From Candidatus Tectimicrobiota bacterium (GTDB lineage: Bacteria; Tectomicrobia; Entotheonellia; Entotheonellales; Entotheonellaceae), in assembly GCA_026005175.1 (NCBI GenBank), contig BPKO01000001.1, forward strand, positions 310,001 through 374,000: 64,000 nt of DNA. Reading direction: 5' to 3'. Positions 1-64,000 of the stretch are shown piece after piece (within the stretch, counting starts at the first letter, position 1; each line of letters starts with the position of its first letter). Below the pieces are notes generated by a model. That model was not told the DNA's origin and did no database searches. It saw only the letters and a list, made by a program, of their open reading frames with translations. Both the position numbers and the translations under genes were made by a program.

Positions 1-1
1 G

Positions 2-931
2 CTTGACGTGAGCGTTCTTGAGCCGATCTACGATCAGGAGGAGCTGGCGGAGCCGTTCCGGCTGAGGCTCAAGATGGAGTTTGCCACCACGGGGACGAAA
101 ATCCATCAGGCCGACATCGCGGCGGGGGAGCTGCCCGATGCCCAGGTGCTGCTCTCCAGCATCACCAACAAGGTCCTGGCCCGGGCGAAGCTGCCCGGCC
201 ACTTCGCCGAGCTGTATCCCAAGGTGCGGGCGTACGTCGCGGCCCGCTGCTTCGGCCAGGAGGTAAATCTAGAAGACCAGACGATACGCTCCCACCTGGC
301 CCGGCTCGAGTTGCAGGAGGGCATTGCCAAGTACCTGGCCCGCAAGATCGGCGAACTCACCGTGGAGCGGCGTGCCATCGAGTTCGAGAGGGCCGACTTC
401 AAGCTCTCGGAGACAAAGCCATTCAGCTGGCGACGCAACCTGCCGCCGCCCTTGGAAGCCGAGAAGACCGTCTTCAACTACGTAGCGACCTACAACGACT
501 TTGAGCGGCGCTTTGCTGAATTCCTCGACCGAGCGCCGGACGTGCTCCGCTTCGCTTCTCTGGCAACCACCGAGCAGGGCGAATCGGGAACGCAGTTCCG
601 CGTTGACTATCTGAAACCTAACGGGGCGATAGGTTTTTACCATCCGGACTGGGTCGTGGTGCAAGATGCAGAGGACGGCGAGATTCACTGGATCGTTGAG
701 ACGAAAGGGAGGGTTTGGGAGGACACGAAAGCCAAGGACAAAGCGATGTGCGAGTGGTGTGAGCGGGTATCGGAACTGACGGGCACCAGCTGGAGGTACG
801 TCCGGGTGGATCAGAAGATCTTTGAAGCGAGGCAACCTGCAACGTTCGCTGAGCTGGTCCTCGACGCCAGCGGCCCTCTTCGAGTCTGTGGGGCATGGGG
901 TCCAGGCCTGGGGTCAGGTCTTGAATCGTGA
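2..931 (+). CDS. Type III restriction endonuclease (Res), C-terminal part
   Basis: The frame is open to the left edge, so the gene begins outside the window; about 309 residues remain. They resemble the C-terminal nuclease region of Res subunits of type III restriction-modification systems, which cut DNA together with a Mod methyltransferase after ATP-driven movement. A PD-(D/E)XK core is visible: HPDWVVV (Asp about residue 214 from the GTG at 8) followed by WIVETKG (Glu 231, Lys 233). Helicase motifs and Mod should lie upstream. The last codons (GMGSGLES-like reading, here GPGLGSGLES) come from the repeat beginning near 897, whose TGA ends the gene, so the native C-terminus after about LVLDASG may be lost. 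Family assignment is fairly secure; activity is unknown. Confidence 0.75.
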   Translation, partial: LDVSVLEPIYDQEELAEPFRLRLKMEFATTGTKIHQADIAAGELPDAQVLLSSITNKVLARAKLPGHFAELYPKVRAYVAARCFGQEVNLEDQTIRSHLARLELQEGIAKYLARKIGELTVERRAIEFERADFKLSETKPFSWRRNLPPPLEAEKTVFNYVATYNDFERRFAEFLDRAPDVLRFASLATTEQGESGTQFRVDYLKPNGAIGFYHPDWVVVQDAEDGEIHWIVETKGRVWEDTKAKDKAMCEWCERVSELTGTSWRYVRVDQKIFEARQPATFAELVLDASGPLRVCGAWGPGLGSGLES

Positions 932-1283
932 AGGCGCCAGCGAAGTCCCCCTTGAGGGCCCAGGCGCCGCAGGCCGCGGCTATGTCAGGAGAGCCGTCAG
1001 GTGCAGGTGTGGACAAAAGCCGCCGTGGCGCCAGGACAGCAGGGCTCTGGGACCTGGTTCTCGAGCCGCTGCGCCTGCACTTGCTGGGCGTGGTCCATGG
1101 CATGCCTCCTGTTGAAGACGACAACGGGTAGTGTATCCAAAAGGATACGTCATGGACCTCCTCCTTACCATTTGGAGGCACACCCCTGTGCCACCCAGGC
1201 GGCCTCGGCCAGCGCCGAGGCGGTGCTGGTGAAGAGCTGGGCAATGACCCCTCGGGGCAAGTCACGATTCAAGACCTGACCCC
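910..1283. repeat. REP-like element, copy with inverted ends
   Basis: A motif reading GGTCAGGTCTTGAATCGTG starts the element on the plus strand (910-932) and its reverse complement closes it (1262-1283), giving a ~370 bp unit with ~22 bp terminal inverted repeats. The interior resembles the copies at 5202, 7017 and 8359. It also contains, at about 1131-1181, the separate end-like module ending ATTTGGAGGCACACC. No intact gene is inside; short frames are broken. The ends look like a non-autonomous mobile repeat. Motifs of this type are, as I recall, found beside REP-associated tyrosine transposases, but none is present here. It fills the gap between the Res and DUF262 genes. Confidence 0.7.
1131..1181 (-). 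repeat. End-like module (GGAGGCACACC type), copy 1
   Basis: This stretch shares GTATCC..GGATACGTCATGGAC and ATTTGGAGGCACACC with 16616-16669 and more loosely with 11483-11531. Read on the minus strand it runs GTGTGCCTCC.., GTCCATGACGTATCC, then a purine-rich GGAGG and ATG codons at about 1090-1105. At 11.5 kb the same module directly follows an IS256-type transposase remnant, so it is probably a terminal segment of that element family. Confidence 0.5.
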
Positions 1284-1314
1284 ATCGCTTCGGGAATCCA
1301 GAAGGACATAAGCT

Positions 1315-2985
1315 ATGCAGGCCATCGACACGCCCAAGGCAAACCCGGAGAACCTGCTTGCCCTTGTCCGCGAGGCCTACAATGCCAAAATCGTCGTCCC
1401 CGAGTTTCAGCGCTCCTTTGTCTGGGGGCGAGAAGAGATCGAAGAGTTCCTGGCCTCGCTCCTTCAGGGCTACTTTGTCGGCACGTTCCTCATGCTCGAC
1501 ACCCAGACCGCGGCCCCCATGTTTCCCTTTCGCACTGTGGAAGGGCTAGCGCAGGTAAACGGTCAGGCCCGCCCGGATCAGCACCAGACGGTGCGCCTCA
1601 TCCTGGATGGCCAGCAGCGGCTCACCTCGACGTTTTACGCCCTCTATGCCCCCGACATCCCCCTGCGCGGCGCAAAATCCCCCCACAAGTTCTATCTGCG
1701 GCTCGATGCGGCCCTGGCAGGCGACCTGGACGAGGCCGTCGTGGGGGTGTCCACCCGGGATCGCCGCCGGATGGCCGAGCTCCAGCAGCTGGTCGCGGCC
1801 CATCGCGCCTTGCCCTTTCAGCGTCTGCGGGACTCCAGCGCCTTTTATCGGTGGTTTTACCAAGAGCAGGACCGCTGGCAGGGCGAAGCGCAGCACCATA
1901 TCGAACGGCTCTACCATCGCCTGGAAAAGTTCATGGTGCCCGTGGTGTCCCTGGCACCAGAGACCGGCAGGGACAATATCGTCAACATCTTCGAGCGGAT
2001 CAACCGAACGGGCGTAAGCCTTTCCCTCTTCGACCTTCTGGGCGCCCGGCTGTACCTCAAGGGAGTGAGAGTGCGGGAGCTCTGGCAGGCCTTTGAAGCG
2101 GCGCACAAGGCGATGGCCAGGGTGATCAAGCCGGAGTTTCTGGTCAAGGTGATCGCCATCCTTCAGGGAAAAGAGCCCCGCAAGGGGAACCTGCTGGACG
2201 TGCTCGATGCCCTGACAGCCGAAGCCTTTCACACCCACTGGCAGGCAGCGGCCGAAGCCCTCGCGCAGGCCTACCAGCGCCTCACCAAAGTCTACGGCGC
2301 CTTTGCAGAGGCCTGGATTCCGTACACGACGATGCTGGTGCCGCTTGCCGCGGTGCTGCACGTGCTCAAGCAGAGGGGCGCCGGGGAAGACGCCTACCGC
2401 AAGGTAGACCGCTGGTATTGGGCCAGCGTGCTGAGTCAGCGCTACGACTCGGCGGTCGATACGAAGAGCTACCAGGACGTGCGGGACATGCGCCGCTGGG
2501 TCGAGGAGAACTTCGAGCCCGACTGGCTCGAGTCGGTGGCGGCCGAAACGGTCGACTTTGGCGTCGAAGAGCCCCGCGCGGCCGTCTACCGCGGGCTCAT
2601 GTGCCTGATTGCTCGGCAAGGGGCCAGGGATTTCCTCACCGGCCAGCCAGCCGATCTGCACACCTGCCAAGACGACCACATCTTTCCGCGGCGCTATGGG
2701 GCGGAGACGATCCTCAACCGCACGCTCATTTCCAAAGAGACCAACAACCGCAAGCGAGACAAGAGCCCTTCGGCGTTTCTGCGGGAGTGTCTGGCAGGAC
2801 ACGGCAACGACGAAAGCCGGCTGCGGGCGACCCTGCGCAGCCATTTCATCAGGGAAGACGCGTACCAGGCGATGCAGCGCGACGATTTGCAGGACTTCCT
2901 GGCCTGCCGACAGCGGGCCTTGACCGCAGCCGTGGGCAAGCTCTTGCAGCAAGGCGGGCTGGACAATGGCGACGCTGGGAGGTAA
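1315..2985 (+). CDS. DUF262/HNH (GmrSD-like) restriction-type protein
   Basis: A 556-residue protein with the layout of DUF262 proteins of the GmrSD type, which act as modification-dependent restriction or other phage-defence nucleases. Near the N-terminus are VPEFQRSFVW (residues 28-37) and LILDGQQRLTSTFYALY (about 99-115), the ParB-like DGQQR motif. NIFERINRTGVSLSLFDL follows at about 224. The C-terminal part has the HNH-like DDHIFPRRYG (about 454) with NRTLISKETNNRKR downstream, typical of DUF1524. Both halves of GmrSD are therefore on one chain. The start is supported by an AGAAGGA stretch ahead of ATG. It lies downstream of a type III restriction gene, consistent with a defence island. 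The specificity (modified DNA or otherwise) cannot be read from the sequence. Confidence 0.8.
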   Translation: MQAIDTPKANPENLLALVREAYNAKIVVPEFQRSFVWGREEIEEFLASLLQGYFVGTFLMLDTQTAAPMFPFRTVEGLAQVNGQARPDQHQTVRLILDGQQRLTSTFYALYAPDIPLRGAKSPHKFYLRLDAALAGDLDEAVVGVSTRDRRRMAELQQLVAAHRALPFQRLRDSSAFYRWFYQEQDRWQGEAQHHIERLYHRLEKFMVPVVSLAPETGRDNIVNIFERINRTGVSLSLFDLLGARLYLKGVRVRELWQAFEAAHKAMARVIKPEFLVKVIAILQGKEPRKGNLLDVLDALTAEAFHTHWQAAAEALAQAYQRLTKVYGAFAEAWIPYTTMLVPLAAVLHVLKQRGAGEDAYRKVDRWYWASVLSQRYDSAVDTKSYQDVRDMRRWVEENFEPDWLESVAAETVDFGVEEPRAAVYRGLMCLIARQGARDFLTGQPADLHTCQDDHIFPRRYGAETILNRTLISKETNNRKRDKSPSAFLRECLAGHGNDESRLRATLRSHFIREDAYQAMQRDDLQDFLACRQRALTAAVGKLLQQGGLDNGDAGR

Positions 2986-3021
2986 GCGCCGCCCCCTTCC
3001 TGGCTGCGCCCAGGGGGCGCC
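2986..3021. terminator. Possible bidirectional terminator hairpin
   Basis: GCGCCGCCCCC (2986-2996) pairs with GGGGGCGCC (3013-3021) with one bulge, between the convergent DUF262 and lipoprotein genes. There is no clear T tract, so the call rests on position and stem only. Confidence 0.35.
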
Positions 3022-3054
3022 GTAATTGCTTCAATGACCTATTGATGGCATATC

Positions 3055-3780
3055 CTATTGCTGCCGGCGTGTGACGGTAATAGGAAGCTCGACCACATGA
3101 GTTGTCCGCTCCGTAATATTAGTCACTTTCACCCGCAGTACGGTGTAGGGTTGCCACTGCAAATAGATAAACCCCTGGTGCAGATCCCCCGGAAAGATCA
3201 CTCGATCTCCGAAGTCCTGAGCCGCCAGTTCGTGGCGAAACTGGTGCGTGTAGCGATCTGAAGCGCCTTCTGCCGCGCCGGCGGTGCCACCCGCGGCGCC
3301 ACCAATCGCCGCACCGGCCGCCGCGCCGCGTCCAGCATCATCGGTAACGCTGCCAGCAGCTGCCCCAATGGCTGCTCCAGCCATGGCCCCAGCCAAAGCC
3401 CCCAGCACGGCTTGCCCAACCACCGTAGTGCCAATAGAGGATTCTCGCACTCGTTGCGCCGCCTGGCTGAGGTTAAACGCTGGGTAATATTCTCCTGCCA
3501 CAACACCAAAGATCTGAGCGGCGTCGATCTCATACTCCTGGTTTCCCCGGTTCTCCACGACCAACTGCACCGGGAGAATACCAGCCGCGGCTAGATCAGT
3601 GCCAAAGACCCGTTTGGATTTCTCCGGGGTATCGAGCACCTCAGCCGCGACCACGAGGTTCCCAATCTTCTGGGCATTGGGCAACTGTGTAGGTGGCCGA
3701 AAGGGCGCTACGCTGGTGCGCAGCGGGGCAGCACAGCCAACGAAGAAGACGAGACCTGTAAGCAGGGCCCAGACTCTCAT
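3055..3780 (-). CDS. Glycine-zipper lipoprotein
   Basis: 241 residues beginning MRVWALLTGLVFFVGCAA: a short signal peptide with lipobox FVGC, so lipidation at Cys16 is expected. In the middle (about residues 115-170) is a glycine/alanine-rich stretch (GALAGAMAGAAIGAAAG, then GAAIGGAAGGTAG) characteristic of glycine-zipper membrane segments. The rest looks like a beta-rich periplasmic domain. Its ATG overlaps the stop of the upstream lipoprotein gene by four bases (ATGA), so the two are translationally coupled. I do not recognise a named family; a structural or envelope role is inferred only from the lipobox and the zipper. Confidence 0.7.
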   Translation of the reverse strand: MRVWALLTGLVFFVGCAAPLRTSVAPFRPPTQLPNAQKIGNLVVAAEVLDTPEKSKRVFGTDLAAAGILPVQLVVENRGNQEYEIDAAQIFGVVAGEYYPAFNLSQAAQRVRESSIGTTVVGQAVLGALAGAMAGAAIGAAAGSVTDDAGRGAAAGAAIGGAAGGTAGAAEGASDRYTHQFRHELAAQDFGDRVIFPGDLHQGFIYLQWQPYTVLRVKVTNITERTTHVVELPITVTRRQQ

Positions 3781-4484
3781 TGCCGTTGCTCCTCCAAATA
3801 TTTCTTGAGACTGGCAGAACGGCGCACTTGCCGCATCAAATTGGCCACTAGACGATCCGTTGCTCGGTCGATGGATTCGCTGATGCCACGCGAGATGTCA
3901 ATCGCTCCACCACTACCTTCGAGCCCTCCTGTTTGGAGCTCCTCGGTAACCCGAGCCGTCCCCACCCAGATCTGCTCCCCGCGATTGTGCAACGTGGCGC
4001 GCAGGCGCAAGTCAATCTTCGTTTTCACGTCGTATAGAGCTGTGATGCCACGCCGAGCAACATCGACCGTCAGTCCGGGTTGCTCTTGTTGTAACCCCAC
4101 GGTGAGCAACAGCGGAGGCGCGTTTTGGCGGTCTTGTACCAGGGAGATCTCCTCAAACTGATAACTTGCCAGCTTGATGAGCTTGGCGGCAATAGCCCTG
4201 CCCGCGGCCACGTTGTAGACGGCTTGCCCCACAACACCAACGGGCCGTTCTACGCGAAAAACGAGGTCACGGAGTTTTTGATCGATGAGGATGCCCACGT
4301 GCACGGGCGCTCGGCGGATTTCTCCGAGTTCTTCCAGGGCTTCGATGGCGACACTAGAGCTCAAGGTGGGCTGCACCGTAACCTGGCCACATGCCGTGAG
4401 CAGGGCAAGTGAGACAGTTAAAACTACCATGCGTCTCTTATTCTTGTATTGCCATATTTGAAACGACATATGTTCGACAACCAT
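3777..4484 (-). CDS. Lipoprotein of unknown function
   Basis: 235 residues. The start at 4484 is favoured because GGGAGG lies seven bases upstream of that ATG. The N-terminus then has a basic region (YKNKRR) and a hydrophobic stretch ending LLTAC, a lipobox at about Cys32. An internal ATG at 4430 would leave too short an n-region. The C-terminal half reads like a conserved envelope-associated domain with amphipathic helices at the end (RATDRLVANLMRQVRR). First gene of a two-gene operon with the glycine-zipper lipoprotein. I cannot name the family. Confidence 0.65.
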   Translation of the reverse strand: MVVEHMSFQIWQYKNKRRMVVLTVSLALLTACGQVTVQPTLSSSVAIEALEELGEIRRAPVHVGILIDQKLRDLVFRVERPVGVVGQAVYNVAAGRAIAAKLIKLASYQFEEISLVQDRQNAPPLLLTVGLQQEQPGLTVDVARRGITALYDVKTKIDLRLRATLHNRGEQIWVGTARVTEELQTGGLEGSGGAIDISRGISESIDRATDRLVANLMRQVRRSASLKKYLEEQRQ

Positions 4485-4505
4485 GATGGCCTCCCATTTT
4501 CATGT

Positions 4506-4534
4506 CTATAAAATCTCTGACGCCAGGTTGTTAA
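4506..4534 (-). promoter_or_regulatory. Probable promoter of the lipoprotein operon
   Basis: On the minus strand TTAACA (4534-4529), a 17-base spacer and TTATAG (4511-4506) stand about 20 bases before the ATG at 4484. This is a reasonable sigma70-type arrangement in the only AT-rich stretch of this gap. Confidence 0.45.
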
Positions 4535-4686
4535 AGAAGAGAACAGCACGTTCGTGATGAGCAAGAGACGGTATAACGGAAGGCCGTGGCAGGCCAAAAT
4601 CTTTTTTGCCAATCTGCCAAAGACGCCAGCGGCGCGTCAGATCGTCGGGATGTATCTGCGGGCCATGCCAGCAAGTAAAATCATCT

Positions 4687-4953
4687 CTAACGCACCTGCG
4701 GTGGGTTTCGTCTTGGCTGTGGTAAGCCCCTCTCTTGGAGGCTCCTCTCATCCTCGTACATCCCTGCCAGATAGTCCAGCGTCACCCCCAGAGCGCGCGC
4801 CAGGCGCTTGGCAACCGGCACACTGTTCCAGGAGCGCTTTCCCCGCTCGATCAGAGAAATGAGCCCGCAATCGATCCCCGCAGCGGCGCTGAGCCAGTGC
4901 AAACCGAACCCCCGCTGTTTTCGCACCCAGTAGAGCCGCTCCCCAAACGACAT
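4687..4953 (-). CDS. XRE-family helix-turn-helix regulator
   Basis: 88 residues from the ATG at 4953, which is preceded by GAGAAGG; an earlier in-frame ATG at 4977 would add an arginine run and lacks a better site. The first ~65 residues form an XRE/Cro-type DNA-binding domain: FGERLYWVRKQRG, then LSAAAGIDCGLISLIERGKR as the helix-turn-helix with the typical IERG, and ARALGVTLDYLAGMYED closing the domain. The tail is arginine- and glutamine-rich. It is probably a small repressor; no partner gene adjoins it and its target is unknown. Confidence 0.75.
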   Translation of the reverse strand: MSFGERLYWVRKQRGFGLHWLSAAAGIDCGLISLIERGKRSWNSVPVAKRLARALGVTLDYLAGMYEDERSLQERGLPQPRRNPPQVR

Positions 4954-5201
4954 CCGCCTTCTCCGCCCAAGGGGCATCTGTCAACCAGGATAACAACGCA
5001 CATGAGAGAACAACGCGTCCGCTGCCACTGGGGATGATAAAAGCCAACCAGTGCGGTATAGTGTACACGCCGTACTCTCTGCTGGCAACAAGACGAAAGA
5101 ATGCTTCCAAGACCAACACGACGTGATGTCTCTCTTGTGGGAACCCAAGCGGTGGCAAGCGGCTCTGGCTTTCAGGACGAGGTGCTTGCTGGCGGGGGCA
5201 T

Positions 5202-5490
5202 GGGGTCAGGTCTTGAATCGTGAAGGCGCCAGCAGAGCCCCCTTCGAGGGCCCAGGCGCGGCGGCCCGCGGCTATGTCAGGAGAGCCGTCAGGTGCAGGT
5301 GTGGACAAAAGCCGCCGTGGCGCCAGGACAGCAGGGCTCTGGGACCTGGTTCTCGAGCCGCTGCGCCTCTACTTGGGCTTGCTGTGGGGCCAGCGCGCGC
5401 CTCCGCTGCCTCTTGGAAGCCCTGTGCCACCCGGGCTGGCCTTGGCCAGCGCCGAGCCTGACCCCTTCGCCCTCTGACCCCATTGCCCAC
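5202..5490 (+). repeat. REP-like element, copy lacking the closing inverted end
   Basis: Starts with the same motif (5202-5224, preceded by GGGGGCAT) and follows the 910-1283 copy closely through AGGAGAGCCGTCAGGTGCAG and CTCGAGCCGCTGCGCCT, then follows the 8359 copy (TGGGGCCAGCGCGCGCCTCC). The closing inverted motif is absent, and the copy ends near 5490 with GACCCC fragments. It is therefore a truncated member of the family. Confidence 0.65.
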
Positions 5491-5570
5491 TACGTACGCC
5501 ACCGCTCCGGCATAGAGAAACTGGCGCAGACACCCCCTGGAGCTTGACAGCAGCCCGGCCGATGGCAATC

Positions 5571-5585
5571 TGCAATCTGATTGCA
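5571..5585. promoter_or_regulatory. Operator-like palindrome upstream of the RHH antitoxin
   Basis: TGCAATC-T-GATTGCA is a perfect 7-bp inverted repeat about 20 bp before the ATG at 5606. A TTGACA lies at 5544-5549, so the palindrome would overlap the -10 region or start site. RHH antitoxins usually repress their own operon at such sites; that role here is inference. Confidence 0.45.
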
Positions 5586-5605
5586 CTACAAAGAGGAGGG
5601 GCCTT

Positions 5606-5881
5606 ATGCCAACGATGACGCCCGTGCAAGTGCGCCTGAGCGAGGAGCAGCTCCACCTGATCGATCGCAAGGTCCAAGAAGGCCGCTATCCCAATCGCTT
5701 TGAGGCCATCCGAGACTACCTCCGGAAAGCACAGCTCTGGGAGGCCCTCGAGCAGCTCTTGCAGATGGGGGACCTTGAAGGGGACGAGGAGGAGATCCGG
5801 GCCGATCTGCAACGCCTCCGCAGCGAAGTCTATAAGACGTCGATCCGGCCCAAGCGCCCAAGGTCGGCTTCTCGCACCTGA
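5606..5881 (+). CDS. RHH-type antitoxin (CopG/ParD-like)
   Basis: 91 residues. VQVRLSEEQLHLIDRKVQEG followed by RFEAIRDYLRKA has the beta-strand-helix-helix pattern of ribbon-helix-helix antitoxins, and the acidic middle (GDLEGDEEEIRADL) would contact the toxin. GAGGAGG stands just before the ATG. It is followed after 15 bases by the start of a PIN-domain gene, which is broken, so the antitoxin is probably an orphan now. Dimeric DNA binding and autoregulation are expected for the family. Confidence 0.75.
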   Translation: MPTMTPVQVRLSEEQLHLIDRKVQEGRYPNRFEAIRDYLRKAQLWEALEQLLQMGDLEGDEEEIRADLQRLRSEVYKTSIRPKRPRSASRT

Positions 5882-5896
5882 GCGGCAACTCGGTGG

Positions 5897-5946
5897 ATGA
5901 AAGTCCTCGTGGATACCAACATCTTCGTGGCCGGCATGAGGTTCGC
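5897..5946 (+). pseudogene. PIN-domain toxin, truncated after 16 codons
   Basis: MKVLVDTNIFVAGMRF is the beginning of a PIN-domain RNase toxin: VDTN carries the first catalytic aspartate. Homology stops at about 5946, where TTGACAGCAG begins, the left end of an IS607-like remnant. The remaining catalytic acids are missing, so no active toxin is made. Confidence 0.7.
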
Positions 5947-5950
5947 GGGG

Positions 5951-6240
5951 GTTGACAGCAGATGCTGTTTTCGTTATCACCCATTTCGCCATGAAACTCT
6001 TCGACTGGCCCAGCAGCTCCCCACCGGCACGATTCTCATCGAGGCGCTCAACCCATACGGCGGTGCTCTACGCCCGGGTGTTGTCAGCCGAGCAGAAGGA
6101 CGACCAGGAGATCGTGGTGGAGGAGGGCAAGTCACGGCCGACCGGAAATCCTCTCGTGTCCGCCTGTGGATGCCCTGATGAGGCTGAACCCGTCTCACGG
6201 ACGGCGCCTCGCCACGTTGGTGCGAATACGCTTGTGGAGG
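5951..6240 (+). pseudogene. IS607-type serine recombinase remnant with its left end
   Basis: TTGACA-N17-TATCAC at 5952-5980 looks like the element's own promoter. ATG at 5991 begins MKLFDW, the usual start of IS607 TnpA. Most of the helix-turn-helix is deleted; QLPTGTILIEALNP follows at about 6015-6060 in another frame, then TAVLYARVLSAEQKDD (serine recombinase N-terminus, catalytic Ser in LSAEQ) at about 6055-6105, and NPSHGRRLATLVR near 6190-6230. Frame changes and deletions make it non-functional. Its insertion truncates the PIN gene. Confidence 0.65.
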
Positions 6241-6247
6241 TAAAGGT

Positions 6248-6457
6248 ATGAAAGGCAAGGCCAAGAGAAAAGCCCCTGACATTGTCCTTCGGGAAGGCAA
6301 GCCGGTGGCGGTTATCTTGGACATTGATGAATATCAGGAGATGTTGGAGCGGCTGGAGGATGTGGAGGACTTGAAGATGTTGGAGGAGATGAGGAAGAAG
6401 CCGCTTAAATTCAGGAAGCTGGAGGACTTCCTAAAGGAGCATCAGCCTGGTGTATGA
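6248..6457 (+). CDS. Phd/YefM-family antitoxin
   Basis: 69 residues starting after GGAGGTAAAGGT. The order is short basic N-terminus, DIVLREGKPVAVILDIDEYQEMLERLED, then a charged helical tail, as in Phd/YefM antitoxins where EYQEML ends the dimerisation domain. It overlaps the following RelE-type gene by eight bases. It should neutralise that toxin and repress the shared promoter; no clear promoter is visible in the preceding IS607 remnant. Confidence 0.75.
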   Translation: MKGKAKRKAPDIVLREGKPVAVILDIDEYQEMLERLEDVEDLKMLEEMRKKPLKFRKLEDFLKEHQPGV

Positions 6458-6704
6458 GGTCCTTCTTGAGCGGACGGCGGAGCGGGACCTCAGACGGCTT
6501 TCGACAGAGGATTTCCACCGTATCATTTCCCACATCAGGACCCTGGCCGAAAACCCAAGGCCTTCTGGGTGTCGTAAGATCACAGGTTCAAAAAGCGATT
6601 GGCGTATCCGGGTTGGAGACTATCGGGTCATTTATGAGATTGACGAAAAGGCAAAGGCCGTGAGGGTGATGCGGGTTAGACATCGGCGGGAGGCATATCG
6701 GTAG
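6450..6704 (+). CDS. RelE/ParE-family toxin
   Basis: 84 residues from a GTG that lies inside the antitoxin gene. The sequence has the RelE fold signature: YEVLLERTAERDLRRL at the start, then ENPRPSGCRKITGS, WRIRVGDYRVIYEIDE and VRVMRVRHRREAYR at the end. RelE toxins cleave mRNA on the ribosome; the conserved basic and aromatic residues (Arg in RIRVGDYR, Arg and Tyr near the C-terminus) are present. It forms a complete TA pair with the Phd-type gene. Confidence 0.8.
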   Translation: MYEVLLERTAERDLRRLSTEDFHRIISHIRTLAENPRPSGCRKITGSKSDWRIRVGDYRVIYEIDEKAKAVRVMRVRHRREAYR

Positions 6705-6742
6705 GCTTTGGGAGTGACGGATCAGGATCGTTGAAAGCTTGG

Positions 6743-6762
6743 CCCCGCTAGACGTGGCGGGG
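6743..6762 (+). terminator. Hairpin downstream of the RelE gene
   Basis: CCCCGC (6743-6748) pairs with GCGGGG (6757-6762) across an 8-base loop, 38 bases after the toxin stop. A T-rich stretch follows only at about 6778, so termination is plausible but weakly supported. Confidence 0.3.
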
Positions 6763-7016
6763 GTGGTGTTAAACGCCATTTTAATGCCGGCCCTTCCAGA
6801 GCGCAACCGCTGAAAACACCCCCGGGGTATCCTCTCGCCGCCGCCGGCGGCGCCCCCAGCCCGCGGCGGCGGCCGGCGAAAGCGGCGCATGGCAAGGCAC
6901 GGCGCGGCTTAGCGCGCTCTGGACAGGCCGCTCGGGATGGGATTGACAGCAGTTGTGTTATCACCCATTTCAACGGTGAAGGCGGCCCTGGCCGCGGCGG
7001 GCATGGTCGCGGGCAT

Positions 7017-7250
7017 GGGGTCAGGTCTTGAATCGTGAAGGTCGCCCGCAACGTCCCCCTCGAAGGCCCAGGCGCGGCGGCCCGCGGCGGTCTCAGGAGA
7101 GGTACGGGTGTGGACAGCGGCGCCGGGACAGCAGGCCGCCACGGGTTTTCCCCAGCCGCTGCGCCTGCACTTGGGCTTGCCGCGGGGCACTGTGCCACCC
7201 GGGCTGACCTTGGTCAGCGCCAAGCCTTACCCCCATCACCCCACGAGATG
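7017..7250 (+). repeat. REP-like element, third copy
   Basis: The opening motif (7017-7039, preceded by GGGCAT) is followed by the family interior: GAAGGCCCAGGCGCGGCGG, CCGCTGCGCCTGCACTTGGG and TGTGCCACCCGGGCTG. It lacks the segment TGGGGCCAGCGCGCGCCTCC of other copies and has no inverted closing motif. Confidence 0.65.
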
Positions 7251-7303
7251 GGCAGGGTCCAAAGAGGCTTTCTTGGGGCCAGGTAACAGCCTGCTCGACG
7301 CTC

Positions 7304-7690
7304 TCAGAGGGTTTCGATGATGCCGCGCCGGGGCCAGATGGCGACGTCAAAGCGGCGCAGAAAATCCATGCCAAGCAGCCCATCAGCATAGGGGGCGAAG
7401 GGAAGATCGTGACAGACAACCGGAAAATCCCGGACTTCCGCCCCGAGACAATGGAACCGTTCCACCGTGATCCGGGGAGCAAGCTCCACGCCGCTGAGCG
7501 TCACCAGACGCACTCTTTCCTTTGTGCCAGCGGGGTCATACCCTACGCCCTCGAGAATCTCCCAAGAGAGCAACGTCATCGCGGCACCTGTATCCACGAT
7601 CAGTTTGACCACCCGCACTGCCTGGGCCCGACAGACCGCGGCGCGCACCAGGGCCAGGTTCCGGATAAAGGTCAGCGCGTAGCGAGGCAT
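7304..7690 (-). CDS. Retropepsin-like (clan AA) aspartic protease
   Basis: 128 residues. The motif KLIVDTGAAMTLLS (about residues 30-43) contains the D-T-G catalytic triad of clan AA single-domain aspartic proteases, and the family's second signature DGLLGMDFLRRF is at about 106-117. Such proteins act as homodimers with one Asp each. The start codon overlaps the stop of the preceding small gene by one base (TGATG), so the two are co-translated. Targets are unknown; in bacteria these pairs are widespread but poorly characterised. Confidence 0.75.
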   Translation of the reverse strand: MPRYALTFIRNLALVRAAVCRAQAVRVVKLIVDTGAAMTLLSWEILEGVGYDPAGTKERVRLVTLSGVELAPRITVERFHCLGAEVRDFPVVCHDLPFAPYADGLLGMDFLRRFDVAIWPRRGIIETL

Positions 7691-7911
7691 CAGAAAATGG
7701 TGACGATGTCGCCTTCCTCTGGGATCTCGCCCAGGTATTCGATGGCCAGTTGCTTGTCCTGCATCTTTGCTTGGGCTTTGTAAATGGCGTCCCGATCCTT
7801 GGCGTGGGCAATGACCTCGCCTTCGACCACCTGCAACTCCGCATCAAGCTCGGTAAAGGCAATGAGCACCCACTCGCCTTTATAGCGCTTCCGGATCTCT
7901 TCCATCTTCAT
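7690..7911 (-). CDS. Small protein paired with the retropepsin-like gene
   Basis: 73 residues from ATG 7911, chosen because GAGGGA lies upstream, over an ATG at 7932. The sequence is mixed alpha/beta with MEEIRKRYKGEWVLIAFTEL at the start, VVEGEVIAHAKDRDAIYKA in the middle and a terminal IPEEGDIVTIF. Small proteins of this kind often precede clan AA protease genes. Its function is unknown; substrate, inhibitor or antitoxin-like roles are guesses from the tight coupling. Confidence 0.65.
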   Translation of the reverse strand: MKMEEIRKRYKGEWVLIAFTELDAELQVVEGEVIAHAKDRDAIYKAQAKMQDKQLAIEYLGEIPEEGDIVTIF

Positions 7912-8246
7912 GGCCAATCCCTCGCAGACCACCTGCCACGTGCCAAGATCCCCTGCAGTCGGTGCGCACGCCCCTGCGGGGCCGGCATCACGGCAGGAAC
8001 AACCACTCTCTGGGGTGCCTCTCTCCGCGGCTTTTCGCTATGGCTTTCTGAGGGGAACGCTTGCTGGTGAAGCCAGGCCAAAGGCAGCGGTGCGCATGAG
8101 GCCTGTCGTAGTATAACCCAAAGCGGTGCCGCTTGCAGGCTGAATGGAGCGGCCTCGCGTGCAGGCAATGGCTTACGGCGTCGCCGTGCCCCGCGGCTCC
8201 CCTACGCCGGCTCCCGCAGGCGACAGGTCGCCTGCGAAAGAGCAGA

Positions 8247-8345
8247 GTCCCCCTCGAGGGCCCAGGCGCGGCGGCCCGCGGCGGCCTCAGGAGAGGTGCG
8301 GGTGTGGACAGCAGCGCCGGGACAGCAAAGCTCTGGGGTCTGGTT
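8247..8345 (+). repeat. REP-like interior fragment
   Basis: CAGAGTCCCCCTCGAGGGCCC through GACAGCAAAGCTCTGGGGTC matches the first third of the neighbouring full copy but lacks the opening motif. It ends just before the GGGGGCAT that introduces the 8359 copy. Confidence 0.55.
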
Positions 8346-8358
8346 CTCGCGGGGGCAT

Positions 8359-8655
8359 GGGGTCAGGTCTTGAATCGTGAAGGTCGCCAGCAGAGCCCCC
8401 TTCGAAGGCTCAGGCGCCGCAGACCGCGGCGGCCTCAGGAGAGGTGCGGGTGTGGACAGCGGCGCCGGGACAGCAAGGCCGCCACGGGTCTTCCCCAGCC
8501 GCTGCGCCTGCACTTGGGCTTGCTGTGGGGCCAGCGCGCGCCTCCGCCGCCTCTTGGAAGCCCTGTGCCACCCAGGCGGCCTTGGCCAGCGCTAAGGCAG
8601 TGCTGGTGAAGAGGTGGGCAATGTCGGGGTAAGTCACGATTCAAGACCTGACCCC
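8359..8655. repeat. REP-like element, copy with inverted ends
   Basis: The opening motif (8359-8381) and its inverted partner (8634-8655) bracket a ~300 bp interior shared with the other copies. With 910-1283 it is one of two members with both ends. Immediately downstream begins a serine recombinase fragment. Confidence 0.7.
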
Positions 8656-8656
8656 A

Positions 8657-8940
8657 TGGGATTGTAAGGCCCACGGCGACGAGCTCGTCGCTTTAGAGAA
8701 GGAGTCCGCGTCCGCCGTCAAGGCGAGGCCCGTCTTCCACAAAGCCTTCCGGAGGGTGCTCGAGGAGGAAGACGTGGACGGCCTCATCGTGGCCAAGCTC
8801 GACCGCGTGGGCCGCTCCGTGAAGGATTTCGCGGACATCGCCGCCGCTTTGCGGGAGAAGAACACGCAGCTCATCAGCGTGCAAGATCACATCGAAACCT
8901 CCAGCCCCAACGGCAAGCTCCTCTTCTACATCGATCTTAA
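8657..8940 (+). pseudogene. Serine recombinase N-terminal fragment
   Basis: An open stretch from 8666 reads AHGDELVALEKES.., then EEEDVDGLIVAKLDRVGRS (the conserved resolvase core with D-R-x-x-R-S), FADIAAALREKNTQLISVQD and SSPNGKLLFYI. This is the catalytic-domain part of a resolvase/invertase-family recombinase without its first ~30 residues (catalytic Ser) or any DNA-binding domain. It abuts the REP-like repeat at its 5' side and decays after 8940. It is of a different type from the IS607 remnant. Confidence 0.65.
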
Positions 8941-9005
8941 GGAGGCTGGACGAGCTGGGGCTGCGGTAACGGTCGCAGAAGCCGTTCTGTTCAAGAGACA
9001 GCCCG

Positions 9006-9415
9006 TTAGGGCCGGTTCTCTTCTTCCTCCCCCTCCCCACGGTCCGCAGCCTTCCCCCGGCTCCGGCGCAGCCGATGCCGCCCCGGTTCGATCACCACGA
9101 AGACTCCACGGAGGTCTTCCCCTTTATGCTCCTCCAGGAAGCGCTTGAGCTCCCGATGGACCGCCTCCACCGTTTGGGGATCCATGCGGAGCAGGATCAC
9201 CCCGCTATGCTCCTCTCCCCGCACAAACGCCAACGCCCCAAACCCCTTGTCCCGGGTGATCAGCACCCGCCCTCCCTCTCGGGGCCCCGCTCCAGGAACT
9301 CCTCGTCGGCAGCCCGAGAGAGCCCCGCCTCTTGGGCCGTCTCCACCTCGTACCCCAGCCCCCGCAGGAAGTCCACCGTCACCCGATAGACGTCCTGATC
9401 GACGAGGAACTTCAT
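9006..9415 (-). CDS. DUF5615 PIN-like toxin, frameshifted
   Basis: MKFLVDQDVYRVTVDFLRGL at the start, QEAGLSRAADEEFLER, then in another frame GRVLITRDKGFGALAF: together these are a DUF5615 PIN-like protein with its conserved acids (LVDQD, ITRDKGF) of about 135 residues. The frame breaks at GGGGCCCC (9281-9288); GGGCCC would restore it, so two surplus bases, possibly sequence errors. The ATG overlaps the stop of the DUF433 gene (ATGA). The pair resembles type II TA modules; toxicity is inferred from family context. Confidence 0.65.
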
Positions 9416-9663
9416 GAGGGGGTGGGCTCCGCCAGGTGGATCTCCTCGGCCTTGATCAGCTCAGCCGCGTACCGCACGCAGGCGCGCACGTCCTCCACCG
9501 TGAGCTCGGGGTAGTACCTCTCCACGATCTCCTCGAAGGGAATGCCCGCCTCCACCAGCTCCAGCACGGCATAGACGGGGATCCGGGTCCCGGCCACGCA
9601 CGGCTGCCCGAAGTGGATGCGAGGGTCCACCACAATCCTCGGCTCCTTGGGGTCCATCCCCAT
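9412..9663 (-). CDS. DUF433 antitoxin-like protein
   Basis: 83 residues from the ATG at 9663, behind GGGGAGGAGGAG. PRIHFGQPCVAGTRIPVYAVLELVEAG and IVERYYPELTVEDVRACVRYAAEL are the signature of DUF433, a winged-helix-like family usually encoded just before DUF5615 or PIN-like proteins. It overlaps the DUF5615 gene by four bases. A DNA-binding antitoxin role is inferred from this conserved pairing. Confidence 0.75.
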   Translation of the reverse strand: MGMDPKEPRIVVDPRIHFGQPCVAGTRIPVYAVLELVEAGIPFEEIVERYYPELTVEDVRACVRYAAELIKAEEIHLAEPTPS

Positions 9664-9924
9664 TCGCTCCTCCTCCCCTTCCCTTCTCCTGCTTGCCTTC
9701 TGGATCCGTAGGGACAAAGGGCGCTCTCACTGTAGCCCTCCCCCGCCGAGCGCGCAAGGTCTCCACGCTCGGCTCGGCTGTGCCCCCTCGGCATCCCCAA
9801 AAGGGAGAAGCCGAAGCCCTTATCGCCGGGGTCGGAATGGCCAGCCTCTTCCGGCCGAAGCGTCTCCCAAATAGCCTAGTGCAATCTCAAGCAAGGTTAT
9901 AGGTCATGTGGTATACTCGTAAGT

Positions 9925-10443
9925 ATGCAAGCACCACTCTTTATCCGACCCTTGGAGGACCCCGAACGGGCAGCCCTCAAAGCCGGGCTGCGGTCCTCCA
10001 ATGGCTTTACCGTTCGCCGCTGTCACATTCTCCTTTTGAGCGCCGACGGCGTGCATGTCCCGGCCATTGCCAAGACCTTACGCTGCAACGAGCAGACCGT
10101 GCGAAATGCCATCCACGACTTCCACCGTCGGGGGCTTGCCGCCCTCCAACCCAAATCCTCCAGGCCGCACACCACGCAGGCCGTCTTCAATGCCGAGCGT
10201 CTCGAACAGTTGCGGGCCCTCTTGCACCAGAGTCCGCGTGCCTTTGGCAAAGACACCAGCGTCTGGACGCTCGAGCTGGCAGCCGAGGTCTGCTTTGCCC
10301 AGGGCATCACCCCGCGTCGCGTCAGCTACGAAACCATTCGTGCCGCCATCGCCCGGCTCGGTGGCCGCTGGAAACGGGCCAAACACTGGATGACCAGTCC
10401 CGATCCGGCCTACCAACGGAAAAAAAACGGCGCGATCGCCTAA
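9925..10443 (+). CDS. IS630 transposase, N-terminal frame (OrfA)
   Basis: 172 residues. The N-terminal region holds helix-turn-helix domains typical of IS630 (TVRRCHILLLSADGVHVPAI, LRCNEQTVRNAIHDFHRRG, then TPRRVSYETIRAAIARLG). The frame runs through a run of eight A residues at 10420-10427 and stops at 10443. A -1 shift on A-AAA-AAA joins it to the second frame, giving the full transposase, as is usual in this family; OrfA alone may act as a regulator. Confidence 0.75.
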   Translation: MQAPLFIRPLEDPERAALKAGLRSSNGFTVRRCHILLLSADGVHVPAIAKTLRCNEQTVRNAIHDFHRRGLAALQPKSSRPHTTQAVFNAERLEQLRALLHQSPRAFGKDTSVWTLELAAEVCFAQGITPRRVSYETIRAAIARLGGRWKRAKHWMTSPDPAYQRKKNGAIA

Positions 10444-11048
10444 TGCGTTTGGCGCAGCGTCGGCCCTCGTGGGCCGTGGGCTTTGGCGATGAAGTCTGGT
10501 GGAGTCGCCTGGCCCAGCCCGAGCAGCACCGCTGGGTCGAGGCCGGGGAGCCGCCCCGGCTGTATGACCTCCAGCGTCCCAAAGGCGACCCAGATCCCAA
10601 GGCCTTGGCGTGTTACGGGCTTTGGCTCTGTCATGGCCGGGAGCCCCAGGGGCAGATGCGGCTTCGCTTCGTTCAAGGGCGTCCGGTGAGCGCCGTGACC
10701 ATCGACTTTTTGGCTTGGTGCTCGCAGCGTCTGAGGCAACAAGGTATCGAGGCCTTGGTCCTGATCTGGGACAATGCCTCGTGGCACGTCAGTCAGGCGG
10801 TGCGCAGCTGGCTGCGTGAGCACAACCGCAAGGTGAAAGCGACCGGCGAGGGAGCCCGGATCGTGGCCTTTAACCTGCCGGTGAAAAGTCCCTGGCTCAA
10901 CCCGATCGAGGCCAAATGGGTGCATGGCAAGCGGGCCGTGTCGGAAGCTGAGCGCCTGTTGGGTGCGGACGAGCTGGAATCCCGTGTCTATGCCTACTAT
11001 GGATGTGATCCGGAGGATCATCTGGTTATGCCCCAAAAGGTCGCTTGA
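10444..11048 (+). CDS. IS630 transposase, catalytic frame (OrfB)
   Basis: This frame is entered by -1 frameshifting at the A8 run (10420-10427), where it continues as KKRRDRL; its first own ATG is at 10444. It carries the DDE site: GFGDEVWW (first Asp, about 10480), LIWDNASWH (second Asp, about 10765) and SPWLNPIEAKW (Glu, about 10905). About 201 residues from the ATG. Fused with OrfA it gives a transposase of about 374 residues, the expected IS630 size. Confidence 0.75.
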
Positions 11049-11060
11049 ACATGCACTAGG

Positions 11061-11482
11061 ACGACCGAAGCCCTGATGCGCCTCGTACTTCACCTCCGAG
11101 AGGCAGCGCTCCAGGAGATCGAGCAGCTTCGACATGCGCAGGGCCCAGGCGCGGCCCCCCCGCGGCGGCCTCGGTAGAGCCGTCCGGTGAGGGCTTATGA
11201 TGGCATCGCCTGCCCCGTGGCTTGGCAGCCCCCAGTAAGGCATCCTCGGGGCGCCCCGTGGGGCCACAGCCCGTGCCGCGAAAGGGGGCGCAGGCGCCTG
11301 GCCAAAGCGGGTCGTTGGTGGCACGAGGCGGATGCGGCGGCGCCAAGACAGCAGGACTCTGCCCCAGCCGCCGCGTCTCCCCCTGGGCTTGCCGCATGGC
11401 CCAGCGCGCGCATCTGCTCGAAGAGGGCCAGCGAGGCCGCGGCGATGCCCTGAAGGGCTTGGGCGTGCAAGTCGATCCCCAC
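11061..11482. repeat. Gene-free stretch with a diverged REP-like interior
   Basis: After the IS630 right end no intact gene is seen. GGGCCCAGGCGCGGCC at about 11141 and AGACAGCAGGACTCTGCCCCAGCC with GGCCCAGCGCGCGCATCTGC at 11345-11415 match the REP-like interior, but neither end motif is present. On the minus strand a frame reads IDLHAQALQGIAAASLALFE, faintly phasin-like, which also appears degraded in other copies; I do not call it a gene. Confidence 0.45.
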
Positions 11483-11531
11483 CAACAGAAGACATCATGG
11501 ACCGCCTCCCTACAATTTGGAGGCACACCCG
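11483..11531 (-). repeat. End-like module (GGAGGCACACC type), copy 2
   Basis: CATCATGGACCGCCTCCCTAC and ATTTGGAGGCACACCC match the modules at 1131 and 16616. On the minus strand it follows directly after the last codons of an IS256-type transposase remnant, which suggests the module is the terminal segment of that element. Confidence 0.5.
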
Positions 11532-11745
11532 TCTTGCCATCGATGCCTGGCTGAAGGAGCGCCGCTGCACCAGCCACTCGTCCTGCTGGAGAGCAGGGCG
11601 CCCAGCTGGCGCAGGACCGCTGCCACGTAGATGCCCACCACGTCGCACCGCCGCGCCAGCTCCCGATGCAGACGCTCTAGGACGTTCGTGGCGTGGATCC
11701 CCCGCCAGGGCTCCGGCGGGAAGTCGATGTAGGCAAGGCGTGCAG
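11530..11745 (-). pseudogene. IS256 (Mutator)-type transposase, C-terminal remnant
   Basis: Minus-strand reading gives YIDFPPEPWRGIHATNVLER, then LHRELARRCDVVGIYVAAVL, RQLGALL and, after a frame change, QQDEWLVQRRSFSQASMAR. This matches the end of IS256-family transposases, where W-R-I-x-T-T-N-x-L-E-R-L-x-R-E precedes the C-terminus. Nothing upstream of about 11745 belongs to it. It is a truncated, frameshifted remnant. Confidence 0.65.
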
Positions 11746-11868
11746 GCCTGTTTGTGGTCTCAGCGCACCGTCGCCGAAGGGCCCATCGCGCACGGGTTTA
11801 CCAGGCAGCTCGTGACGCTGGGACCAGAACGTGCGCTGGCGGATGGCACGAGTCACGGACCGGTCCGC

Positions 11869-12114
11869 TCACCCCTCTGCACGGCGGTCGGCGGGATCCG
11901 GCTCCACGTCCGGCACCTGCGCCAGCGCGGCGTCATATTGCGTCCGGCTGCCCCGCCGGGCCCGCTTTTCCAGATACTCCTCGGTCAGCAGGGCGGCGAG
12001 CTTCTCCGCCACCGCCGTGACGATGAACTGATTGAGCGAGATCCCCTCACGCTGGGCGAGTTCGCGCACGCCTTTGTGCAACGAGTCTGGCAAGCGCACA
12101 CTCAAAGTCCGCAT
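11869..12114 (-). CDS. RHH/HicB-like antitoxin
   Basis: 81 residues. TLSVRLPDSLHKGVRELAQREGISLNQFIVTAVAEKL is a ribbon-helix-helix domain of the HicB-like/Arc type, followed by a charged tail. Its ATG comes three bases after the stop of the PIN gene, so it is the second gene of the operon, the reverse of the common antitoxin-first order. It should bind and silence the PIN protein and probably the promoter upstream. Confidence 0.75.
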   Translation of the reverse strand: MRTLSVRLPDSLHKGVRELAQREGISLNQFIVTAVAEKLAALLTEEYLEKRARRGSRTQYDAALAQVPDVEPDPADRRAEG

Positions 12115-12117
12115 GGC

Positions 12118-12543
12118 TTACGCTCCTATCACGTGTAAAAACTCCCCAGGGGTCACGATCTTGAGGTTGAACGCGGCTTCAGCACCGGCAAAGTCCCGCT
12201 TGTTATAGGTTACGATGTAGTCACACGCCGCATGCACGGCTAACTCGAGGACCATGTCGTCTTTTGGGTCCCGCAGGAATGGACGCCACAGAAAGAAAAT
12301 CGCATGTCTGTGCGCGACGGCACAGTGGTAGTCGAGCACCGCCTCGATCACCGACCATGGCACGGAGAGCGCAGGGCGCTCGCGGCGCAGCACGCTTTCA
12401 TATTCCATCACCAGCGGTACGGAAAGATGGATCGTGAAGCGGCCCGTGCTGACGAGTTGCAGGAGGCGAAAGGCATGGCCGCGCCGCGAGCGCAACCCCG
12501 CCACAAGCACATTGGTATCGATGACGATCTGGGGCTCTGGCAC
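12118..12543 (-). CDS. PIN-domain toxin (COG1569 type)
   Basis: 141 residues if started at GTG 12543, chosen because a consensus promoter ends only six bases upstream and the frame before it lacks a ribosome site. The acidic PIN core is visible: IVIDTNVLVAGLRS at the N-terminus, DPKDDMVLELAVHA at about 96-109 and YIVTYNKRDFAG at about 114-125. PIN toxins are Mg-dependent RNases. It is followed by its RHH partner. A longer start at 12594 is possible. Confidence 0.75.
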   Translation of the reverse strand: MPEPQIVIDTNVLVAGLRSRRGHAFRLLQLVSTGRFTIHLSVPLVMEYESVLRRERPALSVPWSVIEAVLDYHCAVAHRHAIFFLWRPFLRDPKDDMVLELAVHAACDYIVTYNKRDFAGAEAAFNLKIVTPGEFLHVIGA

Positions 12544-12549
12544 AATGGT

Positions 12550-12578
12550 ATTATATATGCCACCACAAGAGTCGGCAA
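12550..12578 (-). promoter_or_regulatory. Consensus promoter of the PIN-RHH operon
   Basis: On the minus strand TTGCCG (12578-12573), a 17-base spacer and TATAAT (12555-12550) end six bases before the GTG at 12543. Transcription would start at or next to the start codon, so the message may be leaderless. Confidence 0.55.
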
Positions 12579-12799
12579 CAGGATGTATGGCCATCGCGGC
12601 AGGGAGGTATTTGTCCCCCTTTTGTGGTAGGGGTGCATGGACCAGCCGACGGACTACATCCCCACTGGAGGCACGGCGGCAGTGGAGACACCCAGTCATA
12701 AAGGCTCAGGGTTTGGAGCATGGCCTCCAGAGCCGGCGCGTCGCCTCCAGCTCGCTCCGCCCCGGGGCCGCTCCCCGGCTCATACACGCGAGGGGGCAT

Positions 12800-12822
12800 G
12801 GGGTCAGGTCTTGAATCGTGAA
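12800..12822 (+). repeat. Solo REP-like motif
   Basis: Exact match to GGTCAGGTCTTGAATCGTG with its flanking G and A bases; no long interior follows. Confidence 0.7.
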
Positions 12823-13338
12823 GCAGGTGCTCGGCCTGTCTGGTCGCCTGGTGCTGCGCCAGGCCCACGACGCCCTTCAGTTCGTGGAATGACGTTATGA
12901 AGCGGCTTTTGTGCTTCATATCCGCGCCAAAGAGGGCGCCGTGCCCATCAAGTCCCCGTGTGGCAAGCGGTTTTGGGAACCCGCCGCTTGCCCGGGAAAG
13001 CGGCAATTCCGGGCAATGCCCTGCCGACCAGGGGTGCGTTCGCGCCGGCGTCCGCCTCCCGTAGGGCTGTCCTGGCAGGACGGACAGATTCCGGGCAGGC
13101 TGTCAGGCGTGGAGGGACAGACGGGAGGGCCACTCGGCACCCGGCTCGCGAGGCTTGGCCCACCCGGTGCTTCTGAGTAAAATGCAAACCATGGACGTGC
13201 TGACGGAACCGGTGGCTCGACCAGAAGGCAAGACACTCGGTTGCCAGCGGGCCCTCTCCCCGCCGGAGAGCGTGCTGCGCTCGCGGGTGGCGTTCCCCGA
13301 CCCCTCCGGCACTGCTCAGATTGCGGCTTGCACGGCAT

Positions 13339-13361
13339 GGGGTCAGGTCTTGAATCGTGAA
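13339..13361 (+). repeat. Solo REP-like motif, last copy in the window
   Basis: Exact motif copy, after which a short GCAAGCGCTTGG-type tail matches the 12800 copy. It stands 38 bases before the truncated nuclease gene. No further copy occurs in the remaining 50 kb. Confidence 0.7.
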
Positions 13362-13399
13362 GCAAGCGCTTGGCCTAACTACCGCGTGCAGGCGACGGC

Positions 13400-13750
13400 T
13401 TGCAGCGTCCCCTCCCGTTGCCAGCCGCGCCTGAGCTGCGGGTGGCCCTCGCGCGGCTTGGCATCACCGATGGGCAGCGTGACTTTGAGATTCGAGACGA
13501 GGCGGGGCGGCTCGTGACGGTGCCCGACTTTGCCTGGCCGGCGTTTAAGGTTGCCGTCTTCTGCGACGGGTACGCCTATCACGGCAACCCGGAGACCCTG
13601 GAACTTGACGCCGCAAAGCGCAACTTCCTGCAGTCCAAGGGCTGGGTGGTGCTCACCTTCTGGGGCCGCACGATTTTGCGCGATGCGGAGGCGTGTGCCC
13701 GCCAGGTTGCTGAAGTGCTCAGCACGCGGCGGCGAGCCGTGCTCGCTTAG
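13400..13750 (+). CDS. Vsr/DUF559-like endonuclease domain, probably truncated
   Basis: 116 residues from a TTG; a stop lies 33 bases upstream. TVPDFAWPAFKVAVFCDGYAYHG (about 39-61) and RNFLQSKGWVVLTFWGRTIL (about 74-93) have the pattern of Vsr/DUF559-type PD-(D/E)XK nucleases: an Asp in PDF, a second acidic region at FCDG and the terminal W-x-V-L-x-F-x-x-x-x-I strand. In related proteins this domain is the C-terminal part of a larger polypeptide, and the 5' side here is REP-like sequence, so this may be a fragment. Function uncertain. Confidence 0.6.
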   Translation: MQRPLPLPAAPELRVALARLGITDGQRDFEIRDEAGRLVTVPDFAWPAFKVAVFCDGYAYHGNPETLELDAAKRNFLQSKGWVVLTFWGRTILRDAEACARQVAEVLSTRRRAVLA

Positions 13751-13779
13751 GGACCTGCGCGACGAAGGGAGACAAAAAA

Positions 13780-14809
13780 ATGGCCTTTCGCTTCTGGCGG
13801 CGCCTCCGCATCGCCCCGGGGGTGACCCTGAACCTGAGCAAGTCGGGCGCTTCGCTGTCGTTTGGGCCGCGCGGGGCCAAGCTCACCTTTGGCCCCCGCG
13901 GAACCCGGGCCACGCTGGGCCTGCCCGGCACCGGCCTCTTCTATACCACCACCCTGTCACGAAGGCAAAAACGCACCACCACGGCCCCGCCTGCCCCCAC
14001 GGTGCGCCCGCAAGACCGCCTCACCCTGGGCTTCTTCAAGCGGCTCGTCACCCCAGACGACGAGGAAGCCCTGGTGGACGGCTGCCGCGAGCTGGTGCTT
14101 GGCAACGAGGCGAAAGCCCTCGAGCACCTCAGGCAAGCCGCCCACCTGGCCGATGGCGCTTACCTGGCTGGCTTTTTGGCCCTCAAGCAAGAGCGGCTTG
14201 AGGAAGCCGCGCGCTACCTGGAAGCGGCCGCCGCGCAGCACCGCCAGCTGGGCCATTACTTTTCCAAGTACGGCATTGCCGCTACCCTCAGCCTTCCCAT
14301 CACCGACGAACTCTGGGCTCACGTGGGTCCGGATCTGCGCGGCGTGCTGCTGGGCCTGGTGGAGGTCTACCAGCGGCAGGGGCGCTGGCAGGAGGCCCTG
14401 GCCTGCCTGGAGCGGCTGCGGCAGCTGGAGCCCGACGACGTGGTGGTGGCGCTGTCTCTGGCGGAGGTGCTGCTGGCTGCCCGCCCGGGCGACCGGGAGG
14501 GCCCCTGCCAGGCGGTGGTGCGCCTGGCCGAGGGCAGCGAAAACGCCACGCCGGTGCATACCGCGCTGCTTTTGTACAAGGCGCGAGCCCTGCGGGAGCT
14601 GGGGCTTCTGGAGGCGGCGCGGCAGACCCTGAGTGCGGCGCTGCGCCGCAAGCAAGGCCGCTCGGCAGAACTGCTGCGGGCGCTGCGCTACGAGCGGGCC
14701 CTCCTCTACGAGGCGCTTGGCCAGCGCCAGCGAGCGCGCCGCGAGCTCGAGGCCGCTCTACGCCGAGGACCCCAGCGACGCGGCGGTGGCCGCCCGCTTG
14801 GGGTTGTAA
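13780..14809 (+). CDS. DUF4236 and TPR-repeat protein, frameshifted near the end
   Basis: The first ~55 residues (FRFWRRLRIAPGVTLNLSKS, GASLSFGPRGAKLTFGPRG, LGLPGTGLFY) are a DUF4236 domain. The remainder is helical with TPR-like repeats (about residues 95-330: AKALEHLRQAAHLADGAYLA, WQEALACLERLRQLEPDD, ELGLLEAARQTLSAAL). The frame breaks at about 14755, where one surplus G in GAGGCCGCTCTAC diverts the reading; removing it gives LYAEDPSDAAVAARLGL and a TAA at 14807-14809, a 342-residue protein. Such proteins probably scaffold other proteins; no partner is known here. Confidence 0.65.
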
Positions 14810-14810
14810 C

Positions 14811-14957
14811 GTGCGGCGAGAGGCGGGGCGAGCATGGTGGGGCGGCTGGTGTTGGTCTTGCTCGGCACCACTGGGGTTTTGGTTCTTGGTGCTGGTGCTG
14901 GGTGGCTTTGGCGCCATGCTGTTTTACTTTGCCTTCTTTGGCCGCATGGCTCGCTAG
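14811..14957 (+). CDS. Small single-span membrane protein
   Basis: 48 residues from GTG, one base after the TAA of the TPR gene. The N-terminus is basic and tryptophan-rich (RREAGRAWWGG), followed by one hydrophobic span LGFWFLVLVLGGFGAMLFYF and a short FGRMAR tail. The tight spacing suggests co-translation with the TPR protein, perhaps as its membrane anchor; that is inference. No family recognised. Confidence 0.45.
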   Translation: MRREAGRAWWGGWCWSCSAPLGFWFLVLVLGGFGAMLFYFAFFGRMAR

Positions 14958-14996
14958 CCCCACCGCTGGCCTCGTCTCAGCAGAGGAGCAGCATGC

Positions 14997-15231
14997 ATGA
15001 TCCGACTGGCCCTTTACAAGTTCGATTGCCAACCCGCCGCGCGGCGAGCAGCTCGAGCGCTGCGTCGACGAGGTGATCGCCGAGGCCAAGCTGGCCGAAG
15101 CCTGCGGCTTTGACGGCATTTTTCTTCGGCGAGCACCACCAGGACCCCGACGGCTTTCTGCCCCTCGCCGCTGGTGGTGGCGGCTGCCGGGGGGCCCCGC
15201 CCACACCACGCGCCTCAAGGTGGGCACCGCC
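14997..15231 (+). pseudogene. Truncated duplicate of the LLM oxidoreductase gene start
   Basis: From 14998 to 15231 the sequence matches 16671-16897, the first ~227 bp of the luciferase-like gene, apart from single surplus bases (AA for A near 15023, an extra T near 15122, an extra C near 15165) and a 4-base difference near 15190. It has its own ATG and a GAGGAG upstream, so it looks like the native 5' end of that gene, now cut off after about 75 codons and frameshifted. Confidence 0.8.
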
Positions 15232-15598
15232 AGAGGGGTCAGGCGCCGCTGCGCGCTTTGGCTCGACGGGGAAAGCGGTCTTGGCACGCGCCCATGGCGG
15301 GGGAAGCGGATGCAGCGGCCCACCCATGCCAGGGAGGGACGCTCGGCGGGGATGGAGGCGTGGCGGAGTAGATGGCGCACTTCGTCGCGGAGTCTGGGCT
15401 GTTGACTTCGCTGCGAGGCAGACATACACTACCTCTGTGTCCTGCGAGGGCTGCGAGCAAGCATCGGCAAGAGTACTCGGAACCCACTTCAACATCACAT
15501 TATCAGGACAAAATGTCAAGTGAATCAATGGTTAGGCGGTACAACCCCCCTTTGCAGTTCATAACATAAACTCTCGAGAGAGAAAGGAGGACCCTTCA
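15232..15598. other. Gene-free stretch between the LLM fragment and DUF433
   Basis: No gene recognised. On the minus strand a frame reads RLRDEVRHLLRHASIP and SLAWVGRCIRFPRHG, possibly a worn transposase piece, but I cannot assign it. From about 15490 the sequence becomes AT-richer, as expected for a promoter region; CTCTCGAGAG at 15572-15581 is a perfect palindrome just before the ribosome site AAAGGAGGA. Confidence 0.45.
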
Positions 15599-15911
15599 TT
15601 GCTGAGCGAAACTCGCTACGAGCATATTTTACTCAATGAGGAGCGCGTGCCCATCATTGCTGGCACGACGATGAAAGTGATTGAACTTGTGTTGGACCAT
15701 CTCGCATATGGATGGAGTCCAGAAGAGTTACATTTCCAGCATCCCTATTTGACCATGGGTCAAATTCACTCTGCACTGGCGTACTACTGGGATCATAAAG
15801 AAGAGCTTGACCAAGATATCAAAACGACGGCTGCAGTTTGTTGACCAAGTGCAGCAGACAGCGAAGTCTACCCCGCTTGCAGAACGGCTGAAGGCCAAAA
15901 AGTTGCGTTAA
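15599..15911 (+). CDS. DUF433 antitoxin-like protein, frameshifted near the end
   Basis: Starts at TTG behind AAAGGAGGA. YEHILLNEERVPIIAGTTMK, VLDHLAYGWSPEELHFQHPY and GQIHSALAYYWDHKEELD are DUF433 features. At 15821-15824 AAAA replaces an expected AAA; with one A removed the frame continues RRLQFVDQVQQT.. to a TAA at 15909-15911, giving 103 residues and an overlap (TAATG) with the next gene. Base composition is less GC-rich than the neighbours, suggesting a separate origin. Confidence 0.7.
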
Positions 15912-16258
15912 TGCCTCTTGCCTTCTATATGGATCATCATGTTCCACGGGCAATTACGCTTGGGCTCCGGCTCCGTGGGGTAGACGTGCTCACCGCATAC
16001 GAAGATGGCGCCAGCGAGCTGGATGATGCGGCCTTGTTGGACCGGGCCAGCGAATTAGGGCGAGTGCTCTTCACGCGGGATGATGATCTGCTGGCGGAGG
16101 CGGTGAAACGACAAGGAGAAGGAACCCCGTTCCACGGCGTCATTTACGCTCATCAACTTAGGGTTTCGATCGGGAGGTGTGTGCAGGATCTGGAAGTGAT
16201 TGCCAAGGCTGGAGAACCCACAGACCTGATGAACGGGGTAATGTTCCTGCCGCTTTGA
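15911..16258 (+). CDS. DUF5615 PIN-like toxin
   Basis: 115 residues. PLAFYMDHHVPRAITLGLRLRG (first acid in MDHH), ALLDRASELGRVLFTRDDDL (second acids in TRDDD) and FHGVIYAHQ are diagnostic of DUF5615 PIN-like proteins, putative RNases. Its ATG overlaps the stop of the DUF433 gene once the frameshift there is corrected. Intact, in contrast to the DUF5615 gene at 9.0-9.4 kb. Lower GC than the surrounding genes. Confidence 0.75.
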   Translation: MPLAFYMDHHVPRAITLGLRLRGVDVLTAYEDGASELDDAALLDRASELGRVLFTRDDDLLAEAVKRQGEGTPFHGVIYAHQLRVSIGRCVQDLEVIAKAGEPTDLMNGVMFLPL

Positions 16259-16615
16259 AGACGGGAATGGCTTCGAGACTCGCAACGCCTCTTCGGTCAA
16301 CCGGGAGGTGTCTACACGCTAATCGGCCAGGCGGGAAAGAAACACGACCCGCGGCACCGGACGAAAGTTGTCCCAGCTCAAAGCCAGAGAGGCTTTGCCA
16401 ACCGACGAGCGACAGCCCTCGGGACGCCAGCGGCAAAGTCGCCTTGGCCTTTGCGCCAGGCGCTTCGCTCAACTTGCGGCGGCTACGCTTAGCTTCGCTT
16501 GGGCGCGGCGAGGCGCTGGAAGTCTGGAGCGTCTCCTGCTTGCAGCGCTGCCGCAGCGGGTCTACGATCTGGGCGTAAGCCATGGCGTACCTCCGGTTGC
16601 AAACGACCGTATGCC
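16259..16615. other. Gene-free stretch before the LLM gene
   Basis: No gene recognised. The minus strand has GGAGGT followed by ATG (about 16583) and MAYAQIVDPLRQRCKQETL, which could be the start of a lost transposase-like frame next to the end module at 16616, but it degrades at once. Confidence 0.4.
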
Positions 16616-16669
16616 GTGTTTCCAACAGGATACGTCATGGACTGACTCCCTGCGATTTGGAGGCACACC
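16616..16669. repeat. End-like module (GGAGGCACACC type), copy 3, next to a gene start
   Basis: Shares GGATACGTCATGGAC and ATTTGGAGGCACACC with the 1131 copy. Its GGAGG (16659-16663) sits six bases before the TTG of the LLM gene and is the only ribosome site available to it, so the repeat end appears to supply translation initiation. Confidence 0.6.
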
Positions 16670-17685
16670 TTGATCCGACTGGCCCTTTACAGTTCGATTG
16701 CCAACCCGCCGCGCGGCGAGCAGCTCGAGCGCTGCGTCGACGAGGTGATCGCCGAGGCCAAGCTGGCCGAAGCCTGCGGCTTTGACGGCATTTTCTTCGG
16801 CGAGCACCACCAGGACCCCGACGGCTTTCTGCCCTCGCCGCTGGTGGTGGCGGCTGCCGTGGCCGCCCACACCACGCGCCTCAAGGTGGGCACCGCCGTC
16901 CTCTTGCTCCCCTTGCACCACCCGGTGCAGGTGGCCGAAGACGCCGCCACGCTGGACATCGTCTCGCACGGCCGCGCCGTGCTGGGGGTGGGGCTGGGCT
17001 ACCAGGCGGAAGACTTTGCTATGTTCGGGATTCCCCAGGCAGAGCGCCTGGGGCGCTTTACGGAAGGAGTGGAAATCATCCGCCGCTGCTGGCGCGGCGA
17101 GCCGTTTTCTTTTGCCGGCCGCTACTGGCGCCTGGAAAACGTGCGCATGACGCCGCGGCCGCTGCAGCAGCCCTCACCGCCCCTGTGGATCGGCGGCTGG
17201 GCCCCGGCGGCGGTGCGCCGCGCCGGCCGCCTCGGCGATGCCTGGGTGGCAGGGGCCCCAGCATGGCGCTTTCCGACATGCAGCCGCTGGCCACCCTCTA
17301 CCGCGAAGCAGCCCAGGCCGCCGGCCGCCCGCCCTGCGTGGTGCTCATGCGCGATGCCTGGGTGGCAACCAGCCAGGAGGAAGCCGAGCGCGTCTACGGC
17401 CCGGAAGTGCTTGAGGCCTACAAGTACTACTGGCGCCACGGCGCCCTGGCCTTCCGCCACGTGACGTCGGAGCGCGCCTTTACCCTGGAGAACCTGGCCC
17501 GCGACCGCATCATCTTGGGCACGCCCGAGGCCTGCGTGCAGCAGCTACACCGCTGGCACGAGGCCCTGGGCACCTCTTACGTGCTGCTGCGCCTGCGCCA
17601 GGCACACAGCGGTGGCCCGCCCCACGCCGACATCATGCGCGCCATCGAGCTTTTTGGGGCGCGGGTGATCCCGCAGCTGGGCTAA
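16670..17685 (+). CDS. LLM-class flavin-dependent oxidoreductase, frameshifted
   Basis: Luciferase-like monooxygenase family: IRLALYSSIANPPRGEQLER at the start, ACGFDGIFFGEHHQDPDGFL (the EHH motif near residue 47), LKVGTAVLLLPLHHPVQVAE, GRAVLGVGLGYQAEDFAMFG and RPLQQPSPPLWIGGWAPAAV. Such enzymes use reduced flavin to oxidise small organics. The frame breaks at GGGGCCCC (17252-17259); GGGCCC restores SMALSDMQPLATLYREAA and a protein of about 337 residues. The TTG start follows a repeat-borne GGAGG. Substrate unknown. A partial duplicate of its 5' end lies at 14997. Confidence 0.75.
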
Positions 17686-17688
17686 AGC

Positions 17689-17717
17689 GCCGGCCTGACC
17701 CGTGACGTCAGGCCGGC
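17689..17717. terminator. Hairpin between convergent genes
   Basis: GCCGGCCTGAC (17689-17699) and GTCAGGCCGGC (17707-17717) form a perfect 11-bp stem with a 7-base loop, placed between the LLM and CDGSH gene ends. It probably serves both strands; there is no strong T tract. Confidence 0.55.
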
Positions 17718-17724
17718 AGCGGCC

Positions 17725-17916
17725 TCAGTCGCCGGTAGGGGCGCTTTTGGGCGCCTCGACGATCACCGGCCCTTTGCCGGGGTGCTGCTTGTGCGAGCCG
17801 TCGCAGAAGGGAAACTTGCCCGAGGCAAAGCAGCGGCACAGCGCCACCCGCTCGCCCGGCTCGAGTTTGACGGTGGTCAGGGGATGCTCGCTGCTCTGCG
17901 TCTGCACGGTTGCCAT
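17725..17916 (-). CDS. CDGSH iron-sulfur domain protein
   Basis: 63 residues. CRCFASGKFPFCDGSHKQH matches the CDGSH pattern (C-x-C-x2-S-x3-P-x-C-D-G-S-H), which binds a [2Fe-2S] cluster through three Cys and one His. The flanks (VKLEPGERVALC and HPGKGPVIV) fit the family. Proteins of this size are probably small electron carriers or cluster-transfer proteins. It lies 13 bases downstream of the CoA-transferase gene and probably belongs to that operon. Confidence 0.8.
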   Translation of the reverse strand: MATVQTQSSEHPLTTVKLEPGERVALCRCFASGKFPFCDGSHKQHPGKGPVIVEAPKSAPTGD

Positions 17917-17929
17917 CGCTTGCCTCCTC

Positions 17930-19130
17930 TTACACGATGCCCTGGGCGCGTAGCTGCGCGATTTGCTCGGCGTCGTAGCCCAGCCAGGAAGAGAGGATCT
18001 CCTCGGTGTGCTGCCCCAGCAGCGGCGCCGGCGTGTAAGTGCGCGGCGACTCCGACATGATAATCGGCGAGCCCGGCATGGGAAAGGCGCCGCGCGTGGG
18101 GTGCTGCACGGTGATGATCATCTCACGTGCCCGCAGGTGCGGGTCGTTGAGCACCTCCAGGCTGTCGAGCGTGGCCCCGACCGGCACCCCGGCCTTGCCC
18201 AAAATCTCCATGGCCTCGTGCTTGGTCTTGGTGCGCGTCCAGGCAGCGACGATGCTGTACAGCTCGGCCGCGTGCTGGTTGCGGTCTTGCTGGGTGCGAA
18301 AGCGCGGGTCGTCGAGCAGGTCGGCGCGGCCGATGGTGCGGGGCCAGCGCCTCCCACATCTTCTGCGTCCCGGGATGGATGTAGACGTAGTCGTTGGGCC
18401 CTCCTGGCTTACACGGATAGAGGCCAGAGGGCACGGTGTTGGGGTTGGAGTTGCCCCGCCGCGGCGCCGGCTGCCCCGTGGAGTAGTGGCTCATGGTGGT
18501 GACGCGGCTGAAGTTGACCATGGCGTCCTGCATGGAGACCTCGACGCGCTGGCCACGGCCGGTCTGCAGGCGCTGGATGTACGCGGCCAAAATGCCCAGG
18601 GCGGCGTGCAGCCCGGTGCCGGTGTCGCCAAAAGAAAAGCCGGGCAGCAGCGGCGGCGTGTCGGGCAAGCCGGTGACGCTGAGCGCGCCAGCCATGGCCT
18701 GGGCAATCATGTCGAAGCTCTTGTACTCGCTGTACGGGCCAAAGGAGCCAAAGCCCTTGATGGTGGCAAAAATGATGCCGGGGTTCACCTCGCGCAGCAC
18801 CTCGTAGCCCAGCCCCAGGCGCTCGATGGCGCCAGGGCCGAGGTTCTCGATGACCACGTCGGCTTTTTTGACCAGCTCCAGGAAGATGGCCTTGCCTTCG
18901 TCGTTTTTGAGGTTGAGGGTAAGGCTGCGCTTGTTGGCGTTGAGCAGCAAGAAGAAGTGGGCGTCCAGCCCGGGGGTGTCGCTGCGCAGGTAGCGGCCCG
19001 GCTCCCCCTGCCCCGGCGGCTCGATTTTGATCACCTCCGCTCCCAGAAAGGCCAGCATCATCGACGCCGAGGGGCCGGCCTCGAACTGGGTGACGTCGAG
19101 CACTTTCATCGCACTGAGCGCTTGCGGCAT
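17930..19130 (-). CDS. Class III (CaiB/BaiF) CoA-transferase, frameshifted
   Basis: The start at 19130 (MPQALSAMKVLDVTQF) has GAGGAG eight bases upstream. Family III features: GPSASMMLAFLGAEVIKIEP, LRSDTPGLDAHFFLLLNANK, DVVIENLGPGAIERLGLGYE (conserved catalytic Asp region D-V-x-I-x-N), FGSFGPYSEYKSFDMIAQAM. At 18340-18343 (GGGG on the plus strand) one surplus base breaks the frame; correcting it gives TIGRADLLDDPRFRTQ.. and EAMEILGKAGVPVGATLDSL to the end, 399 residues. These enzymes move CoA between carboxylic acids, for example formyl-CoA/oxalate. The adjacent TPP enzyme suggests oxalyl-CoA-type chemistry but this is not proven. Confidence 0.75.
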
Positions 19131-19198
19131 ACAGGGTCTCCTCACATGCATCAGAGCGGCAAACGGGCGGGCTGCTCGCCCGCCCGCCACGTGCGGCC

Positions 19199-20833
19199 TC
19201 AGGTCATGTAGTCGGCAAAGCGCTGCGTCGTGGCCCGCGCCCGGTAGTCCGTCACCACGTTCACGATGGCCGGCTTGCCCGAGGCAAAGGCGCGTTCCAG
19301 CGCCGGGCGGATGTCCTGGGGCTTTTCCACGTACTCGCCGTAGCCGCCAAAGGCGTCCATCAGCTTTTCGTAGCGCTGGTAGCCTAGGTAGCGGCCGATC
19401 TTGGTGCCCTCGGGATCGGCGGTCCAGCCGCCGTTGAGGCTGATCACCGTAACGATGGGGATGTTGTGGCGCACCGCGGTGTCCATCTCCATGGCGTTCA
19501 TGCCAAAGGAGCCGTCGCCGTGCAAGACGAGTACCTGCTTGTCGGGCTTGGCCACTTTGGCGCCGATGCCAAAGGGCACCCCTACCCCCATGGTGCCAAA
19601 GGGACCGGAGTTGAGCCGGTGCCCGGGCACGTAAGTGGGAATGGACTGGCGGCCGTAGTTGAGGATCTCCTGGCCGTCAACCACGAGGATGGCGTCGCGG
19701 TCGAGGAAGTCCCGCACTTCCTTGCACAGCCGCAAGGGATGGATGGGCACTTCGTCAGAGTGCAGCAGCGGCTCCATGCGCGCCTGGTTCTTGAGGTGCT
19801 GCTCGCGCAGCGCCTGGATCCACGGCGTCTCCTTGCGCGGATCGAACTTGCCCGCCACCAGCTCCAGCATCTGCCGCAGCACCGTCTTGGCATCGCCCAC
19901 AATGCCGATGTCCACCGGCCGGTTCTTGCCAATTTCCGTGGGGTCGATGTTTACCTGGATGACTTTGGCATCGGCGTTGAAGCGAGGCGGCCGGCCGTAG
20001 CCGATGACGTAGTTGAAGCGCGTGCCGATAAAAAAGAGCACGTCGGCTTCGCGAAAGGCCAGCGAGCGCGCCCCGAGAAAGCAGCGCGGGTGGTCTTCGG
20101 GAATGACGCCGCGGCCCTGCGGCGTGGTGTAAAAGGGGATGCCGGTGGCGTCGACGAACTGCTGCAGCTCCTCGCTGGCGTCGGACCACAGAATGCCGCT
20201 GCCGCTTACCAGCACCGGGCGCTCGGCCTGCGCCAGCAGCCGCACCGCCTCCTGCACCAGGCCGGGGTCGCCGGGAATGCGGTGGTGCTTCTGGGCCGGC
20301 GCCGGCCACACCACGTCTTCTTCCCGCACCCGGCTGTAAAGCACGTCACCGGGCAGGTCGAGGTAAGCCGGGCCCAGGCGGCCGTTCATCGCCTGGCGAA
20401 AGGCGATGTTGATGTACTCGGGAATGCGCTTGGGGTTGATGGCCTGCCCTGCCCACTTGCACACCGGCCGCATCATGCTCAGCTGGTCGATTTCCTGAAA
20501 GGCTTCCCAGTGGAACTGACCAATGGGGCTGGCACCGCCCAGGGCCACCACCGGCGCGGCATCGGTATAGGCGTGCGCCAGGCCGGTGACCAGGTTGGTG
20601 GTGGCCGGCCCCGAGGCCGCCGAGCACACCCCAGCCTTGCCGCTGACGCGGGCGTAGGCGTTGGCCATCATCGCCGCCGCCTGCTCGTGCCGCACGTCGA
20701 TCATGCGCAGGCCTTCTTGCTTGCAGGCTTCCTGGGCGCCGAGCATGGGCCCGCCCATGATGAAGAACATGACCTCGGCCCCCTCGTTTTTGAGCGCTCG
20801 CGCCACGAGCTGGTAAGCAAAGACTTCTCCCAT
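19199..20833 (-). CDS. Thiamine-diphosphate enzyme (acetolactate synthase / oxalyl-CoA decarboxylase superfamily)
   Basis: 544 residues from ATG 20833, preceded by AAGGAG. Three-domain TPP enzyme: VRHEQAAAMMANAYARVSGK carries the cofactor-activating Glu (about residue 50), ASGPATTNLVTGLAHAYTDA follows, and HGDGSFGMNAMEMDTAVRHN with ISLNGGW (about 430-460) is the GDG-x(n)-N thiamine/Mg motif. The Tyr- and Asn-poor active loop does not tell the substrate. With the CoA-transferase next door it resembles the frc/oxc arrangement for oxalate; 2-hydroxyacyl-CoA lyase or acetolactate synthase-like roles remain possible. Confidence 0.75.
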   Translation of the reverse strand: MGEVFAYQLVARALKNEGAEVMFFIMGGPMLGAQEACKQEGLRMIDVRHEQAAAMMANAYARVSGKAGVCSAASGPATTNLVTGLAHAYTDAAPVVALGGASPIGQFHWEAFQEIDQLSMMRPVCKWAGQAINPKRIPEYINIAFRQAMNGRLGPAYLDLPGDVLYSRVREEDVVWPAPAQKHHRIPGDPGLVQEAVRLLAQAERPVLVSGSGILWSDASEELQQFVDATGIPFYTTPQGRGVIPEDHPRCFLGARSLAFREADVLFFIGTRFNYVIGYGRPPRFNADAKVIQVNIDPTEIGKNRPVDIGIVGDAKTVLRQMLELVAGKFDPRKETPWIQALREQHLKNQARMEPLLHSDEVPIHPLRLCKEVRDFLDRDAILVVDGQEILNYGRQSIPTYVPGHRLNSGPFGTMGVGVPFGIGAKVAKPDKQVLVLHGDGSFGMNAMEMDTAVRHNIPIVTVISLNGGWTADPEGTKIGRYLGYQRYEKLMDAFGGYGEYVEKPQDIRPALERAFASGKPAIVNVVTDYRARATTQRFADYMT

Positions 20834-20941
20834 TGCGGTCTCCTTCTTGGCTTCTGCAGTCCGCACCGCCGGCGCTTGCCCCTCGGCGATGCCCTCATCA
20901 TAGACCGTTTCCGGCAGCAAGCGCAAGCGCCAGCCCGCGCC

Positions 20942-22345
20942 TCAAAGGTGAATAGCCTCCCCGTAGGCCTGCGCCACCGCCTCGGGCAGGGCCTCGCTCA
21001 GCGTGGGGTGCGCGTGCACGGTGTGGAGGATGTCGGCATGGGTAGTCTCCAGGGTGCGGGCCAGCCCGGCCGCGGCAATCAGCTCGGTGGCCTCGGCTCC
21101 CAGAATGTGGACGCCGAGCAGCTCGTCGCTGTCGGCGTCAAAGACCACCTTGACGAAGCCTTCTTCTTCGCCCGCGGCCAGCGCTTTGCCGTTGGCGGTA
21201 AAAGGGAAGCGCCCTACCCTCACGGCGTGCCCGGCCTGGCGCGCCGCCGCTTCGCTGAGCCCCACGCTGGCCACCTGCGGCTGGCAGTAGGTGCAGGCAG
21301 GGATGTTGCGGTAGTTGACGCCAGGGTGGTCGCGGCCGGCAATGGCTTCTACTGCCGCGATGCCCTCGGCAGAAGCGACGTGGGCCAGGCACGGCGGGCC
21401 AGTGACGTCGCCGATGGCGTAAATTCCCGCCACGTTGGTGCGGCAGTGCGCGTCCACGGGGATAAAGCCATCCTGGCAGCGCACCCCGGCCGCCTCAAGC
21501 CCCACCTCCTCGAGGTTGCCCTGCACGCCGATGGCCACCAGGGCCTGGGCCGCCTCCAGGGTGCGCGCCCCTTCGGGGGTCTGGGCCTCTACCCGCACCC
21601 CCGCAGCGGTCAGGGTGGCCGCGGTGACCCGCGTGCCGGTTAGGATCTCGATGCCCTGCCGGCTGAGGGCCCGCTGCAGGGCGGCGCTGATGTCGTGGTC
21701 TTCTTGGGGCAGCACCCGCGGCAGCAGCTCGACCAGGGTGACCCGGCAGCCCAGGGCGTTGTAGAAGTAAGCAAACTCCACGCCCACGGCGCCGGCGCCG
21801 ATGACGAGCAGCGAAGGCGGCAGCGCTTGCAGGCGCAGGGCGTCGGTGCTGCTGAGCACCCGCTCGCCGTCAAAAGGCAGCCCGGGCAGCGGCCGCGGCC
21901 GCGCCCCGGTAGCCAGAATGAGGTGCGGGGCGCGCAGCTCGGCCTGCACCGCGCCGCCGGCATCGCTGACCGCCACCGCGCCGGGGCCGGCCAGGCGGCC
22001 CTGGCCGTGGAAGACCCGGATGCCGTGCTTGCGCATGAGGGAGGCCACGCCTCTGGCGAGGCGCTCGGCCACCTGGCGGCTGCGCGCCATGAGGCGGGGA
22101 AAGTCGACCCGCACCTCGCCGCAGAGAAGCCCAAACTCGGCTCCGCGCTGCATGCGGCGGTAGAGGTCGGCGGCGTGCAGCAGCGCTTTGGTGGGAATGC
22201 AGCCCCAGTTGAGGCAGACGCCGCCCAGCGCCTCGCGCTCCACCAGCGCCACGCGCAGGCCAAGCTGCGCGGCGCGAATGGCGGCCACGTAGCCCCCGGG
22301 ACCGCCGCCAATGACGATGAGATCGCATCCGTGCTGCTCTACCAT
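20942..22345 (-). CDS. lpdA: Dihydrolipoyl dehydrogenase
   Basis: 467 residues from ATG 22345. VIGGGPGGYVAAIRAAQLGL is the FAD-binding motif, GGVCLNWGCIPTKALL carries the redox-active Cys pair, LLVIGAGAVGVEFAYFYNAL is the NAD-binding motif, YAIGDVTG the second FAD contact and HAHPTLSEALPEA the His-Glu pair that deprotonates the partner. It reoxidises lipoyl domains of 2-oxoacid dehydrogenases or the glycine cleavage system; no E1/E2 gene is in the window. It stands between a TPP enzyme gene and a cupin gene on the same strand with no obvious terminator. Confidence 0.9.
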   Translation of the reverse strand: MVEQHGCDLIVIGGGPGGYVAAIRAAQLGLRVALVEREALGGVCLNWGCIPTKALLHAADLYRRMQRGAEFGLLCGEVRVDFPRLMARSRQVAERLARGVASLMRKHGIRVFHGQGRLAGPGAVAVSDAGGAVQAELRAPHLILATGARPRPLPGLPFDGERVLSSTDALRLQALPPSLLVIGAGAVGVEFAYFYNALGCRVTLVELLPRVLPQEDHDISAALQRALSRQGIEILTGTRVTAATLTAAGVRVEAQTPEGARTLEAAQALVAIGVQGNLEEVGLEAAGVRCQDGFIPVDAHCRTNVAGIYAIGDVTGPPCLAHVASAEGIAAVEAIAGRDHPGVNYRNIPACTYCQPQVASVGLSEAAARQAGHAVRVGRFPFTANGKALAAGEEEGFVKVVFDADSDELLGVHILGAEATELIAAAGLARTLETTHADILHTVHAHPTLSEALPEAVAQAYGEAIHL

Positions 22346-22380
22346 GCTTTGTCCTCGTGCGCTCGGCCGTCCCGCAGCGC

Positions 22381-22710
22381 TCAGGCAGGCACAAAGTCGT
22401 AAGGACCCACCCCCTGCACCAGCAAGAAGCGGCAGCGCCCCGCGCCCTGGTTGGTCACCCGGTGCGGCCGCCCCGGCGGGATGGCCAGGGAGTCGCCGGG
22501 CTGCAAGACCACCATGCCCTCCGGGGTCTCCAGGCCCAGCTGGCCGGCAAGGCAGAAAAAGGTATCGGTGACGTGCGAGTGGAAGTGCCAGGGAATTGCG
22601 TGCTCGGCGTCGAGGGCCATCACCGTGACCCGCAGCTCGGCGGTCTGGGCCACCACGCGCCGCTCGGCCACGGTGTACGAAGCGCGCTCGACAGGACTCG
22701 GTTTGGCCAT
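22381..22710 (-). CDS. Small cupin-domain protein
   Basis: 109 residues from ATG 22710, with GGAAGC upstream. A single conserved beta-barrel is evident: AIPWHFHSHVTDTFFCLAGQ (motif 1, two His) and VLQPGDSLAIPPGRPHRVTN (motif 2, PGD and His), then LLVQGVGPYDFVP. The metal ligands are thus present. Such proteins may be isomerases, dioxygenases or sensors; no substrate can be proposed. It is followed by lpdA after 35 bases. Confidence 0.75.
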   Translation of the reverse strand: MAKPSPVERASYTVAERRVVAQTAELRVTVMALDAEHAIPWHFHSHVTDTFFCLAGQLGLETPEGMVVLQPGDSLAIPPGRPHRVTNQGAGRCRFLLVQGVGPYDFVPA

Positions 22711-22848
22711 GACGCTTCCTCCCTTTGCCAGAGGCCGCCAAGCAGTATACTCCGCTGGCCGGCCGGCGCAACGGCGGCGGTGCCGGGCCATTGCGAAGCG
22801 GGCCAAAAAAGGGTAGTAATCCAAGGGAACGAACGCGCGAGACCGACC

Positions 22849-24666
22849 ATGGCCGAAATTCGTGAAGGCAGCCTGGTGCTTTACAAAAACCGCCCGGCGC
22901 GGGTGGCCGCCGCCTCGGAGCGGCTGGAAATCGAGCTCGAGGCGGGCAAGACCCTCAAAGTGCGCCCCAAGGACGTGGTGCTGCTGCATCCGGGGCCGCT
23001 GCGCCACTTGGGAGAGCTGCAGCCGCAGGCCGGAGAAGTGGAAACCGCCTGGGAGCTGCTGCAAGGCAGCCCCACCTGCCTGGAAGAGCTGGCCGAGCTC
23101 GTTTACGGAGCTTACACCCCGGCCACCGCCTGGGCGGCCTGGCAGCTGGTGGCCGAAGGGCTTTACTTCCGCGGCACCCCGGAAGCGATCCGCGTGCGCT
23201 CGCCAGAGGAAGTGGCGCAGGAGCGCGCCGCGCGCGCCGCCAGAGCGGCCGAAGAGGCGGCCTGGAGCGCCTTTCTGGCACACGTGCGCGAGGGCTGCCT
23301 GGGGCCAGAGGACGAGCGCTACCTGCGCGAAGTCGAGGAAGTAGCCCTGGGACGGCGCACTTTCAGCCCGGTGCTGCGGGCCCTGGGCTGGAGCGAGACG
23401 CCCGAGCAGGCGCACGCCTTGCTGCTCAAGCTCGGCCACTGGGACGCCCTGGTCGACCCCTACCCGCAGCGCCTGGGGGTGGCGCGGCAGGCGCCGCAGG
23501 TGGCTCTTCCCCCGCTGGCCGAGGAGCCGCGGGTGGACCTGACGCACTTGCCGGCGTTTGCCATCGACGACGAGGGCAACCGCGACCCCGACGACGCCCT
23601 CAGCCTCGAAGGAAAGCGGCTGTGGGTGCACGTGGCCGACGTGGCGGCGCTGGTGCCGCCCGACAGCCCGGCCGACGTGGAGGCGCGGGCCCGCGGCGTC
23701 AGCCTCTACTTGCCCGAGGGCACGGTGCCCATGCTGCCGCCGGCCGCGGCGCAGCGCCTTGGCTTGGGGCTGCAAGAGGTCTCCCCGGCGCTTTCCTTTG
23801 GCATCGAGCTCGACGCCGAAGGCCGCCTCGCCCGGGTGGAGGTGGTGCGCAGCTGGGTGCGGGTGACGCGGCTGAGCTACGCCGAGGCAGAAGCGCAGCT
23901 GCACAGCGAGCCGCTGTGCAGCCTGCACCGTCTCACCCAGAGATACCGGGCCCGCCGGCAGGCCCGGGGCGCCACCGACATCGCGCTGCCGGAAGTGCGC
24001 ATCCGGGTGCGCGAGGGACAGGTGTGGCTCGAGCCCTTGCCGCCGCTGGCCAGCCGCTCCCTGGTGCAGGAAGCCATGCTCATGGCCGGCGAGGCGGCAG
24101 CCCGCTTTGCCCTGGCGCACGACCTGCCCCTGCCCTTTACCACCCAGGATCCGCCCGAGGCAGCCGGCGAGCCCCTTGAAGGCCTGGCGGGCATGTACGC
24201 GCTGCGGCGCACCATGAAGCGCAGCCAGCCCAGCACCACCCCGGGGCCGCACGCCGGCCTTGGCCTCGAGGTGTACACGCGGGCCACCAGCCCCCTGCGG
24301 CGCTACCTCGACCTGGTGGTGCACCAGCAGCTGCGCGCTTACTTGCGCGGCGAGGCGCCGCTGAGCGCCGCGCAGGTGCTCGAGCGCGTGGGGGCGGCCG
24401 AGGCGGTGACGGGCACGGCGCGGCAGGCCGAGCGCCTGGCGCGGCGCCACTGGACCCTGGTCTACTTGCTGCAACAGCCGCGGTGGCGCGGCGAAGGGGT
24501 GGTGGTGGAAAAGCGCGGCCTGCGCGCCACGGTGCTCATCCCGGCGCTGGCACTGGAAGCGCAGGTGCTCCTGCCCCAGGAGGTGCCCCTCAACAGCCCC
24601 GTGTCCCTGGTGCTGAGCAGCGTCGACTTGCCTGCCCTGGACGTGCGCTTCCGCGTCGAGGGCTGA
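22849..24666 (+). CDS. RNase II/R-family 3'-5' exoribonuclease
   Basis: 605 residues. The RNB catalytic domain starts at about residue 235: PAFAIDDEGNRDPDDALSLE holds the four metal-binding aspartates, LWVHVADVAALVPPDSPAD and GVSLYLPEGTVPMLPP follow, and ARFALAHDLPLPFTTQDPPE and YTRATSPLRRYLDLVVHQQL complete it. The first ~200 residues contain a short beta domain (GSLVLYKNRPARVAAA) instead of classic tandem cold-shock domains, and the C-terminal S1-like part is short. It degrades RNA processively. It is transcribed divergently from the cupin gene. Confidence 0.85.
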   Translation: MAEIREGSLVLYKNRPARVAAASERLEIELEAGKTLKVRPKDVVLLHPGPLRHLGELQPQAGEVETAWELLQGSPTCLEELAELVYGAYTPATAWAAWQLVAEGLYFRGTPEAIRVRSPEEVAQERAARAARAAEEAAWSAFLAHVREGCLGPEDERYLREVEEVALGRRTFSPVLRALGWSETPEQAHALLLKLGHWDALVDPYPQRLGVARQAPQVALPPLAEEPRVDLTHLPAFAIDDEGNRDPDDALSLEGKRLWVHVADVAALVPPDSPADVEARARGVSLYLPEGTVPMLPPAAAQRLGLGLQEVSPALSFGIELDAEGRLARVEVVRSWVRVTRLSYAEAEAQLHSEPLCSLHRLTQRYRARRQARGATDIALPEVRIRVREGQVWLEPLPPLASRSLVQEAMLMAGEAAARFALAHDLPLPFTTQDPPEAAGEPLEGLAGMYALRRTMKRSQPSTTPGPHAGLGLEVYTRATSPLRRYLDLVVHQQLRAYLRGEAPLSAAQVLERVGAAEAVTGTARQAERLARRHWTLVYLLQQPRWRGEGVVVEKRGLRATVLIPALALEAQVLLPQEVPLNSPVSLVLSSVDLPALDVRFRVEG

Positions 24667-24670
24667 GCCC

Positions 24671-25549
24671 TCACTTCACCGCGCCGGCGGTGAGCCCCGA
24701 GACGTAGTAGTCCATGAAAAAGACGTAAACCAGGACGATGGGGATCGACCCCAGCATGGCCCCGGCCATGAGCGACCCCCAGTAGTAAATGTCGCCGCGG
24801 ATGAGCTCGGTGGTAATGCCCACCGTGGCGGTGAGCTCTTCCGAGGAGGAGGTAAACGTCAGGGCGTAGATGAACTCGTTCCAGGAGAGGGTAAAGGAAA
24901 AGAGCACGGCGCAGACGATGCCCGGAATGGCCATGGGCAAGACGATGCGGATCAGCGCTTGCAGGCGGGTGCAGCCGTCCACCATGGCGCACTCCTCCAC
25001 TTCCTTGGGCACGGTGCGGAAGTAGCCCATCAGCAGCCAAGTGGAAAAAGGCACCAGGAACGTGGGGTAAGTAAGCACCAGGGCCCACTTCGAATCCGAC
25101 AGGCCAAAGCCATGAATCACTCGCGACAGGGGCAAAAAGAGCAGCGAGGTGGGGACCAGGTAGGTGATAAAAATGCCGGTGCCGAAGCTGTTGGCAGCCG
25201 GAAAGCGCAGGCGCGCCAGGCTGTAAGCGGCTAAAATGCCGATGCACACCGAGATCGCGGTGCTCAGCGACGACACCAGCAGGCTGTTCTTCATCCAGGT
25301 CAGAAACGGCGTACTCAAAAGATAAAGGTAGTGGCCAAAGTCGATGCCTTGCTGGATGAGGAAAGGGACGGCCTTCAGGTCGTAGAGTTCCGCGTCCGAC
25401 TTGAGCGAAGTCACCAGCATGAAGTAAAGCGGGAACAGGGCGAAGATGAGGAAAGGCACCAGCGGCAGGTATTTGGCCAGCTCCCGCCCGCGCCGCCGCC
25501 AGAGGCGCCGCCTTGCCTGACGCTGTCCAAGGCGCTCGATACCGCTCAT
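24671..25549 (-). CDS. Sugar-type ABC importer, MalG-like permease
   Basis: 292 residues, about six membrane spans. SLKSDAELYDLKAVPF near residue 50 and EECAMVDGCTRLQALIRIVL (about 180-199) give the permease EAA-type loop that contacts the ATPase. The ending FMDYYVSGLTAGAVK is nearly the same as that of the gene ending at 33098, its paralogue. Its ATG overlaps the stop of the MalF-like gene (ATGA). Member of a binding protein-permease-permease operon with no ATPase gene, so a shared ATPase from elsewhere is needed. Confidence 0.85.
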   Translation of the reverse strand: MSGIERLGQRQARRRLWRRRGRELAKYLPLVPFLIFALFPLYFMLVTSLKSDAELYDLKAVPFLIQQGIDFGHYLYLLSTPFLTWMKNSLLVSSLSTAISVCIGILAAYSLARLRFPAANSFGTGIFITYLVPTSLLFLPLSRVIHGFGLSDSKWALVLTYPTFLVPFSTWLLMGYFRTVPKEVEECAMVDGCTRLQALIRIVLPMAIPGIVCAVLFSFTLSWNEFIYALTFTSSSEELTATVGITTELIRGDIYYWGSLMAGAMLGSIPIVLVYVFFMDYYVSGLTAGAVK

Positions 25550-26493
25550 AGCGTCTCCCTGCGCGCCAGCTTGAGCTGGAAGTAGACGACAAAGACGAGC
25601 ACCGGGAAGAGGAAAAGCGAAATCGCCGCCCCGGTGCCGAGGTAGCCCGACTCCAGGCCCACCTGGCGGGTCAGCGTGGCAAAGAGGTGGGTGCTGTTCA
25701 TCGGGCCGCCGCCGGTGAGCACGTAGACGATTTCGAAGTTGCTCATGGTGAAAATCGTCGAAAAGAGCACCACGATGGCCAGGACCGGCTTGAGCATGGG
25801 CAAGGTGATGTACCAGAACTTGCTGAGCTTCCCTGCGCCGTCGGTGGCTGCGGCCTCGTAGAGCTCCTGCGGAATGGCCACCAGGCCGGCAAGCATCGAG
25901 ATGGCAAAGAAGGGCAGGCCGCGCCAGGTGTTGACCATGATCACGGCAATCATGGCCAGGTCCTTGCGCCCCAGCCAGTTGGGCCCAGGCGGTGCCACCA
26001 GCCCCAGGTGCACCAGGGTCCAGTTGATGACGCTGTAAAGCGAATCGAACATCCACCACCAGCCCAGCACCCCCAGCGCCGAGGGGATCACCCAGGGCAG
26101 CAGCACGGCGCCGCGGAAAAAGCGCTTGCACTTGAGGTTCTGGTTGAGCGTCAGGGCCAGCATGAGCCCCAGCACCGTCTTGAGCGCCACCGAGGCGCCG
26201 GTAAAGACGAACGCGTTGCGCAGCGTCTGGCGGAAAGTGCTGTCTTGAAGCAAGGCGACGAAGTTGCGCAGGCCCACGAACTTGCCCGGCCGCCCCACGA
26301 AAGCGTCGGTGAGGCTCAGGTAAAGGGCCATGCAGAAGGGGTAAGCCACCAGCACCAGGAGGATGAGGAAGGCCGGAGCGACAAACGTCATGCCCATCAC
26401 CGCTTCGCGCTGGAAGAAGGCGTGCACCGCCTGCCAGGCCGCGCCCAGGCGCTGCCCGAGCAGGGTGCGCGCGCGGGCTTCCGTCACCGCCAT
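25546..26493 (-). CDS. Sugar-type ABC importer, MalF-like permease
   Basis: 315 residues, six predicted spans (FVAPAFLILLVLVAYPFCMA, LKTVLGLMLALTLNQ and others). ELYEAAATDGAGKLSKFWYI at about 215 is the EAA loop. It overlaps the MalG-like gene by four bases and follows the binding-protein gene by 33 bases. Together they form the transmembrane part of a CUT1-type sugar, polyol or glycerol-phosphate importer. Substrate not determinable. Confidence 0.85.
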   Translation of the reverse strand: MAVTEARARTLLGQRLGAAWQAVHAFFQREAVMGMTFVAPAFLILLVLVAYPFCMALYLSLTDAFVGRPGKFVGLRNFVALLQDSTFRQTLRNAFVFTGASVALKTVLGLMLALTLNQNLKCKRFFRGAVLLPWVIPSALGVLGWWWMFDSLYSVINWTLVHLGLVAPPGPNWLGRKDLAMIAVIMVNTWRGLPFFAISMLAGLVAIPQELYEAAATDGAGKLSKFWYITLPMLKPVLAIVVLFSTIFTMSNFEIVYVLTGGGPMNSTHLFATLTRQVGLESGYLGTGAAISLFLFPVLVFVVYFQLKLARRETL

Positions 26494-26526
26494 CGACGTC
26501 TCCTCCGGCCTTCTACAGGGTCCAAA

Positions 26527-27816
26527 CTAGGCGGCGTAGATCTTCTTGATCTCGGCTTCTGCCCAGGCAATGGCCTCCTTGATCGGCGTCCCGGTCACCG
26601 CCTTGGCCGCCATGATGGGCAAGATGAACTTGTTGGTCACCAGCTGCGACTTTTCGGTCGGCGGCGCCGGCCAGCCGTAGATGTGGGAGATCTTGCCAAG
26701 CTCCTTGAGCACTTTGTACTTGGGATCGATGTTCCACACCTCGTGGTTTTCCATGTCTCGGAAAATGGGGTGGTTGAAGTTGTCCCCCGCCATAATGTAC
26801 TCGCTGTACACGTCATCCCGGAAGAGGTAGCGCACGAACTCGCGCGCCGCTTCCGGATCTTTGGTCCACTTCCAGATGCCCACGCTGCGGGGGATGGTCA
26901 CCGTGTGGCGCTCGCCCCGCGGCCCGGCAGGCGGAACGTGGAAGTTGAGCTTCTCAACAATGGGCATGTTCTTGCGCTTGGGCACCACGTAGGCGCTGAT
27001 GGGGTTGTGGATCCAGGAGCCGCGGCCCGAGGCGATGAAGCGGTTGTTGCTGCCGTCGTCCCAGGAGAGCACCTCTTCGGTCATCGCCTCGTTGTAAAAC
27101 GCTTTAACCCACTCCAGGGCTTCTACGGTCTCTGGCGAGTTCAGGGTTACCGTCTTGCCGTCGGCGGCCACGGGCCGGGAGCCAAAGCTCCACAGGATGG
27201 TGGAGAGGGTGGAGATGCCGTCGTAGGCGGCCTGGCTCATGGCAAACCCCGCCGGGTGGCCTAGCTTTTTCAGCTTGCGCCCTGCCCGCAGCAAGTCGTC
27301 GTAGGTCTGCGGCACCGGCTCTTCGACTTGCTGGAAGAGGTCCTCGCGGTAAATGCAGGGGAAAGAAGCGTAGTAGTACGGCACGGCTCGCCATACCCCA
27401 TCGACCAGGGCCACTTCCTTGGCGAAGTCGTACCAGGGGCCGTGCTTTTTCTCCAGCTCCTCGGCGATGTCGCTGACGTCGAGCAGGTGGTTTGCATACA
27501 GCCAGGGAAAGTGCATGCGCAGCACGCCGATGTCGTGCCCGGCCTGGCTTTCCACTTCGGCCGCCCACTTGGCAATGAGCTGGCGGTGGTGCATGTGGTC
27601 GATGCGCACCGCGATCTTGGTCTCTTTGGTGAAGCGCTGTGCCAGCTGGTCGAGGACCACATCGGAGTGAGGCGCGAAGTTGGACCACGCCAGCATGGTG
27701 ATCAGGCGTTCCTGGGCGTGCACAGCCGGGGCGCCCAGGGCGGCCCAGGCCGCTCCGGCCGCAGTGGCAGCGAGGAAGTGCCGGCGGGTAAGCTTGCTTG
27801 TACACTGTGCGTCCAT
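26527..27816 (-). CDS. Extracellular solute-binding protein, Tat-exported
   Basis: 429 residues from ATG 27816 (AGGAG seven bases before). LTRRHFLAATAAGAAWAALG followed by APAVHA is a twin-arginine signal with an A-x-A cleavage site. The mature protein has the family 1 layout: AWSNFAPHSDVVLDQLAQRF, GHDIGVLRMHFPWLY, DGISTLSTILW, NRFIASGRGSWIHNP, PRSVGIWKWTKDPEAAREFV. The use of Tat rather than Sec is shared with its paralogue at 29.9 kb. It should deliver an oligosaccharide or polyol to the two permeases downstream. Confidence 0.85.
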   Translation of the reverse strand: MDAQCTSKLTRRHFLAATAAGAAWAALGAPAVHAQERLITMLAWSNFAPHSDVVLDQLAQRFTKETKIAVRIDHMHHRQLIAKWAAEVESQAGHDIGVLRMHFPWLYANHLLDVSDIAEELEKKHGPWYDFAKEVALVDGVWRAVPYYYASFPCIYREDLFQQVEEPVPQTYDDLLRAGRKLKKLGHPAGFAMSQAAYDGISTLSTILWSFGSRPVAADGKTVTLNSPETVEALEWVKAFYNEAMTEEVLSWDDGSNNRFIASGRGSWIHNPISAYVVPKRKNMPIVEKLNFHVPPAGPRGERHTVTIPRSVGIWKWTKDPEAAREFVRYLFRDDVYSEYIMAGDNFNHPIFRDMENHEVWNIDPKYKVLKELGKISHIYGWPAPPTEKSQLVTNKFILPIMAAKAVTGTPIKEAIAWAEAEIKKIYAA

Positions 27817-27851
27817 GGCCTGTCTCCTCTTTCTGCCAGAGGGTTTTCTCC

Positions 27852-27880
27852 TTGGTAGCAAAGCAGGGGCGCGCTGTCAA
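27852..27880 (-). promoter_or_regulatory. Promoter of the minus-strand sugar ABC operon
   Basis: TTGACA (27880-27875), 17-base spacer, TACCAA (27857-27852), about 35 bases before the ATG at 27816. The -35 is perfect; the -10 matches moderately. Confidence 0.45.
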
Positions 27881-27884
27881 TCCC

Positions 27885-28340
27885 CTAGCGGCGCACGGCG
27901 GTTTCGCCGCGCAGCTCGAGACCCGGGGCGCGCTGCACCAGGGCGCGCAAAAAGGCCGCCTTGTCGTCGGGGGAAAGCAGGGCAAAGGCCAGGCCTTGGC
28001 CCTGGCGGTAGGCAATGCGCAGGCGGTCAAGAGACCAGGCCGGGGCACTGAGCAGGCTGCGGGTGGGCTGCACCGCTTCGATGGCTGCCAGGGGAATGCG
28101 GTAGCGCAGGAAGAGGCCGCTGCGAATGAGCAGGTAAGAAGCCGAAAGCTCGTAGGAGACAGGAAAGGCAAAGCCGCGCAGCACGCCCCCATAGACGAGC
28201 AGCAGGCCGGCGTTTACCCAGACAGCAGGGTGAGAAAGGCCGCGCCCCAGGGCATGCGAGACGGCAGTGAGCAGCAGCACCAGTGCCGGCATGGCCACCA
28301 GCACCACCAGCCAGGGGTCGATCTTCGAAGCAAACGTCAT
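27885..28340 (-). CDS. Membrane protein with PH-like domain
   Basis: 151 residues from ATG 28340 behind AAGGAGAGGG. Two membrane spans lie at about 10-30 (WLVVLVAMPALVLLLTAVSH) and 42-58 (VWVNAGLLLVYGGVL). After that YELSASYLLIRSGLFLRYRI, PLAAIEAVQPTRSLLSAPA and SLDRLRIAYRQGQGLAFALL match bacterial PH-domain proteins (bPH_2/PH_6 type). The role is unknown. It lies between the ABC operon and truD, facing away from truD. Confidence 0.7.
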   Translation of the reverse strand: MTFASKIDPWLVVLVAMPALVLLLTAVSHALGRGLSHPAVWVNAGLLLVYGGVLRGFAFPVSYELSASYLLIRSGLFLRYRIPLAAIEAVQPTRSLLSAPAWSLDRLRIAYRQGQGLAFALLSPDDKAAFLRALVQRAPGLELRGETAVRR

Positions 28341-28478
28341 TTCCCTCTCCTTGCCGGGCCGTTGGGCATTATACCCCACTGCCGTCCCCGACCCCAGGCG
28401 GCGCGTGGCGCGGACTGGGCGAGGGCAGCAGGAATGGGGTATATCTTTGGCGTGCCAGCGCGTGCAGCCAGGACGCCC

Positions 28479-29678
28479 ATGAAGCTCAAGCGCCTGCCCG
28501 AAGACTTCCAGGTGGAAGAGCTGAGCGACGTTGCGCCGCAGGGGGGCGCGTTTGCCCTTTACCGGCTGCGCAAGCGCTCGCTGGGCACCCCGGAAGCCAT
28601 TGCCGCCATTGCCCGCCGCTGGCGCCTGCCGCGCCGAGACATTGCTTACGGCGGCCTCAAAGACCGCCACGCCCTCACCACGCAGTTTGTCACCATCCGG
28701 CACGGGCCGCGGCGCAGCCTGCGGCAGACCAACCTGGAGCTGGTCTACCTGGGGCAGGTCGCGCGCCCCTTTACCCCGCAGGACATCCGCGGCAACCGCT
28801 TCCACCTCGTCCTTCGTGACCTCTCGGCGGCCGCCCTGGCCAGGGCCGAGCAGGCCCTCGAGGAAGTAAAAGCCTGCGGCTTCCCCAACTACTTCGACGA
28901 CCAGCGCTTTGGCTCGGTAGGCGTATCGGGCGAGTTTGTGGCCCAGGCCTGGTGCCGCGGTGACGACGAGCGGGCGCTGTGGCTGGCGCTGGCCGAGCCC
29001 AACCGCCACGACCGGCCGCGCGAGCGCGAGCAAAAACGCCTGCTGCGCCAGCACTGGGGCGACTGGGCGCGGTGCCAGGCGCTGCTCGCGCCTTCGCACC
29101 GCCGCAGCATCGTCAGCTACTTGGCCGCGCATCCTGGCGACTTTCGCGGCGCCATGGCCCGCCTGCGGGCCGACTTGCGCGGCCTCTACTTGGCCGCCTG
29201 GCAGAGCTTCCTGTGGAACCGCCTGCTGGCTGCCCGGCTGCGCCAGGTGTGCCGCCCGTCGCAGCTGGTCCTCGTGCCGCTGCGCGTGGAAGCGGTGCCG
29301 TTCTATCTCACCCTCGACGCCGCACAGCGCCAGGCGCTGGCCGCCCTCCCCCTGCCCTTGCCCTCGGCGCGCCTGCACCTGCCGCCCGGGCCGCTGCAGG
29401 CGCTCCTGCAGCAGGTGCTGGCGGAGCTGGGGCTGGAGCTGCGCCAGCTGCGCCTCAAGTCGTTGCGGGAGCCCTTCTTTGCCAAAGGCGAGCGGGCGGC
29501 GGTGGTCTTTCCCGGCGAGCTGGCGGCTAGCCACGCGCCGGACGAGCTGTATCCGGGCCGCTACCGGCTCACGCTGGACTTCACGCTGCCCCGCGGCGCT
29601 TACGCCACCCTGCTGGTGAAGCGCCTCACCCTGGCGGCCAACCGCGCTGCCGCCCCGCACTCCCCTCGAGAGCCTTGA
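28479..29678 (+). CDS. truD: tRNA pseudouridine(13) synthase TruD
   Basis: 399 residues. LPEDFQVEELSDVAPQGGAF opens the protein, GGLKDRHALTTQFVTI carries the catalytic Asp of motif II (about residue 66), PNYFDDQRFGSVG is the next TruD motif, and the TRUD insertion domain follows (SYLAAHPGDFRGAMARLRAD, LYLAAWQSFLWNRLLAARLR). TruD isomerises U13 in several tRNAs. The ATG at 28479 is preferred over a more distant upstream one at about 28435 by the alignment of KLKRLPEDF. A strong hairpin follows the stop. Confidence 0.9.
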   Translation: MKLKRLPEDFQVEELSDVAPQGGAFALYRLRKRSLGTPEAIAAIARRWRLPRRDIAYGGLKDRHALTTQFVTIRHGPRRSLRQTNLELVYLGQVARPFTPQDIRGNRFHLVLRDLSAAALARAEQALEEVKACGFPNYFDDQRFGSVGVSGEFVAQAWCRGDDERALWLALAEPNRHDRPREREQKRLLRQHWGDWARCQALLAPSHRRSIVSYLAAHPGDFRGAMARLRADLRGLYLAAWQSFLWNRLLAARLRQVCRPSQLVLVPLRVEAVPFYLTLDAAQRQALAALPLPLPSARLHLPPGPLQALLQQVLAELGLELRQLRLKSLREPFFAKGERAAVVFPGELAASHAPDELYPGRYRLTLDFTLPRGAYATLLVKRLTLAANRAAAPHSPREP

Positions 29679-29679
29679 C

Positions 29680-29708
29680 GGCGCCCTGCTGAGGGATGGC
29701 AGGGCGCC
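29680..29708 (+). terminator. Terminator-like hairpin after truD
   Basis: GGCGCCCTGC (29680-29689) and GCAGGGCGCC (29699-29708) form a perfect 10-bp stem with a 9-base loop, two bases after the truD stop. No long T tract follows. Confidence 0.55.
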
Positions 29709-29796
29709 AGTCCGCGGCGCCTTCCTCAGCGCGTTGCTACGTATCCCAAGGCGCCAAGAGCTCAAGAGGGCCTCCTGGGCGTGCGCGGCGTTCCTA

Positions 29797-29825
29797 TTGA
29801 CCGCCGCCGCCCGCTCTGCTACGAT
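29797..29825 (+). promoter_or_regulatory. Promoter of the plus-strand sugar ABC operon
   Basis: TTGACC (29797-29802), 17-base spacer, TACGAT (29820-29825), leaving a leader of roughly 60 bases before the ATG at 29895. Confidence 0.55.
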
Positions 29826-29894
29826 CACAACGGCTTTGACTCCTGCAAAGTCACAAGACGTGCTGTGGTTTCCCGCACAGAGGGAGGGGGAAGC

Positions 29895-31228
29895 ATGCAG
29901 ACGCGCAGGCAGTTCTTACGGACGGCGGCCCTGGGAGCCGCAGCGCTTTCCGCGTTTCCCCGCGTGGCGCGCAGCGCCGGCCGGCTCACCCTGGGCCTGT
30001 GGGACCACTGGGTGCCGGGCGCCAACGGGGTCTTGCAGGGCATCGTCGAGGCCTGGGCCAAGGCCAACCGGGTCGAGGTGCAGATCGACTTTATCACCTC
30101 GATCGGCGAGAAGCTGCAACTTACCGCGGCGGCCGAGGCACGGGCCGGCACCGGCCACGACATCATGGCCTTTGTGACCTGGGACGGGACGTTTTACCGG
30201 GACAAGCTCGAGCCGCTCGACGAGGTGGCCGAAGCGGTGCAGAAGGCCTATGGCCCTTACGACGACAACGCCAAGTGGCTCAACTTTCAGGAAGGCCGCT
30301 GGATTACCCTACCCTCGCCCATCGGCTCGCACACTTACCCGGTGGTGTCGCGCATCGACTTGTGGCGGCAGCACGCGGGGATTGACGTCACCGAGCTCTT
30401 TCCCCCCGACGTGCGGCACCGCGACCCGCAAAAAGTGGCGGCATGGGACTGGCAGCAGTTCCTCGCGGGGGCCAAAAAGCTCTTCGCCGCCGGCTTTCCG
30501 GTGGGGATGTCGATTGCCGAAAACACCGACTCCAACGACTGGCTGGGCCCGCTCTTTCTCTCCTTCGGCTCGGTACCGGTAACCGCCAGGGCGACATCAC
30601 CCTCGACAGCGACGCCACGTACGCTGCCCTCGAGTACCTGCGGGAGCTCACTGCCGCCATGCCCAAGGAAATTTACGGCTGGGACGACGCCAGCAACAAC
30701 CGCTGGCTCATCTCCGGCAAGGGCTCGGCGATCATCAACCCGCCCAGTGCCTGGGCAGTGGCCAAGCGCGACCGGCCCGAGGTGGCCGCCCAGTGCTGGC
30801 ACCACGACGTGCCGCGGGGACCCCAGGGCCGCTTCCGCGGCTCGCTGCCGTTTACCTGGGGGGTGTGGAAGTTTTCCAAGAACAAGGAAGCGGCCAAGGC
30901 GCTGCTGCTGCACCTGTCGCAGAAAGAGCAGCAGTGGAAGCTCATCGAGGCCTCACAGGGCTACGACACACCGCAGCTGCCGGCCTTTTACGACCACCCC
31001 ATCTGGGCGGAGATCGAGCCGCCCAAGGGCGGGCAGTACAACTATATGGTGCGCGGCGATGAGAAGCTGGTGGTGTGCGGCTGGCCGGCCAAGCCCGACA
31101 TTGCTGCCAACATCTACAAGCGCTACCTGCTGCCGGTGATGGTCGGCAAAGTGACCAGCGGCGGCGAGCCGCCCAAAGAGGCGGTCCGGTGGGCGGTGAA
31201 CGAGCTAGAGGGCTACATGCGCGGCTAA
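29895..31228 (+). CDS. Extracellular solute-binding protein, Tat-exported, frameshifted
   Basis: Begins MQTRRQFLRTAALGAAALSA, a twin-arginine signal (RRQFLR). The first frame gives LTLGLWDHWVPGANGVLQGI, GHDIMAFVTWDGTFYRD and PSPIGSHTYPVVSRIDLW, then breaks at about 30585. A second frame continues QGDITLDSDATYAALEYLRE, NNRWLISGKGSAIINPPSAW, GVWKFSKNKEAAKALL to 31228. One missing base (or two surplus) near GGTACCGGTAACCGCC would restore about 444 residues. It is the paralogue of the protein at 26.5 kb. It feeds the permeases downstream. Confidence 0.75.
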
Positions 31229-31287
31229 ACACCTAGCGGTGCTGGCCGCCGTAACGCGGCGGCCAGCAGCGGACCAGGAGGCGGTTC

Positions 31288-32247
31288 ATGATCCAGGATG
31301 AGACGCAAGGCGAGGTTTCGGTCGTTACCGCGCGCCCGCCCCGCCGGCCAGAAGTGGCGCCACCTCTGCCGCGGCGGGCGGTGCCGCGATGGCTGCGCTC
31401 GCGCACGGCCATTGCCGTGGCCATGTGCCTGCCCCTGCTGCTGCTTATCGGCGGTCTTATTGCTTACCCCTTTTTCTACTCCATCTACTTGAGCATGCTC
31501 AACAAGCGCGAGACGGCTTTTGTCGGCCTCGCCAACTTTCGCTTCTTGCTGCGGCGCGACACCTTCTGGCTGGTGGTGCACAACTCCTTTCTCTTCACCC
31601 TCACCGCCGTTTTCTTCAAGGCCAGCCTTGGCTTTATCCTCGCCCTCATCATTCACACCCTGCCGGAGCGAGGCCAGCGCCTGTGGCGGGGGATTGCCCT
31701 TATCCCCTGGGTGATGCCGCTGGCGCTCAGCACCCTGGGCTGGTGGTGGATCTTCGAGCCCACGCACAGCGCTCTTAACTGGATCCTGGTACAGCTAGGC
31801 ATAAGCCCCAAGCCGTGGCTGAGCGAACCGGGCTGGGCCCGCTTTGCCACCATTTTGGTCAACATCTGGTACGGCACCCCCTTCTTCCTCATCATGTACC
31901 TGGCAGGCCTCAAGTCAATCTCCCAGGAGCTCTACGAGTCCTCGGCCATCGACGGCGCCAACGCCTGGCAGCGGCTGCGCTACATCACTTTGCCCATGCT
32001 CAAAAACCTCATTGCCATTACCATGCTCTTTTCGACTATCGTGACGTTTGCCAACTTTGACATCGTGCGCGTGCTCACCCGTGGCGGGCCGCGCTACAGC
32101 ACTCATCTCTTTGGCACGTACGCCTTTAACGTCGGTATTGAATCGGGTGACGTGCCGCTGGGGGCGGCGGTGGCGCTTTTCATGTTCCCGATTCTGGCCA
32201 TCTCCGCGTTTCTGATCCTGCGGGGCATTCAGCGGAGCCAGGCATGA
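31288..32247 (+). CDS. Sugar-type ABC importer, MalF-like permease
   Basis: 319 residues with an extended, proline-rich cytosolic N-terminus (TARPPRRPEVAPPLPRRAVP) before the first of about six spans (AVAMCLPLLLLIGGLIAYPF). ELYESSAIDGANAWQRLRYI near residue 214 is the EAA loop. GGAGG upstream of ATG 31288. Overlaps the next permease by four bases. Paralogue of 25546-26493, sharing the motifs LGWWWIFEP and FANFDIVRVLTRGGP with the counterpart's similar segments. Confidence 0.85.
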   Translation: MIQDETQGEVSVVTARPPRRPEVAPPLPRRAVPRWLRSRTAIAVAMCLPLLLLIGGLIAYPFFYSIYLSMLNKRETAFVGLANFRFLLRRDTFWLVVHNSFLFTLTAVFFKASLGFILALIIHTLPERGQRLWRGIALIPWVMPLALSTLGWWWIFEPTHSALNWILVQLGISPKPWLSEPGWARFATILVNIWYGTPFFLIMYLAGLKSISQELYESSAIDGANAWQRLRYITLPMLKNLIAITMLFSTIVTFANFDIVRVLTRGGPRYSTHLFGTYAFNVGIESGDVPLGAAVALFMFPILAISAFLILRGIQRSQA

Positions 32248-33098
32248 TCCGCTCCATACGTGCGCGGCGCAAGCTCACCCTCGTCCTGTGCTACACGGCC
32301 CTGGCGGCGTTCATGGTCTTTTTCCTCTTTCCGCCCTTTTACATGGCCATTACCTCGTTTAAGACCAACCAGGAAATCGAGAGCCTGCGCGGCATCCCCT
32401 TTCTCATCCAGCAAGGCGTCACCCTCAAGCACTACCGCGACCTCTTCACCAAGACCGACTTTCTTCTCTACTTCCGCAATACGGCCATCGTGGCGGTCCT
32501 GGTTACGCTGATCGCCATGACCATCAGCGTGCTGGCCGCCTATTCCCTGTCTCGCCTGCGCTTTTTCGGCTCGGTGACGCTGGGCACGGCCATTTTCTTG
32601 ACGTACCTGGTGCCCGAGACGCTCCTCTTCATCCCTCTGTTCAAAATCGTGGGCAAGCTCGGGCTGCTCAACTCGAAGTGGTCGCTGGTGCTGGTGCTGC
32701 CCACCGCCATCGTGCCGTTTTGCACCTGGATGCTCATTGGCTACTTTGGTTCGGTGCCGCGCGAGCTGGACGAAGCGGCGCTGGTGGATGGGGCCAACTA
32801 CCTGCAGATGCTCCTGCGCGTTTTTCTCCCCGTGGCCTTGCCGGGGCTGGTGGCGGCCACCATGTTTGCGTTTACCGTTTCCTGGGCCAGCTTCCTTTAT
32901 CCCATGGCGTTTATTTTCAGCTCGCAGGAGCAGGTACTCACCGTGGGCACGGTGACCACCCTCATCAAGGGCGACGTTTACCACTGGGGCGGGCTGATGG
33001 CCGGGGCAGTGCTGGCCTGCCTGCCGCCGGTGGTCCTCTACGTCTTCCTCATGGATTACTACATTTCCGGGCTGACGGCAGGAGCCACCAAGGCCTGA
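32244..33098 (+). CDS. Sugar-type ABC importer, MalG-like permease
   Basis: 284 residues. SFKTNQEIESLRGIPFLIQQ and ELDEAALVDGANYLQMLLRV (EAA loop, about 175-194) identify it as the second permease. The ending FLMDYYISGLTAGATKA matches the MalG-like gene at 24671. No ATPase gene follows; the next gene is the convergent uvrA. Confidence 0.85.
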   Translation: MIRSIRARRKLTLVLCYTALAAFMVFFLFPPFYMAITSFKTNQEIESLRGIPFLIQQGVTLKHYRDLFTKTDFLLYFRNTAIVAVLVTLIAMTISVLAAYSLSRLRFFGSVTLGTAIFLTYLVPETLLFIPLFKIVGKLGLLNSKWSLVLVLPTAIVPFCTWMLIGYFGSVPRELDEAALVDGANYLQMLLRVFLPVALPGLVAATMFAFTVSWASFLYPMAFIFSSQEQVLTVGTVTTLIKGDVYHWGGLMAGAVLACLPPVVLYVFLMDYYISGLTAGATKA

Positions 33099-33103
33099 GA
33101 GGC

Positions 33104-38733
<5,630 letters not shown>

Positions 38734-38898
38734 ACCCTTTGCCCTGTGGCCAAACCGAAGAGACGATGGGCACTCCCACGACATCCTGCCCCCGCTCTTT
38801 ATCTTACCGGAGGCGGGCCGGCCGCCGGGAGAGGGGTCGCCTGCCGGCGGCCGCTGTGCTATCTTCCGGCAAGCAACCCGGCAGCAGAGGAGAGGGTT

Positions 38899-39690
38899 AT
38901 GGACTACGGCATTCAGGGACGCGTGGCACTGGTCACCGCTTCGAGCAAAGGGTTGGGTAAGGCGTGTGCCCTGGGCTTGGCCCGCGAAGGCGCCAGCGTG
39001 GCGCTCTGCGCCCGCGGGGAGGCCGAACTGGAGCGCACCGCCAAAGAGATCCGGGCCACCACCGGCGCCGAGGTCTTCTGGCAACGTGCCGACATGGCCA
39101 GCGCCGGCGACATCGAGCGGCTCATTGCGGCCACCCGGGAGCACTTTGGCCGCATCGACATCCTCGTCGCCAACGCCGGCGGGCCGCCGCCCGGGCAGTT
39201 TCTCGACTTTACCGACGAGGATTGGCTGGCAGCGCTCAACCTCAACCTCATGAGCACCATTCGCCTCATCCGCGGCGTGCTGCCGCAGATGCAGGCCCAG
39301 AAGTGGGGCCGCATCGTCGCCATCACCTCGGTGACGGTGAAGCAGCCCTTTGCCAACCTCATCCTCTCCAACGTTGCCCGCGCCGGCGTGGTGACGCTGG
39401 CCAAGACCCTCTCGGACCAGCTGGCCAAAGACAACGTGCTCATCAACACCGTCTGTCCCGGCATCATTCTCACCGACCGCGTGCGCCAGCTCATGCAGAA
39501 CGTGGCCCGCACCCAGGGCATCGACGAAGCGCAGGCCCTGCGGGACTACGTGGCCCCGGTGCCCATGGGGCGGCCGGGGCAGCCGGCGGAGTTTGCCGAG
39601 CTCGTCGTCTTTCTGTGTTCGGAGCGCTGCAGCTACCTCACCGGCACCGTAACCCAGATCGACGGCGGCCTGGTGCGCAGCTACTTCTAG
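38899..39690 (+). CDS. SDR-family protein lacking the catalytic Tyr-Lys pair
   Basis: 263 residues behind GAGGAGAGGG. VALVTASSKGLGKACALGLA is the TGxxxGxG-type nucleotide site, DILVANAGGPPPGQFLDFTD carries NAG, and PVPMGRPGQPAEFAELVVFL with LTGTVTQIDGGLVRSYF closes the fold. In place of the Ser-x(n)-Tyr-x3-Lys site it reads ITSVTVKQPF followed by LILSNVARAGVV: Asn replaces Tyr and Arg replaces Lys. A known subgroup of FabG-like SDRs has this SNxxR pattern. Its catalytic competence is uncertain. It is divergent from uvrA and convergent with the alcohol dehydrogenase gene. Confidence 0.8.
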   Translation: MDYGIQGRVALVTASSKGLGKACALGLAREGASVALCARGEAELERTAKEIRATTGAEVFWQRADMASAGDIERLIAATREHFGRIDILVANAGGPPPGQFLDFTDEDWLAALNLNLMSTIRLIRGVLPQMQAQKWGRIVAITSVTVKQPFANLILSNVARAGVVTLAKTLSDQLAKDNVLINTVCPGIILTDRVRQLMQNVARTQGIDEAQALRDYVAPVPMGRPGQPAEFAELVVFLCSERCSYLTGTVTQIDGGLVRSYF

Positions 39691-39703
39691 GGCACGGGCT
39701 GGC

Positions 39704-40798
39704 TCAGAAGAACTTGATGACGCTGCGCGCCACCTCGCCTTTTTGCAGCAGCGCGTAGGCTTCGTTTACCTGCTCCAGCGGCACGGTGCGCGACACCAGC
39801 TCGTCGATTTTCAGCCGTCCCTGCATGTACAAGTCGAGCAGGCGCGGCATGTCGAGGCGCGGGCGTGCCGAGCCGTAGTACGAGCCCTTGAGCGTCTTTT
39901 CCATGCCCACAAAGACGTTGGGGTTGAGGGAAATGCGCGCCTTTTCCGGCGACACCCCGACGATGGTGCACACCCCGCCCGGCGCCGTCATCTTGAAGGC
40001 CAGCTCGATGGTCTTGGGGGTGCTGATGACCTCGAAGGCGTAGTCGACGCCGCGGCCTTCGGTCAGATCGCGCACCGCCTGCCAGGGCTCGTCGCGCGTC
40101 GGGTTGATGGTGTCGGTCGCGCCAAAGACCTTGGCCAGCTCGAGCTTGGCGTCGAGCAAGTCGATGGCGATGATGCGCCGTGCGCCGGCAAGGGCCGCGC
40201 CCTGCACCACGTTGAGGCCCACGCCACCGCAGCCGATGACCGCCACGCTGCTGCCTGGCCGCACCTGGGCGGTGTTGATGGCCGCCCCCACCCCGGTCAT
40301 CACCCCGCAGCCCACCAGGCAGGCGCGGTCGAGGGGGATGTCCTCGCGGATCTTGATCACGCAGCTCTCCGGCACCACCGTCTCCTCGGCAAAGGCGGCG
40401 GTGAAAGCGAAGTGGTAAATCGGCTGGCCGTTTTTGTGCAGGCGCGTGGTGCCGTCCAGCAGCACTCCCGGCTGGGGGGGCTTGCGCTCGCACAGCTGCG
40501 GCCGGCCCTGGGTGCAGTAGTAGCAGGTGCCGCACACCGGCGAGAAAGAAAGGACCACGTGGTCGCCTTCCCGCACCGAGGTCACCCCGGGGCCGACTTC
40601 GGCCACAATGCCGGCCGCCTCGTGCCCCAGCACGATGGGCATGGGCATGCGCATGTCGCCGGTCATCACGTGCAGGTCGCTGTGGCAGGCCCCGTTGGCC
40701 GCCACCCGCACCTTGACTTCTCCGGCCTTGGGGGGATCGAGCTGCACCTCTTCAATGACCAGGGGCGTTCCCGGCTCGTAGAGCACCGCGGCTTTCAT
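39704..40798 (-). CDS. Zinc-dependent alcohol dehydrogenase (class III-like MDR)
   Basis: 364 residues from ATG 40798. ANGACHSDLHVMTGDMRMPM holds the catalytic-zinc Cys, IVLGHEAAGIVAEVGPGVTS the His-Glu, and PVCGTCYYCTQGRPQLC the four Cys of the structural zinc. SSVAVIGCGGVGLNVVQGAA is the NAD(P) site. The family includes alcohol, S-hydroxymethylglutathione and nicotinoprotein dehydrogenases; the substrate cannot be fixed. Divergent from the MetE-like gene across a shared promoter region. Confidence 0.85.
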   Translation of the reverse strand: MKAAVLYEPGTPLVIEEVQLDPPKAGEVKVRVAANGACHSDLHVMTGDMRMPMPIVLGHEAAGIVAEVGPGVTSVREGDHVVLSFSPVCGTCYYCTQGRPQLCERKPPQPGVLLDGTTRLHKNGQPIYHFAFTAAFAEETVVPESCVIKIREDIPLDRACLVGCGVMTGVGAAINTAQVRPGSSVAVIGCGGVGLNVVQGAALAGARRIIAIDLLDAKLELAKVFGATDTINPTRDEPWQAVRDLTEGRGVDYAFEVISTPKTIELAFKMTAPGGVCTIVGVSPEKARISLNPNVFVGMEKTLKGSYYGSARPRLDMPRLLDLYMQGRLKIDELVSRTVPLEQVNEAYALLQKGEVARSVIKFF

Positions 40799-40827
40799 GG
40801 CTGCTCCTTTTTGCTGGCACAAGGGAG

Positions 40828-40856
40828 TAGACAGGCCTTCCAGGGCTATCTATAAT
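40828..40856 (+). promoter_or_regulatory. Promoter of the MetE-like/Liv gene run
   Basis: TAGACA (40828-40833), 17-base spacer, TATAAT (40851-40856), about 55 bases before ATG 40915. It is the best promoter upstream of the long co-directional run to 53777. Confidence 0.6.
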
Positions 40857-40876
40857 AGGCCCGCCCCTGCAGTCAA
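40847..40876 (-). promoter_or_regulatory. Promoter of the alcohol dehydrogenase gene
   Basis: On the minus strand TTGACT (40876-40871), 18-base spacer, TAGATA (40852-40847). It overlaps the -10 of the plus-strand promoter, so the two divergent promoters probably compete. Confidence 0.45.
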
Positions 40877-40914
40877 GCGACACCCACGTGCCTGGTCTCA
40901 TGCGAGGAGTCGCA

Positions 40915-41940
40915 ATGAGTGCCCCCCTGCTGCCCACCTCAGTGATCGGCAGCTACGCCCTGCCCAGCTGGCTGTGGCTGGCGCGCGAGGCGATGGCTGC
41001 CGGGCGCTTTGGCGAGCGAGACATTTCGGAAACGCTGGAAGACGCCACCCGCATTGCCATTGCCGACCAGCTCGAGGCCGGCATCGACGTGGTGAGCGAC
41101 GGCGAGATGCGGCGCGTCAACTTCATCCAGGGCTTTTACAGCCGCATCCAGGGCCTCGAAGTGCTGCCGCCGGCGCGCAAGATGGGGGCGCCGCACTGGG
41201 ACACCGAGCCGCCCTTTCGCGCCGTCGAGCGCCTAAGTGCCCCCGAAGGGCTGGGCATCGTGGAGGACTTCGTCCTGGCGCGCACCCTTACCGACCGCCC
41301 CCTCAAAGCCACCTGCCCCGGGCCGCTTACCCTCTCCATTCCGATCCGCCGCGGCCAGGTCTATGCCAGCCGCGAGGCGCTGCTTGAGGACCTCATGCAC
41401 ATCGTGCGCGCCGAGCTCGAGCGACTCGTAGAAGCCGGCGCCGAGCTCATTCAGCTCGACGAGCCCAACTTTGCCATGCGCCGCGACGACCCCCGTGCCT
41501 GGGTGGAGCTCTTCAACGCCACCGTGGAAGGCATCCAGGCCAAAATCGCCCTGCACATCTGCTTTGGCAACCTCAACAACAAGCCTTTCATCTCGCCGCG
41601 CTCTTACGCCCACCTTTTCCCTTACGTGCTGGAGGCCAGAGCCGACCAGCTGCTGCTCGAGTTTGCCAACCGCGAGCTGGCCGAGCTCGACTTGTGGCAG
41701 CGCTTTCCCAGCGACAAGGCCCTTGGCGTGGGGGTGATCGACGTCAAGGCGTACCGCATTGAAACTCCCGACGTGGTGGCCGAGCGCCTGCGCCGCGCCC
41801 TGCAGTACGTGGCGCCCGAGAAGCTCATCGTGGTGCCCGACTGCGGCTTTTGGGAGACGCCGCGCTGGATCGCGCGCGGCAAGCTGCGGGCCATGGTCGA
41901 AGGCGCACGCTTGGTGCGCCGCGAGCTGCAAGGCGGGTGA
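40915..41940 (+). CDS. MetE C-terminal-like methyltransferase
   Basis: 341 residues from ATG 40915 (GAGGAG upstream). TSVIGSYALPSWLWLAREAM is the GS-x-x-R/P-type opening of the MetE/UroD fold; DVVSDGEMRRVNFIQGFYSR, ELIQLDEPNFAMR, ALHICFGNLNN (His and Cys zinc ligands), LLLEFANRE and VVPDCGFWETPR (third Cys) follow. The catalytic zinc site is therefore complete. The protein has only the C-terminal half of MetE, like archaeal and core MetE proteins, so the methyl donor may differ. It heads the Liv-type transporter run, 49 bases before the first binding protein. Confidence 0.75.
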   Translation: MSAPLLPTSVIGSYALPSWLWLAREAMAAGRFGERDISETLEDATRIAIADQLEAGIDVVSDGEMRRVNFIQGFYSRIQGLEVLPPARKMGAPHWDTEPPFRAVERLSAPEGLGIVEDFVLARTLTDRPLKATCPGPLTLSIPIRRGQVYASREALLEDLMHIVRAELERLVEAGAELIQLDEPNFAMRRDDPRAWVELFNATVEGIQAKIALHICFGNLNNKPFISPRSYAHLFPYVLEARADQLLLEFANRELAELDLWQRFPSDKALGVGVIDVKAYRIETPDVVAERLRRALQYVAPEKLIVVPDCGFWETPRWIARGKLRAMVEGARLVRRELQGG

Positions 41941-41989
41941 GGGGTCTGGGTGGGAGGCGGGCTGGTTATACGGAAAGGAGGAACTCAAG

Positions 41990-43186
41990 ATGCCACGCAA
42001 CGCGAGCTTGATCGGCCTGACGCTGGCCGCGGTGATGCTGCTGGGCTTCGTTGGCGGTTTTGCCCAGGAGGCGGCCCCTATCCGCATCATGGCCCTCACG
42101 TCCCTGAGTGGCCCCTTTGCCCCGTGGGGGATCAACGTGCGTGACGGCATGCAGCTGGCCGCCGAGGAGGTCAACGCTGCCGGCGGCGTGCTAGGGAGGA
42201 AGGTGGCCATTGTGGAGCGTGACACCCGCAACAGCCCGGACGAGGCCATGACCCACCTGCGCGCCGGGGTAGAGCGCGAAGGCATCGTGGCTGCCGGGGG
42301 CATCATCTCCAGCGGCGTGGGGCTGGCCGCTTCGCGGGTAGCCGAGGAGCTGAACGTTCCTCTGTTTCTCACCATGTCGGGATCGCACAAGATCCTCAGG
42401 AAAGATAGCCGCTATACGTTCCGGACTTGCCTGGTAGCGGCGACAATGACCACGGGGCCTTTTGCCGCTTTCATTCAGGAAAAAGGCATCTCGCGTGCCG
42501 GGGCCATCGTTGCCGACTATGCCTGGGGTCATGCCGTTCAGGAAGCGATCGAGCGTCACATCGCATCGCTGCCCGGGGTGGAGGTCCGTATCGAAGTGGC
42601 ACCGGTGCCGGAAAAGAACTTCACTACGTACTTGCGGCGGCTTCAGCGCCTCGATCCTGAGCTGTTGATCTTGCTAGGGCACCCCCCGGGGGCACCGGCA
42701 GCGGCCAAGCAAGCCCTCGAGCTGGGGATTGGCCAGTTCATCTCTGGGGCTATTTATCCTACCGAGGTCTGGGTTGAGCGCGGGGGCAGGCCGATTTTTG
42801 GCCGTGTCGTGGAGTACTCGTGTGCCGACTACGAAGATGCCGCTTACCAGCAGCTGGCGGCAAAGTTCCACGCCAAAGTGGGCCGCTTCTTTGACTTCAA
42901 CGCCTTTTCGGGCTACGCCATCGTCAAGCTGATGGCCGATGCCGTGCAGCGCACCGGCACCACCGACCCCAAGGCCCTTGCGGCGGCGGTGCGCACGGGA
43001 CGCTTCGTGCAGCCCGGCTACGCCTTCCCCTTGTCGTATACGGAGTGGGGCGAGCTCAAGGAAGCCACGCCGATCCTGTACACCTTTGAGGCGGGCGACC
43101 CGGGGGCGATCAATCCAGGGGCCGACTGGCGCCCGCGGGTCCTCTTCCGCTCGCCGCCGCTCGCCCCGTACGTGCCTGAGGAGTAG
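41990..43186 (+). CDS. Liv-type ABC importer, binding protein 1
   Basis: 398 residues behind AAAGGAGGA. Signal peptide SLIGLTLAAVMLLGFVGGFA, cleavage near AQE. Type I periplasmic fold: IMALTSLSGPFAPWGINVRD, AAEEVNAAGGVLGRKVAIVE, GGIISSGVGLAASRVAEELN, ISRAGAIVADYAWGHAVQEA. Such proteins bind amino acids, but in catabolic clusters also aromatic or other carboxylates. First gene of transporter 1, followed by LivG, LivF, LivH and LivM homologues. Confidence 0.85.
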   Translation: MPRNASLIGLTLAAVMLLGFVGGFAQEAAPIRIMALTSLSGPFAPWGINVRDGMQLAAEEVNAAGGVLGRKVAIVERDTRNSPDEAMTHLRAGVEREGIVAAGGIISSGVGLAASRVAEELNVPLFLTMSGSHKILRKDSRYTFRTCLVAATMTTGPFAAFIQEKGISRAGAIVADYAWGHAVQEAIERHIASLPGVEVRIEVAPVPEKNFTTYLRRLQRLDPELLILLGHPPGAPAAAKQALELGIGQFISGAIYPTEVWVERGGRPIFGRVVEYSCADYEDAAYQQLAAKFHAKVGRFFDFNAFSGYAIVKLMADAVQRTGTTDPKALAAAVRTGRFVQPGYAFPLSYTEWGELKEATPILYTFEAGDPGAINPGADWRPRVLFRSPPLAPYVPEE

Positions 43187-43196
43187 GGGAAGGCAG

Positions 43197-43919
43197 GTGG
43201 GGGCTCTCCTGACCGCCACCGGCATCACCAAGTACTTCGGGGGCTTGCCTGCCCTGCAGGACGTCAGCTTTGACGTCCTGCAGGGCGAGATCTTCGGCAT
43301 CATCGGCCCCAACGGTGCCGGCAAGAGCACCCTGCTGCACGTGATCAGCGGCGTCGTGGTCCCCACCCGCGGCAGGGTACTCCTCAAAGGCCGGGACATC
43401 ACCGGTCTCAAGCCGCACCGCATCTGCCGCCTCGGCGTGGCCAGGGTGCTCCAGACGCCGCGGCCGTTTCCCAGCCTGACCGCCTTGGAAAACGTGGCCG
43501 TGGGCGCCATTTTTGGCCGGCGCGACGGCGGCTCCCAGGCCTGGCAGCACGCCGCGGATGTCTTGGCGTTTCTGGGGCTGCAGGATAGGGCCGCGGTGGC
43601 GGTGGGCAAGCTAAACCTGCAGGAAAAAAAGATGATCGAGGTGGCCAGGGCGCTGGCCACCGGCCCCGAGCTGCTCCTGCTCGACGAAGTGATGGGAGGT
43701 CTCAACCCCACCGAGGTCGAGGAGACCATGCACCTGATCCGCAAGATCCGGGACGCTTACGGCGTCGCCATCGTCTGGATCGAACACGTGATGCGCGCCA
43801 TCATGGGCATCGCGGAACGGGTCATGGTGCTCAACTACGGGGAAGTGCTCGCCCTGGGCTCGCCGGCCGAGGTGGCGCGAGACCCCCGGGTGGTGGAGGC
43901 CTATCTGGGGAAAGCGTGA
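43197..43919 (+). CDS. livG: Liv-type ABC importer 1, ATPase (LivG-like)
   Basis: 240 residues from GTG 43197, with GGGGAAGG just before. IIGPNGAGKSTLLHVISGVV is the Walker A region, RVLQTPRPFPSLTALENVAV contains the Q-loop of LivG type, and EKKMIEVARALATGPELLLLDEVMGGLNP covers the signature (weak: LNLQEKKM instead of LSGGQ) through Walker B. The altered signature is normal for LivG proteins. Overlaps LivF by one base (TGATG). Confidence 0.85.
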   Translation: MGALLTATGITKYFGGLPALQDVSFDVLQGEIFGIIGPNGAGKSTLLHVISGVVVPTRGRVLLKGRDITGLKPHRICRLGVARVLQTPRPFPSLTALENVAVGAIFGRRDGGSQAWQHAADVLAFLGLQDRAAVAVGKLNLQEKKMIEVARALATGPELLLLDEVMGGLNPTEVEETMHLIRKIRDAYGVAIVWIEHVMRAIMGIAERVMVLNYGEVLALGSPAEVARDPRVVEAYLGKA

Positions 43920-44641
43920 TGGCGCTGCTTCGCGTGCAGGCCCTGGAGGTGGCCTACGGGGAGCTGACCGTGCTGCGCGACGTCAGCCTGGAGGTGGCTG
44001 CGGGCGAGGTGGTGGCGATTGTGGGCTCTAACGGAGCGGGCAAGACCACCCTGCTCAAGACCATTGCCGGCCTGCTGCGGCCGCACCGCGGGCAGATCCT
44101 CTACGACGGCCGGCGCATAGACGGCTGGCCAGCGCACCGGCTGGTGCGCCTGGGCATCGCGTATGTGCCGGCCGAGCGCGAGCTCTTCCCGCAGATGACG
44201 GTGCGGGAAAACCTGGAGCTGGGGGCGTACTTGCACCCGCAGCACACTGCAGAGCGCCTTGCCTTTGTCTTTGACCTCTTTCCCCGCCTGGGCGAGCGCC
44301 AGCGCCAGCTCGCCGGCACCCTGAGCGGCGGCGAGCAGCAGATGCTGGCTATCGGCCGCGGGCTCATGTCGCGCCCGGCGGTGCTGCTGTTGGACGAACC
44401 CTCCACCGGGCTGGCCCCGCTCCTGGTGGCCGAGATGTACCGTAAACTGCAGCAGCTCAAAGAGGAGGGGCTGACTCTTCTCCTGGCCGAGCAGCAAGTG
44501 CCCATGGCCCTGTCCCTGGCCGAGCGGGCCTACGTGCTCGAAAGCGGCCGCATCCGCTTGCAGGGCCAGGCGCAGGCGCTCCTCGAGGAGCCTGCCATCA
44601 AGAAGGCTTACCTCGGTGTGGCTGATCGCCTTACTGATTGA
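43919..44641 (+). CDS. livF: Liv-type ABC importer 1, ATPase (LivF-like)
   Basis: 240 residues. IVGSNGAGKTTLLKTIAGLL (Walker A), IAYVPAERELFPQMTVRENL (Q-loop), LAGTLSGGEQQMLAIGRGLM (signature) and AVLLLDEPSTGLAPLL (Walker B) are canonical. A GTG three bases earlier is an alternative start. Overlaps the permease gene by 26 bases. Confidence 0.85.
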   Translation: MALLRVQALEVAYGELTVLRDVSLEVAAGEVVAIVGSNGAGKTTLLKTIAGLLRPHRGQILYDGRRIDGWPAHRLVRLGIAYVPAERELFPQMTVRENLELGAYLHPQHTAERLAFVFDLFPRLGERQRQLAGTLSGGEQQMLAIGRGLMSRPAVLLLDEPSTGLAPLLVAEMYRKLQQLKEEGLTLLLAEQQVPMALSLAERAYVLESGRIRLQGQAQALLEEPAIKKAYLGVADRLTD

Positions 44642-45479
44642 CGGCATCGTCCAGGGCCTGCAGTTCTCCCTGCTCGCCGTGGGCCTCACCCTGATTTTTG
44701 GCCTGGGCGGGGTGCTGAACCTGGCGCACGGGCAGTTTGCCGTGATTGCCGGCATGGTGACCGCATTGCTCCTCGATCAGGGCCTGGACCCCGTGCCGGC
44801 CAGCGCCGCCGGCGTCTTGGCCACCGGGCTTTTTGGCTTCCTTGTTGACCGCTCCCTGCTCTTGCCGGCCTACCGCTACAGCGGCGAGACGCGGCTGCTT
44901 TTGGGCCTGCTGCTCACCCTGGGGCTCTCCTTTGTCATCGAGGGCTTCCTGAACTACAGCGTGCCCTACGTGGCCCTCTCCCTGCACTTGCCGTGGCCGT
45001 CGGTGCGCCCGCTGGGCATTCCCGTGCGCACCGCCAGCATTGTTGTCTCCCTGCTGGCCATTTTGGCGCTGGGCGCGCTGCTGCTGTTTCTCCGGCGCAC
45101 TCCGCTGGGCAAAGCCATCCGCTCGATCATGCAAAACGAGGTGGGGGCAGCGCTCTGCGGCATCGACCCGGCACGGATGCGGACGCTCATTTTCACCCTG
45201 GGCGCGCTGCTGGCCGGCCTAGTGGGCATCACGCAGGGGCTTTTTGCCTCGCTGGGGCCGGAGATGGGGCTGGAGCTGACCGTCTTTGCCCTCATCGTCA
45301 CCACCGTGGGCGGGGTGCGCAGCATTCACGGCACCATTGCCGCCGGCGTCCTGCTGGGCATCGTCCACGCCTTTGCCAGCTTCTACATCGGCGCTTACGT
45401 TACCTTTATCATCTTACTGGCCACCGCCGCCCTGACCATTCTCTGGCGGCCCAGCGGGCTTCTGGGGTACTGGACATGA
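44616..45479 (+). CDS. livH: Liv-type ABC importer 1, permease (LivH-like)
   Basis: 287 residues from GTG 44616, inside the LivF gene. LAVGLTLIFGLGGVLNLAHG is the family signature (LNLAHG), ending at about residue 38; about eight spans follow. RSIMQNEVGAALCGIDPARM is the cytosolic coupling loop and VGGVRSIHGTIAAGVLLGIV ends the family core. Overlaps LivM by four bases. Confidence 0.85.
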   Translation: MWLIALLIDGIVQGLQFSLLAVGLTLIFGLGGVLNLAHGQFAVIAGMVTALLLDQGLDPVPASAAGVLATGLFGFLVDRSLLLPAYRYSGETRLLLGLLLTLGLSFVIEGFLNYSVPYVALSLHLPWPSVRPLGIPVRTASIVVSLLAILALGALLLFLRRTPLGKAIRSIMQNEVGAALCGIDPARMRTLIFTLGALLAGLVGITQGLFASLGPEMGLELTVFALIVTTVGGVRSIHGTIAAGVLLGIVHAFASFYIGAYVTFIILLATAALTILWRPSGLLGYWT

Positions 45480-46429
45480 GCACCACCGGCTCCTGGCTGC
45501 GCTACGCCACCCTCCCCAGCGTGGGGCTCGTCTTGGCCTGCCTGCCGCTGGCCATCCTGGGCAGTGCGCTCTATGCCAGGCTGGCGACGCAAATGCTCGC
45601 CTACATTGCCTATACGGTGGCATTTAACCTCATCTTTGGCCACACCCGGCAGCTCTTCCTCTGCCTGGGGGCCCTGGCCGGCGCGTCGGCCTACTTCTCG
45701 GTGATCCTCACCCGCGAGCTGGGGCTTTCCCCCTGGCTGACCGTGCTCTTGGGCACCGCCCTGGCGGCGGCGCTGGGCACGCTGTTTAGCTATATCTCGG
45801 TGCGCCGCGGCCTGGGGGTAATCTTCCTGGGCATCGTCACCCTTGCCTTTTCCCTTATGTTCGAAAACCTGCTGCTGGGGCTGCGCGATCTTACCCGGGG
45901 CGAAACGGGCATCGTGACCAAGGGGCTGGGATTCGGCATCCTGGGAGAGCGGTGGGCGAGTTACTACGTCTTTTTGGGCTTGCTGCTGCTCGCCCTTGCC
46001 CTTTACCAGGCGCTGGTCAGCTCAAAAATCGGCCTGGCACTGCGCGCCCTCAGCGACGACGAGCTGGCCGCCGAGCTGGCGGGCATTAACGTGGTGCGCT
46101 ACAAAGTCCTGGCGGCCGGCGTGGGCTCGGCGCTGCTGGGGGTGGTGGGGGCTTGCTACGCCTACTACAACGGCTACGTCAACCCGTCGATTTTTTCTCT
46201 GGTGGGCGTAGACGTGGTGGTGCTGGTGATGCTCCTTTTTGGCGGCATGGGGACCCTGCTCGGACCGGTGCTGGGCGGCGCCGTGTTTACCGTGGTCAAC
46301 GAGCTGGTGCGGCCGCTGGGGCCGCTCAACCTCCTGGTATACGGCGCCCTGCTCATCGTGCTCTTCCTGGCCTTTCGCGAGGGGCTGGTGGTGGCCCTGC
46401 GCCGCGCCACCGGCTTGCCCCTGCCGTAA
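45476..46429 (+). CDS. livM: Liv-type ABC importer 1, permease (LivM-like)
   Basis: 317 residues, about nine spans. AYTVAFNLIFGHTRQLFLCL is the LivM start, LRALSDDELAAELAGINVVR the coupling loop and MLLFGGMGTLLGPVLGGAVF the G-G-x-G-T-x-x-G-P-x-x-G-A motif. Completes transporter 1; the acyl-CoA ligase gene follows after 11 bases. Confidence 0.85.
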   Translation: MSTTGSWLRYATLPSVGLVLACLPLAILGSALYARLATQMLAYIAYTVAFNLIFGHTRQLFLCLGALAGASAYFSVILTRELGLSPWLTVLLGTALAAALGTLFSYISVRRGLGVIFLGIVTLAFSLMFENLLLGLRDLTRGETGIVTKGLGFGILGERWASYYVFLGLLLLALALYQALVSSKIGLALRALSDDELAAELAGINVVRYKVLAAGVGSALLGVVGACYAYYNGYVNPSIFSLVGVDVVVLVMLLFGGMGTLLGPVLGGAVFTVVNELVRPLGPLNLLVYGALLIVLFLAFREGLVVALRRATGLPLP

Positions 46430-46440
46430 AGGACGAGGCT

Positions 46441-48390
46441 ATGCGCGACGAGCGAGAGGTCTATGCCACGCTGCGGCGCAAGACGGCGCCCCTGGTGCTG
46501 CTCGAGCGGGCGGCGGCGACGCCCACCGCGGTGGCCTACCGGGCCAAGAAGCGCGGCATTTACCACGAGCGCACCTGGGCGCAGCTGCGCGACCTGGTGG
46601 CCGCCTGTGCTTTGGGGTTGCAGCACCTTGGCTTGCGGCGCGGAGAGCGGCTGGCGATCATGGGGGAGGCCTGCGAGGAGTGGATGCTCACCGACCTGGC
46701 GGCTCAGGCGCTGGGCGCCATCACCTACGGCATCTATCCCACCGCCTCGCCGGCCGAGCTGGCCTACCAGCTGCGCGACGGCGGGGCGGCGATTTTCGTG
46801 GCTGAAGACCAGGAGTACGTCGACAAGGTCTGGCCGCTTCTCGGCCAGCTGCCCGCCCTCAGGTGGGTGGTGGTCATCGACGCCACGGCGCTGTTTCTCT
46901 ATGCCCATCCCCGGCTTATCACCTTTGCCGAGCTGCTGCGCCGGGGCAAGGAAGCCCTGGCGCAGCAGCCCGAGGCTTTCGAAGCCCACGTGCGGGCCTT
47001 GGATCCCCGCGACCCGGCCTTCATCGTGTACACCTCCGGCACCACGGGAGACCCCAAAGGGGCGCTGGTGCGCCACGGCGCCCACCTGGCTGCTGCCTAC
47101 ACCCTGCTCGACCACTACCCGCAGCTGCGCCAGCGCCCGCACCGCACCGTGGTCTTCCTGCCGCTGTGCCACGTGCTGGGCCGCGACGTGGCCATTACCC
47201 TGCCGCTGCTCAGCCGCCTCGTGCCCCACTACGGGGAGCGCCGCGCCGAACTGGTGCAGACGCTGTTCGAAGTGGCCCCCACGGTGCTCTTCCTGGTACC
47301 GCGCTATTTGCAGAAGTTTGCGGCGCAGGTCCTGGTGGGGATCGAAAACTCGACGCCTCTCAAGCGCCGCCTGTACCGGCTGGCTCTGCAGGCCGGGCGG
47401 CGCTACGTCCGCCGGCGCTGGCAAGGGCAGGCTGGCGGGGCGGCCGCCCTGTGGTACGCCTTCTGGCGCTGGCTGGTCTTTCGCCCTATGCTCGCCAAGC
47501 TGGGCCTTGACAAGCTGGCGCTGGCCCTCTCCGGTGGCGCCGCCTTGCCGCCAGAAGTGATGGCCCTGTGGCAGATCTACGGCGTTGACTTGGTGGAAAT
47601 TTACGGCCAGACAGAAACCGGCGGCGCCATCATCAGCGGCCAGCCGGCCGGCTTCCCGCGGCCAGGCAACGTGGGGGTGCCGCCGCGGGGCTGGCAGGTG
47701 CGGCTGGACTTTCAGGGCGAGATCCTGGTGCGGGGCGAGGACCTCTTTGCCGGCTACTGGGGCAAGCCGCAGGCCACCCGGGAGGTCCTCGATGCCGAGG
47801 GCTGGCTGCACACCGGCGACGTGGGCGCCTGGGACGAGCGCGGGCAGCTGCGCATCATCGACCGTGCCCGCGACTTTCTCGTCACCGCCGGCGGCAAGAC
47901 GCTGAGCCCCACCGCCATCGAAAACCTGCTGCGCGCCAGCCCCTATATCAGCGAAGCGGTGGTCTTTGGCCACCAGCGCAAGTACCTCACCGCCCTCATC
48001 GAGATCGACTACGACACGGTCTCCGACTGGGCCCGCCTGCACAACGTGCCCTATACGGGCTTTACCAGCCTGGCCACTCGGCCCGAAGTGCAGGCCCTCA
48101 TCCAGGCCGAAGTCGACAAAGCCAACGCCCAGCTGGCGCGAGTGGAGCAGATCAAGGCCTTCCGCATTCTGCCCCAGGAGCTGGATCCAGAAGCCGAAGG
48201 GGAGCCCGTAACCCCGACGCGCAAGGTGAAGCGCCAGCAAATGTACGACAAGTTCAAAGCGCTGGTCGAGTCGATGTACAGCCGCGAAGAAGAGGCGCTG
48301 CTGGCGGCGCACCTGGGAGAAGTCTTGGAAGCCGCAGCGGGGCAGCGCCGCAGCGCGCAACCGCCGTCTTCTGCCAGAGGAGAGGTCTGA
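46441..48390 (+). CDS. AMP-forming acyl-CoA ligase
   Basis: 649 residues. IVYTSGTTGDPKGALVRHGA is the AMP-binding P-loop (about 200), VEIYGQTETGGAII the second motif, GWLHTGDVGAWDERGQLRII the third, and KTLSPTAIENLLRASPYISE the hinge to the C-terminal domain, all typical of long-chain or aryl acyl-CoA synthetases. It makes a CoA thioester from a carboxylic acid and ATP. It sits between two complete Liv-type importers and overlaps the next gene by one base, so it probably activates what they import. Confidence 0.85.
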   Translation: MRDEREVYATLRRKTAPLVLLERAAATPTAVAYRAKKRGIYHERTWAQLRDLVAACALGLQHLGLRRGERLAIMGEACEEWMLTDLAAQALGAITYGIYPTASPAELAYQLRDGGAAIFVAEDQEYVDKVWPLLGQLPALRWVVVIDATALFLYAHPRLITFAELLRRGKEALAQQPEAFEAHVRALDPRDPAFIVYTSGTTGDPKGALVRHGAHLAAAYTLLDHYPQLRQRPHRTVVFLPLCHVLGRDVAITLPLLSRLVPHYGERRAELVQTLFEVAPTVLFLVPRYLQKFAAQVLVGIENSTPLKRRLYRLALQAGRRYVRRRWQGQAGGAAALWYAFWRWLVFRPMLAKLGLDKLALALSGGAALPPEVMALWQIYGVDLVEIYGQTETGGAIISGQPAGFPRPGNVGVPPRGWQVRLDFQGEILVRGEDLFAGYWGKPQATREVLDAEGWLHTGDVGAWDERGQLRIIDRARDFLVTAGGKTLSPTAIENLLRASPYISEAVVFGHQRKYLTALIEIDYDTVSDWARLHNVPYTGFTSLATRPEVQALIQAEVDKANAQLARVEQIKAFRILPQELDPEAEGEPVTPTRKVKRQQMYDKFKALVESMYSREEEALLAAHLGEVLEAAAGQRRSAQPPSSARGEV

Positions 48391-49559
48391 TGCAGCACAG
48401 GACTTGGCACCGACTGGGGCTTACGCTGGCGGCCGTGGCCGTGCTGTTCGCCGTGGCCCAGGCACAAGAGCCCTACCGGGTGGGATTGAGCGCGGCGCTC
48501 ACCGGGCGCGGCGCTGAGACTTATGCCCCGGTGAGCGAGGCGATTCGCCTCTACGTCGCGCGCCTCAACGCCCGCGGCGGCATCCACGGCCATCCGGTAG
48601 AGCTGCTCGTGGAAGACAACGTTGCCGAACCATCACGCGCCGCGGCGCACGCCAAGAAGTTTGTCTCCCAGGATGGCGTCTTGCTGATGCTGAACGCCAG
48701 CCTGTCGAGCACCTACCCGCCCATGATCCACGAGGCCAAGCGGGCCGGCGTGCCCCTTTTCTTCGCCGGCAGCGTCTGCCCGCGCGAGGTGTATCCGCCG
48801 GCCGACCCGCTGCTCTTCTGCTCCACCGCCTTTGCTGCCCGCTACGACAGCGAATTTGCGCTTGACTTCATCAAAGAGACGGCGGCGGGGCCGGTAAAGC
48901 TGGCCCTGGTGTCGATGAGCATTCCCATTTCCCGCGGCGAAGTTGACTATGCCGAGCAGCTCGCCCCATCTCGCGGCATTGAGCCGGTCTCCAACCAGTC
49001 GATCCCGCCGCCCACCCCCAACTACGCCCCCTTTGCCGCCAAAATCAAAGCCGCTGGCGCCACCTGGGTCTACGCCTGGGCCCCCTGGGTGACGCAGGTT
49101 AAAACGTTTGAAGCCTTGCGGCAGCTCGGCTGGCAGGGCAAGTTCCTGGCCTACGCCCACATCAACGCCGAAGAGGAGCTGGCCCGCCTGCAGGACGAGC
49201 ACTTCTACGTCTTTGGCGCCAACGCCTTCTTCTCCCACAACCTGCCCGTGCACCAGGAAATTCTCCAGGCTGCCGCGCAGGGCACCATGCACCCGCCCAC
49301 GCAGCTGGCCGAGGGCTGGGTGGCGGGCATGGTGCTGGAAGCCGTGCTGGCCGGCGTCTCCTGGCCGCCTACCCCGGCCAAAGTGCTGGCCGCCATGAAC
49401 CGGGTGCGTGTCGACACGCGGGGGCTGCGCGGCGGTCCCCTCGAGTGGACGCCCACCAACCACTTTCGCACCACTCATTACTACCGCGTCTACCGCTGGG
49501 ACCGCCGGCAGCAGGGCGCGGTGCTGGCCAAAGACTGGACGGCGGTGGCCATCAAGTAA
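48390..49559 (+). CDS. Liv-type ABC importer, binding protein 2
   Basis: 389 residues starting in TGATG with the ligase stop. Signal peptide LGLTLAAVAVLFAVAQAQ. RVGLSAALTGRGAETYAPVS, YVARLNARGGIHGHPVELLV and VFGANAFFSHNLPVHQEILQ fit the type I binding fold. It is clearly distinct from binding protein 1, so the two importers probably have different ligands. Confidence 0.85.
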   Translation: MQHRTWHRLGLTLAAVAVLFAVAQAQEPYRVGLSAALTGRGAETYAPVSEAIRLYVARLNARGGIHGHPVELLVEDNVAEPSRAAAHAKKFVSQDGVLLMLNASLSSTYPPMIHEAKRAGVPLFFAGSVCPREVYPPADPLLFCSTAFAARYDSEFALDFIKETAAGPVKLALVSMSIPISRGEVDYAEQLAPSRGIEPVSNQSIPPPTPNYAPFAAKIKAAGATWVYAWAPWVTQVKTFEALRQLGWQGKFLAYAHINAEEELARLQDEHFYVFGANAFFSHNLPVHQEILQAAAQGTMHPPTQLAEGWVAGMVLEAVLAGVSWPPTPAKVLAAMNRVRVDTRGLRGGPLEWTPTNHFRTTHYYRVYRWDRRQQGAVLAKDWTAVAIK

Positions 49560-49565
49560 GCGGCC

Positions 49566-50438
49566 ATGCAGCTCGTGGTCAACACCCTGGTGCTGGCCGC
49601 CACGTACGCCCTGATTGCCTGCGGCTACGTGCTCGTCTACCGCGTCAGCCGCGTGCTCAACCTCGCCCACGGCGAGCTGATGATGCTGGGCGGCTACTTG
49701 TTGCTGACCACCGCCTCGCTCTTTGCCGGCCGGCCGCTGCTGGCGGTTGCGGTGGCGCTGCTGCTGAGCCTGGGCCTGGGCCTGCTGGTGTACGTCGTGC
49801 TCATGCGCCACTTCACTGGCGAGTCGGTGCTGGCGGCGGTGCTGGTCACCATTGCCCTGGGCATCTTGCTGCGCGGCCTGGCGATTCTTCTCTGGACCGC
49901 CCAGCTGCAATACCCCCTGGTGGCCCTGGGGTGGCAAAATCCGGCGCTGTCGCTGGGGGGAGGGGCGGTGATCTCGGCCGCCGGCCTGCTGACCCTGGCC
50001 GCGGTGGCGGTGGTCTACGGCGGCCTGCTGCTGTTTTTGCGCTATACCCCCTGGGGCATCCGCATGCGCGCCGCGGGGGAAAATCCCCTGCTGGCCGCCC
50101 AGCGCGGCGTGGCCCTGCCGCAGGTGCTGGCTTTGGCCTGGGGCCTGGCCACCCTTAGCGGCGGGCTGGCGGGCATGCTGCTGGCCTGCGACTCTGGCAT
50201 CGACGGCACGGCGGTGATCGTGGGGCTAAAGGCCTTCCCGGTGGCGCTGGTGGGCGGCCTGGACAGCCTGAGCGGGGCGCTCGTGGGGGCACTGCTGGTG
50301 GCCGCGGCCGAGGTGCTGGCCATCGCCTACCTCGATCCCCTGGTGAGCGACGTGGTGCCGTTTTTCGTGCTGCTGGCCATGCTCCTGCTGCGCCCCTGGG
50401 GGCTGTTTGGCCGCCGCGAGGCGTTTGAAAGGGTATAG
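49566..50438 (+). CDS. livH: Liv-type ABC importer 2, permease (LivH-like)
   Basis: 290 residues. ALIACGYVLVYRVSRVLNLA then HGELMMLGG is the LivH signature; MRAAGENPLLAAQRGVALPQ is the coupling loop and PVALVGGLDSLSGALVGALL the conserved terminal motif. Six bases after the binding-protein stop. Confidence 0.85.
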   Translation: MQLVVNTLVLAATYALIACGYVLVYRVSRVLNLAHGELMMLGGYLLLTTASLFAGRPLLAVAVALLLSLGLGLLVYVVLMRHFTGESVLAAVLVTIALGILLRGLAILLWTAQLQYPLVALGWQNPALSLGGGAVISAAGLLTLAAVAVVYGGLLLFLRYTPWGIRMRAAGENPLLAAQRGVALPQVLALAWGLATLSGGLAGMLLACDSGIDGTAVIVGLKAFPVALVGGLDSLSGALVGALLVAAAEVLAIAYLDPLVSDVVPFFVLLAMLLLRPWGLFGRREAFERV

Positions 50439-50440
50439 GG

Positions 50441-51508
50441 ATGGCGTACGCCAGCGGCTACTTCAAGACGAGCTACGGCGCCGAGCTGGCGCTGGTGGAA
50501 ACGCGGCTGCAGTGGGCAGCCCTGGCCGCCTTGGGGCTGGGGCTGGGGCTTTTTCCGCTGCTGGCGTCCCCCTTTGCCCTCGACCTGGCCAACCAGGTGC
50601 TGCTGGCCGTAATCGGCGCCGTAGCCCTCATGCTGCTGACCGGCTACGCCGGGCAGATCTCGCTGGGGCACGCCGGCTTGCTTGCTGCCGGTGCGTTTAC
50701 CACCGGCATCCTGGCCGAGGAGGCGGGCGCGCCTTTCTGGCTCACCGTGCCCGCTTCAGGGGCGGTGGGGGCCGTGTTGGGCCTCGTCTTTGGCCTGCCG
50801 TCGCTGCGGCTCAAGGGGCTGTACCTGGCGGTGAGCACCCTGGCCCTGCACTTCATCGTCGCCTTCCTCGGCAGCGAATACGAGACCCGGCACGGGTTTT
50901 CCACCGGCATCCTGCTCGACAGCCCGCGCCTGGGTCCCGTGGTGCTGGACGATGCGCGCCTGTGGTACGGGCTGCTCTTGGCCGTCGCCGCCGCCGTTTT
51001 TCTCTTTAGCCGCAACCTGCTGCGCACGCGCACCGGGCGAGCCTGGATTGCCCTGCGCGACCGCGACGTGGTGGCAGCAGCGCTGGGCATTCCCGTTGCT
51101 GCCGCCAAGCTCTCGGCGTTTGTGGTGAGCTCGGTCCTCACCGCCCTTGCCGGCTGTCTTTTTGCTTACTACCGCGGCTTTGTCTCCATCGAGGCCTTTT
51201 CCCTCTTTACCACCATTGAGTACGTGGCCATGCTCATCATCGGCGGCCTGGGCTCGCTGCTGGGGGCGGTGCTGGGGGCGGTGTTCGTCGTCACTTTTCC
51301 TTACCTGATCGACCTGGCGGTGGACTTGCTGCCGGTGCCGGCGCGCCTGTCGACGTACGTGTTTGCCGTCAAGTACGCGGCCTTCGGGCTGATCATGCTG
51401 CTTTTCTTGCTGCTTGAGCCCGAAGGGCTGCTGGGCATCTGGCGGCGCGTGCGGGATTACTTTGTCCTCTGGCCCTTTCGCTACCGCCCGCTGGCGGGGA
51501 GGAGCTAA
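50441..51508 (+). CDS. livM: Liv-type ABC importer 2, permease (LivM-like)
   Basis: 355 residues. LLTGYAGQISLGHAGLLAAG is the LivM motif (GQ-x-S-L-G-H), WIALRDRDVVAAALGIPVAA the coupling loop, and MLIIGGLGSLLGAVLGAVFV the G-G-x-G-S-x-x-G motif. Begins two bases after LivH 2. Confidence 0.85.
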   Translation: MAYASGYFKTSYGAELALVETRLQWAALAALGLGLGLFPLLASPFALDLANQVLLAVIGAVALMLLTGYAGQISLGHAGLLAAGAFTTGILAEEAGAPFWLTVPASGAVGAVLGLVFGLPSLRLKGLYLAVSTLALHFIVAFLGSEYETRHGFSTGILLDSPRLGPVVLDDARLWYGLLLAVAAAVFLFSRNLLRTRTGRAWIALRDRDVVAAALGIPVAAAKLSAFVVSSVLTALAGCLFAYYRGFVSIEAFSLFTTIEYVAMLIIGGLGSLLGAVLGAVFVVTFPYLIDLAVDLLPVPARLSTYVFAVKYAAFGLIMLLFLLLEPEGLLGIWRRVRDYFVLWPFRYRPLAGRS

Positions 51509-51509
51509 G

Positions 51510-52304
51510 GTGGTTTTGCTCCAGGTCGAAAAGCTTGAGGTGGTCTACCACCAGGTCCTTACTGCCGTGCAAGGGGTGTCGCTCGCGGTGCGCCAGGGGC
51601 AGATCGTTGCTTTGCTGGGCACCAACGGTGCCGGCAAGACCACCACCCTGCGTGCCGTCTCTGGCTTCATCGGCCTTGACGACGCGCGTGTCACGGCAGG
51701 GCGCATCCTGTACCGGGGAGAGGACATCCATGGCTTGCCGCCGCACGCGGTGGCGCGCCGTGGTGTGGTCCTGGTGCCGGAGCGCGACAAGGTCTTCGAG
51801 AGCTTGACGGTGCTGGAAAACCTGGAAGTGGCCCGGCGCTGTCCCCACCAGGAAGCCCGGCGCCTGTACGACTTGGTCTTTACGTTCTTTCCGCAGCTGG
51901 CGGCGGTGCGCCACCGCCAAGCAGGGTATCTGAGCGGCGGCGAGCGGCAAATGCTCGCCATTGCCAGCGCCTTGCTCTGCCGGCCCCAGTTGCTGCTGGT
52001 CGACGAGCTCTCCCTGGGCCTGGCGCCGCGGCTGGTGCAGGCGCTGATGGCGCAGTTGCAGGCGATCCGCCGCGAGCTCGACCTCACCGTGCTGCTCGTC
52101 GAGCAAAATGCGGCCGCTGCGCTCGCAGTGGCCGATTACGGCTACGTGATGGAAAACGGCCGCGTTGTCCTCGACGGCGAGCCGTCGCGCCTGAGGGCGC
52201 ATCCCGACATCCGGGAGTTTTACCTGGGACACGGCGAGCAGCAGACCCGCCGGAGCTACCGCGACGTGAAGCAGTACCGCCGGCGGCGGAGGTGGTATGG
52301 CTGA
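51510..52304 (+). CDS. livF: Liv-type ABC importer 2, ATPase (LivF-like)
   Basis: 264 residues from GTG 51510 with GGGGAGGAG upstream. LLGTNGAGKTTTLRAVSGFI (Walker A), VVLVPERDKVFESLTVLENL, GYLSGGERQMLAIASALLCR (signature) and LLLVDELSLGLAP (Walker B, Glu followed by Leu). A basic C-terminal extension (RSYRDVKQYRRRRRWYG) is unusual. Overlaps LivG 2 by eight bases. Confidence 0.85.
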   Translation: MVLLQVEKLEVVYHQVLTAVQGVSLAVRQGQIVALLGTNGAGKTTTLRAVSGFIGLDDARVTAGRILYRGEDIHGLPPHAVARRGVVLVPERDKVFESLTVLENLEVARRCPHQEARRLYDLVFTFFPQLAAVRHRQAGYLSGGERQMLAIASALLCRPQLLLVDELSLGLAPRLVQALMAQLQAIRRELDLTVLLVEQNAAAALAVADYGYVMENGRVVLDGEPSRLRAHPDIREFYLGHGEQQTRRSYRDVKQYRRRRRWYG

Positions 52305-53073
52305 GGGAGCCCACCTGGTGGTGCACGACCTCGACCTGGCCTTTGGCGGCCTGCAGGTCTTGCACCGCGTCTCCCTGGAAGTGCGGCCGGGCGAGCTGGT
52401 GGCCCTCATTGGCCCCAACGGCGCTGGCAAGACCAGCGTCCTCAACTGCATCAGCGGCCTCTACCGCCCCAGCGGCGGCCGCATCCTGGTGGACGAGGTG
52501 GACATCACCGGCTGGCGCGCCGACCGCGTGGCCCGCCTGGCGGTGGCCCGAACTTTCCAGCACGGCGAGCTCTTCCGCCACCTCACGGTGCTTGACAACC
52601 TGCTGGTGGCGCGCCACCGCCACATCCGCAGCACCCTGCTGTGGGACGGCCTCTTCTGGGGCCGCGCGCGGCGGCAGGAAATCGTGCAGCGGCAGGCCGT
52701 AGAGGCGGTGCTGGAATTCATGGAGCTGGAGCGCTACCGCAAGACGCCGGTTGCCCATCTGCCCTTCGGCCTGCAGAAACGCGTGGGCTTTGCCCGCGCC
52801 CTGGCCCTGGAGCCCCGGGTGCTGCTGCTGGACGAACCCTCGGCAGGCATGCAGCGCGAGGAAAAAGAAGACCTGGCGCGCTTCCTCCTGCGCATCAAGC
52901 ACGAGCTGGGCATCACCCTGCTCTGGGTAGAGCACGACATGCAGATGGTGGCCGATCTTGCCGAGCGCCTCTACGTGCTCAACTACGGGGAGAACGTGGC
53001 GAACGGGCCACCCGCCCAGGTACTGGCCGACCCGCGCGTCGTCGAGATGTACCTGGGCGCCACCATGGGGTAA
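52297..53073 (+). CDS. livG: Liv-type ABC importer 2, ATPase (LivG-like)
   Basis: 258 residues. LIGPNGAGKTSVLNCISGLY (Walker A), VARTFQHGELFRHLTVLDNL (Q-loop), HLPFGLQKRVGFARALALEP (LivG-type weak signature) and VLLLDEPSAGMQREEKEDLA (Walker B). Completes transporter 2. Confidence 0.85.
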   Translation: MAEGAHLVVHDLDLAFGGLQVLHRVSLEVRPGELVALIGPNGAGKTSVLNCISGLYRPSGGRILVDEVDITGWRADRVARLAVARTFQHGELFRHLTVLDNLLVARHRHIRSTLLWDGLFWGRARRQEIVQRQAVEAVLEFMELERYRKTPVAHLPFGLQKRVGFARALALEPRVLLLDEPSAGMQREEKEDLARFLLRIKHELGITLLWVEHDMQMVADLAERLYVLNYGENVANGPPAQVLADPRVVEMYLGATMG

Positions 53074-53096
53074 GATGGAAGGCGAGGAGAAGGCCG

Positions 53097-53777
53097 ATGG
53101 CGCTGGCGATCAAAGTGGTGACGGACACGGGGGAAGAACTCCGGGAACCCTATCTGCTGCGCATCGGGGGCTGGACCGAGGAGCGCTACTTTGCCGAGGC
53201 CCCGGAAACGCGCCTGGCGGAGTTTGAAGACGGAGACCTCATCGTGCCTTCTCCTGCAAACATCCGGCATCAAGATCTCGTGAGGTTCCTCACCTTCCTG
53301 CTCTGCGGGTTTCTGAGCGCCCGGGGCCTTGGCAAGGTGTTTAACGGCCCGGCGGTGGTGCGGCTGCGCCCGGGGCTGGACTACGAGCCCGACATTTTCG
53401 TCGTCCTGCGGGAGCACTTGCACCGGCTCGAAGCCCAGTACTTTTCAGGCGCCCCTGACCTGGTGGTGGAAGTCATCTCTCCGGGCGGGCGCAACTACGA
53501 CTTGCGCACCAAAGCCCAGCACTACCGTACGCACGGGGTCCCCGAGTACTGGGCTGTGGATCCCGAGGCCTGCGAGCTCTACCAGCACCTCCTGCCCGCA
53601 GACCCGGCGGCGCCTTATGCGTGCCGCGTCTATGCCAGCGGCCGCCTGGCCAGCGCCGTCCTGCCTGGCTTCTGGCTCGAGGTGTCCTGGCTGTGGCAAG
53701 AACCCCTGCCGGCAGAAAAACCGCTGCTCGACCGCCTGCTTGCCGAAGCCCAGCCGCAGGGCGCCAGCGGCAGTTAG
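53097..53777 (+). CDS. Uma2-family (DUF820) putative endonuclease
   Basis: 226 residues. EDGDLIVPSPANIRHQDLVR, YEPDIFVVLREH (Asp), PDLVVEVISPGGRNYDLRTK (E-V-x-S in place of E-x-K) and GVPEYWAVDPEACELYQHLL are Uma2 signatures, a PD-(D/E)XK-fold family of unknown role. 23 bases after LivG 2; it may simply ride at the end of the transporter run. A GAGGAGA stretch precedes the ATG. Confidence 0.8.
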   Translation: MALAIKVVTDTGEELREPYLLRIGGWTEERYFAEAPETRLAEFEDGDLIVPSPANIRHQDLVRFLTFLLCGFLSARGLGKVFNGPAVVRLRPGLDYEPDIFVVLREHLHRLEAQYFSGAPDLVVEVISPGGRNYDLRTKAQHYRTHGVPEYWAVDPEACELYQHLLPADPAAPYACRVYASGRLASAVLPGFWLEVSWLWQEPLPAEKPLLDRLLAEAQPQGASGS

Positions 53778-53808
53778 GGAGACCCCGCCGGCGCCCCTGG
53801 GAAGTGGG

Positions 53809-54933
53809 CTACAGCCCGATTTCTTGCGCCACCACTTCCCGGTGCACGTCGGCGTCGCCGTAGAGCACCTCGCCCCGCTTGGCGCGGCGAAAGTAAAGCT
53901 GCAGGTCGTATTCCTTGGTAAAGCCGATGCCGCCGTGGATCTGGTGGGCGCTGGCACAAACGCGGCGGCAGGCGTCGCTGGTCCAGGCCTTGGCCATGGC
54001 GATCTCCTTGGTGGCATCGAGTCCCTTGGCCAGGCACCAGGCCGCGCGGTACGTAATGAAGCGCGAGCCGTCGACGTCGACCACCATGTCGGCGCACTTG
54101 TGCTTGATGGCCTGAAACGAGCCGATGGGACGCCCGAACTGCACGCGGCTCTTGGCGTACTCCACCGACATGTCAAACGCCACCTGGGCGATGCCCACCA
54201 GCTCGGCGCAGGTGGCCACGGTGGCGTAATCGAGGGTCTTGCGCACGATGGGCCAGCCTTCGTGCAAGGGGCCGAGAAGGGCGTCGGCGCCCACTTCCAC
54301 GTTGCGGAACTCTACCTCGAACTGGCGGTCCGAGGCGATGGTGGCCAGCGGCGTCACCGTGATGCCCGGCGTCTGGCGCGGCACCAGCAGCAGGCTGATG
54401 CCCGGCTCGGCATCGCGGGTGCGCGCCGCTACGAGCAGCTCGTCGGCGGTGTGGGCGTTGAGCACGAAGAGCTTGGTGCCGTTGAGGACAAAGCCCCCGC
54501 CTTGCGGCGTGGCGCGGGTGGTGATCCCCTCGGGCGTGTACGTGGCGCTGGGCTCGGTGAGGGCCAGGGTGCCCAGCAAGTTGCCGGCGGCAATGGCCGG
54601 CAGGTAGCGCCGTTTCTGTGCTTCACTGCCGGCAAACAGCAGCGGCAGGCCAAAGGTGAGCACGGTCGAGTGAAACGGGCTGGGGAGGAGCGCCCGGCCG
54701 AACTCTTCCATCAGCACGCACAGTTCGAGGAAGCTGTAGCCCGAGCCGCCGTACGCCTCGGGAAACATGAGGCCGATCCAGCCCAGCTCGGCCATTTGCT
54801 TCCACAGCTGCGGGCTGTAGCCGATCTCGTCCTCCTCCATGGCCCGCACGTGCGTCGTCGGGCATTCCTGGCGCAGGAAGTCGCGGGCGCTGCTCTGGAG
54901 CAGCTGCTGCTCTTCGGTGAGCGTCAAGTCCAT
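53809..54933 (-). CDS. Acyl-CoA dehydrogenase, second of a pair
   Basis: 374 residues. LTEEQQLLQSSARDFLRQEC and PEAYGGSGYSFLELCVLMEE start the fold; LALTEPSATYTPEGITTRAT and FVLNGTKLFVLNAHTADELL line the FAD and substrate site; CASAHQIHGGIGFTKEYDLQ then LYFRRAKRG closes it. It starts 15 bases after the partner gene. Paired, unequal ACAD genes often make alpha2-beta2 enzymes where one subunit lacks the catalytic Glu (as in steroid catabolism); I cannot tell which subunit this is. Confidence 0.85.
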   Translation of the reverse strand: MDLTLTEEQQLLQSSARDFLRQECPTTHVRAMEEDEIGYSPQLWKQMAELGWIGLMFPEAYGGSGYSFLELCVLMEEFGRALLPSPFHSTVLTFGLPLLFAGSEAQKRRYLPAIAAGNLLGTLALTEPSATYTPEGITTRATPQGGGFVLNGTKLFVLNAHTADELLVAARTRDAEPGISLLLVPRQTPGITVTPLATIASDRQFEVEFRNVEVGADALLGPLHEGWPIVRKTLDYATVATCAELVGIAQVAFDMSVEYAKSRVQFGRPIGSFQAIKHKCADMVVDVDGSRFITYRAAWCLAKGLDATKEIAMAKAWTSDACRRVCASAHQIHGGIGFTKEYDLQLYFRRAKRGEVLYGDADVHREVVAQEIGL

Positions 54934-54948
54934 CTCGCGCCTCCTCTT

Positions 54949-56127
54949 TTAACGCGGCAGGCCCAGGCCGCGCTCGGCGATGATGTTGCGCTGGATCTCC
55001 GAGGTGCCGGCAGCGATGGTGCGCGACACGGCGGTCAGGTACAGGCGCTCGATTTTTCCTTTGAGCGGCGCCCAGCGGCTGTTGAACTCGAGCTGGCCGT
55101 AAAGGCCCAGCAGCTGCATGCCCACCTGCGCCAGGCGCTGCATCAGCTCGCTCGTGAAGAGCTTGTTGGCCGGGGACTCCGGTCCGGGAATCTCGCCGCG
55201 CGCCTGCGTGCTCGCCACGCGGTAAGCCAGGCAGCGCGCCACGTCGATTTCCACGGCGATCTGTGCCAGCCGCTGCCGCACCAGGGGATCCTCGGCCAGG
55301 GTGCGGCCGTGGCGCTTGGTGAGCTTGGCGTAGCGGATGAGGTCGTTGAGGATGCGCTGCGCCTGCGCCGGCGCCTCGATGGCGGTGCGCTCGTACGACA
55401 GGGTGGTGGTGGCGATGTACCAGCCCTGGTTTTTCTCGCCCAGCAAGGCGTCCTTGGGGACGCGCACGTTCTCGAAGAAGATCTCGTTAAAGCCCTTGGT
55501 GCCGGCCATGTTGATAAGGGGCTTGACGGTAATGCCCGGCGTCTTCATGTCCACCAGGAAGTACGAAATGCCCTTGTGCTTGGGGGCATTGGGGTCGGTG
55601 CGGGCGAGCAAGAAGCACCAGTCGGCATAGTGGGCGTAGCTCGACCAGATCTTCTGGCCGTTGATCACCCACTCGTCGCCGTCCTGCACGGCGCGCGTCT
55701 GTAGCGACGCCAAGTCCGAGCCGGCGTTGGGCTCGCTGTAGCCCTGTGCCCACAGCACTTCGCCTTTGGCAATGCCGGGGAGGTGGCGTCGTTTTTGCTC
55801 CTCGGTGCCGTAGCGAATAATGGTGGGGCCCAGAAACTTGGGGCCGTTGCTGCCAATGATCGGCGCATCGGCAATGGCCAGTTCTTCCTGGAGAATAAAG
55901 TACTGCCAGAACGACCAGCCCAGCCCGCCATACTCCGGAGGCCAGTGCGCTGCCAGCCAGCCCTTGGCGCCCACTTTGCGGGTAAACTCCCGCGCCACTT
56001 GGATGTACTCGTCGGATTCCTTGTCGAGCACCAGCGTCTCGTTCCAGCCTTTGGGGAGCTCTGCTTGCAGAAAGTCTCGGATTTCTTGGCGAAACGCCTC
56101 TTCTTCTGGCGACCAGCTAAAGTCCAT
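54949..56127 (-). CDS. Acyl-CoA dehydrogenase, first of a pair
   Basis: 392 residues. SWSPEEEAFRQEIRDFLQAE, PPEYGGLGWSFWQYFILQEE, WAQGYSEPNAGSDLASLQTR and WVINGQKIWSSYAHYADWCF are typical, and the C-terminus TIAAGTSEIQRNIIAERGLG carries the FAD-contacting G-T-S-E-I-Q-R. It oxidises an acyl-CoA to the enoyl-CoA with FAD. Transcribed with the 374-residue partner and divergent from the enoyl-CoA hydratase gene. Confidence 0.85.
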   Translation of the reverse strand: MDFSWSPEEEAFRQEIRDFLQAELPKGWNETLVLDKESDEYIQVAREFTRKVGAKGWLAAHWPPEYGGLGWSFWQYFILQEELAIADAPIIGSNGPKFLGPTIIRYGTEEQKRRHLPGIAKGEVLWAQGYSEPNAGSDLASLQTRAVQDGDEWVINGQKIWSSYAHYADWCFLLARTDPNAPKHKGISYFLVDMKTPGITVKPLINMAGTKGFNEIFFENVRVPKDALLGEKNQGWYIATTTLSYERTAIEAPAQAQRILNDLIRYAKLTKRHGRTLAEDPLVRQRLAQIAVEIDVARCLAYRVASTQARGEIPGPESPANKLFTSELMQRLAQVGMQLLGLYGQLEFNSRWAPLKGKIERLYLTAVSRTIAAGTSEIQRNIIAERGLGLPR

Positions 56128-56198
56128 CGCCCGTACTCCTCGCCCGAGTCGGTGTCGTTCTCTGCGCCCACACGCGGGAGGGCACTTGCTTACCGCCC

Positions 56199-56228
56199 TT
56201 TATAGCGCGGGAAGCGCCGCGGGGTCAA
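56199..56228 (-). promoter_or_regulatory. Promoter of the acyl-CoA dehydrogenase pair
   Basis: Minus-strand TTGACC (56228-56223), 18-base spacer, TATAAA (56204-56199), about 70 bases before ATG 56127. Confidence 0.5.
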
Positions 56229-56310
56229 GCTGCCCCGCGCTTGCGCTGCAGCGGCGTCTGGTGTATGAGTGGAGCTTGCCGCCCCTGCCCCGCAAAGAGG
56301 GAGAGTGTCC

Positions 56311-57108
56311 ATGGCCTTTCACAAGCTCCGCTACGAAGTGGCCGACGGCGTGGCCACCGTGACCCTGAACCGCCCCGAGCGCCTCAACGCCCTTGACTAT
56401 GCGCTGCGCGACGAGCTGCTGGCGGCTTTGCAGCAAGCGGCCGCAGACCCCCAGGTGCGCGCCCTCATTCTTACCGGGGCCGGCCGGGCCTTCTGCGCCG
56501 GGGCCGACCTTCACGACGTGCTGGTGCGGGGCTTTGACATGGACCCGCGCACCCGCGAGCAAGAAGAAGTGCGGGGGTTCAATGCCCTGACGCAGGCCCT
56601 TCGCGCCCTGGAAAAACCGGTCATTGCGGCGGTAAACGGGGCGGCGGTGGGCGGCGGCTGCTGCCTGGCCCTGGCCGCCGACATCCGCCTGGCTTCGAGC
56701 GAGGCGCGCTTTGGCATGGTCTTTGTGCGCCTGGGCCTTTCCTCGGCGGACATGGGAGGGACGTTTTTACTGCCGCGGCTCATCGGCCTGGCGCATGCCA
56801 GCGAGCTCTTGCTCACCGGCGAAATCATCGACGCCGCCCGCGCCGAGCGCCTGGGGCTGGTCAACCGCGTGGTGGCCCCCGAAGAGCTATTGCCGCAGGC
56901 GCGCCAGCTGGCAGCCCGTCTGGCTGCCGGCCCGCCCATCGGCCTGGCGCTTACCAAGCGGGCCATCAACCGCGCCCTGGGACTGGAGCTGGCGGCACAC
57001 CTCGACTACGAAGCCTACGTGCAGAGCGCCTGCATGCTCACTGCCGACCACCGCGAAGGGGTGGAGGCCTTCTTGCAAAAGCGCGCCCCGCAGTTTCGCG
57101 GCGGCTAG
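56311..57108 (+). CDS. Enoyl-CoA hydratase/isomerase family protein
   Basis: 265 residues. VTLNRPERLNALDYALRDEL, LTGAGRAFCAGADLHDVLVR (first oxyanion strand) and AAVNGAAVGGGCCLALAADI (second oxyanion loop) are the crotonase signature; RFGMVFVRLGLSSADMGGTF holds the residue usually acidic in hydratases, here followed by Asp. LVNRVVAPEELLPQARQLAA and LTKRAINRALGLEL end the fold. It would hydrate or isomerise enoyl-CoA from the adjacent dehydrogenases. Confidence 0.85.
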   Translation: MAFHKLRYEVADGVATVTLNRPERLNALDYALRDELLAALQQAAADPQVRALILTGAGRAFCAGADLHDVLVRGFDMDPRTREQEEVRGFNALTQALRALEKPVIAAVNGAAVGGGCCLALAADIRLASSEARFGMVFVRLGLSSADMGGTFLLPRLIGLAHASELLLTGEIIDAARAERLGLVNRVVAPEELLPQARQLAARLAAGPPIGLALTKRAINRALGLELAAHLDYEAYVQSACMLTADHREGVEAFLQKRAPQFRGG

Positions 57109-57124
57109 CACCACGGGAGGACGC

Positions 57125-58739
57125 ATGCGCACCGTTGCAGCCGCCCTTGTCGAAGGCCTGGCCGAGGCCGGTATCCGCTACGTCTTCGGGGTTCCCAGTG
57201 GCCCCTGGCTTCCTTACCTGGAGGCCATGCGCGAGGGACCGGTGACCTTCGTGCTGGTCAGCCACGAAGCCGCGGCCGGCTACATGGCCACCGTATGCGG
57301 CCGGCTCACCGGGCGCCCGGGGGCGTGCTACGGCACCTTTGGGCCAGGCGCCACCAACCTCAGTACGGGGGTGGGGACGGCCCTCCTGGACCGCGTGCCC
57401 TTGCTGGCGTTCACCACCGAGGCGCCTGCCGCTATGCAGCACCGCACGCTGCAGATGCACATCGACCAGCAGGCGCTGTTCCGGCCGCTCACCAAGTGGA
57501 CCACCCGCCTTACTCCGGAGGTGCGCCAGACGCTGCGGCGGGCCGTGCACATCGCCACTGCCGAAGTCCCCGGGCCGGTGCACATCGGACTGCCGGCAGA
57601 CCTGGGCTCCCAGCCGGCGGCAGAAGAGGCCGCGAGGGACGCCGTGGTCGCTTGGTCCTGGCGCGCCCCCGCCGAGTGAGGCGCAGCTGCAGCAGCTCTG
57701 GCAGCTGCTGCGCGAAGCGCGCCGCCCCCTGCTCGCCCTAGGGCTTTCCTGCACCCGCGCCGTGGATCGCGACACGGTGCAGCGGGTGGCAGACCGCCAT
57801 CGCCTGCCGGTGGTGCTTTCTCCCATGGCCAAAGGCCTGCTGCCCGAAGACCACCCCGGCGTACGTGGGGGTGGTGTTTCATGCCTGCAGCGACATCGTG
57901 GCCGAAACCGTGCACGAAGCCGACCTGGTGCTCGCCGTGGGGTACGATCCGGTGGAGTACAATTACGAGGAATGGCTGCCGCGGGCGCCGCTGGTGCACG
58001 TGGACACGGTGCCGGCCGACGTGGCGGCTGCGGTGCCGCTGGCCGCCGAAGTGGTGGGCGACGTGGGAGCGGTGCTGCGCTTTCTGGCCTGCCCAGGCGC
58101 CGCTGCGGCACGCCTGGGACCTAGAGGCACTGGCCGCGCGGCGGCAGCGCCTGTTTGCCACCCTGAGCGCGCCACGGCCGCACCTGGCGCCGTCACAGGT
58201 CCTGAGCGTGCTGCAAGCGCTGCTGCCTGCCGACGGCATTCTCACCTGCGACGTAGGCGCCCCACACCCACCTCATTGGGCAGCTGTGGCGCACCGCCAG
58301 CCCGCAGCACCTCTTGATGACCAACGGCTGGTCGGCCATGGGCTTTGGCCTGCCGGCAGCCCTGGCGGCCAAGCTGTGTCGGCCCGAGCAGGCGGTGGTG
58401 TGCGTCACCGGCGACGGGGGCTTGCTCATGCAGGCAGGGGAACTGGCCACTGCTGCCCGCCTGGGGCTGCCCGTGGTCATCGTGGTGCTGGTCGATCACA
58501 GCCTGCAGCTCATTGCGGTAAAGCAGCAGCGCCAGGGACTGCCCGTGCAACGGCACGCAGCTGGCCTGCGCGCTGGCGCCGGGGTCCTGTTTTGGGGTGC
58601 CGGTGCTGGTGGGCCCGCACGGTGGCCGAAGTGCACGATGCCGTGGCACAGGCCCTTGCCGCCAGTGGTCCGGTGCTGGTGGCCGCGGTGGTTGACCCGG
58701 CAGAGTACGCCGCGCTTATCCTGCGCCCCGGCGCGCTGA
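57125..58739 (+). CDS. Thiamine-diphosphate enzyme (acetolactate synthase-like), multiply frameshifted
   Basis: Five successive frames encode consecutive parts of one TPP enzyme. Each of the six steps visible, at about 57668, 57858, 58096, 58261, 58592 and 58612, is a single surplus base; a seventh near the end would give the TGA at 58737-58739 and about 535 residues. Seen features: RYVFGVPSGPWLPYLEAM, SHEAAAGYMATVCGRLTGRP (activating Glu), GPGATNLSTGVGTALLDRVP, CVTGDGGLLMQAGELATAAR (GDG motif) and VVIVVLVDHSLQLIAVKQQR, where Asp-His stands for the usual Asn. Sixteen bases after the enoyl-CoA hydratase gene. The substrate is unknown. Confidence 0.65.
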
Positions 58740-58759
58740 GCAGGTCTAGAGACACGAAT

Positions 58760-58787
58760 GCCCCGTGCGCCGCGCGGCGCACGGGGC
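58760..58787. terminator. Strong terminator hairpin between convergent genes
   Basis: GCCCCGTGCGCC (58760-58771), loop GCGC, GGCGCACGGGGC (58776-58787): a perfect 12-bp stem between the TPP enzyme and the cold-shock gene, usable in both directions. Confidence 0.7.
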
Positions 58788-58796
58788 AGGGGGGAG

Positions 58797-58997
58797 TTAC
58801 ACCTTGCGGACGTTCGTCGCTTGGTCGCCCTTGGGGCCGGCCACGATGTCGAACTCGACCACGTCGCCTTCCGTCAGGGTCTTGAAGCCCTTGCTCTGAA
58901 TCGCCGAGTAGTGCACGAAGATGTCTTTCTCACCCTCGCGAGCGATGAAGCCATAGCCCTTTTGGTCGTTAAACCACTTTACCGTGCCTCGATACAT
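58797..58997 (-). CDS. cspA: Cold-shock protein (CspA family)
   Basis: 66 residues from ATG 58997; AAGGAG lies nine bases upstream, so this ATG is preferred over one at 59006. [20 protein letters not shown] (RNP1 KGYGFI), [10 protein letters not shown] (RNP2) and [20 protein letters not shown] are the canonical single cold-shock domain, an RNA chaperone. The gene has its own promoter about 140 bases upstream, leaving a long 5' leader as is common for cspA. Confidence 0.9.
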
Positions 58998-59144
58998 AAA
59001 ACGCATCTCCTTACCCCTGCCGTTTGGCAGGGTCATGCTTCAAAAACCTAGGCGGCTTTGCCACCTGACTTGCAGAAAGGGGCGGGAAAAACCGGAAGAA
59101 CCTTCTCGGCGATTCAACACCCCGACTTTCCGCGAGGTTGAGAT

Positions 59145-59174
59145 AATATACCGCACTTGTTGTGTGGTTGTCAA
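59145..59174 (-). promoter_or_regulatory. Promoter of the cold-shock gene
   Basis: Minus-strand TTGACA (59174-59169), 18-base spacer, TATATT (59150-59145). Transcription from about 59138 would give a ~140-base leader before ATG 58997. Confidence 0.6.
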
Positions 59175-59199
59175 GCGGCGGCAGGAAATTTTTTGGTGC

Positions 59200-60272
59200 T
59201 CAGGCCGGGGGCAGGACCTGGCCGTTGGTCAGCTGCTGTACGTGGAGGTCTTGCGCCAGCCGCCGCGCGGCCGGGGTGATGCGGGCGCCGGCCACCACGG
59301 GCACGGTGGGCGTGCCCAACTTGGCCAGCAGGGCAGCGCGCTGCCGGGCGCGCTGCACATCGGTAGGGCCGACCCCCCAGGAGACTTCCACCACCAGGTA
59401 GACGGGCGTGCCGTCTTCGCGGCGGCGCCCGTGCACGATGACGTCGGCTTGGGCGATTTCATAGGCCTCGTCGTCGCTCAGGGCTCCCTGGGCCACCGCC
59501 TCGGCCAGCAAAAGTGACGAGTTCATCGCCAAACACCAGGTGGGGGCGCCGCACCAGGGGCGCAAAGTAGGCAAACGCCCGCTCGCGATAGCGCCGCTCC
59601 AGCGCGTCGCCTTTGAGGACCCCCACCTCGGCGGTGAGGCGGTCGAGGCGGCGCTCGGGTGCGCTGCTGTGCAGCAGCCAGCTGCTCGACCCGCTCGGTC
59701 AATTGCTCAAGGCGCTCGGCCAGCTGTTGCTGCGCAGCGGCCAGCTGCTGGAGGCGTTCCTCGGTGCGCTGTTGTGCCTGGGCGAGCTGCTCGACCCGTT
59801 CAGTAAGCTGTGCCAGGCGTTCCTCGGTATGTTGTTGCGCCTGGGCCAGTTGTTCGAGGCGGGCTTCGAGCTGTGCCAGGCGTTCCTCGGTGCGCTGCTG
59901 TGCCTGGGCGAGCTGCTCGACCCGTTCAGTAAGCTGTGCCAGGCGTTCCTCGGTATGTTGTTGCGCCTGGGCCAGTTGTTCGAGGCGGGCTTCGAGCTGT
60001 GCCAGGCGTTCCTCGGTGCGCTGCTGTGCAGCAGCCAGCTGTTCAACCCGCTCGGCCAGCTGCGCGAGGCGCTCGGCCAGCTGCGTGACCTGTTCGCCGA
60101 GGCGCTCCAGGGTGGTTGCCATCCCCTGCTGGGCCTCGGCCAGCTTCTGCACCAGCGCCGGCAGCGCCAGCACCTCATCAGTCAGCACCAGCCGGCGTAC
60201 TTCATCCAGCCATTCCGGCTGCTGGCGCAGCAAGCGAATGAAATCACGCAGATCATCCACCGTAAAAGGCAT
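59200..60272 (-). CDS. Coiled-coil protein with C-terminal PD-(D/E)XK-like domain, frameshifted
   Basis: From ATG 60272 (GGAGGAGGG upstream) a ~30-residue N-terminus ([20 protein letters not shown]) leads into about 150 residues of glutamine/alanine/leucine heptads. [29 protein letters not shown], then [18 protein letters not shown] and [11 protein letters not shown] form the C-terminal nuclease-like part (Asp ... Glu-Val-Ser). Two single surplus bases (about 59658 and 59521) interrupt it; corrected length is 356 residues. This is the layout of DUF3782-type proteins. The coiled coil contains a near-perfect 126-bp tandem duplication. Function unknown. Confidence 0.65.
59751..60002. repeat. 126-bp tandem duplication in the coiled coil
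   Basis: Two 63-bp units, A and B, are arranged A-B-A-B (59751-59813, 59814-59876, 59877-59939, 59940-60002). The B copies look identical and the A copies differ by one or two bases. Each unit encodes 21 residues (three heptads), so copy changes keep frame and heptad register. Confidence 0.85.
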
Positions 60273-60292
60273 ACCCTCCTCCCCTCTGGCCA

Positions 60293-60298
60293 ATTATA
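60293..60298 (-). promoter_or_regulatory. Extended -10 element upstream of the coiled-coil gene
   Basis: Minus-strand TGCTATAAT: a TG-n-TATAAT extended -10 about 20 bases before ATG 60272. No good -35 is present, as is allowed for this type. Confidence 0.45.
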
Positions 60299-60320
60299 GC
60301 ACAGGCGGACGGTTCGGGGT

Positions 60321-60350
60321 TTGACGGCCCCCACGCGGGCATGGTACAGT
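60321..60350 (+). promoter_or_regulatory. Promoter upstream of the ComEA-like gene
   Basis: TTGACG (60321-60326), 18-base spacer, TACAGT (60345-60350), about 75 bases before ATG 60430. Confidence 0.4.
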
Positions 60351-60429
60351 GCCGCCGGGCCAGCGCGGCGGGAAGCTGGCATGTTGGCGAGATCCAGAGT
60401 GCGGCTTGTTACGAAGTAAAGGGGTGCAC

Positions 60430-60992
60430 ATGGACGTGGCGAAGAGGTGGCCCTTAGCCGTCAGGCGCAGCACCGCAGTCCTGCTTTTTTCCCTGGCTAC
60501 CACAGCGGGGCTGCTCGCTTTGGCCTGGGCGCAGAGCGAAGTCAACCGCCGGGTCATCACCGGGGTGCTGAACCTCAACCACGCCTCGCAGCAGGACCTG
60601 CAGCTGCTGCCAGGGATAGGGGAAGTGACGGCGTATCGCATCGTGCGCCTGCGGGAGCAACTCGGGGGATTTAAAAGCATCAGTGACCTGGAGCGTGTGC
60701 CCGGCATCAGCGCGGCGCAAGTCACACACTTGGCGCCCTACCTGACCCTGACTGGCCCCAGTACGCTGCGCGTGCGCCTTGACCTCAACACCGCCACGCC
60801 GGCGGCCCCTGGCGCGGCTGCCGGGCATTTCGCGGCAGCAGGCCGAGGCCATCGTCGCCTTTCGCCAGCAGCACGGCGCCTTTCGCAGCCTCGACGAACT
60901 CCTGGAAGTCGGGGGGAATCGACGCGCAGCAGCTCGAAGAAGTGCGCGAGCTCCTCGTGGTGTTGCCGCCGCCGGTGGGCACACGGCCATGA
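60430..60992 (+). CDS. ComEA-like double helix-hairpin-helix protein, frameshifted
   Basis: An N-terminal signal anchor (STAVLLFSLATTAGLLALAW) is followed by two helix-hairpin-helix units: LNLNHASQQDLQLLPGIGEV, TAYRIVRLRE and then LDLNTATPAALARLPGISRQ, QAEAIVAFRQQHGAF, SLDELLEVGGIDAQQLEEVR. Surplus bases in CCCC (60806-60809) and GGGGGG (60911-60916) split it; corrected length is 186 residues. ComEA proteins bind DNA in the periplasm during uptake; without other competence genes here, that role is only likely. The stop overlaps the next ATG by four bases. Confidence 0.7.
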
Positions 60993-61519
60993 ACGGGACA
61001 GCCGGCCAGCGCTGGCTCCTGGTAGCGGGCTATGCGGCGATGATTTTTGTGCTCTCGGCCTTGCCGGGAGAGAGCCTGCCCCGCGTAAACGTCAGTGACA
61101 AGCTGATCCACGCCGCCGAGTTTGGCCTCTTCGCCGTGCTGCTCTGCCGCGCCCTGCGCGCCCAGTTCCCGCAGTGGCGGGCGGCCAGCCTGGTCCTGCT
61201 CAGCGTGCTGATCGCCACCGCTTACGGCGCCAGCGACGAGGCGCACCAGCTGCTGGTCAGCCAGCGCGTCTCGGACTTTGCCGACCTCGCCGCCGACGCC
61301 CTGGGGGCGCTGCTTGCCGCCTGGGGCTGGGGCCAGGGCCAGCCAGCGCTGGCCCTGGCTACGGTGAGACCAACCTCTTCCCGCTGTCCTGAGTGGCCCC
61401 GCGATCTCGAAACCCTCAGGACGACGAAGAAAAGCGGTGCTATCCGTTACCCCTCCAGCACCCGTCACCCCGGTGACGACGCCAACATTCACACCCGTGT
61501 TTTGACCGTTTACAATTAA
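60989..61519 (+). CDS. VanZ-like membrane protein
   Basis: Begins in ATGA overlap with the ComEA-like gene. WLLVAGYAAMIFVLSALPGE, DKLIHAAEFGLFAVLLCRAL and YGASDEAHQLLVSQRVSDFA, DLAADALGALLAAWGW are the VanZ pattern (conserved H and D-E-x-H-Q). About four spans. Family members are usually near 130 residues; the open frame runs on to 176 residues with an unmembrane-like tail after about residue 120, overlapping the convergent lipoprotein gene, so a frameshift near 61350 is possible and the real end may be earlier. Function unknown in most hosts. Confidence 0.65.
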   Translation: MNGTAGQRWLLVAGYAAMIFVLSALPGESLPRVNVSDKLIHAAEFGLFAVLLCRALRAQFPQWRAASLVLLSVLIATAYGASDEAHQLLVSQRVSDFADLAADALGALLAAWGWGQGQPALALATVRPTSSRCPEWPRDLETLRTTKKSGAIRYPSSTRHPGDDANIHTRVLTVYN

Positions 61520-62057
61520 GTCTCCTTGGTCCGTCACTTCCACATCTGCCGTGGCCGCGTCCGAAGTCGCACCATCGAGAGTAAGGGTGATGCTCCCCGT
61601 TGTCGTCTGTCCAGTCGGTGTGTTGGCTTCAATATTTATTTGAGCCTCGCATTCTTCGAAAGTGACTTCGTCGCCTACATTAAAGGCCGGCGGATCCGGC
61701 TCTACATCCGGCAAGAAAATCCCGGTCGCTTCCGTCACTGTAAAAGTACACGAGCCAAATCCTACATTTGCTTGCAGCGTGCTGGTGTCGGTTGTAACCG
61801 TGGCGGTCGTTCCACCCGCTCCAAACGTCAGCGTGGTTGGCGTACCTGTGGTTCCAAACCCCGGGATGCCGTTCGGAAAAGAAAACGCTGTGCCGGCTAC
61901 GGCGCTCGCCACACCCTGCGTCATCCCCACGGTTGACTGCGCCGGAGCGAACAGCTCCTCTTCCTCTTCTTCGCAACCGCCCAGCAACAGCAGGCCCAGC
62001 ATGAGGCTTATTGACCGCCAGGACGAAGCTTAACTTTCGCACTTCACCGAAACGCAT
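61447..62057 (-). CDS. Acidic lipoprotein next to the YjbH-like gene, frameshifted
   Basis: ATG 62057 follows GGAGGAAA. The N-terminus MRFGEVRKLSFVLAV continues, after removing one base near 62011, as ISLMLGLLLLGGCEEEEEEL: a lipoprotein signal with lipobox LGGC followed by six glutamates. The mature part is rich in Gly, Thr and Val (TTLTFGAGGTTATVTTDTST, TTTGSITLTLDGATSD) and lacks recognisable domains; it looks like a beta-structured surface protein. Removing one G at about 61450 gives a stop at 61447-61449 and about 202 residues. Without it the frame runs on. Possibly co-transcribed with the YjbH-like gene. Confidence 0.55.
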
Positions 62058-62074
62058 CGCGTTTCCTCCTTCTC

Positions 62075-64000
62075 TCAGGACTTTTCGCCCCGTTTCCACC
62101 CATCTGCGTACCGCCTGCTTCAGGGTGTCCAGGTGCTGCCGGATGTAAACCGGGTACAGCCGGTCCCGGTTCCAGTACACGCGCTCGAGGGCGTGATCCG
62201 TGCGCAACTCCCGCCGATGTCGCTGCGCACAATGTTGCGGTCAGTAAACACCGTCGTCCGCACCTCATACGTAAAGACATCGGGCAGCCGCGGCCGCACG
62301 CGCAGCGGCTTGAGCTCGCGGGCCAGGGTAAGCGGCACGGCCAGCCGCAGCCCACCTAGCGAGCCATGCTCCGAGTGGCGCAGAAAGATCCCCACTTCGG
62401 TGGTGCCAAAGAAGCGCCCCAGGTCCACGGCCACGCCTTGGTCGCCGTCGAGAAACTGCCCGGCCGTGACGCTCAAGGTGAGATCCCATGGCGGGTAGCG
62501 CACCCGGGCCACCCACCAGGGCCACCCAACGCTCCAAGTCCGCAAACGACGGCCCCAGGCGCGCCAGCGTGCCTTTAAACAACAGCAGTCCGTCCAGCAA
62601 AGTCACCGCGGTCTCTTGTGCGATGCCGACCTCCTCTTCGCTAAAACGCCCCACGCTCACTTGCGCCAGGGCCGCTAACGGCCGGCGCCCAGCGCCCCAG
62701 CGGCAAGCGCACCGCCTGGTGCAGCAGCGCCCGCTCCAGGCTGGGGTCGTCCAGTTCGCCGCGGAAGCGGCGAAAGCCCTCGGTCTGGGTCACCGGCAGG
62801 CGCCCGCGTACGCTCACCACCATCCCCGGCAGCAGCTGCATCGTGGCCTCGGGCAGCAAGCTAAAGCGCACGTCTGCCACCCCGAGCTCGGTCAGCAGCA
62901 GGGTCTCGATGCCCGGCCGCAGGAAAAGATCGGCTTTGAGCCAGCTGCGCTGCCGCAGCGGCGTGGTGGCCAGCGGCGCCGCCGGCAATGGCGTCACCTG
63001 CGGCGTCAAGTGCACCTGCTGCGCCAAAGCCCTCTCCGCTAGCCGCTCGTTGACAAAATCGAGGAAGGCCTCCACCGGCACGGTCAGCTGCAGCACCGGC
63101 AGGTTGACTTCTTTTACCACCACCTGCGCGTGCGTCACCGCCGGCGGGGTGTGGGTGGCCACCAGCCCCAGCACCACCCCCAGGGCGTCGAGCTCGTCGC
63201 GGTTGTAGCGGCGGTTCTCGTACTCCACCACCGCCAGCAGCGCTTGCTCCCAGGGCACCACCGACACGCGCACGTTCTCCAGCCCTTCGGCCAGAAGGCG
63301 CCCCTGCAGGCGGGTGGCCACTTCTTGCCAGTCCACCTCTTGCCCTGCCGGCGGCCGCCAGCGCTGGTAGCGCTTCTGCGCCCGGGCGGCGCGCTGCGCC
63401 CGGTACTTGGCTTCGCCCAGCACGGCGCGCAGGCCAACGCCCCAGACGAACTCGTCGAAGTCTTGCCACACCAGATCCACCACCGGCCGCGGCAGCCCGT
63501 AAGCCTCCAGCCATTCCGGCAGGGGGAAAAGGCGCAGCCCGGCGTTGACGTCGTCGCCGTCGTACTCGCCAAGCAGCGTCGCGTAGCGGTTGAGTGCCAC
63601 TTCCAGGCCGCCAAACGGGCCCTCTAGGGTGTCGGGGCCGGTGCCATAGCCCACCGTGCCGCGCACCCGGCGGCCCCACAGGCTCTTGCTCAGCACCAGG
63701 TAGCTCGAGCGGAAGTGCGGCGCCCCGCCGCCCATGTCCTCCACCCCCCACCGCCAGCGCCGGCCACCAGCGCCCTTCCTCGAGCAGCAGCAGGTGCAGG
63801 TTGGCCGAGATGTCGCGGGCGATGTCACGGCCTGCCTCGGTGGCCACCGTGCCGCGCCCTCCCAGGGTAAGGCGCGGCAGCAAGCCCACCGCAAAGGTGA
63901 AGTTGCGCTGCGATGTCGACACCGGGAAAGAGATTGGGTGTCGCGCTTGGGGTCGTAGCGCAAGTCGACGCTGCCCGAGGGGACGGTCGTGGCGGTGGGG
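62075..64000 (-). CDS. YjbH-like outer-membrane exopolysaccharide protein, partial and frameshifted
   Basis: The gene enters from the right edge. Pieces in successive frames give NFTFAVGLLPRLTLGGRGTV, DISANLHLLLLEEGRWWPAL, RSSYLVLSKSLWGRRVRGTV, GYGTGPDTLEGPFGGLEVAL, LLGEYDGDDVNAGLRLFPL, later RYPPWDLTLSVTAGQFLDGD, LGRFFGTTEVGIFLRHSEHG and HALERVYWNRDRLYPVYIRQ HLD. These are YjbH hallmarks: two outer-membrane barrel regions around a periplasmic part, in exopolysaccharide loci. Breaks at about 63748, 62678, 62525, 62210 and 62090 are mostly single-base; the stop is probably TGA 62075-62077. No other polysaccharide gene is visible. Confidence 0.65.

Follow-up and report, generated by a model that had tools for sequence, protein, structure and literature searches.

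Thirteen genes follow each other on the plus strand at 40915-53777 of the window, the whole stretch of 64,000 nucleotides analysed here (Table 1). The original prediction had placed them head to tail in this order, and the Pfam domains along the run (MetE catalytic, Peripla_BP_6, ABC_tran, BPD_transp_2, AMP-binding and Uma2) agree with it. The intergenic gaps range from -26 to +49 bases; in gene order they are 49, 10, -4, -26, -4, 11, -1, 6, 2, about 1, -8 and about 23 bases, when GTG 51510 is taken as the start of the LivF gene of importer 2 and ATG 53097 as that of the Uma2 gene. About 60 bases 5' of the first gene lies a promoter-like site, the sole sigma-70-like match within 40700-53900, where 0.9 is expected in shuffled sequences. 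Since the genes are tightly spaced and preceded by this single promoter-like site, one transcript for the whole run is plausible. The host is a poorly known bacterium; close to it, the comparison set included three genomes of its family and one more of its class.

Table 1. Features of the gene run (positions in the window)
Feature	Position	Strand	Assignment
Promoter-like site TAGACA-17-TATAAT	40828..40856	+	sigma-70-like, 11/12 bases matched
MetE-like zinc methyltransferase, 341 aa	40915..41940	+	PF01717 over full length
Importer 1 substrate-binding protein SBP1	41990..43186	+	PF13458
Importer 1 LivG-type ATPase	43197..43919	+	ABC_tran + BCA_ABC_TP_C
Importer 1 LivF-type ATPase	43916..44641	+	ABC_tran; top NCBIfam match LivF
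Importer 1 LivH-type permease	44616..45479	+	BPD_transp_2
Importer 1 LivM-type permease	45476..46429	+	BPD_transp_2
Acyl-CoA ligase, 649 aa	46441..48390	+	AMP-binding + AMP-binding_C_3
Importer 2 substrate-binding protein SBP2	48390..49559	+	PF13458
Importer 2 LivH-type permease	49566..50438	+	BPD_transp_2; ~64-69% identity in cassette loci
Importer 2 LivM-type permease	50441..51508	+	BPD_transp_2; ~62-70% identity in cassette loci
Importer 2 LivF-type ATPase	51510..52304	+	ABC_tran; ~62-70% identity in cassette loci
Importer 2 LivG-type ATPase	52297..53073	+	ABC_tran + BCA_ABC_TP_C; ~57-65% identity in cassette loci
Uma2-family protein	53097..53777	+	PF05685

Both importers are of the Liv type (HAAT). 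Each is encoded in one run by a Peripla_BP_6 substrate-binding protein (SBP), two BPD_transp_2 permeases and two ABC ATPases, one of which carries BCA_ABC_TP_C. Between the two sets the identity is 40% for LivG, 44% for LivF, 30% for LivH, 36% for LivM and about 26% for the SBPs. With 26-44% identity and a different gene order, a tandem duplication of one importer was ruled out, as had been predicted.

The ligase, which contains the motifs YTSGTTG, YGQTE and TGD, heads a conserved cassette. Ligase, SBP2, LivH, LivM, LivF and LivG are contiguous in the window and at 23 other loci, mostly in alpha- and betaproteobacteria, where the ligase orthologues are 57-66% identical to that of the window and the SBPs 52-59% identical to SBP2. 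At one other locus (L021) the SBP lies ahead of the ligase. The ligase was therefore rejected as an independent gene between the importers. An uptake-and-activation unit of ligase and importers had been proposed, and for importer 2 this is supported by the six contiguous genes in many genomes; importer 1 has to be left out of it. No description of the cassette was found in the literature on ligase-Liv operons, on LigM with a ligase and a transporter, or on MetE-type O-demethylation. The Uma2-family gene at the end of the run had no match in any cassette locus elsewhere and is probably a passenger.

In the following, module B stands for the cassette (46441-53073) and module A for the MetE-like gene with importer 1 (40915-46429). 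Importer 1 was absent beside module B in all other cassette loci. The sole close relative found for SBP1 is 61% identical and lies at a contig end in G035, the only genome of its phylum in the comparison set; no relative at E <1e-30 was detected in any other cassette-bearing genome. By this distribution, importer 1 is an unrelated addition to the conserved cassette, and the proposal that both importers serve the ligase did not hold.

The same distribution would be expected if modules A and B were independent import operons that lie side by side and serve different compounds, with the MetE-like gene unrelated to the ligase here. The genome encodes about 27 Liv-type binding proteins, a number at which two adjacent sets are no great surprise, and the MetE-like protein and the habitual partner of the cassette are from different subfamilies (see below). 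However, no gap of more than 49 bases and no promoter-like site was found between the modules. Also, the chance that one of the 8 MetE-like genes lands within 6 kb of the cassette is only about 2%, and it is a MetE-like gene that usually accompanies the cassette elsewhere. We consider such a chance neighbourhood a serious possibility, although with a probability clearly short of one half.

The substrate of the importers was then approached through the binding proteins. In LivJ-type proteins, a Glu or Asp binds the amino group of the substrate amino acid. In distant alignments, the Glu of the LIVBP 'PEGV' motif falls on Ala256 of SBP2 and on Ala, Ser or Gly in all SBP2 relatives, and SBP1 has an Ala or a gap at this position. 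With the acidic residue unaligned in both, branched-chain amino acids are disfavoured. Set 1 also stayed under the NCBIfam Liv equivalog cut-offs with LivF (253 versus 441 bits), LivG (196 versus 362), LivH (76 versus 379) and LivM (84 versus 366). These results, and the contiguity of the ligase with importer 2 in every relative, make it improbable that branched-chain or other amino acids are the cargo of both importers, with an incidental ligase, even though branched-chain amino acid transport is the annotation of the families and the best solved relative of SBP1 by sequence is a leucine-bound protein. Deriving a ligand from the fold of SBP2 (AlphaFold model, pLDDT 89) was given up, since binders of amino acids, urea, amides and aromatic acids in the PDB matched about equally well. 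Among the top profile matches of SBP2 are proteins whose solved structures contain hydroxybenzoate or vanillate.

A gene of a methyltransferase family adjoins the cassette at 21 of the 23 other loci. At 17 it is MetE-like, and at 4 (L013, L023, L024 and L030) it encodes a relative of the tetrahydrofolate-dependent O-demethylases LigM and DesA. The gene is usually divergent from the cassette with a TetR gene in between, and TetR genes are nearby in most loci. The partner MetE proteins are an orthologous group (NF005085), about 50-77% identical to the L028 copy, and the paralogues in the same genomes are clearly apart at 40-47%. The LigM-type neighbour reaches about 383 bits against LigM and has DesA and LigM as its top models; the protein at L030 remains under both curated equivalog cut-offs (DesA 517 versus 800, LigM 461 versus 580), and it belongs to the same wider family. 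By the ligase tree, in which the LigM loci occupy two places, the arrangement with LigM has originated two or more times. Most of the genomes with LigM at the cassette, namely G072, G073 and G079, have no partner MetE, and neither has G075, the genome of L026. In the latter, LigM-like and TetR genes are found at a different contig end, which would fit a break in the assembly at this point. At L009, whose ligase is the closest to that of the window on the tree, the cassette has neither a MetE-like nor a LigM-like neighbour. Taken together, the methyltransferase neighbours and the exchange of MetE for LigM make it plausible that a methylated acid is imported, and the partner MetE may act on this acid.

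The window differs from this pattern. No TetR gene was found in its run, and its genome (77% complete) showed neither LigM nor a close orthologue of the partner MetE; the combination of an adjacent TetR gene with the partner MetE or a LigM-like gene is thus not present, and a different MetE-like gene is found instead. Its product consists of the catalytic domain only, without the folate-binding N-terminal domain, and scored 93 bits with the two-domain MetE model TIGR01371, against a cut-off of 930. When the residue set of PMC7857596 (H, C, E, C for zinc; S, E, D for homocysteine) was applied, the full zinc site that had been predicted was observed, and the homocysteine residues S13, E64 and D182 are also kept. 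With the cassette-partner MetE it shares only about 26% identity, and it is from another subfamily. Its gene heads importer 1, which separates it from the ligase by 4.5 kb, and close paralogues occur in other catabolic clusters, with an enoyl-CoA hydratase or a methylcitrate-type operon. For these reasons the link between the MetE-like gene and the ligase in the window is only suggestive. The prediction that the MetE-like enzyme removes methyl groups from the imported substrate is thus favoured by the neighbours of the cassette elsewhere and weakened by the subfamily of the protein in the window.

For a MetE-like protein whose homocysteine site is intact, methionine synthesis may be the whole function. 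The neighbours of the cassette could accordingly be ordinary core methionine synthases that use methyl groups freed elsewhere and do not demethylate the imported acid. The characterised relatives with only a catalytic domain, MesA-MesD, draw on corrinoid-bound or other methyl donors to form methionine (PMC7857596, PMC7005905) and share the zinc and homocysteine residues with the window protein, and at L112 the MetE-like arrays adjoin a MetF-type reductase. On the other hand, a salvage enzyme would be expected alongside LigM, yet LigM replaces the MetE-like partner, and many genomes have several paralogues, seemingly beyond the need of methionine synthesis. We regard methionine synthesis as a substantial alternative that still falls well below an even chance. 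The nearest solved structure to the window protein is 3rpd, named MesD in PMC7857596. As a stand-in for the reference protein it gave only 153 bits, and the window protein lacks the high similarity to MesD, for which about 72% identity is the benchmark (PMC7857596); unlike MesD, it sits in a catabolic import run. MesX (PF08908) had no match in the window's genome, 77% complete, nor in the control genomes.

The acid might also be a non-methylated fatty, dicarboxylic or alicyclic acid, with the nearby acyl-CoA dehydrogenases and enoyl-CoA hydratase completing a beta-oxidation-like route. The top model of the ligase is the long-chain type FadD11, far under its cut-off, and the acyl-CoA dehydrogenases downstream are similar to the pimeloyl-CoA pair PimC/PimD, again under cut-off. 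However, these dehydrogenases are on the opposite strand facing the run and are not conserved with the cassette, and the methyltransferase neighbours would be left unexplained. A non-methylated substrate is therefore unlikely, though it deserves some weight.

The reading we prefer, at a little less than an even chance, is that module B is a cassette for a methylated acid that has been joined with module A in one run. A carboxylic acid would be captured by SBP2 in the periplasm, imported through LivHMFG and converted to the CoA thioester by the ligase in the cytoplasm. Because module B elsewhere is almost always beside a MetE-like or LigM/DesA-like gene, the acid is most likely methylated, for example methoxylated, and its methyl group would be removed and passed to the C1 pool of the cell. 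The acceptor would be folate for LigM and probably a zinc-bound thiol such as homocysteine for MetE-like proteins. Module A is probably now read from one promoter with module B; its MetE-like protein may act as the demethylase here, and a related substrate may enter through importer 1. The stronger proposal, that the cassette-linked MetE-like proteins are demethylases which transfer the methyl group of the imported acid to a zinc-bound thiol, the job of LigM-type enzymes elsewhere, and that the window has independently recruited another subfamily for it, seems rather doubtful to us; the literature searched contained no case of a MetE-like protein that demethylates an acid.

Many bacteria have sets of MetE-like genes with only the catalytic domain, labelled methionine synthase without test. 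Here, acid importer and ligase form a fixed neighbourhood in which an O-demethylase of a known type can replace the MetE-like gene. This suggests a concrete and testable role for such genes: they would help to degrade methylated plant or lignin acids and to supply the C1 pool. The neighbourhood could also be used to find what an uncharacterised importer family transports.

Related ligases among Liv genes are also encoded on contig C12 of the same genome (L094) and in G052 (L083), but these are only 37-42% identical and the gene order is another one; the stretch read there had no MetE-like neighbour. The aromatic-acid importers of Rhodopseudomonas palustris share the five-part HAAT type and the SBP fold with the importers of the window. 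Their SBPs (PDB 4evs, 4eyg, 4f8j and 4eyq) were solved with 4-hydroxybenzoate, vanillate, p-coumarate and caffeate, and SBP2 is only 15-20% identical to them. In contrast to the R. palustris systems, the ligase here lies inside the transporter operon, and the relatives of the cassette have a methyltransferase gene alongside.

The named genomes were scanned with the acyl-CoA ligase, which gave 23 loci, 21 with a ligase at least 58% identical, L029 at 44% and L031 as a weak match. Order-wide searches added two further cassette loci, and 23 cassettes (ligases about 57-66% identical) were counted, including L014 and L016, whose sequences are nearly identical. In these 23 loci the ligase was accompanied by SBP2, LivH, LivM, LivF and LivG as far as the contigs extended, and each Liv and binding-protein gene had its best match in set 2 of the window. 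The exception in order was L021, where the binding protein precedes the ligase. Importer 1 was absent from all 23 loci. The ligase, originally described as bracketed by two importers, instead belongs to importer 2.

The cassette was rare (2 of 199 genomes in one order, 4 of 399 in another), and neither it nor SBP1 was found in three searched genomes of the organism's own family. The ligase tree placed the window's ligase with a sequence from Rhodospirillaceae, at modest support (88/80). The cassette has probably been transferred laterally. A Liv set alone is common in this genome, since about 27 Liv-type binding proteins are present. The genome has one more Liv operon that includes a ligase, on contig C12 (gene order LivG, ligase, LivH, further genes, LivF); this ligase is 37% identical to that of the window. 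In genome G035, a TIR-domain protein is encoded upstream of an SBP1 relative.

The 13 predicted genes (40915-53777, plus strand) were all found in the order claimed, with intergenic gaps of -26 to +49 bases once the starts were set. A sigma-70-like site matching at 11 of 12 bases was the only one in the stretch searched (40700-53900). Reading the run as one transcript would be plausible. The importers were confirmed not to be a simple tandem copy, and a recent duplication of one set was ruled out because the sets differ too much (26-44% identity). The Uma2-family gene was absent from all related cassettes and is therefore probably a passenger. Models of PimD/PimC, a pimeloyl-CoA dehydrogenase pair, were among the best matches of the flanking acyl-CoA dehydrogenases, at scores below cut-off; with the enoyl-CoA hydratase they could possibly provide later steps for an acyl-CoA.

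Features of the gene run, its flanks and side loci
Feature	Position	Strand	Remark
Zinc alcohol dehydrogenase			upstream of run, divergent
Sigma-70-like site	40828-40856		~60 bases before MetE-like gene
Uma2-family protein	53097-53777	+	~23 bases after LivG of set 2
Two acyl-CoA dehydrogenases	53809-56127	-	downstream of run
Enoyl-CoA hydratase	56269-57108	+	beyond the dehydrogenases
MetE-like arrays	L112:5695-9305; L113:4074-8783; L114:3712-9639		3-4 tandem genes
~500-aa protein	L112:10310-11860; L114:10606-12090		beside arrays
Second ligase-Liv operon	L094:6729-13527		contig C12
TIR-domain protein	L082:4952-6487		G035
Apparent operon with MetE-like paralogue	L087:7325-13036		contig C1, ~506327-512000
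MetE-like gene near Liv set	L092:1317-9560		contig C6

The substrate was approached through set 1, SBP1, SBP2 and the ligase. Set 1 scored under the NCBIfam Liv cut-offs. In leucine-type binders, a Glu or Asp holds the amino group of the ligand. In distant alignments this position was unmatched in SBP2, whose relatives all carry Ala, Ser or Gly there, and likewise unmatched in SBP1. Hydroxybenzoate and vanillate binders were among the best profile matches of SBP2, its fold comparison did not favour one ligand class, and the ligase resembled long-chain types, far under every curated cut-off. Taken together, these comparisons point to a carboxylic acid as the imported substrate, probably not an amino acid.

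Of the 23 loci, 17 had a MetE-like gene (about 370 residues) beside the cassette, in most cases divergently oriented and separated from it by a TetR gene; the L028 copy scored 355 bits on NF005085 (cut-off 313). The same position was occupied by a GCV_T-domain protein in four loci (L013, L023, L024, L030). The L030 protein reached 383 bits against LigM, and its best models were the O-demethylases DesA and LigM, below their cut-offs. In G075, the genome of L026, the contig breaks off at the ligase; a LigM-like and a TetR gene are found together at the end of a different contig. L009 had neither gene type beside the cassette. Against the L028 copy, the MetE proteins encoded beside the cassette mostly showed 50-77% identity and the remaining MetE-like proteins of these genomes 40-47%; by sequence, the partner MetE proteins form one orthologous group. 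No partner MetE was found in the LigM-type genomes G072, G073, G079 and G075; G064 has LigM next to the cassette and a partner MetE at a different locus. Since four LigM genomes fell into one clade of the ligase tree and L013 outside, at least two MetE/LigM swaps are needed. The rough chance of either gene type lying within 3 kb was 1% per genome, a guide only, as the loci are related. That two methyltransferase families stand in for each other at the same position is the strongest clue to a methyl group on the imported acid. The importer-ligase cassette varies on a known type of system; as far as the literature searched shows, what has not been reported is that MetE-like or LigM-like genes consistently accompany it.

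The window's own MetE-like protein keeps all zinc and homocysteine-binding residues (positions from PMC7857596) and lacks the folate-binding domain. It belongs to a different subfamily from the cassette partner, with which it shares about 26% identity, against 58% with a G052 copy. Its own-genome paralogues (54% and 49% identical) are found beside genes for an enoyl-CoA hydratase and a MaoC-like protein, and within an operon of the methylcitrate type; the apparent operon on contig C1 holds aconitase, PrpF and citrate-synthase genes. Another MetE-like gene of this genome, on contig C6 near a Liv set, adjoins a methylmalonyl-CoA-mutase gene, and the zinc glutamate of its product is not conserved. 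No LigM-like gene was found in the genome, and its proteins nearest to the partner MetE were about 36-41% identical, none a close orthologue. The window gene may have replaced the partner independently, or its tie may be to importer 1 alone. With 8 MetE-like genes placed at random, about 2% of placements would bring one to within 6 kb of the cassette. The original prediction of joint uptake, activation and demethylation was partly supported: uptake with activation strongly for importer 2 and its ligase, one regulated unit only as plausible, and demethylation by real but indirect support from the MetE/LigM neighbours of other genomes.

Tandem MetE-like arrays were also observed in L112, L113 and L114, one L113 copy scoring 588 bits on NF005085. 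The L112 array is adjoined by a MetF-type reductase, with a 60% identical counterpart in L114, and the L113 array by LigM-like, SDR, MaoC and CoA-transferase III genes; these neighbours suggest a role in C1-linked catabolism. The protein of about 500 residues beside the L112 and L114 arrays (82% identical between loci) had no Pfam match; one stretch of it, VFDAGVGDGSVLARV, recalls a SAM-dependent methyltransferase.
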